DNA from: Caenorhabditis elegans
Taxonomy: Eukaryota; Nematoda; Chromadorea; Rhabditida; Rhabditidae
DNA: 64,000 bases
Direction: 5' to 3'
NCBI RefSeq assembly: GCF_000002985.6
Contig: NC_003279.8
Coordinates: 4,712,001 to 4,776,000 of the forward strand
The notes beneath the pieces were generated by a model that ran no database searches, was not told the origin of the DNA, and saw only the letters and a program-made list of their open reading frames with translations. The position numbers and the translations under genes are program-made. Within the stretch, counting starts at the first letter, position 1; the number at the start of each line of letters is the position of its first letter. Below are positions 1 through 64,000 of this stretch, piece by piece.

Positions 1-162
1 ACTCGACCGTTTGTAATTTTCACATTGTGAGCGTTTGCAGTCTCAGTGTGAGCATTATGTCTGATTTATTTTTTGGCAATTGTGCTGAAAATAATTTCAA
101 TCGAACAATTAAATCAAGTTCATTTTTGGACCTAATTTTGAAGTAAAGCTGTATTTTTTCAG

Positions 163-1446
163 AAGTATCAAAGATCGTAACCCCAAAAGTTTGGAACAAA
201 AAAGTCATCAGAAAAATGTTGGTGAAGGATCAAAGCGTACTAGTAGCTCTAGAAAGCCAGAAGAACCAGAACGTAGCAGAAGAGATGATAGAAATCGTTT
301 AAGAAGTGAAAAAACAGCCCAGGGCAGTTCGAAAAGCCTTCGGAAACAAGTGAGCAATCGGAGCAAGAGAAGTTCAAGTGACAGGGAAGAACGGGAAAAG
401 CCAAAGATGATTTCAAGCACGAAGAATATTAAAAGCAAGGAGTCCAGTAACGAAAAGAGCCAACGTGGAAGTATTCGAACAAGTGCAGTGAAGCAAGTGG
501 TGAGTTCTAATGGAGCATGTTGAAAAAGAAGATCGGTTTTGAGTTTGGAATAGTAGTAATAGGAATCTAGGCACACACACGATACAATCAAATTTACAGT
601 GCAGAAAAAATTTGGATTTTCTGCAACAGGAATACTTTCAGCAACCAAAATCTGGTTCCAAGCGAGGATCAGTCAGAGAGAGCACGACGAAGAAGCAGTT
701 ATTGGAAAAGAATGAAAGCAAGAAAGCTCCATCCGTGAAAGATGATAAGGTGAGTAGTAGGCACGTAATCAGGCTTGAAACAGGTCTTACCAGTTCACAT
801 ATTTGCGTTTGGTTTTTTTTTTCAAAATTTGCGTGTAGGCACGTAGGCCCCGTAACGCCTCAACTCAATTTTTGTTTTTCAGAGTTCCAAACCCGCGCCA
901 AAAAACCCAAGTTGTGAACGTACTCTAATGAAAACTCAACCATTGTCTGAAGCTCGATCGATCTACGTTGGAACAGGACAGTCGACATATGAATCGAAGC
1001 CAGAAAAAAGTAATGGTGGATCGATTTACGCTACAGCTTTACCTGCAATAGTTCCACCGGATCAGGTTCAAAAAGCTTCTTCAATTCGTAAACCTGCTAC
1101 AGTGACACCCGACAAGTCAATCAAAAAGTCTGCTAGCAGAAAGAGGTCGGAAAAACAAGAAATGCAACTTGTCCGGTATGAATTGACACCAAAAAAGTCG
1201 AAGAAGTCTGCAAAAGTGAGCACTTTTCCTTGCGTTTTTAATGATATTAGTTAATTTTTTCAGATAATTCATCACGCAGCTCTTCCTCCAAACATGATGA
1301 AAACTTCTTCTAAGCCTAATCCATCTCCATCTAAGAAAACTCAAAAAGCAAAGGAGAAAGCTAAAAAGAGGTCGAAAAATCTGGGAGCAAAAAAGTCGTC
1401 GAGCACTGTGAAAGCCGAGCCGAAACGATCGAAAAATCAAAAATGA
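163..1446 (+). CDS. Lys/Ser-rich protein of unknown function (5' end outside window)
   Basis: I do not recognise this gene. Four exons fit with phase-0 junctions: 163-499, 642-749 (or starting at 630, also in frame), 883-1215 and 1264-1446, ending in TGA. Introns begin GTGAG and end in TTTTCAG or TTTCAG. The protein is very basic and low in complexity, full of Lys, Ser, Arg and Glu (for example KKSKKSAK and KAKEKAKKRSK), with no catalytic motif visible. Such tails suit a nuclear or nucleic-acid-binding protein, but that is inference. A donor near 48-50 suggests that a further exon lies at or beyond the left edge, so the start is missing. An AATAAA at 1557-1562 fits as its polyadenylation signal. 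The opposite-strand ORF at 208-648 is a shadow of this biased sequence. Confidence 0.7.
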
Positions 1447-1775
1447 AATGGCTTGAAACGTTGGAAAAGTAGAGTCTCCAGTATGAAAGTTTGCATGTAT
1501 TGTCTCCATTGTCTCTTTACGAAATTGAACTATTACTCGTGTATTTGTAGTATTCGAATAAAAACTGAAGAGAAAAAACATTATTTGGTTAAAGTTTCAG
1601 GGAATTTCAAGTGTATTCAAACGGTGATATGAGTATTTGATTCCTTGACTCTGGATAAAAATATTTATGCGCCTTGCTGAAATATGAAACTCCGTCGTAA
1701 TAAGGTCTCGTTAAATAGAAATTTCATCTGCACATTGCAGATTTATCCGCGTTCACTTTTCCATTAAACAAATTT

Positions 1776-2320
1776 CGATTTTTGACAGCAGATTTTCCAC
1801 CTCTACTCGTCCAACGAGAGGCGTCTTTTTTGGTTCCTCATAGAAATCCTACTTTTGACAAATCGGATAGAAAAATTTGGAATTTAATTCACTGGTTTCT
1901 CGAAACTAGAGATTTCTTGAAATGAATCTGGAACGCGGAATAAAAACTGAAAATGATAAACCTTGATCACTTCTAACAAAACCATGAATGCGATTGGCAG
2001 CAGATTTTCTTTCTTTACTCACCCGATATCGTCCTAAAGTCGCTGGCCATCGAAAGTTTTAGGATGTTTTGCTACTTTGGAAAATCATCTAAAATTATCA
2101 CTGCCCCGCTGACGTCTTTTTTTGTCCCTCATAGAAGTCCCACTTTTGACAAATCGGACAGAAAAGTTCGAATTACGGAAAATGAGATGCCTCGTTTTCC
2201 GGTTGTTTTCCAATTCAATTTACTGGTTTCTTGAAACAACTAGAAATTTCTCTACAGAAATCTGGAAAGCGGAATAAAACTAATGAAACCTTGATCACTT
2301 TTAATAATGACAATAGAACA
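1776..2320. repeat. Imperfect direct repeat of about 210-300 bp in the intergenic stretch 1447-2381
   Basis: The region between the two convergent genes has no coding sequence. It holds two diverged copies of one block. The first starts near 1786 (GCAGCAGATTTTCC) and runs to about 1970 (CCTTGATCACTTCTAAC). The second starts near 1996 (GCAGCAGATTTTCTTTC) and runs to about 2310 (CCTTGATCACTTTTAATAA). Shared landmarks include CTCATAGAA, CTTTTGACAAATCGGA and CTGGTTTCT. The second copy carries an insertion around 2030-2105. Confidence 0.7.
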
Positions 2321-2381
2321 CCACTTTAAAAAAGTTTATTCGAATAAGAGATTAGATTGTTCAGATGATCCATAACACGAG

Positions 2382-3161
2382 TTATTCAGCTTTTGGCTCA
2401 TCATCTTTGCAGGTGAGAATAGTTCCCTGTGACATCTTATATGATCCATCCTCTTGCTTCTTGAAATCCATAATAAGCTCATCATTCTCTTCGAAAACGA
2501 ATCCGTTTGCTTTAACATGCATTGAAAGGTTATCCTCACGAGTGTATGCTTGAATCACTTCATATGTCAGATCAGTTGGGAATTTCTCTTTTTCAATAAG
2601 AGCATGCATGTTGAATGCAACAAATTGACCTGAAAACTAAAGTTATGCAACGAAAGGAATTTCATCCACTTACCCTTGTACAAACGATTACCGCACATGT
2701 TGAAGATCATGTGTGGCAGAAGCCAGTTGGTGAGATCATGGATATCTTCACTGGTTCTCACGTGCATTGTATCGGCGGCCAACTTTGTGGCGACTGTCTT
2801 TGCCAATTCCAAGTCTGCAGCATCACGAGCAGCGTCACGTGGCTCCGCGGTCACCGGGATCAGATTACTGGTATCAGCCTCCCTTTCACACGAATGACAA
2901 AATGCCTGCAAGAAACCAACTGAGTTCGGTTGGAAGCAACTCTTGTCAATGACTCAATCAAGTTTAAAACAAAACAAGTTTGGCACTGTTTGGCAAGAGC
3001 TTCATTTTGGGTTAAACTAAGTCATGTCCAACAAGATTGAACCGTCTTGATCCCAATCGGGAGGTTCGAGAGTGCCCTCGTTTCAAAGCCACAACGCTTC
3101 CTTCGTATAAAACAGTACTTACCACTGAGGCAATGAACACGAAAGTCCAGAAAAGCTGCAT
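2382..3161 (-). CDS. Small secreted protein, NTF2-like nematode family (probable)
   Basis: Three exons read on the minus strand: 3161-3123, 2905-2674 and 2629-2382, with consistent splice sites and phases, giving about 172 residues. I chose the ATG at 3161 because it opens a short hydrophobic signal peptide (MQLFWTFVFIASV) followed by a cysteine-bearing mature region. A downstream block with a conserved-looking Cys-Gly segment (MIFNMCGNRLYKG), alternating strands and a terminal Thr-Cys resembles the nematode NTF2-like secreted domain. It shares that layout with the gene at 5000-5441, so the two may be old paralogues flanking a repeat-rich stretch. Function is unknown; such proteins are presumed extracellular. 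Confidence is high for the gene model and moderate for the fold. Confidence 0.7.
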
Positions 3162-3833
3162 TCGAAAGATAGACGGCTTACTCAATGACCACAAAATCAG
3201 ATGAATGACTAAATTGTGAGCAGGGAGTGAATTGTATAAGGAGGAAAGATGAGTTGGAAGTTACCGTAACCCGGTTATCACTTTGGAAAGAATTTATTCG
3301 CATGAGTTTTTTTTTTTTTGAAAATCAACTTTTACAAATTGTGATTTTTTCTTATTCATTGGCATACGTGATGTTAATGAAAAGTTAAACCATTTTAAAA
3401 GGTGGAACAGCGAAATAGTCTTTATTGCTTTATGAACTGATTGGAGGCTGGCTGGGATGAATCCCTTTTATTATAAGACAGATGCCGCTTCCTCAGAGGA
3501 AGCGGCTTATATACAATAAATGTGGACGGAGAAATAAGATGACAAAAGAATGTCGTGGGATGATTCTAAATAATAACAAAACTCAATATTGCGATATCAA
3601 TCAGACAATAAACAATATCTGACTAGTGAGTCATGGCGGAAGGACAAAGAGTGCGATATCTGGCACACTCCCGACTGAGAAAGAAGGATTTGGGGAGGGG
3701 AAATAAAATAACAAAAACTTATTCGAAATTATTGTCGATGGCAAGCATTTTTCTGATTTGCCCTCTTATCGATCCTGATATTGTTTTGGGTCACTCGTTG
3801 ACATCAAATCTCTCGGAGAGGCTCCCGGCAATG
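3162..3833. other. Non-coding stretch with LTR-like signals and a perfect hairpin
   Basis: No gene is supported here. A perfect 10-bp stem with a CAG loop lies at 3484-3506 (GCCGCTTCCT then AGGAAGCGGC). Read on the minus strand, a TATATAAG box directly precedes the hairpin and an AATAAAG follows about 90 bases on, an arrangement reminiscent of the U3-R-U5 order of a retroelement LTR. No reverse transcriptase, primer-binding site or second LTR is visible, so this is only a possible solo-LTR remnant. Confidence 0.3.
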
Positions 3834-4025
3834 AAAGTGGAACACTCAAATGTCTCAAAAGCAGAACTGAAAAATCAAACTTGTGTGAAGAATTCAGTCT
3901 CTCAGTGCTCCTAGAAATATCATAAGTTTAATCATTTTTCAGAGTTTGCTCAGCACGGCAAATATTGGAAAAATATATCTGCCAAATTTGCCGAGCTCGG
4001 CAAATTTTGTGATTTGCCGCATAAC
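3834..4025 (+). repeat. Left copy of a long direct repeat flanking a LINE fragment
   Basis: 192 bases beginning AAAGTGGAACACTC and ending TTTGCCGCATAAC recur at 4597-4780. The two copies appear identical except that the right copy lacks 8 bases within a TTGCCGAGCTCGGCAA palindrome. They bracket a reverse-transcriptase fragment, which fits a long target-site duplication. Confidence 0.85.
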
Positions 4026-4596
4026 TTACTTACTTTGATACTTTGATGTCCGTTGGGTTCAAGTTGCGAGGCAACTGCGGACAAACTCTTTCCATTTTTC
4101 ACGGTCGGTGCGTGCGTTGGACAGCCATGGAGCCTTCGGAGTGAGCATTCCTAGTCTTCTTCTCCCAACGACGACTTGTCCCGACATGGCGGAATTGTGG
4201 TGGAATTTTGCGTATTCTTCGTCGATGTCCTTTGCCCATCTCTTCTTCTGTCCTCCAACGGCACGTTTCCAATTTTTGTTGTGGCTCGGGTCCCATTCCG
4301 TGCAGATTTTTGTCCATCGGTTTGGGTCTCTCCGTAGAATGTGTCCTGCAAATCTTGATTGTTTTGCAAGGAGGTAACGTTCCAAGTTGAAGTTCCAGCC
4401 TCGAATTTCTGCAGCGTCGATGAGACCGGTGACAGTTTTTTTGAGTCTCAACGTGGATCCAGCATTACAAGTCCAAGTTTCACTAGCATACAGGAGGGCT
4501 GGTAGCACATTTTGCTTGAAGAGGATGATTCTTTCCTTGTTTGGCATGATTCTCAAGACTTCTTTGATTCCAACCAGAGCACCCCAACCTGCTCTT
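4026..4596 (-). mobile_element. 5'-truncated RTE-type non-LTR retrotransposon (LINE) fragment
   Basis: On the minus strand, 4556-4059 encodes about 165 residues that resemble the carboxy end of a LINE reverse-transcriptase polyprotein: a VLPALLYASETW block, then RFAGHILRRDPNRW, then a basic segment ending KKRWAKDIDEEY. The reading frame stays open to the stop. The 3' end abuts the left direct repeat with short AAGTATCAAAGTAAGTAAG-type repeats instead of poly(A), as in RTE elements. Endonuclease and catalytic reverse-transcriptase domains are absent, so the copy cannot move on its own. The long flanking direct repeats match what has been described for C. elegans Rte-1 (flanks of about 200 bp). 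Confidence 0.8.
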
Positions 4597-4780
4597 AAAG
4601 TGGAACACTCAAATGTCTCAAAAGCAGAACTGAAAAATCAAACTTGTGTGAAGAATTCAGTCTCTCAGTGCTCCTAGAAATATCATAAGTTTAATCATTT
4701 TTCAGAGTTTGCTCAGCACGGCAAATATTGGAAAAATATATCTGCCAAATTTGCCGAGCTCGTGTGATTTGCCGCATAAC
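4597..4780 (+). repeat. Right copy of the LINE-flanking direct repeat
   Basis: 184 bases matching 3834-4025, with an 8-base loss near 4762. It includes the same short open stretch and the same TTTGCCGAGCTCG palindromic block, which itself looks like part of a dispersed worm repeat that was present at the target before the LINE arrived. Confidence 0.85.
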
Positions 4781-4999
4781 CCTGATTCAGACATAATATG
4801 CTTGTTAATTTCCAACAAATAAAATTGGTAGGTTTATTGTTTTGTTACAATGCTTTTATAAAATTTGGAAATTGCTAGAGAGGGGTTCATTCATGGAAAT
4901 TAAATTGCTATAAAAATTCTCACAAAAATGTTTTTCCAGAGAATATGCTGAGGGAAAAGGCTTTTTCTTGATAAAATTATTTCATTTATTTTCAAGTAT

Positions 5000-5441
5000 T
5001 CAACAAGAAGTAGTCTTTCCAGAAATTAACTTCCAATCCTTTGAAACAACGAAACTTGATTGCAATTTATCGAATTGATCAGAAAGAGAAGTTGCAAATT
5101 TATAGGGTCCAGTTGTTACAATTTCAGTATTTCTTTCAATCATATAAGCTTTTTGTTCATCTACTGCAGAGACCAGTGTGATGGTTTCATCTGAAAAATA
5201 ATTCAATTTCAAATTAAATATTGAAATTCATACCTTTGTTATACTTCTTCTTGCATCCTTCATAAATAAACTTTTCATCGAAAACGTCTCCAATTTTGTG
5301 CTTATCTTTTAATTCGATTCCTTTCAACAATTCTTGAATCAGTTTCTCTCCTTTCTTTACATCCTCTGGGATTTTGACACTTTTCTTGGAATCGACAAGG
5401 AAGGAGATTGCAAAGAGAATGCACACGTGTTGAAGTTTCAT
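5000..5441 (-). CDS. Small secreted protein, NTF2-like nematode family
   Basis: Two exons on the minus strand, 5441-5234 and 5190-5000, join in phase through a 43-base intron and give about 132 residues. The start at 5441 opens a signal peptide (MKLQHVCILFAISFLV). The mature part shows the typical order of this family: a helical Lys-rich segment, the FIYEGCKKKYNKG block with its conserved Gly-Cys, strand-rich sequence, and a carboxy end of SGKTTSC. An upstream ORF extension to 5624 lacks sense and is not used. It is divergent from the kinase gene that starts at 5623, only 181 bases away. Role unknown; it is likely secreted. Confidence 0.75.
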
Positions 5442-5622
5442 TATGGAAATGACGATAAATTGGAAAATATAATTCCACAAAAGTAGAATTTTTAAAAAAC
5501 ATTTATTCGAAAAGGTCAATTCAAAAACATCGTGGTTTTCTTTGCTGAAAATCGTCATTACTAAAGTTAAGTTCATAATTTTTGAAATTCCAAGAAATTG
5601 AAATCGATAAGAAGCTGTTGTC

Positions 5623-7575
5623 ATGAGTGAAGAAGACGATAAACCGGATAGACAAGTGGAAAGTATTCGGTTGAATATTGGTGAGGTACGGTATTCTCGA
5701 ATTCTTCTGATTTTAAATTGCGCGTGTTTTCTGAAGGTCCCCTTGTCATTTGACCTGCAGAATGGCGGGAAAGTTTATTTTTTGAATAATGGCCTTCCAC
5801 AGTAAGAGTGACGTCACACCAGGTGGCGATGGGGTCGCGAAGAAAGTTGGTGGCCGAGTTTTCTCATTTTTGAGGCCAACCTAAGTTTATTTAAGGACTT
5901 AAGGAACGAGATGTTTCAAAATCACAACGAAAATGTTTTTCAGGAGGTTGTTGAGGAAAAGGGCGGGAAGATCGCGTGGCTCACGATTCGCGAATTGGGT
6001 AGAGGTGCATTTGGTACCGTGTACCATGTTTCAAACAAGTCCACAAAACAAGAAGCTGCACTCAAGGTATGTCTTAGAAGAGCACATTTGAAAATAAGAA
6101 CAATTTTCAGATTGAAAAAATGACTGCCGGAGACAATTTACTGAAATTTGAAAGAGAGATAATGGTGGCAATGCAACACGAGCCAACTGCAATTCATATC
6201 TACGATGATGGCATTTACAAGGATTATAGATACATTGTAATGACATTGTGTGGTCCGGATCTGCAGAAAATTGCCGAATTGGTAAGATTTTAGTTGTGGA
6301 GCTTCTCTAATCTTCCTAGATCTAATTCCTAGAGCTTCCTAGACTTATACTTATAATTTGACTGAAGAAAAGAAAAATGACTTTAACTCATGAGATGTAT
6401 AAATTAGAAAGTTCAGAGATCAACGCTGAATCTTTAACTCATTAATTCCAGATGAACAATAATTTCAATCAAGATACCATCATCCGTGTATGCATTCGAA
6501 CTCTTCTTGCTATCAAAACAATGCACGAATACACCTATATTCATCGTGATCTAAAGCCATGTAATTTCGCCGTTGATTTCAACCCAAATTCTCTTCATGT
6601 TTATTTGTTTGATTATGGAATGGCTAGAAAATATGCGACGAAGGATTCCGGTAATAAATGGCAATTGCGACGTCCGAGAAATCCGGTTAGTTTTTCATGG
6701 AAGATTTTTTCGAGTTTTAACATTTAAAAATTTCAGGCGCAGTTCCGTGGGACAGTGAGATATTGTTCTCTGAACATGCACAAACGAAAGGAACTTTCTC
6801 GTGTTGATGATCTTTGGTCATGGTTCTTCATGTTAATGGAGATGTATGCACCACTTCCATGGACATCCTCGAATATTCCAGAACGGATTGAAGCTTTGAA
6901 AGAAGATCATTTGAATGAATATCTTTCAAAAGATTCATTTCTTAGCTCATTCCTTCCACTTGTTGAATATCTCAATTCTGTGCAATATGCTGATCGTCCG
7001 GATTACATGAAGATCTACGACATTCTCTATGCCAAGTTGACGGAGATCAATGGAAAATTGTCGGGACCCATGAAATACGATGTTGCCAGAATCAATGCTT
7101 TGGTTGCTGAATTGGGAGAAACTGGTAAGTTTGTAGTGTCTAATAAATAATTTTCAAAATATTTAAAAAAAAATAAATTTTCAGCTCGCCCAAAGGAGTT
7201 ATCCCGCATGGATGATGAATCCACCATTCAGAAGTATCTTTTGGCGTCATTCGGGAGAGCCGGAGTTCCTGGTGGCAATAATTTGATCATGGCAGAGTTG
7301 GTGGACTTCTTCGCCAAGGACGTACCACTCAAGAAGGCACGGGAAGAGAAGACGGATGATAATAAGAAGCAGGTACTTGGGAATAGGAAAATTTAATTTT
7401 AATTTTCAATATTGCATTTCAGAAGAATGCAAAAGTCAAGAACAAGATGCTTGGTAAGCCGAAACAGCCAGGAAGTGGTGGAGCTAATAGTGGAGATGCA
7501 AAAACTGCACAATCGAAACTCGGATCCAAAATGAGTACACATAAGAAAGCAAAAGTATCGAAGAGAAACAAGTGA
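5623..7575 (+). CDS. CK1/tau-tubulin-kinase-like Ser/Thr protein kinase, copy 1
   Basis: Seven exons: 5623-5685, 5944-6066, 6111-6281, 6452-6685, 6737-7124, 7185-7372 and 7423-7575, giving 439 residues. The kinase domain shows the glycine loop GRGAFGTVY near residue 40, the ALK lysine near 62, IHRDLKPCN with catalytic Asp near 152, and a DYG in place of DFG near 173. That DYG and the CK1-style QFRGTVRYCS segment point to the nematode-expanded CK1/TTBK group, many of which are sperm-enriched. The carboxy tail is Lys-rich (KVKNKMLGKPKQPG) and may bind acidic partners. An MSP-domain gene lies 228 bases downstream, which fits a sperm setting (inference). A second, inverted copy lies at 51241-53140 and is almost identical from mid exon 3 onward. 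Confidence 0.9.
5809..5816 (+). promoter_or_regulatory. TGACGTCA palindrome in kinase intron 1
   Basis: A full CRE-type palindrome lies within the first intron and is retained in copy 2 at 52994-53001, although the surrounding intron has diverged by substitutions and indels. Retention hints at function, but one 8-mer is weak evidence. Confidence 0.35.
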
Positions 7576-7686
7576 TTGGAACTAGACATCAATGAAGTTT
7601 TATGTATTATTTTCTTGTTTTATTTTTTGAAAAGACAATCTTCTATTTAAAAAATTAAAGGTTCCCACGTCTAACAAATGGGCCGA

Positions 7687-7704
7687 GGGGGGGGGGGGGG
7701 GGGG
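7687..7704 (+). repeat. G18 homopolymer tract
   Basis: Eighteen consecutive G residues lie between the kinase and MSP-domain genes. Runs of this length can form G-quadruplexes and are the class that becomes deletion-prone in worms lacking the DOG-1 (FANCJ-type) helicase. Confidence 0.9.
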
Positions 7705-7802
7705 TGACCTTTGAATACTAAAAAAACTCAAAACAGAAGCTTAAGCGATGAAAAATTTATCATTCAAATTAAACAACTTAACTGGATTAATTTTTCGAAA
7801 CG

Positions 7803-8615
7803 ATGGCTGCTTTCAATGATACACTTCGTGCAGAAATTGAAGAGAAGAAAGAAGACTCAGTTTCCGAAAGGACAACTCGAAATGGAAAAATACTGAATGC
7901 AAAGGATGAACCAGAGTTTGGAATGAATATTACTCCAACCACGTTGTTCTTCAAGTACCCAATTGGGGGAATTGGTTATTCATTCTTTACAGTCACCAAC
8001 ACAACATCGGAGAAACAAGCATTCAAGGTTAGTAACATTTGAATTCAAAAGTTTTAGTTAGTCGAGTTGATATTGTGGAAATGAACGCATAACTTCGCCA
8101 ACTACTTTATAGCGCGAACAGTCATGTACGAGCATCTCAAATATCTGAAAAATCTAAAAGAAGAACAATTTGAAAGGCTATCCTCCTGGAAATACTGCCA
8201 ACCGTTTGCAGCGTTGTTCCGAACTTGGAAATGAACTCTTAAATATTGAAATATTACAGGTGAAATCCAGTGACAACACTTGGTTCCGTTCAAAACCCAG
8301 CGTCGGTTTCATTAAGGTAAGTGCTCACCAAACATTTTGTCTCTCTATATATTTTAATTTCAGAGTGGTGAAAAAGTTCATGTGAGAGTCACATTCAATA
8401 GTCCAGACGCAGGAAAAGAAAGACCCGAAAGAGGCTCAGACAACAAAAATCATGTTGCAATCTTCCACGTGGCAGCTGGTGACGCGAAGACGTACAAAGA
8501 AGCGTTTGCGAAGAAAGCGGCGGACGGAGTTCATCATTTCTTTGCAAGACATTTGGCTGAGCCAGGAGCACAGGTTGATAAAGAAGCTGATGAAAAAGCA
8601 CCTAATGGGGCTTAG
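7803..8615 (+). CDS. MSP (major sperm protein) domain protein
   Basis: Three exons, 7803-8027, 8260-8316 and 8364-8615, give 177 residues. After an acidic and basic N-terminal tail of about 40 residues comes an MSP-type immunoglobulin-like domain: ITPTTLFFKYP, FTVTNTTSEKQAFKVK, then the GFIKSGEKVHVRVTF strand and HVAIFHV. The carboxy end adds an Ala/Lys-rich helix, so this is a longer MSP-domain relative and not a classical 127-residue MSP. Such domains build filaments in sperm or bind FFAT motifs; the precise role here is unknown. The 232-base first intron has no convincing extra exon. Adjacency to a CK1-like kinase suggests male-germline expression (inference). Confidence 0.85.
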
Positions 8616-9205
8616 AACATGAACTTTTATACTGCATCAAATAAAATGTTTTATCAACTTTCCGTCCAAAAATAAAAGTATAGCAGTATTTGAGCTTTTT
8701 TTTTAATTGAATGTTTACTATTTGAAATGACACAAATGAAAAAATGTTGGCCATTTTTTTTCGATATTTTGCACCGTCATAAAAAATGTTGAAACTTTTT
8801 TGAGAAGTCTCATCACAAAATGATTTCTTTTGAGCGCATTTTGGGCCTATACGCTTAAAATGCTCGTTACTTCTCCTCTAACGCTTATCCAAAGTTTTAT
8901 TTATTTATTTTCATGCGGGTAATTTCAACCTCTAATGAAACTTGAAGTACAATTTTTGTACTTCAAAAATTTGATTAAATTCGCAACTGGATAATCTTTT
9001 TTCAGTATATTACCATTTTTCCAATACAAAAATTCTAAAAAACAAGAGGCAGCAGCAGTACTCAAACATCAAAGTTCATAGAAACAAACATAAAGTTGTG
9101 CAATAGTTCACAATTGGTGGACACTCTAATTCTCTGCGTCATCTTTATTATAAAATTGTCCATTTTGACTGATAGACACTCTTCCATTCATTTCTATCTT
9201 CTAAA
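8616..9205. other. Intergenic, upstream of the UGT cluster
   Basis: AT-rich sequence. An AATAAA for the MSP-domain gene lies near 8640. A TTTTTGTA run occurs near 8955. I see no gene or clear repeat. Confidence 0.6.
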
Positions 9206-11716
9206 ATGATAAGAATGTCTGTTGTCTCTATTTCTCTCGTTCTATGTACTCTCTCACTTGTCTCTTCTCTAAATATCCTAGTTCACTCACCTGCTTATGC
9301 GGCAAGTCACACCAATTTTATGGCAAGATTGGCGGATACGCTCACCGAAGCTGGTCATAATGTGGTTTGTGGGAATTGGAACAACTGAAAAGTATCAGAA
9401 ATATTTTCAGACATTTCTAGTTCCAATTGCACTTGAAGAACGAAGAGATAAACTTGGCGTAAAATTAACAAAAGATGTGATAATTGTTGAACAAGATGAG
9501 GAAATGAAAAGCAAATTGGTTCCTCACAGTGGAAGTATTGAGTTTCTATGGATTATTGAGATGGATTCTTCAAGTATTGATGCGGTGAGTTGTCAAACTG
9601 GGAAATTTTTTGTAGGCACAAAAATACCTGCCTGACTACTACCTGACTACCTGACTGCCTGACTAGGTGATACAATGAACAATTATCAAAAAAAAATTTA
9701 AAAAAATTGTTTTTTTTAACTAAAGCAACCTATTTTTGAAGCCGTCACAAAAATTCAACGTATATAAGTTTAAACCTAAAATCGAAAATTTGAAATAAAA
9801 TGAATTTTTTTCAAATTCAGATGTTCTCCTGGTATAATGAAATTATGATTCTGACATGTGAGAATTTCATGAGAAACAAGCAAGTCATGAGTGAACTGAA
9901 ATCCCGTCACTTTGACGTCGCAATTGCTGAACCATTCACAATTTGTGGACTCGGATTATTTGAAGAATTGAATATCAAGAAGACAATACTGGTCTCCTCT
10001 TGTGCTCACTATGACTTCATGCTACCACATATTGGAGAGCCCGAGGATTTCAGCTCAGTTCCTAGTGAGTTACTTTTCAGATTGACCAATTTATTCAAAA
10101 ACGCTATTTCAGCTCTTTCGAGCAAAGTTGGAGAAGAGATGAGCATGACGGAAAAATGGGAAAATTATCGACTGGTTGCTGTAAGTTTGATACGTTTTTA
10201 AAAAATTTAAAAAATTTAGAAATTAATAAAAACTCGTACAAAACAAAATTTTTGGTCGACTCCTCTCAAGTAGCTGCCAACCTTTATATTTACATTTGAA
10301 TTCAGGAAACAAAAGCAAGTCTCGCCAAACTGTTCGATGCAGAAACAAGAATTTATCGTGAATCATTTGGAAGTGATATTCCTGATTGGAAAGAGCTAAT
10401 GTCATCTGCGTCTCTTTATTTCACAAATTCCAATCCATTCATTGATTATCCACGTGCTTCAATTCAAAAAACAATTTCAATTGGTGGGATTACTGTAGAT
10501 TTTCAACAAATCAAGTCAGAAAAACTGAATAAAGAATGGGAAGAAGTTTTGAATAAAAGACAGAAATCAATGTTAATCTCGTTTGGATCAAATGTACCAT
10601 CTGATAAAATGCCGGCTGCGTGGAAGTAAGATTTTTAATTTTTGGGAGCTTTGGCAAACTGCACTTGAATTATTAAATAACTGATTACAAAAATATTTGC
10701 CGGAAATTTTTAAAGATGCAGGTCGAAACATTTTAAATTATTTCTAATTTTTAGGAGGACTTACTTTCTTGATCAAAACTTTTTTTGAAAATTTGGCCTA
10801 ATGAAAACTAGATATTTCCTGAAGTTTATTTAAATAAAAATGATCACCGCTGGATAGGAAAATTTAATTTTGTTTTAAAATACTAATATCTTATTAAAAC
10901 GCAAAGGATTGAAAGATAAACTTTTAACAGTGTTTTTTCACTTATGGTTAACTTCCTGTTCGAATTTCCTCCAAAAGTAGAGCATGACCAATCAGCAACT
11001 AATTCCGCCACTTTTGAGCTAATCAGCAGTTACAAATTTTCCAGAGCCGGAATATTCGAGACTATCAAATCAATGCCAAATGTCACATTCATCTGGAAAT
11101 ATGAATCCGATGATGTCTCGTTTGCTGATGGAATTTCAAATATTCACTTTTCAAAATGGGTACCTCAAACAGCTCTTCTCAATGACCCTCGGTTATCCGC
11201 TTTCCTTACACATGGAGGTCTCGGCTCAACAAATGAATTGGCTTATTGTGCAAAACCAGCTGTTATGGTTCCAATTTACGGTGATCAAACTAGAAATGCG
11301 AATATGCTTGCAAGACATGGTTCAGTTATTGTACTTCACAAGAAGGAATTGGCAAATGTGCAACGAGTTAAAAAAGCTGTACATGACATTCTTTACAACA
11401 AACAGTACACGGAAAGTGCTGAAAGAATAGCTGAAATGATCAAAAATCAACCAAAAACGCCAAAAGAAACTGTTGTAAGATATACTGAATTTGTGGCAAA
11501 GTGAGTAGTTTTCAGTTTAGTTTTTACTTAAATAAATAATTTTTCAGGTACGGACCATTCCCTCAAATGGCTCCTCATGGCCGAAAGCTCACCTATTTCC
11601 AGAAGACATTCCTAGATATTTATTCCCTGTTTGCTTTAGGTGTAGTTAGTGTATTAACTGTTGCTTTCTTAGTTATACGATATGTTTTGAGTTGTTTCAA
11701 ACTGAAGAAAGATTAG
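9206..11716 (+). CDS. UDP-glycosyltransferase (UGT), cluster member 1
   Basis: Seven exons: 9206-9364, 9411-9584, 9821-10064, 10113-10180, 10306-10625, 11045-11500 and 11548-11716, about 529 residues. It would transfer a sugar from a UDP-sugar to small lipophilic acceptors in the ER lumen. Visible features are a signal peptide ending near SLVSS, the HSPAYAASHTNFM block carrying the acceptor-activating His, the FDVAIAEPFTICG segment, and the donor-binding signature WVPQTALLNDPRLSAFLTHG followed by GSTNEL and DQTRN. A carboxy transmembrane helix is followed by a Lys-rich cytosolic tail. The small 48-base intron at 10065-10112 restores alignment with its paralogues. Symbols of the ugt-25 to ugt-28 range belong to this neighbourhood as I recall, but I cannot assign them individually. 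Confidence 0.9.
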
Positions 11717-12064
11717 ACATTTGGAAATTCTTAGATATAATTGTTTTTTGTTCCAATTTTGATACCGATAATAAAAATATTTGATATTTGCGCACATTGT
11801 GGATGTACAATAATACTATTAGGGAACAACTTCCCCCATTAACTGTTTTAATATAATTTTAAAAAACAAGTGCAATTAGAAAATAAAAATCTAGTTTTCA
11901 CTATTTTATTATAATTCTCTTTAACTCTTATCATATTGTTTTTCAACACCGCCTACCGACTGATGATCTTACCAAATAAACTGATCTTTATTTTCACTTT
12001 TTCCATCGATCCATCATAATTCGAACAAAAACAACCAGACAGACAGTCTCCTTCTCCAGACAAA
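11717..12064. other. Intergenic between UGT 1 and UGT 2
   Basis: 348 AT-rich bases with an AATAAA near 11771 for the upstream gene. A CTTATCA near 11927 and CTGATCTTTA near 11980 resemble GATA-type sites seen upstream of intestinal genes, but this is not strong. Confidence 0.45.
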
Positions 12065-14763
12065 ATGCTACTTTTCTTTTATTTCCTCCGATTTCTTCTA
12101 ATTTTCCAAGTTAATTCTATAAATGTTCTTGTCTATTCACCAGCTTTTGCCGCAAGTCACACCAACTTTATGGCAAGGTTGGCAGATACACTCACTGAAG
12201 CTGGACATAATGTGGTAAATTTTCTCGAAAACAGTTTTTTCGAATTCCCGGACCAATTTTCCAGACATTTCTAGTCCCGATTGTAGATGTGGCACGGACC
12301 AAACAATTGGGTGTGCACGTTACAACTGATGTGATAATTGTGGAGGTTAGTGTGCATTTTGAAATGAAAAACTTTGATTTTTTTCCATTTTTCAGAAAGA
12401 TGAGCACACAACTCAAGAAAGTGTTCCATTTGATGATAGTATGGAAGCATATTGGACAGAAGAAACGCATTCGTCTAATGTCGGAGAGGTAAAAAAGAAC
12501 GGGTTTTCAAAGAACATTCTAGAAAAGAAACGAACAAAAAAAAATATTATACTGTTTTTAGATTGTTTTTGTTTTTGTGAGGGAATCATCAGAAGTGACT
12601 TCGAGAATTTTACAACAGAAAAAAGAACATGGAACTTTGTATTTTGAACCTCGCACTGTCAAGTTGACATAGACATTAGTCCCCAAATAGCAATGACTTT
12701 TTGCCGGACTGTATACAGTTTAAAGTAAGATCTGGCGCACAGTGTCAATTATCGTTGGGAAACGACAATTATCTGCCACGCTTTCTGATGCTAATTAAAC
12801 AAATTTCTGGCGCAGATTGACAACTTTCTACGGAGCATTGTCCACGTTCTTTCACTCGTTGTCCACATTTGGTAGCACATGACTTTCTGTCGCAAACTGC
12901 AGGCTTTCTGTCGCAGATTGTCAACTTTCTGTCGCACATTATAAACGTTCTGTAGCACATTTAAAAAATAATGATAAAATAAAACTTCGATCAAAACTTC
13001 AAAGTGTATATATATTATACTTACCAAATGCACAATTTCCAACTAATAATCACAGTCTTTCCAATGGTTTTTCGACGGAATGAAACTAGGATGTGAGAAC
13101 CTTCTTCGTCGACATGAAATTCTGGATCAACTGAAATCTCGCAACTTCGACGTGGCAATAGTCGAACCACTTTCAGTGTGTGGTCTCGGATTGGCAAAAA
13201 AACTTGAAATTGGGAAGACTATATTAGCATCTTCGTGTGCCTATTATGATTATTTATTCCGTCATATTGGAGAGCCAGATGTACACAGTTATCTTCCATC
13301 GTTGATGAGCACTACAGGTGATGTCATGACAACTTTCGAACGACTCGAGAATCATAGAGTTGCAGAGGTTTGTGATTTTTTTTCTAGAATTTTTGAAATA
13401 ATTGTTTTGAAATTTAATATCCATGATGTTACCGGCACAAATTTTTAAAATAATGTTTTCCAGGCAATGGCAACTGCTATGTATAAAATGTTTGATTCTG
13501 AGAAAGCGATCTATCGGAAACATTTCGGAGATGAAATTCCTGATTGGAGAGATCTCTTACCAGCTGCTTCTTTATATTTTACAAATTCCAATCCATACCT
13601 AGATTTTCCCCGTCCAATTCTACAAAAGACAGTTTCAATTGGTGGAATATCAGTCGATACGAAGAAAATAAAATCTCAAGAACTGGATAAGGAATGGAAT
13701 CATATTTTAAACAAACGAAATTTAAATATGCTCATTTCATTCGGCTCAATGATACATTCATCACATATGTTAGATGATGCAAAGAAGAATTTAATAAAAG
13801 TGATAAAATCAGAGCCAAATGTCACTTTTATTTGGAAATATGAAACAAATGACACCTCTTTTGCCTTTGGTATTGATAATATTTACTTTTCCAAGTGGGT
13901 TCCACAATCTAAACTACTGAATGATGCTCGATTAACTGCATTTTTGACTCATGGGGGTCTTGGATCTACAAATGAACTTGCACATTTTGGAAAACCCGCC
14001 GTAATGGTTCCAATATTTGGTGATCAATATAGAAATGGACATATGCTTCAACGACATGGATGTGCAATTATTGTTCAGAAAACTGAGTTGAGCAATTGGA
14101 AAATTGTGAGCTCGGCTGTGAAATCAGTTTTATACGATGAGAACTACAAAAAGAATGCGGCGCATTTGGCGGATTTACTGCAAAATCAACCGGTTAAGCC
14201 GAAGGAAATTGTCGTGAAATATGTAGAGTTTGTGGCAAGGTAAGTTTTTTCAAGAATTAAAACAAAGTGGGCTCAAACCGAGCTCCACCAAAACCGAAAT
14301 TTTCGCTGCAAGATCCCAAAAAAGGGTAGAGTTTCTTTTTTTTTTTTTGGTTTTTTTTGGAGTTGGAACCCGATTTGAGAAAATCGTCAGAAAAGTGTGG
14401 CGACATTTTCGGAATAAAAATTAACATTTTTGAGAACCTTTCCTGGAACTTTTTTTTGTTGTAAAAAGAGTCAACCTCCCCTTCTGCGTCTCACCACCTG
14501 AGCATTTAGTTTAAAAAAAGTTTGTTGGCTTTGAAGTTGTAAAGTTTTCCGATACACTTTTTTCAAGGCCTATAGTTTTACTACAACTTTCCAGATTCGG
14601 GCCATTTCCCGAAATGGATGCATATGGTCGGCAGCTGAATTTCATTCAACGAAATCTTCTAGACGTGTACCTTATCGAACTTTTTGGACATTTTTTGTTC
14701 TTTCTTATCATTTTCTGTTTAATTCCCCTACAATTGAAACGTTGGCTTATCAAGAGAACCTGA
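12065..14763 (+). CDS. UDP-glycosyltransferase (UGT), cluster member 2
   Basis: Six exons: 12065-12214, 12265-12345, 12396-12488, 13056-13367, 13464-14239 and 14595-14763, about 526 residues. It has a signal peptide, the AASHTNFMARLADT block with the likely catalytic His, FDVAIVEPLSVCG, and the donor signature WVPQSKLLNDARLTAFLTHG with GSTNELAH and DQYRN. A carboxy membrane helix ends in LKRWLIKRT, a dilysine-like basic tail. Unlike members 1, 3 and 4 it has no intron between the GSM block and the VTFIWKYE block; the coding sequence there reads straight through. Intron 3 (567 bases) carries a short minisatellite. Role as for the other members: conjugation of small molecules in the ER. Confidence 0.9.
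12800..12965 (+). repeat. Degenerate minisatellite in UGT 2 intron 3
   Basis: Roughly seven diverged units of 20-25 bases built on TTCTGTCGCAGATTGTCAAC, for example near 12806, 12880, 12904 and 12928, with GCGCA and TAGCACAT variants. It has no coding sense. Confidence 0.6.
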
Positions 14764-15330
14764 ATGAAATATGTTCCGTGTTTTGTGGTCACAATGGGGC
14801 GGGGTTGTTAAATGGGAATAATTGCACAAATTAATCGCGATCTGAAAAAATATTTCAAACGAGAAACAAACTTTAAAAACGATTTCAAAAAAGATGGTTT
14901 TCAGAGAAGTAAGAAGATTTGGCGGAAAATTGATTAAATTGAATTATAATTCATAACTTTAGATAAAATGTGTGTTTTAAAAACTAACAATTCTAGTTTT
15001 TGTCATGTTTTCATTTAAAAAAAAATCAAAATAAATTATATGTAAATTTTTTTGTTGATACTTCAATCCGCACTACACCATTAAAATAAAATCCAGATTC
15101 AAAATTTTAAAAAATCAAAAAAAAATTGCTCTCCCCATCTCTTTAAAGATCAAATAATCATCTTGTCCTTTTCGACCACACAATTTTGTGGTCTGTGAAC
15201 ACAAAAAGGCGTGTCTGTTTGCCGCGTAATATTACGCAACGTGTGAGAGACTTAGTATGTTAGAGAAAAATAAAGTAGACATAATAAAAATGGTTGTTTT
15301 TCCTCTCATTCTCCGTGCTTTAACTTCACA
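14764..15330. other. Intergenic between UGT 2 and UGT 3
   Basis: AT-rich. It holds TCTTTAAAGATC near 15140 and a GTGTCTGTTTGCCGCGTAATATTACGCAACGTG stretch (15211-15243) with a GCGTAATATTACGC palindrome at 15223-15236. No gene is seen. Confidence 0.6.
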
Positions 15331-18297
15331 ATGTTACTCAAATTTCTGATATTTTCCTCATTTTTCTGCTCTACAAGTTCTCTGAATATTCTTGTCTACT
15401 CTCCTGCATTTGCAGCCAGTCACAGTAATTTTTTGGGGAAGCTGGCGGATACATTGACCGAACGAGGACATAATGTGGTAAGTTTAAACTTTTCAAAAAA
15501 AAACGTTTTAATTTGACCAGCCAAAAAGTGGCAATTGCTGAGTTTCTGCTAGATTTCAGAAAACTATAGCATTTTCTACAATGTTTGAAAATATATATTT
15601 AAAACACTAGTAGACAATAAAATGCGAAAAACATTTTTTTTGATTGATAACTTCCAAAAAAGTGGCAAAAACTGAGTTTTTTTTAAATTAAAACTAAATC
15701 ATTTAAAATTTTGAATTTTTTGAATTTTTTTACTATGATATTTAGTCATTGTGCTACCATAGGCATATTTTAAAACAATTTACCCACTGGACCCTATCCA
15801 CATTTAAATTGCCATTGAAGAAAAATAACAAGACTATTAAATTTAAGAACCTTCTGAAATAAGTTGATATCTTTCATTAAAAAATAAAGCTCTACAGTAA
15901 TCTGAATTCAAAAGCACATGCCTCAATTTTTCAATTCTTATGCTTTGAAATCTCAAAATTTAGCGATTCATTATAATTTTAAAATAATATATTTATTTTT
16001 TTTCAGAATTTCTAGTTTACGATTTTTGGTGCCCATTTTAACTTTTGCCCTCAAAAATGTGTACAATTTTCATACAATTTTTTTAAACTTAACACAAACG
16101 TTGAATTTTCTCTTTCAGACATACTTGATGCCAGTTGTAGATCCCGAAAAACGAGATGAATGTATCGGAGTCAAATTGACAAAAGATTTGGTTATCGTGG
16201 AACCTGATGAAGAAATGATGTCATTTAAGAAGGGAAGTACACCGAATGGGGAGATTATGGAACTTTTTTGGAAATCTGAAATGGATTCTTCTAATTCTAG
16301 AGATGTGAGTTCTTGATTGGTTGTAAAAATATTCAATGTAAATTCTAAAAAAAATTTGGTGGGGAAAACATCCTGGATTTTTTTTGTGTTCACCCGACTT
16401 GATAAAAAAATACTTTTCCGGAAAAATACAAGTTTCCAAAAAATCTTCTTCAACGTTTACCTAGTCCTAGGCACTTCAATGAGATGTAATATTTATTTAA
16501 AATAAGAACAATTTTTGAAGAAATACTTGAATTTCCCTAACTAAAAGAGTTGCACGGGTGGGTTTAACAGCTTTTCTGTAAATTTCTAGCATTTTATTGG
16601 AAAAAAAATTAGAGGGGAGCCAGTTTGTTGCCTGATGTTCTCTACTTTTTGTTGCATACCCAAACTGAGAGCGACCCTCTCCAATAACAGAAGAAATGTA
16701 TACTCTTGTTTTAGAAATTGATAAACTATTTTCAGATGTTCTCGTTTTTCAATTCCGACATGAAACTTGCCTGTCGTAACTTTCATAAGCGTCGGGACAT
16801 TTTCGAACAAATGAAATCTCGCAACTTTGACGTTGCAATTCTCGAGCCTGTTACCATCTGTGGACTTGGATTCGTGAAAGCTCTTGGAATCGAAAAAACA
16901 ATTTTGGCATCTTCAAGTACTTTTTATGATGCAGTTATGGATTATATTGGAGAACCATTAGATTATAGTTATGTACCATCTGGATTCAGTGTCACTGGAG
17001 ATGTGATGACTATGGCTGAGAGATATGAAAATTGGATGGTTGTTAAGGTAAACTTGTTGTAGTCTATAATTCTTGTTATGGTGTACTTTCAGGAAATCAA
17101 TATCGCTCTACATGACATGTTCGATGGCGAGATGAAAAGTTATCGTGAATTTCTTGGAGAAGATCTTCCAAATTGGCGGGAACTTCTCTCATCTGCTTCA
17201 ATTTTCTTTGTCAACGCCAATCCATTTCTGGATTTTCCACGTGCAGTTCTTCAGAAAACTGTTCCAATTGGAGGAATTTCAATTAATTTGAAATGGATTA
17301 AAGAGCAAAAACTGACTAAAGATTGGGAGGATATTTTGGAAAAGAGGACGAAAACGGTCCTAATCTCATTCGGGTCAATGGTCAAGTCTGCGTATATGCC
17401 GAAGATATGGAGGTTTGCGATGGGGAGAGGAATATGTGGAATTTTAAAATTATAATAATATGGTAGTCAAATAATCAAGAATGGTGTCCAATTATGCACA
17501 AATTAAGTCGTTCTCACTTGAGTAGAAAGTTCACATAATTTTGCTGCACCAAACATTTTTGAGAAATTTTTTAAATTTAAAAATCATGTCAATTTCAAGA
17601 AACGGCCTGCTCGAAGTGATCAAATCAATGCCAGATGTCACATTCATTTTCAAATATGAATCCGATGAAGTCTCGTTTGCTGATGGAATTTCGAATATTC
17701 ACTTTTCAAAATGGGTACCTCAAACAGCTCTTCTCAATGACCCTCGACTTTCCGCTTTTGTAACTCATGGAGGACTTGGAAGTACAATGGAATTGGCTTA
17801 CAGTGGAAAACCAGGAGTTGTTATTCCAGTATTTGCTGATCAAATTCGAAATGCTCGGATGATTGCTAGACATAACGGTGTCATTTATCTGCATAAGAAT
17901 TCAATGGAAAATGTAAAAGTAACTCGGAAAGCACTCACAGATGTTCTTTATGATGAGAGTTACAAGAAAAATGCAGAGAAATTGACGGATATCTTGATGA
18001 ATCAGCCATACAGTCCCATGGAAAATGTTATCAAATACACGGAATTTGTTGGAGAGTGAGTTCATTAAATTTGACTAAATATAATTTTAAAACCATATTT
18101 CCAGACATGGCCCATTCCCTAACACTGATCCATATGGTCGTCATCTCAATTACTTCCAGAAAACATTCTTTGATATTTATGCTCTTTTCGCATTGTTTTA
18201 TATTTCTGTAGGTACAATTATTGCAATTAGTATTAGATTTATTTATCAGAAAGCTAGAAAATATTTCACATTGGAAAAATCTAAGAAAACTGAATAG
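15331..18297 (+). CDS. UDP-glycosyltransferase (UGT), cluster member 3
   Basis: Six exons: 15331-15477, 16119-16304, 16736-17047, 17093-17412, 17600-18055 and 18105-18297, about 537 residues. The signal peptide is followed by AASHSNFLGKLADT (acceptor-site His), FDVAILEPVTICG, and the donor signature WVPQTALLNDPRLSAFVTHG with GSTMELAY and DQIRN. The carboxy end has a membrane helix and a Lys-rich tail. The acceptor before 17600 is TTTCAAG, weaker than the usual TTTTCAG; I chose it because it alone keeps the RNGLLEVIKS block in frame. The first intron is 641 bases and holds nothing I recognise. Function as for the other members. Confidence 0.88.
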
Positions 18298-19622
18298 AAC
18301 TGGTATTGTTTGCATTTCATTTGATTGTTCAATTTACGGATCTCTAAATAAATTCCTCTGATTTTCAAGTTGTTCAATTAATCAAAAATTATGCTCAAAC
18401 TTTTAGTTTTAATTTTCTAAAAAATTGAATTAAAAAGGCAAATAAGTGCCTTATACCTAAAATGCTCTCTAGCACTATCAGAAATATTGATTGCAGTTTA
18501 AGACATTTTTCAAGGTTTGTGATCTATTTTTTATGTTTAGATTACTGCAGAGAACGAAAAATCTAAATATATAGCACAAGAAAACACACCCACAATGAAC
18601 AAACCACACTTTCAATGCGTGATCTTCATGATCTTCATTGCAAGTGACAGTTTTTCAATGAACGCGAATACTTTGTCTGTGCCTTGTCTATAGATCAAGT
18701 TACCACTCACAAAGAATAACTTCCTATTAGGGAAATAAATACAGTAGAAGTTTACAAGTTCGCACCCAGAGATCCTAATGAGAAACTAGCGACAAAAATC
18801 ATTTGATTGTTTTCAGACGAAGACATCGAATTTTACAACCTAATTAACCGGAATTGACGACTTGGAAAACTGGAATGATCTATGTACCAAGTATATGTAC
18901 CAAGTTCCTACACAATTACCCAATTAGTGAATAATAGTGCAGTTCTCAAATGTACAATATTAGTGTTTTACATTTTTAACCTAGAACATGAAAAATCTTG
19001 GCCAGTTAGGGCTACAAATTGGATTAAAGAAAACGTTCTGTGTCCGGTTTTTCCGGATTCTGGACGATCCGGCGCCTGTTTGTTTTCGGGGTTACAACAT
19101 GTTTTTCAAATAAATTTTGTCTTTGTTGCAGTGTTCATCTCGAAAAGAAATACCAATTGAAATGCAAAAAATTTCATGAAAAAAAATTAATTTTAAAAAA
19201 AATAGACAACTCGGCAAAAGCAATGTGAAAACTTGGTTCCATTATTAAAAAGCGTGCGGAATACTTGCACTCTGCTAAAATTAAAAACTTTGGGTGCAAT
19301 GAACAAAATTCAACTTTGTGGGTTTTTGAACAAAAATCTGTCCGAGAAAAGCTATGCAGAGATATAAATATCCAATCACATGAATTTCATGTTCACTAGA
19401 ACACATTAATAAAGCAAATAAACTAGAAAGTATGAATGATTCGATTTCACAACATTTGGTCATATCAACATCATCATCCATATCAGTACAGTGTCTTTTC
19501 TCAAATACGAAGACTACGGAAACTACATTATTTCAGAACTAATGGGCGGAGAGGAACTCCTTAACTAAAGAACTTATAAAAGGAAAATGAAAAAGTGACA
19601 ACAGCAGTCACATTAACACATA
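18298..19622. other. Intergenic between UGT 3 and UGT 4 (1.3 kb)
   Basis: The longest gap in the cluster. A TATATGTACCAAG word repeats near 18886 and 18893. The short ORFs at 18882-19228 are not coding by composition or context. I see no RNA gene or mobile-element protein. Confidence 0.6.
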
Positions 19623-22600
19623 ATGATTATCCAATCAGTGTTCATTTTGTTATCTGTTATCAATGTTAATGCGTTCAATATTCTTGTGTATTCACCATCT
19701 TTTGGTGGAAGTCATACTAATTTCATGGCAAGGCTGGCAGATACTTTAACTGAAGCTGGACATAATGTGGTAAGTTGGGATTAGAGCTGAAGAAAGTTTT
19801 TCGACAAAAAAGAACATATTTTCTGTCAGTTGGAAACATTCTTCTGAAAAACTTAAATAATTTTATTAAAATTGCCCCTTAGATTCAGTTCATTGTTTTT
19901 GGGAAATATGTAAAATTTATACATTTATGAGTTGTCCAGTTGGCAGGCTAACAGGATTTTTCACTTGCTTCTTTTCAATTAATTTGTTGAACCATATACC
20001 TATTCTGTCAATTATAACATAAGGTAGGCATAGGTCGGCATTGTGTGTCTGGGGATCCAAATAGATAAGAAGACAATCATACAACACTTATCATTATCAT
20101 GACCTCCTAGTCTGTACTTTAATATCTTTGCCTTTTTTGATGCAATTGATAAGATTTGCGAATACTATATTTGAAAAGTTGACAAAAATGCATTCTTTCT
20201 GAAACATTGAAAATCGCATTGAAATTAATAGAATTTTATATTCCGTAGGCAGACAGGTATTCATTTTGCGCCTACCTTATCATTGGATAATTTTGTATTC
20301 AAAATATCAATATATTTATTTTTTAGAAATCTTTAACCTGTTCCAGAGCTCAATTATGAGAAAAAATAAGATAGTTTCTGAAAATCGAAAACAAAACTAC
20401 ACTCTTAGCTCAGATGTGCAGAAGTTCCATTTTACAAAATGCAATTTTCAGACATTTGTTGTTCCAGTGGCAGATGAAGCTCGCAAAGGTCAGCTGGGTG
20501 TTAAAAAGACTAAAGATGTTGTTATAGTTGAGGTAAGTCTAACTTTTGAATCTTTATGATAATCTTCCAAATTCAATGTATTATTCAGCAAGACGAGTTG
20601 ATGAAAAGCGAGATAAAACCATTAGATGATGACATGGCACAGTACTGGGAGACTGATATGGATTCTTCTAATGCTGATTCCGTAAGTGTTTTTTGAATTT
20701 AAAGAGTGAAAATTGAAGCACATATATTTAGTTGAAATACTACAAATTCTTGTTCTACCAGTTGTCGGCAAAAAAGGTAGCCGGCCATTTTTTGATAATG
20801 AAGATAACAATATTTACCTTAAAAAGTATAAATTAGAGTTAAATTTACACTTTGAATACAAAAGTAATTTGCAAAATAATTCTAAAAAATAAGAATTTAG
20901 GATCAAGGCTCTCACAAAAAATTTTAATGTGAAATATCTTCCAAAAACCAAAAAAAAACTCTGCAATTTATCGAATTTTTTCCCAAAAAAATGCAGATTT
21001 GCTTTTTAAAAAATCCAAAAAACCAAACAATTCCAAAAAAATCAAAAAAAAATTCAACCTTGCAAAAAAACTCCACAGTACAAAAAATGTAGCCTCATTG
21101 TATCCACACTAAGTATATGTACCTAGTAACCAAAATTTTCAATTTTTCAGATTTTCTCAGTATTCAGTGATGCAATGCTCCTATCGTGCAACAACTTCAT
21201 GCGAAACAAAAAAGTATTCAATGAACTTAAATCCAGAAACTTTGACGTTGGAATCTATGAGCCACTTTCTGTCTGCGGTCTTGGATATATGCATGCAATT
21301 GGAATTAATAAACTAATAATGTCATCCTCGTGTGCTCTTTACGATGGAACTGTTGCTGCAATTGGAGAACCTATTGACTTTAGTTATGTACCTGGAAGTA
21401 TGAGCAAGTCTGGAGAGAAAATGAGTTTATTCGAAAAACTTGAGAATTATCGATTATCGATGGCCAGTTCCCGTATGCAATATGGACAATGGGATAAGGA
21501 AACTGAAATTTATAAAAAACATTTGGGAAATGATATTCCTCATTGGAGAGATCTTATGCCATCTTCTTCGGTCGCCTTCACAAATTCAATTCCATACGTG
21601 GATTTTCCAAGATCCATCACTCAAAAGACAGTTCCAATTGGAGGAATTTCAGTAGATATGGAAATGATTAAATCTCAAAAGTTATCAATTGAATGGAGTA
21701 CAGTACTAGACGAACGACCACATAATATGTTAATTTCATTTGGATCAATGGTTAGAAGTATGGATATGCCATTGAAATGGAGGTTAGTTACCATTCACTT
21801 GGAAATCAAAATTGGCAATCAAAATAATAAATATAACAACAAAAAAAAGAACGAAACGAAAACGTTGACTTTAAATTTTGAAACATCTAAAATCATTCTA
21901 CTATCTAAAATTTCAATTTTAAATCGCTTTTTTTAAATGTATTTATTTATATAAAACGGCGATGTAACGTTTCATTATCGAAATTTCTTAAACATTTTTT
22001 TTTAAAGGCACGCGTTGCTTTTCTGAATGGGTCTTGACACAAAAATTTTATGAATTTCAATAACTTAAACTGTACAGAAAAGTCTAGGCAATATCATATA
22101 AAATTTAGCGCCTAGTTTCAAGTTTTGCCAAATCTCACACTTCAATATTCACAAACTGTGTTTTTGGTCAAACTTTAAAAATATTACGGGAACAAACAAT
22201 TCTGAGAATGCGTATTTCGCAACATATTTGACGCGCAAGATATCTCGTAGCGAAAACTACAGTAACTCTTAAAATGACTAGCTTGTGTTGATTTCAATAA
22301 TGAATTCATGGATTCATCAGTGGAATATTAAAATTAAACAGAACATGGAAAAATAATACGAAGAACCAAAGAAAGATGGGATATCCTTTGATTTTAAAAA
22401 GAGCCCGTAAATCGACACATGTGCTACAGTAGTCATTCAAAGAATTAAGAATTACTGTAGTTTTCGCTACGGGATATTTTGCGCGTCAAATATGTTGCGC
22501 ATCACGCATTCTCAGAATTTTGTGTTCCCGTAATATGATACTGAATTTAATTCTTAAAAATTAAAAATTAAAATCCTTTTTTACAGAAATGGACTGCTGG

Positions 22601-23229
22601 AGGCCATCAAATCCGAGCCAAATGTCACATTTATTTGGAAATATGAAAATGACAATTTGGAATGGGCAAAAGGAATTCAAAATATTTATTTTTCAAAATG
22701 GGTTCCTCAAACAGCTCTTCTAAATGATGCTCGATTAACTGCATTCATGACTCACGGAGGTCTTGGATCAACGAATGAATTGGCTTTTCTTGGAAAACCT
22801 GCACTTATGGTTCCAGTATTTGCTGATCAAGATAGAAATGCGAATATGCTTGCAAGGCATGGAGGTGTTCTAGTTGTTCATAAAAAAGAGCTCGGAAACT
22901 TTAAAACAATCAAATCTTCGATTCGATCGATACTTCACGAAGAAAAGTATCAGAAAAATGCTCGAAAATTGTCAGAACTCTTGAATAATCAGCCATTGAA
23001 GCCAAAGGAACAAGTCGTGAAGTACACGGAATTCGTCGCCAAATTCGGACCATTTCCACAAATGGATTCATATGGAAGGCAGCTGGGATTTATTCAGAGA
23101 AATCTAATTGATATTTATGCAGCTATTAGTTTATCCTATCTTTTCGTCATTTCCCTTATCTATTTTGTATTCAAATTTGTGATCTCAAAGACTCCATTGA
23201 AATTGGTCAAGTTGGTAAAGAAGGATTAA
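19623..23229 (+). CDS. UDP-glycosyltransferase (UGT), cluster member 4
   Basis: Five exons: 19623-19769, 20452-20532, 20589-20681, 21151-21782 and 22587-23229, about 531 residues. It starts with a signal peptide ending near VNA, then GGSHTNFMARLADT (likely catalytic His), FDVGIYEPLSVCG, and the donor signature WVPQTALLNDARLTAFMTHG with GSTNELAF and DQDRN, then a membrane helix and a tail ending LVKKD. Three introns present in one or more sister genes are missing, including the one before the KFGPFPQ block. The last intron (804 bases) hosts a palindromic MITE. Role: ER conjugation of small lipophilic compounds. Confidence 0.9.
22181..22536. mobile_element. Palindromic MITE in UGT 4 intron
   Basis: 356 bases with long terminal inverted repeats: ATATTACGGGAACA at the left and TGTTCCCGTAATAT at the right, continuing inward through TTCTGAGAATGCG, AACATATTTGACGCGC and CTACAGTAA arms. 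It encodes no protein. A diverged relative lies at 39340-39590. Confidence 0.85.
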
Positions 23230-23755
23230 GCTTCTGAAAGATATTTAAAACGGGTATAATAAAGATTTCATATTCCAACAGGAAACTAAGTATTTAACAG
23301 GAAAATTTTGAAATTTGAAATATAAACAACAACATTGGGAATAAGTATAAGGAAAAAAAAATTTCAGTCTAAACTAGATTTTTTCAACCAGGAATGTGGG
23401 GATTAGAATCAGTCGTGGGCATTTTTATTCCAAGATATTTCAAATTCACTTCATTTCAAAATTTCAAAATTTCAAAATGTCAAAAAAATCTCAATACAAA
23501 AATATTGAATTTAAAAGTAAGAAATTTTTGAAAATTGGCCCACAATATGTGTAGAATCAGTCAAATTCAATTGTTCCCCCATACTCAAAAGTAGAAATTT
23601 CTTGAAACAAAAATGTCCATTCTTGATTACAACGCTATGGAAATCGGGAACTAGATGAGAAAGTTAATTTTAAAAATGTGTCATGAAAGTTGCAAGATAC
23701 ATGGCAGTTGAAACAGGTAGAGATGGATGATAAGTGAGAAGTTAAATTTCATATT
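23230..23755. other. Intergenic between UGT 4 and mlst-8 (convergent)
   Basis: Shared 3' flank of two convergent genes. An AATAAA for UGT 4 lies near 23257. A short TTTCAAAATTTCAAAATTTC run lies near 23455. No gene is seen. Confidence 0.6.
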
Positions 23756-26075
23756 CTAAGGCGGAGGTGTTGGTCCGTTCATGCACATTGCGGTGAGCGG
23801 TTTTATGTGACCATCCCATTGTGCGACCTTTTTATTGTTCTCCACATCCCAGATTTTGACCTGATTGTCGTTTCCGCCAGTGAAGATGTATCTGGAAATA
23901 TTGATTGAACTTTTCAAAAATTAATCTTTTTGATAACAAAATTCTTCTGGAATATTCGACTATTTTAATTTTTTCAATTTCAATAGCTTACCTTCCTTCA
24001 GAAGAGAAAATAGCATCCCAATTCCATCCACACTCTGTCTGCAGGGAACCTTTGATTTCCATAGTTTCCGAATTAAAAACATAAACTTCTTTTTCAGATC
24101 CAGATGCAACAATATATTTTCCATCGGGACTATAACGACACGATAGACCATGGCCTTCTCTCATTTTATAATGTTTATCCTCATCACGAAGACATCCATA
24201 GGTTCCAGTGTCTTGTTCAATTGGAACAATTGGAGATTTAAACATATCAAATGCACTCGATTCGACGACTTCTCTCGTCATCAAATCCCAACACAGAAGA
24301 CGTCCTTTATTCGTAATTCCTGTTAGTTTCTTTCCTGATGGATGAACTGCCAGCTTTTGTACGAATTCCTGCATTTTCAGATCATCTGGCATCGGAAGTC
24401 TCATGAAAATATGATTGACTACATCCCAAACCCAGACATGAGCAGAATTGGTTGAAACGAACAAATGTGTTTGATGTGTGTTCGGAACGATGCTGGTTAC
24501 TGTAGATCCGGGAAACGAGAGAAGTCGATTCGCAACTAATTGATTATTTCTCATTTCCCAAATACGACATACTCCGTCATCACCTCCTGTGTACATCCAA
24601 CGACCGGCAGCCTGGAAAATTAAAGAAATTCTTAGTTTATTTTCAAGCTGATAGGGGATGCTGTCTTGTAGCTTTTTCGATTTTTTGGAACAAAATCGAA
24701 AATTTCCCATTTTTTCTATGTAAAAATGGAAACATTGAAAATTATAGTTTTAGTATGTTTTTTCTCACATTTTCCAAAAAAATTCCAATTTCTGGAACAT
24801 CGAAAAAGGAAAATTTATCGTTTTTCAGTTTTAAGAAAATCGAAAAATCGACCATTTATTTTTTTTTGCTTAAAAAAATGGAAACATTGAAAAAATGTTA
24901 GTTTCAGTTTTTTTTTGTTCGAGCATCGAAAAATCGAGAACTCTGGGTTTTTCGATTTTTCGAAAATATAGCTCTACACTTTGGTCAATTTTTTTTTATT
25001 TTACGAAGAAAAATATTTTTTCTCGTTTTTGTTGATTTTTTAAAAAAGATTATAGAAAAACAAAAATTTTATTGTATTCAATTTTTTTTTTCAAATTTAT
25101 GTTCGACCACGGATTATTAATTTTTAAAACGATAAAAAACACAATTTTGGTAAGTTCAAAATGTTTTTAAAATTTTAACGAAAATTTCAAATTTTTTTTT
25201 GTAATCTCGTGATAAATTCCAAAAAACAATTTTCTCGTTGTGGTCGCGCAATTTTCAGTTGACATAACTTTTTTTGTTGTTTTTTTTTGTTTAATTATAC
25301 GCTTTCAATGAATTTTCAATCGATTCTTCCTAATAAGTACCTCAAATCCAACAACTGTCACATTTTTCGGTAGTTCAATTGTCGCTTTCGGATCTTTTCC
25401 CGATGAAACATCATAAATTCGAACTTTCTGCCATGCACCAACAGCTAAATCACGTCCAGTTGATGTGAGACTCAATGCATTTACCTTTAAATTCAATAAA
25501 TAATCATCATCACTCAATATGTTTCATCCAATTACCTGTCCTTCATTGTGAGGAATCGTACCAATACATTTTCCAGTCGACAATTGCCACAAACGAATCG
25601 TTAAATCGTATGAAGCAGAGACGAGAAGCGCATGTGGTGATGGATCGAATGATGGTGGGGCTTCAGTTGGTACTTGGTTTGTGTTCTGAAAATGTTTTTC
25701 TGTTTCGAAAGACTTTTCTGGTGTCATAAAATATTTTTTGAAAAAAATAAATATTTGGCGATTTTTCAACTTTTTAAATCTCATTTGAATTACGAAAAAT
25801 ACTTATTTTTCAACGATCGTGGCATTTTTCTTCATTTATTAAAAATAAAGAAAACAGCACAAAAAAGTCGCAGTGTGAGAGAAAAAACCACTTTTGTGAT
25901 CCAAAAAATATTTCAAGCAAAACGCGAATTTTCGAATTTGACTCGCGCACCAATTCAATTCTGATTCTAAATTTTTTGTTACAAATTCTGCGCTGTTAGA
26001 ATTTTTAAAGCAATTTTAGTTGAATATTTTTTCGCACACAAAACAAATCCTAACCATTTTGTTTCTCCACGCCAT
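23756..26075 (-). CDS. mlst-8: LST8/GbetaL homologue, WD-repeat subunit of TOR complexes
   Basis: Five exons on the minus strand: 26075-26055, 25685-25536, 25484-25341, 24611-23992 and 23891-23756, giving 356 residues, near the usual LST8 length (about 326) with a slightly longer N terminus. The sequence is a run of WD repeats. The hallmark GRWMYTGGDDGVCRIWEMR matches the GRWMYTGGED block of mammalian LST8, and YDLTIRLWQLSTGKC and FTGGNDNQVKIWDVE are further blades. LST8 binds the TOR kinase domain in TORC1 and TORC2 and supports growth and lipid signalling. It lies upstream of the UGT cluster in convergent orientation and downstream of let-502 on the same strand, 880 bases away, so an operon is unlikely. 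I first considered UNC-37/Groucho and rejected it. The symbol follows from homology and the remembered C10H11 neighbourhood. Confidence 0.92.
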
Positions 26076-26954
26076 TGTGTTGAGTTTTATGCTGAATTCT
26101 GAAACAAAATCCTGCTTCAACACTAAATAATTAAATTGTTCTTACTTGAAAGTATTTCATGAAAAGATATAAAACTTTTGTCTTCGTGCGCTTCAACACC
26201 CCCACCAAATGCGGGGTGTTTTGCGAACTTTTTATACGGTAGGATTGATCGAATTGTAAAATATTTAACATTATTACTTCGAAATAATCAAAGAAGAAAA
26301 TAGGAACGTGCTGGATTGAATGTGTGGGAATTCGTCAGTTGACTGTACAAACGGAAATAGACTGACTTGAAAAAAAACAATAAGGGAATCATTGCAGTTC
26401 GATCCGTAAGCGATGTGGGAGAAATGTGGAAGAAAATTTGGGAACAAGAGAGAGCGAAGGAAAAGCGAAATGAATGTAAAAATGAATGTATAAAAAAAAA
26501 TGAAACACGCAATGGATGAGTGAAAGGGAGAGAATCTAGATCCGGCTTATGCTCTGAAATTGATAATCGAACGCTGGAGCTCAAATTCCCGTCGAGGAGG
26601 ATGAATAGAACATAAAAGGTAGACGCCAAAGGAAAATCAGGAAAAAGCCCTGAGAAATCGACTTACTGTCGGCACAAAAATAGAATAAAATGAGATGGGA
26701 GAGATGAGTTGGCGGTGGATGTTGAACTTTGGATGGGTGGATGATGGAATTGTTGGAAAAGAAGGAACAACGAAATTAGAAAAATCAGATAGACACGAGT
26801 TATAACGGAAATCATGTTTATGAAACAGATGATGATGCATTTTTGATGGGATGGATATGATAAACTATCGACAGGAATTGAAAGAATACACACTAAAGCG
26901 AGAAAAAACGAAGAGAAAACTGAATAAAAGTATCACAGAGAATTCATTCAGAGA
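26076..26954. other. Intergenic between let-502 stop and mlst-8 start
   Basis: Likely contains the let-502 3' UTR (26954 downward) and the mlst-8 promoter. Purine-rich on the plus strand from 26420 to 26940. The ORFs seen here on the minus strand are composition artefacts. No mobile element is recognised. Confidence 0.6.
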
Positions 26955-32261
<5,307 letters not shown>

Positions 32262-34809
32262 GGCTGCAGCTCGATTTTCGTCCGTGAGATCGTAGAAACG
32301 GCGAAAATGAGCTGGACTGTTCTGAAATGAATTTTATTTAGTTTTTTCTTAAAATAAAGTTAGAGCGGGAAATTATTTAAGGGTTTAGAAAGGAAGTTTA
32401 GAAAATAAATTTAAAAACTGGTTCAGGAATTATAGAAAGTTTAAATTTTACAGTGCTCACTTCCCACCGGAAGAAACAAAAAAGTCGAAAGTGAAGAAGG
32501 AAACATTTTGCTTATAAAACGAACGAAAAAGAAAACAATGCGAAAGTTTAGAGCTGTGGGAATGCGAATAAAATGAAAACAAAAGAAGAGAAAAAATGGA
32601 AAATCAATTGGGACGAACTAAGGAATTCGGTCATTCGAATGGAATTCTATAAAAATTTCTCAATTTCGGGGGCGGCTTTTTATCTTGGCCCGGGAAAAGA
32701 GCTCTTTCATGAAGATAAAAAATATCCAAGATAAGAAAAATAAATGGGAAATTCCATTACAATCATATGGGTTTTTGCCGATCAAAAGACAACGATTAGG
32801 ACAAAAATGCCGAGCATAACACCTGATTATCAATCGTTTTTACATCAGTCTTATCACATTTTCAGTCTAATTTCAGAATGCCTTTAAAAGGTAGTAGGAA
32901 AGATGGACTAGGAGTTACACCAAAAAGCTCAGCCACGTGCCCTTTTTCCGGAAAGTGATTCACAATGCGAACCGAGAAGAACTGACAAAAAGTCAACAGG
33001 GAGAACGAAGAAAAAGTCAATACAAATTTTTGCATGAATAAGACAGGCAAGCGATTGATTTTGGGAAGTGTTTAAATCGAAAGCGGAAGGAAAAAGAAAT
33101 CAGAGAATCTCTGTTTTTTGCATGTTTGTTTTCATTTGCTAGCACCACCCGGGAAAGATAGAACCGAGTGCGGCGCTCACGATAGAAACGGTCATAAACT
33201 CGTGTCTAAAAAGGAATTGCTGTACTATTTGAGAATGAGAACCAAAGTAGTCAAGCCCCGATGAAGAGGCGGCAAAAAGGCGATCGTTAACCGAAATAGT
33301 CGGAAGAAGGAGAAGCGTAGTTGGGGAGAGAGTAATGGATGAGAGATGTCGATTGTTGGTTGCCTATTGCTGACACCGCTCCACTCATGAGAGCGAACAG
33401 ACCGGACGACATGTTGCGTAGCAGCCAAGCCACCGAGAGCGCCAAATTCAAATATTCACAGGCTTACAAGCACGCCGAGGTGAGGCGAAGTGTGAAGAGA
33501 CGCAGGCGTGTGAGCAGCAGATGGTTAAGTAAGAGATGGTGGGTTGTGGAGGGAGAAGACATTCGATGAAACAGACGAAACAGGTGTATTGTTGTGTATT
33601 CTATGAGTAACACTCATGGCTTGCTAAATTTCTTCGTTTTATTGCAATTTCTTTTATTTTTGATTTTATTACTCTCATTTTCAATTGTGCAAACTGTACT
33701 TCTCTTATATTAGCAGCTGGCTCCAGCTCCAGCATCAGTCTCTATCTTTCCTAGCCTTATATTTTTTTAATTATAAATGTACTATGGGGTCTGCTGACCG
33801 AAATAAAAATAATAAATCGAAAAGTCTTCAAGACAGTGGGTGACAATTTATGCGGTCGGGTCAGTCTTGGAATTGGATGAAATAAAAAAAACGGAGGACT
33901 GACTCATAGTTAGCCTTGAATGAAATAGTTATTTCAAAAAGGTGGTAGATGACTGTCCGCCGCCCGCGTAAGGTGGGAAGGAATTGATTACAACTCGTAT
34001 AGAAACCGAAGGGAATTTCAGCAGAGATTTGAAGATTTCTAGATTTCTAGGAGGATGATAATATAAAATTGTGACTTGTGATTATCTTAGAATTTCTGTA
34101 AATCTTCTGTGCATTTTTTTAAATTTATAAACAAAATATCTGCTAGCATTTCTTATCGGCATTAGATTTTTATAAAAGATGGCCGATTTAAAAACAAATA
34201 AGGACAATTTCAATCAGAGAATACTTATGACACGATATTTTAAATCAAAATTAACTGCTTATAGCTTTTTCTGACATTTTATATTAGTGGAGATACTGAA
34301 CACATTGAATTCTAAAATTATTTTATATGCCGAGAAATATTAAAAAATCTGCGAAAAATGCTGCAAGACCATTTCGAAAATGAAACTAAATTTTAAAACG
34401 AAAATTAGGATTCGGAAGCCTTTTCAAATGAAAAGGTAAACGGAGAGAGGTTAAAGATTCGACGCGATTACGCAAATCGTGAACAACAACAACATCGCCG
34501 TTGTCTTCAGGAATGCGAACAACCGTAGTTGTTTCGGAGTATTCGGAAGAATAAGAGGGTGTACTGGAGACAAAGCGAACGAACGTACATCCAGAAGAAG
34601 TGGAAGGGACAGCGCAAGAAGATATGAAACTTGGCGAAATAGTGCCTAATGTGGCGGATATGTTCGACGTAATAGTGCATTGATGAGGTGAGACACAGGC
34701 AACGAACATGAATCTGCGCGAACGAGAGGAGGTTGTTTAACATTTCGAATAATACACATTTCAATCGTTTCTCTTTTCCCAAAATTTGTTGGAATTAAGA
34801 CAGCGAAAC

Positions 34810-34821
34810 GGGGGGGGGGGG
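34810..34821 (+). repeat. G12 homopolymer tract
   Basis: Twelve consecutive G residues inside purine-rich DNA upstream of let-502; potential quadruplex former. Confidence 0.85.
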
Positions 34822-34993
34822 ATGAAACGTCCATCAGGCAAAAAAGGAGCGGAGAAGATCGCAAGTTCAGAGCATCAGAAATGGGTGATTGGGGCCGAGA
34901 CACTCTGGTCAGGTGTAAAAAAACTTGGGAGCCAGTCATTCTCTTTGAGAGGAAGAAGCAGCAGCGGCGGCGGGTGAGGAAGTGTGCAAACCT

Positions 34994-35100
34994 GAGGCGT
35001 CAAGTGGAGAGAGCGACAAGGTGTTCGCACACACGATCGACTTGTCGCCACGGACGATCTCTACGGGGAGCGCACACTGTCTACTGTAGTGAGTGACCGA
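34994..35100 (-). promoter_or_regulatory. Possible non-coding first exon of let-502
   Basis: Read on the minus strand, a GC-richer block of about 100 bases ends in GACGCCTCAG followed by GTTTGC, a plausible donor. It lies 2.7 kb upstream of the acceptor at 32322. It could be a leader exon, or chance. Confidence 0.25.
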
Positions 35101-35578
35101 GTAACAAACAACAACAAAATTGCTCATCTGGTGGCTCTTCGTTCAGTTTTGGTTTGCACTTCGGTTTAACGAGGGAAACTTCTGAATACAGTGGTTTCTT
35201 AAGAAATTTGAACAATTCTCGAAAATGTAGAACTGATATTTGATCGGAATGGACCACAAAGTGGAAAAAAAAAATTTCGTGATGATTATTCAATGAGAAC
35301 TAAAAAACAGTGTTACTAATGGAAAAATAGCTTGCGAGTGGAAAAACAAACAAGAATTAGGCGGCGTCACCTTAAAGCCCAGAAATTGATAAGCAATTCA
35401 CTTGTACACTTGCCAGTCGATAGAAATATATTTTTTGTAAACGAATTTTAAAGGAATTTTTACTTGAAAAACCTGAGAAAAACTCGAAAAATGATTTTAA
35501 AAAACTGATAAAAACGAAACAAAAAATAAATTTTCTATTCAAAAACATGTTCGCTCAATGGAGCGCACTTGTATCCTC

Positions 35579-35599
35579 TGACGTCACGCATTTCGCGCC
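35579..35599 (+). promoter_or_regulatory. CRE palindrome next to an E2F-like site
   Basis: TGACGTCA at 35579-35586 is followed 4 bases later by TTTCGCGCC at 35591-35599. Both are consensus-like, and their closeness is unusual in this AT-rich stretch. Confidence 0.35.
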
Positions 35600-38500
35600 A
35601 AGTACAAATTATTTAATTTTCTTCTTGATATCTGCAATTTCTCGACTGTAACTCAAATATTTTCTATTTAATTCGACTCTTTGTAAATTTAATCATATTG
35701 TAAGTGAAGTGAAAAAAACAAATAATTATCTCATCTTTGTAGGACCTGCTGACAGCTGTGTTCTCCCCAAGGCAACACAATTCAGCTCCTGGAGACGTTC
35801 GACACTTGTTCTGGTGAGCTTTTTTGTTGGAAAAAACGTGCATATGTCTCTAAATCTTCCAATTCTAAATTTCAACAAAAAAACGAGATAATCGTCAGAT
35901 ACACTATAATTATGACCACATCGAAACCACTTAATCGTCACGCAGTCTCGAAAGACTAACAAAAAACGATCAAAGGTTGAAGAAAAATGTCTTAGTCTTT
36001 CTGTTACTGGCACTTTGTTTATATATTTTTTTAATTTCAAAAATTCCCCGGTTCCATCCTTTTTTTCTCTTTTCATTCAAATTAAAATTCTAGATTTCTC
36101 CCTCTCTTCTTAAGAAATTTATATTTGTACTAGAAATCGAGTCAATAGTATTGTAGTAAGACATATTCTCTTCTCAAGTACTTTTCTGAAGTGTTTTCAA
36201 TTCATAAAATGTCTTGAATTTGTTCCTTCCAGGACATATTCGAATAGTTTTCCATCTTCGATAATATAAGCTTTTCAATCGAAACTAGTCTCTTGAACCG
36301 AAATTACAGAAAAATTCACTCAATTTTACTCAAAATTCGAAAAAAAAGTCGATTCAAACTTGTAGCCTGAGGAATTTACTTGAAAAATCGTAATTTTGGT
36401 AAATTTCCACACTACGAAGTTATTCAATAGAAACACTTTTTTCTAGGCAAAAACTTTCTGATTTTTTGCTCAAGATTACTAGTTCTCATGTTCAAAAGCT
36501 GAAGTTTTAGTGGAAAATAGGCTAAACGGAGATAACAGAAAGATTGAATAATTCCTAATATTTTTTTTGCAAGTTATTGAAAAGCTCTCAAGTTTTAATG
36601 ATTTTTGTTCCAAGTTTTGCAAGAATTATTTTTTATTATACGTTGATTGACGTAAATCAACACCACACGAATAGAATAATAGGGTATTTAGCTGCAAAAC
36701 TTCAAAATATAGTTCAAATATCATAAATTCTATTGTATTTTTTAAAAATCCATAAAATTTTTCTCACTATGGAATGATCAAAAAATGCGATTTGGCCTGA
36801 AAAGTTTAGCGAAATCGTTTAGCCAACAACCTCAGCTTGCGCCTACTTTTCAAGCCAAATCGCTACAATTCCCTAGTCAGTGTGCTCAGTCTCCAAGAAC
36901 TAGTTCCGTCGGCTCGTCCCCACTCTCTGTCTCTGTCTCTATGATTCTTCCGACCACCCGATCCAGTCATTGTTTCTCCCGTATTTTCTTTTCTTTTTAC
37001 ACCTCTTGATTCGCAATTCTTGTTCTTTTGGTTTATGGGAAATCCCTCGATATTCAAAGGTCGGAATAGTTTTTAGACATCTTAAAAAATAAATTTCTCC
37101 AGCATCTTCAGCTCCTTAGCTCTCACGGTCAATTTACGACCTGGTTCTCTCTTTCCATATCATCTCCTTTTTCATTATTATTTCCCATAGTCAGACAAAA
37201 ATTCAATTTCTTCTCCCTTCATGCCCCCTAACAATATTATTGTTGCCTTTCTCTTTATTTGTTCGCCCTCACAAATTGATGATGATGATGATCAAAATGT
37301 TGATCAAAAGTCACTGCTACGTTCGAAATTTTCTATTTGGCGTTGATAAAAAATGGTTTAAAAATAGGTACTTGTGTTAATTATAGGCACCTTTTTATCA
37401 AAATTTGTTCATTTTAATAAAATGTGATTTTCTAACAATTAAAGTTGAGATGTTTTTTTGCTGTAACATTGAAAAATAAATTTATAAAATTGGACAGTTG
37501 TATAAATTTTTTACAGTTATATTCGGTTATTTTGCCCTTTTTCTATAATTTGAGTTGGTATATTGGACAACACAATGCATTTAGTGAAATCTATTTCAGT
37601 TCTAGAACATAATTTATCGTCTATTTTCAAGATTTTGACAATTTCTTGAAACTCCGGTTGTTCCCTTGTTGAAAGGGATTTAATTTTTCTATTGAAGCTT
37701 AACCTCTTATTTGCAACCCAATTAAATTTAAAATTATTTCACGAATCTTATCTACTCGTCCTCCTCTTCGTTCTCCCGGTTTCCTCCACAAAATTTCACC
37801 TTCCATATAAATACAATAAAATAAATCTTTCACCTAGAATAATCTACCGGTCCCCTCAGGTTTACCGTCTCTCTGATTTCCACAATCTATGCAACATCCG
37901 ACAATAACCTCATTTTATTTCCAAAATTTCATTTTCAAAATCAGCACAGCCGAACAACGGACACACCGGCGGCGGGCGTGAGAATTGAAACGGAAAAGAA
38001 GAAATGAACGAGAGAAGAAGATTTCCGTATTTGCAACATTTTCTCCTGATATTCATCTATCCGGCTTTTCTTTTTGGAAAACTATGCTAGAAAGTTGGAT
38101 CTACTCTGTTCGACCGTTTTTTTGTCGGCTATAAAACATTATAACATGATTTCGAACTCAGAAAATAATATGATTTTGGTCCTGACACGATAGAAAATTT
38201 ACCAAAAAAGTTGTGTGCCTTTAAAGTAGTACGGTAGCTTTTTCATCCTCCCAAAATTTCCTGTATATATTTATTTTTTAAATTTTCTTAACTGGTTTTG
38301 AACACTCTTCAAATTTATTTTACCTCTAAGAAACTCCATTTTTAAACCTATTTCTTCTCTCGTAAGTTAGTAAACTTTTCAACAATCTCATCAAATTTAG
38401 AAATGTCCTTGAAAAAGCCGAATAGTGGAGGGTTTGTCCATCCATCCAACAATACACGTACACACTCACACACACATAGAAACCTTCTAATAATGGAGTT

Positions 38501-39339
38501 GCAATATTTGAGCAGCAGGTGCCATTGTTGTGCCTTGCAGGGGAGAGGAACACACGGCTTTACCACATGAATATCGCTTTCAAACTGGCTTGTATTCTCA
38601 CAAGTCAGTGGAGATTTGTTACCAAGCTCGGCTGAAAAGGATGTCGGTTCTTCCAAGTTGTAGTAGTACAACTATTTATTCTCCCATTCTTTTTCTATCC
38701 TCCAATTTCTTTTCTTTTCCTTCTTTTTTCCAAAATTTCAATTCAACTACTCTGAATTTAACTGGCCTAGCTCATTTTGTCCGCTGCTGCTCCAAATGTT
38801 GCTCTCATTTCTTCTTTCTGACTCCTTCGCGGCCGAGCAGAAACAAGACGAAAATAAAAACATTGTGGAATCGCTTCCCTTTCTCGCCTTTTTTCCTAAA
38901 GCCTCCCTCAATATTTTTTTCCTTCATTTTTTCCTCTCAGCATGCCATGAATAATGATTGTTTTTTTTTTGGTGGAAATGACACGTCATTGAGACGAGGA
39001 AAAATGAATGAACGGAGGGACCGGATGATTCAGAAAAAAGAAAAAACAAAGGAGAATTCAGTCCTTTTTTCCATTCTTTCGTCATCCGTTGAATCGATGA
39101 GCCGTTCCCATGAGCCCGTGGTAGACACATTTTTGTCGATTTAGGATCACATTTCGGTGGATAAAAGACGATATTTGTATCGTCTAGAGGACATTAATTG
39201 TCTAGGATTTACGGTTTTGATATAGTCGAATTGACTTTTTGAATAAAAATTCAGTTTTTCTTATTGGAAAACCGAAATTCGAAAAAGCTCGTTTCTGAAA
39301 AAAATTCCAGAAAAAGTTTTTTTGATACGAAGAATGCAG

Positions 39340-39590
39340 TATATCTTAAAATGACTACGGTAGCGTTGGTGTCGATTTACGGGCTCGAATTTCGGAACTA
39401 ATTTCTAGTCGAGTTTTGACATTTTTGTGTTTTCTATAAATTTTTTTATTGATTCCTAAGTTATTTCCGCATATCGACACCAGTGCTACAGTAGCCATTT
39501 GAAAGATTACTGTACTTTTCGCTACCAGATATTTTGCGCGTCAAATATGTTGCAAAATCTCAAAATTTAATGTTCCCGTAATATATTTTT
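39340..39590. mobile_element. Diverged copy of the ATATTACGGGAACA MITE
   Basis: Right arm (TACTGTACTTTTCGCTACCAG, GCGCGTCAAATATGTTGC, GTTCCCGTAATATA) matches the right arm of 22181-22536. The left arm keeps only inner parts (AAAATGACTACGGTAGCG, GTGTCGATTTACGGGCTC). Confidence 0.7.
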
Positions 39591-40023
39591 CTTTAAAAAA
39601 ATGAGAAAGTTGCATCAGAAATTGAAAAAGTAAAGTTCCAAATTTTAATATGTAGAAACATTTCCAGTTCCACACACACACACACCTCAAACCACTACCT
39701 AGAAGGTTTTATTGGGTACTGTAATTCAATTTGTGCGTGTGTTTCTCTGCGAGAACGAAAATGTCGCCTTTGTTCTTTTCCCTTATTTCTCCTTCCTCTC
39801 TTGTCCTAATTCAAGTAAGTGGGCAGGTCAGCTAATGGAAGACTCCGCTTGTTCAGGTATTAATCAATTTTTGGTCTACCTAGATTTGCAGTGAAGATGG
39901 TCGAAACACGTGCATTAGTATCAGAAATCCTTTTATGCTCCTTTAAAGAGTACTGTAATTTCAAACTTTGCTGTGAAATTTTCATCAATTTTTAAAATAG
40001 TTTTTCTAAATTTATATGTTGTA

Positions 40024-41265
40024 TCAGGTTGTCCCATAAGTTTTTGTACTTTTTTTCAAATATTTTTCCAAAACTTCTAGAAAGTTTTAAAATTTTTTCA
40101 TCGTAGGTCGTGTCAAGGTCGGGTCGTCCCCTTTCAGAAAAGATTCATTTCATCCATTTCTACTTTGCCACGATGACAATCATCAAACTTGAACGTCGAG
40201 ACGTTAGATTGCTTCTTCTTTATGAATTTCGTCTTGGTCATTCAGCAATGGAAGCGGAACGAAACATATGCGGTGCGATGGGTGAGGGAGCACTCTCTTA
40301 TAATACAGCAAAGAGTTGGTTTCAAAAGTTCAAGAACGGCGACTTCAGTCTCGAAGAAATAGAACGTTCTGGGCGACCGGTAGAGTTAAATGAAGAAGAC
40401 CTAGTGAAGCTGGTGGAGGAAGAGCCTCGTCTTAGTCTTCGTGAAATGGAAGAGAAGCTTGAGTGTTGTCATAGCACAATTGCACGTCACTTGGGTCGCC
40501 TTGGTTTTACTTCAAAACTTGGAATTTGGGTGCCTCATGAACTTTCGGCATCACAGAAGCTCACTCGGGTCAACGTTTGTACTCAACTTCTAACTTTTCG
40601 TCGAAAGTTCGATTGGCTGAACAATCTGGTTACTGGAGATGAGAAGTGGGTGCTCTATGTTAACCATTCCAGAAAACGTCAATGGCTTCCGATCGGTGAG
40701 AAAGGAATACCGACGCCAAAGCCTGATCTTCACCCAAAAAAGATTATGATCTGTGTCTGGTGGGGTGTTCAAGGACCCGTGCACTGGGAATTGTTGCCAA
40801 CTAATAAAACTATCACTGCTGATTACTATTGTGCCCAATTGGACCGAGTTGCAGAAAAGACCAACGGAAAATATGAAAAACTATATTTTCTTCACGATAA
40901 TGCTAGGCCTCATGTCGCCAAGAAGACTTTCCAAAAGCTGCAAGATCTTGGTTGGACTGTTTTACCGCATCCACCATATTCTCCAGATCTTGCACCAACC
41001 GACTACCATTTGTTCTTGTCTCTCAGTGACTACATGCGCGACAAGCAATTCGACGACGAAGAGCATCTCAAAACTGAACTCTCCACTTTCTTCTCATCGC
41101 GTTCGCCGGATTTCTTCTCCCGTGGCATCATGATGTTACCTAGTAAATGGCAACAAGTGGTGGACACTAATGGTGAATACTTGTGTGAATAGTACTACTT
41201 GTCGCTTGAGAGAAATAAATTTTTTTCAAAAAAAAAATAGTACAAAAACTTATGGGACAACCTGA
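40024..41265 (+). mobile_element. mariner-family transposon, apparently intact
   Basis: 1242 bases bounded by perfect 27-bp terminal inverted repeats (starting TCAGGTTGTCCCATAAG) at 40024-40050 and 41239-41265, flanked on each side by the TA target duplication (40022-40023 and 41266-41267). It carries one unbroken transposase ORF. Confidence 0.95.
40173..41192 (+). CDS. mariner transposase (D,D34D)
   Basis: 339 residues from the ATG at 40173; an in-frame ATG at 40110 would add 21 residues that lack family similarity, so I prefer the internal one. An N-terminal paired helix-turn-helix region (LLLLYEFRLGHSAMEAERNI, WFQKFKNGDFSL) binds the inverted repeats, and the linker has the family mark WVPHEL. 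The catalytic triad is complete: Asp156 in TGDEKW, Asp242 in HDNARPH, and Asp277 in SPDLAPTDYHLF, with exactly 34 residues between the last two. There are no stops or frameshifts and the length matches active mariners of about 345 residues, so it may be active or only recently silenced. The element sits upstream of viln-1. Confidence 0.95.
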   Translation: MTIIKLERRDVRLLLLYEFRLGHSAMEAERNICGAMGEGALSYNTAKSWFQKFKNGDFSLEEIERSGRPVELNEEDLVKLVEEEPRLSLREMEEKLECCHSTIARHLGRLGFTSKLGIWVPHELSASQKLTRVNVCTQLLTFRRKFDWLNNLVTGDEKWVLYVNHSRKRQWLPIGEKGIPTPKPDLHPKKIMICVWWGVQGPVHWELLPTNKTITADYYCAQLDRVAEKTNGKYEKLYFLHDNARPHVAKKTFQKLQDLGWTVLPHPPYSPDLAPTDYHLFLSLSDYMRDKQFDDEEHLKTELSTFFSSRSPDFFSRGIMMLPSKWQQVVDTNGEYLCE

Positions 41266-41748
41266 TAGTTTTCTATATACTTTTTTTAAAAAATTAAATA
41301 AAAATAATAAATATATTTTCAACAAAAAGAAATTATTAATGGCCGATGAAAACTCCTCATCAATCAATTTTTAAAACTACAGTACCCTTTAAAGGCGCAC
41401 ACCAGTTTTTATTTAACAAAAACTGCCGCGTTGAGACGAGGTGCTACAAAATGTGGGTAATATCTTCCTATTTTGGGATTCTGAATATTTGTTTCACATT
41501 AACACAGTCACAAAGTCTTCCAGTGTGATAATAAGCCTTTTCCCTGCCAATCTCTGATTTTCTCTTTTATTACACAACCTCATCATGACCCCGCCCCCTT
41601 CTTTCATTTTCATCACTCGCGTGCGCCAGTCGTTTTGCTTTCAATTGCCTCCCTCTGCTGCCTAAATCTGACACACTTGTTTAGTTTATTGCCCTTATAT
41701 ATATATACATTCATTCATCACATTAAATTCTCATTTTCAGATCATTTG

Positions 41749-44700
41749 ATGATCGCACAACTGCAAAAGTCGCTGATTCAACAGAATTCGACGTTTGAAA
41801 AGAAGAACAATGTAGAGGTGGCTCCGATTGCGAAGATCAGTCTCAAGGATCGTCTTGCTTCGTTGAATAATGTGAGTATTTCTACTTATTACATTTCTGC
41901 CAAGCAGCCTCTAATAAATGCCGAGTGTGGCGACTCCGCCCCTTTTTCGCGTTTTTTGACGCTTTTTTTGGCTTGCGAAAAAATGTCCCACTTCGTTTTC
42001 ATTCACAACTCCTGAACCGTGTAACTTCATGCTCTAATATTTGAAATCCTACTAGAAATATTTTGCCCCACAGTGGAGCAGAAAACGGCACTAAGTTCGG
42101 AGCAAAATTGAGCCCAGGACGGCTTTCCCCAGTTTGAAAAATTTTTTTGTTGCTCTTTTTACCCCCAAAAAACCATGTTTTAATTGAATTAAAATTCGGG
42201 TTTTGCTCGGTTTTGTTCCAAATTTCTGTGCAAGATACTACTCAGAGAGACTGATTTTTTGAAAAAAAGTTTGAGTTTATAAGTGCAAATGGAAAAAAGT
42301 TGTGATAAAACAAAAGTCCAAAAAGTGACATTTTGCCAAAAAAATTTTTTTTCGTAAAAAGCCGTTTTTCGTCTTTATCTCAAGTTCTACTTTATCTTTT
42401 TTGATATTTTTTTGCTTACCCCGAGTAAAAAAGTACGCTGAACACGATTTTTAACTCAGAGTTGAGAAAAGTTCTATGAGTCGGCCGAGCAAGACGAATA
42501 AGTGCAAAATTTTGCACACTTTCCCATTTTTGCGAATCTACTTTTTCAATCATAACTCGGTCAGTTTTCAAGTTTTCTTAGTTTTCTAAAAAATGCGTAG
42601 GTCTCATCAAGACGCATCGAGACATATAAAATTTGTAAAAAGTTCAGTGGGAAAATTTTTCAAGAAAAAAATAATTCAAAAATTTTGTACTGGGGGGAGT
42701 GGTTTCCTGGGTCCCCTGAACATTTTTTCCACTAAAGTTTCGCGGAATATATTTTTAATTCATAGTTTTTGATTTTATCTAATGGAAGATGAAGTTTCGT
42801 GGCGTTAGCAATGCTCTGCCAAGAGATATTATTTTTTTTAATTTTCAGGCCAAAACTTGTTTTCTTCTATACATCTGTCTGTGTACAAGATATAGCCCTC
42901 AACTGTACGTCTCCTTTTCGGGAATTCAATAATGAGTACAATCCTGTAATAAAATTTTCAAAAATTAGGTTTCCCGCTGGCTTATCAGTGATAAACGGTT
43001 TTCGAACGTCTTTCCCTAAATAGTCATATTTGAAGAAAGCGGAATCGAAAGACGACTTCCTCCAGAAAATTTTCTTCCCTACATCCCAGTTTGAGATGTC
43101 TTCCGCATGGCCGAGTGGTTAGTGCGTATGATTGCAGAAATTTTGGTAGTTGGTTCAATTCTACCAAGTGACAAATTTTTTTGTTTTTTGTGAGTAATCG
43201 GGATTCGAATAGAAATACTCAATTTTATACAAAATATGGGTACGTCTCCCCTAATATAAAGCCTCCTCAAACTTCAATCAATCAAAACTCAGCTTTAACT
43301 GATTCATCGGGTGCGTCTGTTTTTGGTCAAACCGAACTCAAAAAACAAGAAGACTCCCATTGACCTACTGAAATTTTGACGAACCCTCTAACAGGTTCGA
43401 GGCGAAGCCGAGAGCCTACGCCCGGCAAGGGGACTCGCCTTACACCCCCTACAACTGGCGGGCCCGCAGGGCCCGCTAGTCGTTGAAATTTAGAAATTAG
43501 ATCCTACGGTTTTTGCCGAAAAACTCGGAAAAATTATCTTAAAATTTACAAAAAAAAAGAATTATCAAATTTTAATGAATTTTCTGAAAAAAAGAAGAAT
43601 AAATATGTTTTTTAGATTGGTGAGTTTTTAGAGAAAGACTTTTTAAAAAAGTTTTAGATCACTTTTAATAATTTTTTTTTTAATTTAAAAAACCGAAAAA
43701 CGGAAATTATTGAAAATTTGTAATTTTTTCAGGAAATCGGAAAATCAAAAGTCGGAAAAAAATAGAAAATTTCAAATTCTCCGATTTTTTGAAAAAAAAA
43801 CTATCACAAAACAGAAATTTTGACCAAAAACACAAAACAATCGAATTTCTCAAAACGATGGTAATGCTTCACTAAAAATAAAAAAATAAAAATAAATATT
43901 GAAGAATATTTTTGGAAAAATTAGAAATCCTATTTGGCAAATAATTTTCGCGCCGAAAAAGTACAAAAAATATTATTTTTACCAACGTCTCTTTCATCTT
44001 CAAATTCCAACATTTTCAGAGCGCCGAGCAATGGAAATCCCGTCCAGAACGCCAGCCAGCTGTGCAGCAACGACGAACCAGTGCGAACGTTCTTCAGGAT
44101 CTTCCGATCTTCCAGCGTGCTCAGCAGTTACATCAGCAACAACAACGGCCACAATCATTTCCAGTTGTGCAGGAGAAACGTGAGATTCACAAGCACATAC
44201 TCATTGAAATTGATAATTTTCAGCATGCGACATCACTAGTGGGCTCAAGAAGTTCTTCGGAAGCAATCCAACTACATCCGGAGCATCTTCTTCATTACCG
44301 AAAATTTCTGAAATTACTGCTTCGAATGATATTGACTTGGATGCGATATCTTCAAAAGCAACACCAGTGTTAGTGTATCAAAAAAAATGTTTTAAACTTT
44401 AATATACTGGATTTTTTCAGCTTAAAAACAGTGACTCGACCTCGTGCTCCAAATCGAAAGAAATCCGACAAATCATCGACATTCGATGAAAGAATCCGTT
44501 TGGACGCTGTCAAAATCGACGAAGAAGCATTTGCAGTTGTAGAGGAAGAACCTGAGAAGCTGGAGACTCAGGAGCAGGCAATTGCAGCAATTCAGGGAGC
44601 AAAACAACTTTTGAAAAGCCCAACAAAAGTGTCTCCGTATCCAGATGTAATGTTAATTCAAGTTCGAGGATCGAAGAATGTCGATGTGAGACTTGTAGCA

Positions 44701-47484
44701 CCCGCGATGTCTTCTGTTCATGAAGTTGCATGTTTTGTGGTTGTACATCAGAAGCATCTCATGAAGTATGAAGGATTGTACAGTAATATTCTGGAGAAAA
44801 CTAAAGCATCACAATTGTGCATTGAAATTCTTGGAAAATCAGATTTGAATTGCACTGCAGAATCGATTGTAACAGTGACAGGAGCTAGTAGAAGTACCCT
44901 GTCGAAGCTCTTGTTTTGCTCTGAAAATTCTGAATCCTCAAGTGAGAATAATAATTATCATCAAGCATCATCAGTGGAGCCATTCGAAACAACAGTTGCC
45001 AAATTGAATTTAGTACTTCGAATCGCCGGCGATAACACTGCTGAAACATGTTCACGTCGGGAACGGCTCTCCTATGAAATCATGAAACCAAGTGAAGTGC
45101 TCATTTTTGATTTTGGAAGTGAAATCTACGTTTGGACGGGTAGATATTCGAATAAAGTTAGCTCAGCTTACGCTCAAGAATATGCGAAACAACTTATGAA
45201 GAAGCCTGTTAAAAATGGGAAATTTATTCTAGGAGATGCAGAATCTATTGATCAAGATGGACGACCAGAATGGACGCTTTCAAGAAAAATTCATCAGGGA
45301 GTTCTGGTGAGTGTCTAAAATTTCTGAAAAAAAAAAACATTCCTATTAATTTCAGGACACTCTGTTCAAAGCAAAATTCTCGGATTGGCCTGAAACTCGT
45401 GAAGTCTTGACAACTTGTAAACCTAGAGCCTTGATCTCGAAGAAGAATCCGGAAGTGAAGACGTATGAAGATGTGAAGGTCGTGAATCAAGATGATGAAG
45501 TGGCTGATCTTGTGGAACGAATGCTCCAGGAGCAAGAATTGGATCCAATTTTAGTTCTAGAAGATCAAGAGATTGATAGAAAAATTCATGATGTAATCAG
45601 CGAGGATCGATCACTTTGGGTGCTCCGAGGAGAAGTTCTGCAGAGTATCGAAGAATTTACGGAGCATTTTGATTCAAGACGATGCTATGTTCTTCGTTGG
45701 AAATACAGAATTCAAAAGTCAGGAGTACGGAGGATTAAAACGGGAAAAGAAGAAGAACGGGAAACTGGTAGATCAAGAATCGCATTCTGGTATTGGCTCG
45801 GCGAGCACACAACTCCAAAACAACATGGTCTTTGTGCTCTACGAATTAAGGAAATTGATAGAGATAATAGTCCAAGAATCCGAATTGCTGATGGAAATGA
45901 GCCTGCGTTATTCTTGGCACTTTTCGATGGAAAATTCATGGTTAGCAGTGATATTTCGGAGATGAAGCCGCTCCGACGATACGTGGTTATTGGCGCGAAC
46001 TCCCGGGAAACTAGTCTTCGAGAAATTGATGATTTGAATTCGCCGCTTCGATCTCATGCTGCTTATATTGAAGTGGAAAAAGACATTCTTGGCCCATCAA
46101 GTGTAGTGTGTGGAGCAAATTGCACTGAAGACCAAGTGCATTTTGTGTTGGCACACGCTGAATATATGAGGCAGAAGGCAGGAGTGAAGGGAAATTCTGC
46201 AGAAATTGAGGTAGAAGGTGATAAAAAGTCGCGGAGCTGGGTGAATTCAAATGGAAGAAAACGGGCGATGCGAGTTTGGAGATTATTTGATAATGAGTCG
46301 GAGCAAGTAAATCATTTGAGTGGGCATAAGAATTGTGCATTCACTTTTTCACAACAGGTTTGTGAATTTCAATCTATTTTCAAATTCTGCGATTTTTGAC
46401 TAAAAATACGGTACACGGTCTCGACACGACGCTGAATACAGAAGGGTATGCGCCTTTAAAGAGTACTGTAGTTTCAAATTTTTGTTGCTACGAAATTTTT
46501 TAAATCGATTTTTCATAGTTTTTTCTCAATTTGGAAAAATCAATTTTTTTAATTGTTAAAACATGTTTTTATTGAACAACTTTTAAAAGAAATCGATGAA
46601 AATTCCGCAGCAACAAAAGTTTAATTTTACAGTACTCTTTAAACGCGCACATTTTTTGCAGCTAACTAAAATGTATCGTGTCGAGACCGGGTACCGTATT
46701 TTTGGCGAAAAATTTAGCTTCTGGGTTATATTCGTTTTTTTAGCGAATTTTGTCGTTTTCGCTTCATTTTTCAGATTAATTTTTTGAACTCAACTTTCAA
46801 AAAATTTTCCATTTAAAAAAGTTGAAATGTGGTTTGAAAACTGATTTGAATCAATTTTATCACACAAATGAAACGAAAGCGACAAAATTCGCTGAAAAAA
46901 TGAAGACATTTATTTAAAACTGCAAAGAAAAAAACTACCATAAACTTTTTCTCGCGTCGAGACGCATTCAAACAAATTCGTGCGCCTTTAAGAAGGCATG
47001 CCAAAATCTGGTCAAATTACGATATTGATTTGTGATTTTTCAGGTCCTGAAAGAAACCATTCTAATTGATGTTGGAGACGCTCTTTGGTTATGGTCAGAA
47101 GAAGTTATTACTACATTTGCACTGAAAGTCGCTGAAAAATACTGGAAAGATCGCAGCGGACCAGCAAAAGTTGTGTACAAAGGAGCAGAACCTGAGCAGT
47201 TTAAAGGACTTTTTATGAAATGGGAGATGTTCGAAGTTGAAGATGACAAGCCCTCGGATCCACCACGCGATGTTTCGGATCTTCTCAAAGAACGTTGTAG
47301 AACATTTTCACTCGAAGAACTGAAAGAACGAACAAGTCTTCCAGCTGGAATGGACATGAGACGTCTGGAGAGCTACTTGACTGACGACGATTTTATGAAA
47401 GTTTTTAAAATTGAAAGAAGCGAATTTTATGCTCAAAAAACTTGGAAACAGAACGATGCACGGAAAAGAGTTGGACTATTCTGA
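41749..47484 (+). CDS. viln-1: Villin/supervillin-like actin-binding protein with headpiece
   Basis: Six exons: 41749-41871, 44020-44179, 44224-44368, 44421-45306, 45356-46357 and 47044-47484, giving 918 residues; upstream exons cannot be excluded because an acceptor lies just before the ATG. The N-terminal 150 residues are Gln/Pro-rich. Gelsolin-type repeats follow, recognisable at VMLIQVRGSKNVDVRLV, EVLIFDFGSEIYVWTG, RIAFWYWLGEHTT and ILIDVGDALWLWSEE. The end is a classic villin headpiece (YLTDDDFMKVF, then FYAQKTWKQND and KRVGLF). It should bind or bundle F-actin. The segment order resembles the villin-supervillin group. The symbol rests on homology and its place beside let-502. The 2.1-kb first intron carries a tRNA-like element; the last carries a MITE. 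Confidence 0.9.
43102..43175 (+). tRNA. tRNA-like element, probably a Leu/Ser-type pseudogene or SINE head
   Basis: An exact A box TGGCCGAGTGG (43108-43118) and a near-consensus B box GGTTCAATTCT (43152-43162) lie 33 bases apart, followed by a T-run at 43176. The acceptor arms do not pair and the T-stem has a mismatch, so a functional tRNA is unlikely. The element could still bind TFIIIC or be transcribed by Pol III. It lies in viln-1 intron 1. Confidence 0.4.
43454..43480. repeat. Perfect GC-rich hairpin in viln-1 intron 1
   Basis: GCGGGCCC and GGGCCCGC around a GCA loop (43458-43476), extended by ACTG and TAGT. It lies in a GC-rich block (43381-43480) that contrasts sharply with the AT-rich intron and looks imported or repeat-derived. 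Confidence 0.75.
46407..46698. mobile_element. Palindromic MITE in last viln-1 intron
   Basis: 292 bases with terminal repeats TACGGTACACGGTCTCGACA and TGTCGAGACCGGGTACCGTA, inner arms GCCTTTAAAGAGTACTGTA and ACAGTACTCTTTAAACGC, and an AT-rich centre. Next to it (46730-46905) is a second palindrome built on AGCGAATTTTGTCG arms. Confidence 0.85.
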
Positions 47485-47983
47485 ACATATTTTTTATTTA
47501 TATTGACTCACTAGAGGCGGTGAAACCGTCATTACTGTATTATCACCTTGCCATTTTATCTCCTGTATAGATTGCCTGATAAATAAAAGCGTGTAATGTT
47601 TAACTGGATTTCGATTACTACATACTAAACAGATAATATAGCATGAAGAGCAATATCTGAATAGAAAAAAGAAACTTTAAAGTAAATGTAATGCATGATT
47701 CAGTGAATAAATATGGAAAAATTGCTATGGAGCATTCGTAAGTGTACAACTTCGGCTTATCCAAATCCATTTTCCGCTTCTTTCTGACCTACAACAGTGA
47801 CGCCTTCAAAATAAAATTTAAAGTGATAATCGTCTTTATTTTTGACGAGAATAAAATATATTGCAATAAAACTATAGTACATGTGATCACTTGTGAATAA
47901 TAATATTTGACATGGAATTATAAACTTAAGACGAGCGGGATGGGTGAGTATTTTACAAGTTAATCAATATAAATTTATATTAT
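47485..47983. other. Intergenic between convergent viln-1 and kca-1
   Basis: Holds the two 3' UTRs; AATAAA near 47581 serves viln-1. No gene or repeat is seen. Confidence 0.65.
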
Positions 47984-49307
47984 TTACAGCATGCATTCGT
48001 CGAAACTTCCGACATCGGATTCCAAATGCGGCTGCCAATCCGAATCCTCGAAGTCGGCGGATACGTCGTGGTCACTTTCCCGGCTCACACGATCAGTGTC
48101 GATTTCCGGGCCATTCGGACATTCGCTGCAGATCTCGTCGATGCTCTTTTTGATGCTCTGGATGCGCTCTCGAAGTTGCCTAGCGAGTCCTTGTTCTGGC
48201 CCATTCTGGTTGGCAAGTGCACGCTGAATGGCATTTTCCACACGATCCAATCCCAGAATGGCGCTCCTCGCATCATCAGAAACATTGGCTTGATCTAGGT
48301 TGATGGTCGAACTGCTTGGTTCAGATGACATTTCCTCTGACGAATGAACGACATATGTGTTGCAAAGGGGATTCTGAGTTGATTGTTCGGGCTTTCCGTG
48401 GTCTTGCTCAGCGTCTTCCGAGTCGACATAGGCCAGCTGGTAGAAATCTCTGTTCAATGATTTGCACAGAATTTCATTAGTTTCCTCTCGACTCTAAAAA
48501 AATAAGATTTTAGTTCAATAAAATTATATACTCAAGAAATTTACCTTGTTCAACGTTGTCATAATTACAGCATTATCAAGTAGAATCGATGAAGTGTTGT
48601 TGAAGACTGCAGCTGGCACAGCGACTGTGTTGGAGTCACAATATCTCAATGGAACCAAGCTGTACTCGTCGTCACTTCCGTCCTCATTGATTGCAGGATT
48701 CTTCGGCGTGCTGGTGTAAAGTGGTGTGAACGGCTGTAAAACAACAAAATTAGCATAAAGTTGTTAAAATAAATATTCTCACCCGTGGCTGACGATCTTC
48801 CGGAGTGTTATCCAATTCGAATCGGACTGCTTTCAACACACGAGGAGGGAGTTTGAATCCTTTCGATGGATGTGGAGTGTATTTATGATCCTCAGGAAGC
48901 TCATCTTGTGCTGGAGTAGTTCGATGCTTCCAATACGAAATCTCGTCGTCATCCCACCAAAACTCGTCGTTTTTCATTGACGACACAGACTCGCGAGTCT
49001 TTTTTTCAACAAACTTCTCCATTCCGTCGACGTCGTTGTTCCGGAAGCACTTCATTATTTCATCGACAGTTTCTTTGTCCTGTTTCTTCTTCAAGTCCTT
49101 CTCAGTCTGACGCCATACAAACCAGCTGAATGGCCGGAAGAACGAGACGCCTTGTACGTCAGAAGTGTGTGGAGATGCCATAGAATGCCAGGAGCTCGAT
49201 AATGAAGTCGATTTCATTGTTCGAAATGATGAATCGGAAGTGCTCTGCCCTGAGCAGTAGGACAGAGCATCTTCTCCGATCATCACTCCGGCGTCTTGTC
49301 GAACCAT
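47984..49307 (-). CDS. kca-1: Probable kinesin cargo adaptor KCA-1
   Basis: Three coding exons on the minus strand: 49307-48783, 48733-48545 and 48493-47984, giving 407 residues from the ATG MVRQDAG. An acceptor at 49322 implies an upstream leader exon or trans-splicing. No globular domain is recognisable. The protein is acidic and Ser-rich with two Trp-in-acid clusters, NDEFWWDDDEISYW and FEDSDWQPHLESD. These resemble the W-acidic motifs by which cargo adaptors bind kinesin light chain TPR domains. I recall that kca-1, which links kinesin-1 to the meiotic spindle, lies next to viln-1 in cosmid C10H11, so I assign it on motif plus location. The alternative is an unknown acidic protein. The first exon is cut by a tandem duplication whose second copy lies upstream. 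Confidence 0.6.
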
Positions 49308-49938
49308 TTGGAATCGAACGGCTGCAAGAGAAAATATAATTGGGAAAAAAGGAAGGAAAAGTGGAAAAAGGAAATTGAATAAATAAATTTTCGAAAAAAT
49401 TAAGTTTAAGCTTCGAAAATTAATCCTAAAAAAGAGAAAAATGTGATTCAAAAAGGCTAAAAGTGAAATGAGAATACGAAAATACGAAAATACGCGCCTT
49501 TCATTGCACAGGTCTCGGCGCGACTTTACCTCCGGAAAATTTGGCACATGCGTCTTTAAAAGAGTACTGTAGTTTCCTTCAATATTTGCGACAATGAAAA
49601 ATCGATTTAAAATCGAAAATCTTCCCAATTTGTTTTAAAAAATTATAAGAAATTACATGAGCTCAGAACATTTTTCTTTGGTATTTTTTCATTTCTAGTT
49701 GAAATCCAGTTAAGTTGCTAAAATTTAATCCCGTATTTTGTTGATTTTCCAGTAATTTATTTCTAGAAATAAATCAAATGTGTTTTAAACTCTGAAATTT
49801 CAACAGAAAAAACAAATAATCATGCGAGTATTCGAAGAATCGCATAAACTCCGAAACTTTAATTTTTTTAAGTTCATTGCCCGAGAGGAGAACACGGCCG
49901 AGAATCTGAAAAATCATTTGCACGCGGAATTCAAATTA
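48887..49938. repeat. Tandem duplication, proximal unit (1052 bp)
   Basis: Begins at a GATC inside kca-1 exon 1 and runs through its upstream region. All stretches I compared, coding and non-coding, match unit 2 exactly. Confidence 0.95.
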
Positions 49939-50359
49939 GATCCTCAGGAAGCTCATCTTGTGCTGGAGTAGTTCGATGCTTCCAATACGAAATCTCGTCG
50001 TCATCCCACCAAAACTCGTCGTTTTTCATTGACGACACAGACTCGCGAGTCTTTTTTTCAACAAACTTCTCCATTCCGTCGACGTCGTTGTTCCGGAAGC
50101 ACTTCATTATTTCATCGACAGTTTCTTTGTCCTGTTTCTTCTTCAAGTCCTTCTCAGTCTGACGCCATACAAACCAGCTGAATGGCCGGAAGAACGAGAC
50201 GCCTTGTACGTCAGAAGTGTGTGGAGATGCCATAGAATGCCAGGAGCTCGATAATGAAGTCGATTTCATTGTTCGAAATGATGAATCGGAAGTGCTCTGC
50301 CCTGAGCAGTAGGACAGAGCATCTTCTCCGATCATCACTCCGGCGTCTTGTCGAACCAT
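49931..50359 (-). pseudogene. Truncated second copy of kca-1 first coding exon
   Basis: The distal unit keeps the ATG (50359) and 140 codons of kca-1, then reads Leu-Ile and a stop across the duplication junction. It retains the same upstream acceptor (near 50374), so it could compete as a splice target for any leader exon that lies above 50990. The product would keep the FWWDDDE motif but lose the second Trp-acid cluster. Confidence 0.8.
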
Positions 50360-50990
50360 TTGGAATCGAACGGCTGCAAGAGAAAATATAATTGGGAAAA
50401 AAGGAAGGAAAAGTGGAAAAAGGAAATTGAATAAATAAATTTTCGAAAAAATTAAGTTTAAGCTTCGAAAATTAATCCTAAAAAAGAGAAAAATGTGATT
50501 CAAAAAGGCTAAAAGTGAAATGAGAATACGAAAATACGAAAATACGCGCCTTTCATTGCACAGGTCTCGGCGCGACTTTACCTCCGGAAAATTTGGCACA
50601 TGCGTCTTTAAAAGAGTACTGTAGTTTCCTTCAATATTTGCGACAATGAAAAATCGATTTAAAATCGAAAATCTTCCCAATTTGTTTTAAAAAATTATAA
50701 GAAATTACATGAGCTCAGAACATTTTTCTTTGGTATTTTTTCATTTCTAGTTGAAATCCAGTTAAGTTGCTAAAATTTAATCCCGTATTTTGTTGATTTT
50801 CCAGTAATTTATTTCTAGAAATAAATCAAATGTGTTTTAAACTCTGAAATTTCAACAGAAAAAACAAATAATCATGCGAGTATTCGAAGAATCGCATAAA
50901 CTCCGAAACTTTAATTTTTTTAAGTTCATTGCCCGAGAGGAGAACACGGCCGAGAATCTGAAAAATCATTTGCACGCGGAATTCAAATTA
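49939..50990. repeat. Tandem duplication, distal unit (1052 bp)
   Basis: Direct copy of 48887-49938 with constant offset 1052. GATC occurs at 48887, 49939 and 50991, that is, at both ends and the junction. Confidence 0.95.
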
Positions 50991-51240
50991 GATCGAGGAA
51001 AAGAGTAGTATTTGGAACTTTGTACATCATAACATCTTTCTGGGAGACTTTTGTGATGTTTCCCTTATGCACATTGCCTTGTTAGATCATATAAAAAGCT
51101 TTTGAGCAGAGTCTCAAATATTACTACATCACCTTTACATTTTGGAACCTTTAATTTTTCAATGGAAGTTTGTCTTCTCAACAAATAAGACAACAGAAGA
51201 ACACATAAAACTTTATTGATAATGAAATGTCTAGTTCCAA

Positions 51241-53140
51241 TCACTTGTTTCTCTTCGATGCCTTTGCTTTCTTATGTGTACTCATTTTGGATCCGAGTTT
51301 CGATTGTGCAGTTTTTGCATCTCCACTATTAGCTCCACCACTTCCTGGCTGTTTCGGCTTACCAAGCATCTTGTTCTTGACTTTTGCATTCTTCTGAAAT
51401 GCAATATTGAAAATTAAAATTAAATTTTCCTATTCCCAAGTACCTGCTTCTTATTATCATCCGTCTTCTCTTCCCGTGCCTTCTTGAGTGGTACGTCCTT
51501 GGCGAAGAAGTCCACCAACTCTGCCATGATCAAATTATTGCCACCAGGAACTCCGGCTCTCCCGAATGACGCCAAAAGATACTTCTGAATGGTGGATTCA
51601 TCATCCATGCGGGATAACTCCTTTGGGCGAGCTGAAAATTTATTTTTTTTTAAATATTTTGAAAATTATTTATTAGACACTACAAACTTACCAGTTTCTC
51701 CCAATTCAGCAACCAAAGCATTGATTCTGGCAACATCGTATTTCATGGGTCCCGACAATTTTCCATTGATCTCCGTCAACTTGGCATAGAGAATGTCGTA
51801 GATCTTCATGTAATCCGGACGATCAGCATATTGCACAGAATTGAGATATTCAACAAGTGGAAGGAATGAGCTAAGAAATGAATCTTTTGAAAGATATTCA
51901 TTCAAATGATCTTCTTTCAAAGCTTCAATCCGTTCTGGAATATTCGAGGATGTCCATGGAAGTGGTGCATACATCTCCATTAACATGAAGAACCATGACC
52001 AAAGATCATCAACACGAGAAAGTTCCTTTCGTTTGTGCATGTTCAGAGAACAATATCTCACTGTCCCACGGAACTGCGCCTGAAATTTTTAAATGTTAAA
52101 ACTCGAAAAAATCTTCCATGAAAAACTAACCGGATTTCTCGGACGTCGCAATTGCCATTTATTACCGGAATCCTTCGTCGCATATTTTCTAGCCATTCCA
52201 TAATCAAACAAATAAACATGAAGAGAATTTGGGTTGAAATCAACGGCGAAATTACATGGCTTTAGATCACGATGAATATAGGTGTATTCGTGCATTGTTT
52301 TGATAGCAAGAAGAGTTCGAATGCATACACGGATGATGGTATCTTGATTGAAATTATTGTTCATCTGGAATTAATGAGTTAAAGATTCAGCGTTGATCTC
52401 TGAACTTTCTAATTTATACATCTCATGAGTTAAAGTCATTTTTCTTTTCTTCAGTCAAATTATAAGTATAGGTCTAGGAAGCTCTAGGAATTAGATCTAG
52501 GAAGATTAGAGAAGCTCCACAACTAAAATCTTACCAATTCGGCAATTTTCTGCAGATCCGGACCACACAATGTCATTACAATGTATCTATAATCCTTGTA
52601 AATGCCATCGTCATAGATATGAATTGCAGTTGGCTCGTGTTGCATTGCCACCATGATCTCTCTTTCAATCTTCAGTAAATTGTCTCCGGCAGTCATTCTC
52701 TCAATCTAAAAATTGTTCTTATTTTCATATCTGCTCTCTGCTCTTCTAAAACATACCTTGAGTGCAGCTTCTTGTTTTGTGGACTTGTTTGAAACATGGT
52801 ACACAGTACCAAATGCACCTCTACCCAACTCGCGAATTGTGAGCCACGCAAGTTTCCCGCTCTTTTCCTCTACAACCTCCTGAAAAACATTTTCGTAACA
52901 ATTTTGAAACTACTCGTAAGTCCTTAAATAAACTTAGGTTGGCCTTAAAAGCTCGGCCACCAACTTTTTCGCGGCCCCAGTCGCCACATGGTGTGACGTC
53001 ACTCATATCGTGGAAGGCCATTTTGCCTTCAGAAAACACGCGCACCTTAAAGTCAGGATAATTCGAGAATACCGTACCTCACCAATATTCAACCGAATAC
53101 TTTCCACTTGTCTATCCGGTTTATCGTCTTCTTCACTCAT
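51241..53140 (-). CDS. CK1/tau-tubulin-kinase-like protein kinase, copy 2
   Basis: Seven exons mirror copy 1: 53140-53078, 52879-52757, 52705-52535, 52364-52131, 52079-51692, 51631-51444 and 51393-51241; 439 residues, fully open. Exon 1 is identical. Exon 2 differs by substitutions (Gly to Ser, Ile to Leu). Exon 3 starts IERMT where copy 1 has IEKMT, uses a TAG acceptor and has KIE where copy 1 has KFE. From mid exon 3 to near the end of exon 7, coding and intron sequence is nearly identical (one change seen in intron 3), then the tail differs by Ala for Val. All kinase motifs of copy 1 are kept (GRGAFGTVY, HRDLKPCN, DYG). I believe that kin-35 or a similar symbol exists in this neighbourhood, but I will not assign it. 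Expected role: phosphorylation in the germline (inference). Confidence 0.9.
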
Positions 53141-53732
53141 GACAACAGCTTCTTATCGATTTTAACTGCTTGGAATTTCAAAATTATGAACTAAACTTCA
53201 GAAATGACGATTTTCGAGTAGAGAAAAACACGAGATTTTTGAATTGCCCTTTTCGAACAAAAATTAAAAAATTGATTTTAAAAATTAGAGCACGTGAAAT
53301 TCTTTTTTTTTTTCATAAATTTTAATGAATCAGCACTCAATTTGAAACTTCCACGCAAGCAAAAACATACCTAAATACCTACTTGCCTACAAAATACCTA
53401 TTTCACTGTGCAGCAGGCAAAGATCAAGGTCTGCTCTACGATTTTCCACTTAGAAAACTAACGCCTTTTTTATTTCAATAAATTATTTTATTCGACTCCC
53501 AACTTCAAATAATGGCTAAATTTGAAAATATTCTCGACCAAAAAATCGACTAGGTCTGCCAGCTTTCGCAATACCGTACCCAATTAAATGCAGACGCGCC
53601 CCAATGCACAGCGCGTAATATTGAATTTTAATTTTTGCCCGCCAATTCTCACGTGTATTCAGCTCGACCAACGCCTCGAAAATTTTCAAAAAAGACGGGA
53701 AAAAATATTTGAATTCCCCAAGAGGAATTTCA

Positions 53733-54041
53733 GAGACCCGAAGAACTCGGGGGATGTCCAATTGGGGGGATTACCAACTAGGGGGATTGGCCCCGCCCAC
53801 AGAACCGTGCCTTACAATACGCCCATTTCTGCAACCTCCGCACGGTTTTGAATGATGATTTTCTTCATTGTTTTTTGGGGGAGAAAAATCAATTTCGACT
53901 CTAAAAACTTCAATTTGAATTGTTTTTTTCGGTTTTTGAGTCGTTTTCGCGGAATAAAAGTAAAATATTTCAAAAAAATCGATTTTTCGCAGTGAAACAA
54001 CAATTTACACGGAAAGGGGACGCGTAAAAATCGATTATTTG
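53733..54041 (+). repeat. Dispersed GC-headed repeat, copy 1
   Basis: Starts GAGACCCGAAGAACTCGGGGG, continues through CACAGAACCGTGCCTTACAA and TGCAACCTCCGCACGGTTTTG, and ends in AT-rich GCGTAAAAATCGATTATTTG. Matches 55864-56171 closely. Confidence 0.85.
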
Positions 54042-54389
54042 TTTTTTCGTGTTTTTTTATGTTTTTTTATGTTTTTTCGTCGTTTTTTCTTGTTTTCTTC
54101 GTTAATAATTGAATTTAAAATAATATTTTCAGTAAAAGGACTTAAATCGCCGCAAAAATCGACCGCGTGAGCCGCGAAACGGCGGAAAACGTCTAAAAGT
54201 GAGTTGTTTTACTAAATATTGTAAGGATCTTCTGGTTCCCACCTCTCCAATATAAGAGCATTACTTCAGTCTAGTTTTCCAGGTCCAGCAAGTGCCGTCG
54301 TAGCGAATGCATGTCTGCATTCGGTATGGAGAAAAACATGTTTGTTCGATAATATATGGAGAAAAACATGTTTGTTCGGAATTAGAAAG

Positions 54390-54830
54390 ATTTGAGACTC
54401 AAGCTCGCGTATTTCATATTTATTTTTTCGATTTTAGCGAAAACTCAACACATTTTCGATCATTTTTGAACAAAAAAATTGTTTTCTGAAAAATTTGACG
54501 CTTAATTTTTTTGAAACTGCACTCAAATATGAAGAAAAGCATGATTAACCAGAAAAAGTAACATTTGAGACCCAAGCTCGCGTATTTCATATTTATTTTT
54601 TCGATTTTAGCGAAAAATCAACACTTTTTCGATCATTTTTGAACAAAAAATTGTTTTCTCAAAAATTTGACGCTTATTTTTTTTGAAACTGCACTCAAAT
54701 ATAAAGAAAAACATGCTTGTTCTGAATTAGTAAGAATTGCGACTCAAGCTCGCGTATCTCATATTTATTTGTTCGATTTCAGTGGAAAATCGACACATTT
54801 TTGGGAAAATTTTTTTTTTTCGAAATATTC
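54390..54830 (+). repeat. Long imperfect tandem repeat, about 2.5 units of 170-177 bp
   Basis: Unit starts near 54392, 54569 and 54738 are marked by CAAGCTCGCGTATTTCATAT, followed by TTTTTCGATTTTAGCG, ATCATTTTTGAACAAAAAA and GAAACTGCACTCAAATAT. Short AACATG-containing linkers close each unit. The last unit is cut short just before the pseudogene. Confidence 0.8.
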
Positions 54831-54855
54831 GCTCCTAATTTTTAATGATTTCCAG

Positions 54856-55545
54856 ATGACACGCCGGTTCACACCACATTCTACTGAGGAGATCGCTTCA
54901 AATAACCGAAACCATCCCGACATTGGCTCCATCGAACCCCGAGTGACCCTGGAACTCGTCGAAATTGAAGAAGGAATCGATGAGGGAGAAGTTCTCTATA
55001 GCATACTACGAAGACTCTAGACGAACTGTTAAGACTGAGAGTTTATATGGACAAGAAGAAGCACTTAAAGAAGCACCGTGTGTAGGAAAGCGAAAAACGG
55101 GTTATTCGAAGACGTACGATTGTCAAGGGGCAACAGGATGCTGAGGAGACAGAGGTGAAGGAAATTCGAGAGAATGCTACTCGTAAGCAAGGTGCTACTA
55201 CTGGACAAGTTGAAGAAGTTGAAAATCAGACGGAGAAGGATAGAGAGATTGTGATGAATCGGGAGAGGTACAGATTTCAATAATTTAATGCTTCTAATTT
55301 GATATATTTTCAGAAATCTGAAGCGTGCCAACGAGGAATGGGGAACAACTGAAGCCTCGAAGCGTCCAAGATATGAGGATAGTCGTGGTGTTTTCCGAGG
55401 TGGATTCAGAGGAAGAAGAGAAGCTCGTGGTGGCTTCCGTAGAAGTGACGACCGAGGAGGATTCAGAGGACGTGACGGAGGTGGTGGCTTCCGTGGTGGG
55501 CAAGGTGGAGATTGAGGCGGTTTCCGTGGTCGTCGTCAATTCTAA
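54856..55545 (+). pseudogene. Degenerate RGG-box protein gene
   Basis: A TTTCCAG acceptor precedes ATG 54856, which opens 54 codons. The frame shifts near 55010; the downstream frame continues an acidic and Lys-rich sequence broken by TAG at 55083. After a small intron (about 55268-55313) it reads NLKRANEEWGTTEASKRPRY and then an Arg-Gly-Gly tail (FRGGFRGRREARGGFRR), broken by TGA at 55513, and ends GGFRGRRQF with TAA at 55543. The RGG tail suggests an RNA-binding ancestor, family unknown. At least three disruptions argue for a pseudogene; an unrecognised splicing pattern is the alternative. Confidence 0.65.
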
Positions 55546-55863
55546 TATCAGTTGTTGTTTTGCAATTTATTGGTTTTCTGCGTTCTCCATTTTTATTATT
55601 ATGTTCGTTTTTGTTATTGTTATAATCATGAATATATCAGACTGTTTAACCCGAATTCAGAACTAGGAATTTAGCAGAAAATCGCAGGAAAAATTTGGGA
55701 CTTAATAATTATTGCGTTTTGCGTTAAAATATCACATTTGCACGTAAATTGTGACACTTGCGGTTTGGCGGCACGGCTCTCTATATTATTCATTCATTTT
55801 ATCAACAAACTTCTATCGCCCTAACGTCGATCAAAAAAGCTCATCAGCAACTGCCGTCGAGTG

Positions 55864-56171
55864 GAGACCCGAAGAACTCGGGGGATGTCCAACTGGGGGA
55901 TTCCCAACTCGGGGGATTGGCCACGCCCACAGAACCGTGCCTTACAATACGCCCATTTCTGCAACCTCCGCACGGTTTTGAATGATGATTTTTTTCATCG
56001 TTTTTTGGGGGAGAAAAATCAATTTCGACTCTAAAAAGTTCAATTTGAATTGTTTTTTTCGGTTTTTGAGTCGTTTTCGCGGAATAAAAGAAAAATATTT
56101 TTAAAAAATCGATTTTTCGCAGTGAAACAACAATTTACACGGAAAGGGGACGCGTAAAAATCGATTATTTG
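55864..56171 (+). repeat. Dispersed GC-headed repeat, copy 2
   Basis: Same head, middle and tail as 53733-54041, with GATTCCCAACTCGGGGGATTGG in place of a slightly different head block. Lies just after the pseudogene. Confidence 0.85.
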
Positions 56172-57187
56172 CAAGGAAAGAACAATTTACACGAGAGGAG
56201 ACGAAGTAAAGAACGTAGAACGAGTTCTATTTAAAAAATTCGAATAAGATAACCTGAAAAATTGCCATGAAATGTTTTTCAGAGCCGGCGGAAATTGTTC
56301 AATGAAATAATTGTACAAATTGGTTTGCAAGCTATTCATTGAACATTAAGAGCGATATTTTATTGATCATGATAATTATTTACAGATAAGGATAATATTA
56401 CATTTAATGAATTACATAATTTCAACAAAAAAAACAATAATTTGTCATGAAAACGGAAGAATTTGGAGGATGAGCAGCTCGGGCGGATCTGAAAAATTTA
56501 AATTAGAACTTTCATAATGACATCGCTGATATATAAATGAAAAAAGATTTTATCTCGTCTATTATCAGATTCGCTTAGTTTTTAGAGGCCTTTGGCTTAA
56601 ATGAATGCTACAGGTACACTTTTCTCTTAATGGATACGGAAAAGTGAACAAAAATCAAATTTCTAGCGTCTTTTCCACCATACCAATTACAAAATTCTAC
56701 ACAATTCAATTGAGAAGTCTACGGTTTGGAGTTTTAACGTTCACAGAGACGTACAATCGAAAAGAACATGGTTATTGCGAAGAAGAACTGATCGCCCGCC
56801 ACTATACAGAAATTCCGACTTCAAAAGAGCAGTGACAGCAAATTATAGCTGTTTCAACGATTTCAATGCCTGTATAAGTCCATCTATGTTCGATCCGAAG
56901 ATATTTCATTAATTTTTTGTTAAACTATTTCAATTTTTGTTCTTAAATCAATTTTTTTTCCTACTTTCTACAATTTGAGAATATAATACTCACGTAGGTG
57001 GACTGGAGAAGCACATCCTTGTTTCATCCGTGCAATTTTGATGGTCCCTCGATTCGACGAAGTCTAGAAATTAAAAAAATTAATAAAATATGAGAGGGAA
57101 AGAGATTAACAAAAGGAATACACGAATTAAGGAGGGCGAATTAACAAGTCACGGTTGAAAAATACTTTTTTTTGCGAAAATGGCTGA
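56172..57187. other. Intergenic, nothing firm
   Basis: AT-rich. An open stretch at 56605-56835 (+) reads 76 residues, but has no splice context, family or partner; I leave it uncalled. Confidence 0.5.
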
Positions 57188-57392
57188 AAAAACGAAGAAA
57201 AACAATTCAAATTGAAGTTTTTAGAGTCGAAATTGATTTTTCTCCCCCAAAAAACAATGAAGAAAATCATCATTCAAAACCGTGCGGAGGTTGCAGAAAT
57301 GGGCGTATTGTAAGGCACGGTTCTGTGGGCGTGGCCAATCCCCCGAGTTGGGAATCCCCCCAGTTGGACATCCCCCGAGTTCTTCGGGTCTC
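57188..57392 (-). repeat. Dispersed GC-headed repeat, copy 3 (inverted, shorter)
   Basis: Reverse complement of copies 1 and 2, beginning GAGACCCGAAGAACTCGGGG at 57392 and losing similarity after the GAATTGTTTTT block. Forms a 200-bp inverted pair with copy 2 across 1 kb. Confidence 0.85.
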
Positions 57393-57558
57393 GTCGAGTG
57401 AAATGCGATAGAATTTGTCTGTGAAAAACCAAATATCGATTTTCCTTGAATATCGTGAAGAACAAATCTTCATACTTACGATTCTTCACAAATTCGATGA
57501 AAATCTGATAGTTTTTTCAATTTTAGCTCTATAATTCCGAAAAAAATCTTCTGTTAAT

Positions 57559-57568
57559 TTTCGCGAAA
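57559..57568. promoter_or_regulatory. Palindromic E2F-like site
   Basis: TTTCGCGAAA, 736 bases upstream of the rpa-2 start. Matches the symmetric E2F consensus. Confidence 0.4.
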
Positions 57569-58060
57569 TGTCGTCAATTAAAATGCGCGCTGTGCAGTAC
57601 GCAACGGTGTACGAAAGTTTACACTGAGTATTCAACGTTGAGCACGCAGTCAGCCAAATTGGAATACGGTAGAGAATCCTCGTCCATGTACCCCCCGCCG
57701 GGCCGTGGGTCGAGCTGAATACACGTGATTCTCCTACGCAAGGACTATAAAAGTGAGCTGTCACTCTCATTTTTCTTCTTTTTTCATAAAATTTAGTTCA
57801 TTCACTTTATCGTTGCTTGTCTTTTTGTGATATTAAGACTTCCTGCGCTTATATTTTCATCTTGCCAGTGCTTTAGTGTTAGATTCATATAAATTTTCTG
57901 GCCTTCACTTTCAGATTTTTCACATTATCCAAAAATACATGTACACTGAATTCCTGAGTAAATAATTCTTTATGATTTATTTTTCTTTTTAATGGTTTTC
58001 CCTGTGTTCGCGGAATATTTTGTTTTGAAACCTAGTGAAGTAAGCGCGCTCTATAGAAAC

Positions 58061-58081
58061 GCGCGAAATTGGCCGTTCAAA
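58061..58081 (-). promoter_or_regulatory. E2F-like plus CHR-like pair upstream of rpa-2
   Basis: GCGCGAAA (58061-58068; TTTCGCGC on the minus strand) is followed 7 bases on by TTCAAA (58076-58081; TTTGAA, the CHR core). The pair lies 220 bases above a replication gene, where DREAM/E2F control would be expected. Confidence 0.4.
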
Positions 58082-58303
58082 CTAAGTATTGCATAATTTT
58101 AGCTCCATTTTCGACATCATATCAGTTTTTTACTAAATTTTTCTGTTAAAAAGTTAAAATTTATGTTTCAGTGTTTCTAAAATATGTAACACATCTTGTC
58201 TCTCTGGAATCTGTTGATAAACGCTAATTATTCACCTTCCCTTTCTTTCCTTCATTTTTCTCGCATTTCTAATCTATTTTCATCTTTCCAGAAACTACTA
58301 ACC

Positions 58304-59266
58304 ATGTGGAACGAGACTGTCGAGCACGAGAACGCAGGAAACGGATGGGCCGCTGGAGAGTCGTCGTTTATGACCGACAGAAAGCCTGTAAGAATAAGAG
58401 ATAAATCATACTTTCAAATAAATATTTTTTACAGGACTCGAAGGCTACAACTCTCGGCGAGAGGCTCCCAGTGCCGGTCACGATTTCCAATCTGATCGAG
58501 CACTTTTCTGCGCAGGATGACAAGTATGTCGTCGGGACTTTCCGATTCGCAACGGTGTTGACCGTCGGTATTGTGAAGGATATCAGTCAGGATGGGACAA
58601 CGTACACGTACGACCTCTGTGATCCAAACAACACGGAGATGGAATATCGTACGCTCAAGTATGACAATGAGGGTTCGACATTCGATCATTCTTCAATTGT
58701 CGAGGGAACTCGTGTTCGAGCCATCGGAAAGCTCAAGGGATTCGATGGAAACAATAGTAAGTTTATATTTCCTTCAATTATATATCTTAATTCAAATAAT
58801 TTCAGCCATTATGCTGTTCAACATCACTCCAGTTGAAGACGACAAGGATTTCACGATCTTCGAGCTCGAGGCAGAAGCTGCACGTCTGTTCTTCCAAAAG
58901 AACGTGAGCGAGAAACTGAAGTCGGTCGACTCGGATGGCTTCCAAGGAATGCTGGCACCACCGAAGAGCAGAATGTCACAAACATCGCATCAAAGCTCGC
59001 AAGGATCGGACACCAAGGAGAGATTGTATGCTCAACCGCAAAAAGTGATGACGGGAGCGAACCAAGGAGATGTGCTCAGAGAGCGCATTACCGCCGTCTT
59101 GATGGCTGTGCCAGAGGGTTCTCGTGACGAAGGTCGACATGTTTCGTGGATAGCTGAGCAAATTCAAGAAACGAACATTTCTATTGTTCGTAAGTGCGTC
59201 GGTGAGATGGTCGAGAACGGATTGGTCTACACCACTGTCGACGAGGAAACTGTTTCCGCTATTTAA
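58304..59266 (+). CDS. rpa-2: Replication protein A 32-kDa subunit
   Basis: Three exons, 58304-58387, 58435-58756 and 58806-59266, give 288 residues. A short Ser/Asp-containing N terminus (residues 1-30) leads to the OB fold: PVTISNLIEHFSAQDDKY, then VLTVGIVKDISQDGTTYTYD and GTRVRAIGKLKGFDG. A Ser/Gln-rich linker follows, then a carboxy winged helix with VLMAVPEGSRDEGRHVSWIA and MVENGLVYTTVDEETVSAI, the RPA32 protein-interaction domain. RPA coats single-stranded DNA in replication, repair and meiosis. I recall M04F3.1 as this gene. Its 3' end faces the penta-EF-hand gene, 333 bases away. Confidence 0.92.
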
Positions 59267-59599
59267 CTGCTGATTGTAACATTATTTTCATTATCCTTCT
59301 TTCATCCCACTGGGAAATTCACTTTTGATACTCGAAACTATGAATGATTCATACTTTAAAAGCGTTTATTAGTAAATTTGAACATAATTAATTAGACGCT
59401 AATGATGCGAAGAATCCGAGGAGGAAAGAGAGCATGAGGAACGGCAAATCACATTATTAACCCAGACGATTGAACACACTTCGAGCTACCTGAAAACAAA
59501 ACGAAATTGAATTTAACTTTTTTTCGAATGGAAGCTAGTAGAAGTGCTAGGTGTTAGGTCGAAAATGGATTGTGGTTGGTTCTCTAAATACTCTTAAAA
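59267..59599. other. Shared 3' region of rpa-2 and the EF-hand gene
   Basis: No coding gene. On the minus strand, an acceptor-like CAG before GTAGCTCGAAGTGTG at 59490 could define an alternative last exon of the EF-hand gene (VARSVFNRLG and a stop), but I see no donor to pair it with. Confidence 0.4.
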
Positions 59600-61024
<1,425 letters not shown>

Positions 61025-62057
61025 CTAAAAATGGATAAAATCTGTGTGAATTGGTAAAATAAAAATAAAATGAAATGAGAGAAGAATGTGAAGTACTCAA
61101 AAGAGACGCAGACGGTGAGACAACAACAAAATGTGTGCGGTGATGATGCATCGATGTGGGCGGAGCCCAGAAACACTGTTGAGTAGTGACGTCACATTAT
61201 CCGTGGTGAGTCATTCACTCTCTTCAGGGGGATGGGAAAATGATGAATATTGTGAAATAAGGTGATGAAAAAGTGAATGTTAACAGTTGAGATGTACGAA
61301 AATAGTTAGGAAGTTTTCGTAATATTTTGAAAAACATCGAATATTTCTAGTTGGAGAATCTCAAAGGGGCTGGAATATAACTCTGATCATGAAAAAACTA
61401 TGAAAAATCGAAACAATTCCAGTTTGAAATTACAGTCCTCTTTAAAGGTGCACACAGTTTTTCGCTAAAATTTTAATTTAATTAAAAATATATTTATTTA
61501 CTAAAAAATTCAGCATAACATAATAAAAACATAACACACAAGCTTTAGATAAAAATAAATGAAAATACCACAGCAACGAAGTTTTCAACCTACAGTAATC
61601 TTTAAAGGCGCAGTCCCATTTATGTTTACCAAAACTTGTCGTGTCGAGACCTGGTACCGTAGTTTTGTGGTAAAAAAATGCAAAAAATATAGTAATTTTT
61701 TTCCTAAAATAAACTTTTCTCTTTTTTCGACTTTTCAAAATGTTTGGAATAATTATTTGCCTGTCCAAATAAACTTTCTGAAAAATAAAACATATTTTGG
61801 ATGAATAACGCATTAAAAAAAACAAAAATCGTTTATCTTTTTCGTCAGAAAGAACAATTGGGATCCCAAATTGAGGGAGAACATGCTTTTTATATACAGT
61901 ACGAATGTTATTCTACATTTTAAAAGGAAAAGGAATAAAATAAACATAGAAAAAAGAGATAGAAAATGCCCGTTTTGGTATCAAACATAGTATTTTTGCA
62001 ATTCAAAAGACTCCGAATAAAATAAGAAAAAAAAAACTAAATAAATTTAAAATCTAT
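61025..62057. other. Intergenic, promoter of the EF-hand gene plus MITE arms
   Basis: Holds two solitary MITE arms (61425-61460 and 61559-61670, with CAGTAATCTTTAAAGGCGCA and TGTCGAGACCTGGTACCGTA), CRE and AP-1-like sites near 61190-61213, and an AT-rich rest. No gene is seen. Confidence 0.6.
61187..61213 (+). promoter_or_regulatory. CRE and AP-1-like pair upstream of the EF-hand gene
   Basis: TGACGTCA (61187-61194) and TGAGTCA (61207-61213), 13 bases apart and about 165 bases above the start codon. Calcium-responsive bZIP control would suit an EF-hand gene, but this is inference. Confidence 0.4.
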
Positions 62058-64000
62058 TTAAATTCGAAATTTTGCTGCTGCTGCAGTCGCTGAAGCTTGA
62101 CCATTCACATTATTCGATCGATTGAAAGATGACATTTGATAGAATTGTTGTGGATGTGCTGGATCGTAAAGTCCAGCCGAATCCAGAGATTGACGGCTTC
62201 CCATAGTTGATCCATTCATTCGTTGCTCGGCAACTGAAGGAGCGGTCGGGGTGGCTGCAGTGATTTGGGATGTACGGCGGGCTGGTGGTGGTGGTCGAGA
62301 TGCGGATGCTGAAAATTTTTTAATTCTGACTGGAAATTGATGGTGTAGATTTAGGAATTTTTATGAAAATCGAAAAACTAAAAAAAATAATTTTTTTTAG
62401 TTTTTCGAGAAATCAAAAAATAAAAATAAAATTTTTTTTGAATTATTTTTTGGAAATACATATAAGAAATATAGATTCATAAAAAATGTTGAATTTGATA
62501 AGAAAAAGATGTTTCGGCTTTTTAAAAATTTTGTTTAATAATTTCCAGTTTTTTTTTTGAAGAAATTTATTCTTTAAAAAATTAAAATCAGCATATTTTC
62601 AATATCCCGTTTTTTCTCGTCTTTTCCGTACAATTTTCTCAAATTTTTAGATTTTCAAAAAATCGAAAGTTTGGTTTTTTTCAATTTTTTGGAGTCATCA
62701 TTGATTTTAACTTTTTTTTAAATACGGATTCAGATTTAAGTTAAATTTTTTTTCATTTGGAAATACCGAAAAAATTGAGAAAAAATTTATAAATTTTGGA
62801 AAGTAAAAAATCTCTTTGTTTGAATTTCTTCCATTGAAAAATCACATTTTTTGTTTTTTCAAATTATAGCGGTTTTTTTCAATTCAAAATTATCAAATGA
62901 ATTTAAAAAACTGAAAACGCACTAGTTCTCATGCGAACTTGTTGATTTTGCATCGAATTTGCAGATTGTGGAAGTGGTGGCTGATGTGATAAAACTCCAT
63001 AATTACTCATATTAGAGCTTCCCAACGTAGAAACAGAAGCCCGTTTTCCAGGATCTGACATTGTTTGTTGTTGCTGATAATCTCCTGCATGTGACGCTCT
63101 TCGTTGAATCATTGCTGCTATCATTGTGTTCGTTGCTGCTGGCGGTGTTCCATTCTTTTGACCCGACGATGGAGATGATTCATGAATAAAGTATCTCGTA
63201 GGATCTTGAACACTACAATAGTTCTCCAGATCACTTCCCAGTTGATCAATATCTCGACATGCTTCAGAGATCAAGAAAGCGCTTGCAGACGTGGCAGAGC
63301 TTCCCGGGGATGTTTCTGGTTGACCGCCGGATGAAGTGGTTGCAGGAGTCGCAGGATGGTATACGGTAGGTGTTGCACCGATACTTGTTGTTGGATTCTG
63401 AAAATTAAAAATTAAAATTTTAAGTTTTGTTTTTTGAGAGTTTTTCTTGGGCTATTTTAAAGCCAAATTCTATAAAAAATTCTTTTTTTTTTAATTAAAA
63501 AAAAGAGCTAATTATTTTTGACTTCCAGCGCAAATTAATTACTTGGTTTAGGCACTTTCGCTATATTAATTGATTCTACTTCATTTTTTTATTCATAATT
63601 TTTCAATTTATTTTGGAAAAAAATTCAAATCAAATATATAGCTGGAAAAGAATTATATTCAAAAATAATAAGCTTTTTAATTGAAAAAAATCGTAAAAAA
63701 TTTTTTTTTTACATTCTTCAAATTTTGTTGCATTTGGTCGTTTTCTACTGTAATTATACGTATCATTTAAACCTAAAGCCCGAAAGCGAAATTACTCCAC
63801 CTTTACCACATTTTCAATTTGAACATTAAAATACTAGACTTTACAAAAAAAAATCCGTTAAAAAACTGACAAATGGCTCAAATGCAAGATTCTGTGGTCT
63901 AGGTATACTTCCACCATTCTGTTGTCTCTGATTGATATATTGCTGATAAGCGGGCGGTGCATTCGAATGTGTTCCATTGCTGACAGCTCGAATCACTGGT
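62058..64000 (-). CDS. Ser/Thr/Gln/Pro-rich protein, carboxy part (5' end outside window)
   Basis: I do not recognise this gene. Minus-strand exons: 62308-62058 (stop TAA), 63397-62923, and an exon from about 63865 to beyond 64000. The last two junctions are in phase. The encoded tail is low in complexity: NPTTSIGATPTVYHPATP, Ser-rich and Gln-rich runs, a short helix-prone segment EACRDIDQLGSDLENYCS, the basic site QRRASHAG that could be phosphorylated, then PPPPARRTS, a possible SH3 ligand, and an Ala-rich end. This looks like the unstructured tail of a scaffold or signalling protein whose domains lie outside the window. The introns are AT-rich with no recognised element. Confidence 0.7.

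Follow-up and report, generated by a model that had tools for sequence, protein, structure and literature searches.

A sharply bounded identity tract, probably left by recent gene conversion, in an inverted pair of kinase genes of Caenorhabditis elegans

An inverted pair of kinase genes and its surroundings

The window, by which we mean the whole stretch of 64,000 nucleotides analysed here, occupies 4,712,001-4,776,000 of contig C1. It contains a kinase gene in two copies, A and B, which face in opposite directions and whose inner edges lie about 43.5 kb apart. The homologous blocks were delimited by blastn of the window against itself and by global alignment, and are 93.3% identical over 2,181 alignment columns. 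The genes were modelled from splice sites and translation, and their coding regions run exactly where the preliminary description had placed the two copies.

5502-7665, plus strand: copy A, whole homologous block
5623-7575, plus strand: kinase gene A, with exons at 5623-5685, 5944-6066, 6111-6281, 6452-6685, 6737-7124, 7185-7372, and 7423-7575
13449-14237: UDP-glucuronosyltransferase exons, between the copies
23991-24749: WD40 gene, between the copies
30561-31385: Rho-kinase-like gene, between the copies (best match ROCK1, E 2.4e-119)
47029-47481: gelsolin/villin gene with a villin headpiece at its end, between the copies
51144-53261, minus strand: copy B, whole homologous block
51241-53140, minus strand: kinase gene B, with seven matching exons

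Each gene encodes 439 residues in seven exons with canonical splice sites and a frame open without a stop. Sixteen codons differ between them, and the proteins differ at five amino acids (residues 28, 31, 65, 75, and 434), at all of which the C. elegans database protein P0001 matches B. A Pkinase domain was identified in A (E 1.3e-26). The best PDB match is Tau-tubulin kinase 1 (TTBK1; E 2.7e-44), with CK1 alpha behind it at 2.1e-32, and such best matches suggest that the pair belongs to the tau-tubulin kinase group of CK1 kinases. In matching TTBK1 best, A and B resemble the nematode tau-tubulin kinase / casein kinase 1 expansion (SPE-6, kin) treated in PMC8527485. As read from the sequence alone, both proteins contain AALKIE and HRDLKPCN, with DYG in place of the DFG motif in each.

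The genome has at least 103 exon-level matches to the kinase query, with 96 of 173 candidates scored. In the clustered protein database, C. briggsae is represented by one protein (one member sequence, three contigs), C. nigoni by one (two members, one contig), and C. remanei by two, at 61% and 67%. Because this database is clustered at 90%, a near-identical second copy in a sister species would be hidden. Many SPE-6-like worm kinases are described as spermatogenesis-enriched and possibly redundant in PMC8527485, and the gene beside copy A, from 7803, encodes an MSP domain (Motile_Sperm, E 3.2e-21); neither shows a sperm role for A and B.

The Rho-kinase-like exon between the copies fits the let-502 label of the preliminary description. 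UDP-glucuronosyltransferase-like genes form a tandem array at 9265-23226, in which exons are 68-84% identical to one another. A perfect tandem duplication (48887-50994) follows shortly after the villin-headpiece gene and stops 149 bases short of copy B. In it, 48887-49942 equals 49939-50994 (1,056 bases, period 1,052), and the start of a minus-strand gene is repeated. GATC, the recognition site of Sau3AI, an enzyme employed in making clone libraries, stands at its left end, junction, and right end. The duplication may be an assembly artefact, two clone ends joined with their overlap unmerged, or it may be real and very recent. A short repeat occurs three times beyond the opposite end of copy B (53733-54041, 55864-56171, and 57163-57392; two direct and one inverted, 93-96% identical). 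It has at least 72 matches genome-wide, many as inverted pairs, which is how a small inverted-repeat transposon would be expected to look.

The identity tract and its edges

Divergence between the copies is non-uniform, both in the alignment and in a 50-base divergence profile, and a long stretch is almost free of differences.

6207-7553, plus strand: identity tract, copy A (1,347 bases, one difference)
51263-52609, minus strand: identity tract, copy B, partner of the tract in A
6345 in A / 52471 in B: sole within-tract difference, in intron 3 (T in A, C in B)
5601-5703, plus strand, in A / 53162-53060 in B: a further identity run, of 103 bases, covering exon 1

With each gap run counted as one event, the block of 2,110 columns contains 81 difference events (73 substitutions and 8 gaps), of which one falls in the 1,347 tract columns and 80 in the 763 flank columns. 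Flank divergence is thus 10.5% by events and 9.5% by substitutions alone, and all 8 gap events lie outside the tract. Before the tract, differences are concentrated in the 5' flank, introns 1 and 2, exon 2, and early exon 3. The final two before the tract are at 6203 and 6206, and differences resume at 7554 and continue into the 3' flank. The preliminary description had named these parts, together with the last codons and the 3' side, as the divergent ones, and had reported near-identity from exon 3 to exon 7 with one change seen in intron 3; both statements hold in the alignment. A sharp tract was also rightly recognised, its limits being 6207 and 7553 rather than 6205 and 7575.

On both sides of the tract diverged homology continues in register, over a short flank of 112 bases (7554-7665) at the 3' end. 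Inside it, exons 4-6, the included parts of exons 3 and 7, and introns 4-6 show no differences and intron 3 shows 1 in 170, and all coding differences between A and B lie before 6207 or after 7553. Outside it, introns 1 and 2 have diverged by 13.6% and 9.1%, exon 2 and the first part of exon 3 by 6.5% and 7.3%, and the upstream and downstream sequence by 10.8% and 12.4%, respectively, with 0 of 63 positions differing in exon 1.

The five longest runs of identity measure 1,208, 138, 103, 54, and 41 bases, and the 138-base run adjoins the longest across the intron 3 change. When the 81 events were shuffled 100,000 times, no shuffle matched the 1,208-base run (the longest runs averaged 125.6 and peaked at 377), under a uniform rate that ignores rate differences between sites. 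When only the flanks are shuffled, the 103-base run over exon 1 has P = 0.00033; it is possibly a small second tract, or possibly a sign of constraint on exon 1. A long G run (7700-7717) that is missing from copy B follows shortly after the 3' end of A.

Origin, age, and direction of the tract

We interpret the tract as a recent ectopic gene conversion, in which one copy would have served as template and overwritten the other, and give this reading a probability of roughly 90%. It is supported by the abrupt edges, the equal identity of introns and exons, the lack of any indel in the tract, the intact frames, and the identity of a fast-evolving tail. The starting point would be the inverted duplicate of about 2.2 kb as now seen, in which both reading frames are open and the sequence outside the tract differs by about 10%. 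Judged by flank divergence alone, the duplication would be old compared with the tract. One copy may then have suffered a break that was repaired by non-crossover synthesis on the other as template, or a series of overlapping events may have had this effect, and the homogenised allele would have been fixed, or happened to be sampled in this strain. A recent ectopic conversion over an older duplication, and not protein-level selection, was what the preliminary description had proposed, and the evidence from introns, edges, and tail agrees with it.

Purifying selection on the kinase could preserve an identical middle, given that the kinase domain falls mostly within the tract and that each gene has kept an open frame, but the introns and silent sites argue strongly against this. 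The tract's four introns (3-6) contain 1 difference in 331 positions, compared with 31 in 242 for introns 1-2 (Fisher P 1.5e-11), and within 6207-7553 there are 0 synonymous differences over an estimated 212 synonymous sites; a synonymous change in codon 433 has its differing base at 7554, outside the tract. When flank rates by class (intron, synonymous, and replacement) are applied to the tract, about 97 differences are predicted and 1 is seen, a prediction that draws on few flank sites and corrects only roughly for rate variation between sites. The variable tail (residues 300-432) is identical between A and B at 133 of 133 residues, against 79 of 127 for C. briggsae and 80 of 128 for C. nigoni. 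Identity over residues 1-94, 95-299, and 300-432 is 80, 75, and 62%, respectively, for C. nigoni and 78, 74, and 62% for C. briggsae, so that among Caenorhabditis relatives the tract part of the protein is no better conserved than the rest. The tail is 36-50% identical to relatives P0004-P0007 and 34% to P0009, and P0008 is without one. Because the tail retains only 62% identity with the C. briggsae and C. nigoni relatives yet is fully identical between the copies, protein-level selection cannot explain the tract, and we give this explanation next to no credence.

The same mosaic would be expected from a second recent partial duplication, in which a copied fragment replaced the matching part and the old segment was lost, and partial duplications are both common in C. 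elegans and able to mimic conversion (PMC3966223). Here, however, the tract stands precisely in the place of its homologue: homology continues on either side, and neither edge has a duplicate remnant or a gap. A new insertion would not give in-register edges unless it replaced its homologue by homology, and that is conversion, which makes a separate duplication very improbable. We attach an equally low probability to an assembly or clone artefact, by which the sequence of one copy would be shown at both places in the reference. The perfect tandem duplication with GATC at its ends and junction, 149 bases from copy B, speaks for such an error, but both copies, which we take to sit on different clones, have unique surroundings and flanks that are about 10% different on each side, and one base differs within the tract. 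The reference was, moreover, assembled from individually sequenced clones (PMC5793790), so mixing of reads between copies on different clones is unlikely.

For gene conversion, the single difference at 6345 would be either a mutation in one copy after the event or a base left unconverted. The mutation rate of C. elegans is 2 to 2.7e-9 per site per generation. If this rate is adopted, the flank introns, with a Jukes-Cantor distance of 0.14, give an age of 26 to 35 million generations. The single change in the 1,347-base tract gives about 0.14 to 0.19 million generations (95% range 3,500 to 1.03 million); the ratio of the two ages is firm, the absolute ages are not.

Either copy could be the donor from these data, the tract of A or of B having likely been overwritten by its partner. 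At residue 65, six of the eight relatives P0002-P0009 have R and the other two T, and A has K65; at residue 75, seven of the eight have I and one L, and A has F75. Because A is derived at both of these polarised positions, copy B has the more ancestral-like N-lobe, a result that concerns the unconverted N-lobe and not the donor of the tract. The relatives give no clear polarity for residues 28, 31, and 434. Comparison with other kinases does not name the donor: the next paralogue (chromosome V), at 39% protein identity, is too distant to polarise DNA, and the relatives are proteins only. The sequence between the copies might in principle be inverted by way of these repeats, as the preliminary description also suggested, though this is conjecture.

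Comparison with known conversions and other kinase pairs

In a review (PMC3966223), conversion between Caenorhabditis paralogues is given for 143 of 7,829 duplicate pairs, with C. elegans tracts of 12-2,958 bases (mean 117) and introns included in 15% of events. Conversion is commoner within than between chromosomes and, in the genome-wide survey reviewed there, drops with distance over 1-8 kb and mostly involves neighbours in the same orientation. The tract in A and B falls within the known range of lengths. Like fog-2/ftr-1, the hsp16 modules, col-12/col-13, and act-1/act-3, as presented in the same review, it is an abrupt tract in diverged flanks, includes introns, and joins two genes on one chromosome. 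Those pairs are adjacent or close, however, whereas A and B are inverted and have genes between them, and their tract is about 10 times the mean. The inverted arrangement, the distance of about 43.5 kb, and the length of 1,347 bases as against a mean of 117 count against conversion, by the figures of PMC3966223.

We searched for comparable cases in 42 loci and two pairs on C2 and C4, which are part of the family only. One inverted near-identical pair (L033/L034) lies at 5.06 and 5.26 Mb of C4, about 190 kb apart, and another (L035/L036) at 8.47 and 8.25 Mb of C2, about 227 kb apart; the members of each score the same, or almost the same, against the kinase query. The C4 pair has 70 events in 7,447 columns and a longest run of 1,984, and the C2 pair 114 events in 4,147 columns and a longest run of 697; each run was reached in 0 of 20,000 shuffles, under nulls that assume uniform rates. 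The runs extend over kinase exons and over the stretches that separate open frames. The C4 tracts, of 1,984 and 1,019 bases with one difference between them, span two neighbouring kinase genes and the intervening sequence. At 7348-7447 of L033, about 20 substitutions fall in one 100-base bin right after the 1,019-base identical run, possibly the edge of two conversion tracts.

A same-orientation pair (L022/L030; C1, 6.50 and 6.16 Mb) is 90.9-94.9% identical with patchy divergence. Its 82 events in 1,871 columns leave a longest run of 173 (P 0.024), a weak signal that counts against homogenisation in every pair. Four further pairs in the family are 80-85% identical. An orientation bias cannot be claimed from three inverted pairs and one direct pair. 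It is a speculative and rather unlikely proposal that widely spaced inverted TTBK-like pairs on at least three autosomes (I, II, and IV) are repeatedly homogenised, with orientation favouring exchange, as a nematode counterpart of male-germline palindromes. On mammalian sex chromosomes, inverted repeats and palindromes carry male-germline genes. A and B resemble these in being inverted, near-identical, and apparently homogenised gene copies; unlike them, they are autosomal, small, and widely spaced.

Our literature search found no prior account of this pair, a weak absence given that subscription papers, including the original conversion survey, were mostly outside its scope. The process itself is known in C. 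elegans, and A and B would be a new, long, inverted, and well-separated example of it. As such they may offer a clean natural record of a long conversion, with few cases at such distance and orientation in the survey reviewed in PMC3966223. The two genes seem younger over most of their length than their true age, and knockdown or guide RNAs directed against the shared 1.35 kb would strike both. If wild isolates differ in the tract, the pair would make it possible to measure directly how often, in which direction, and over what length sequence is exchanged in C. elegans.
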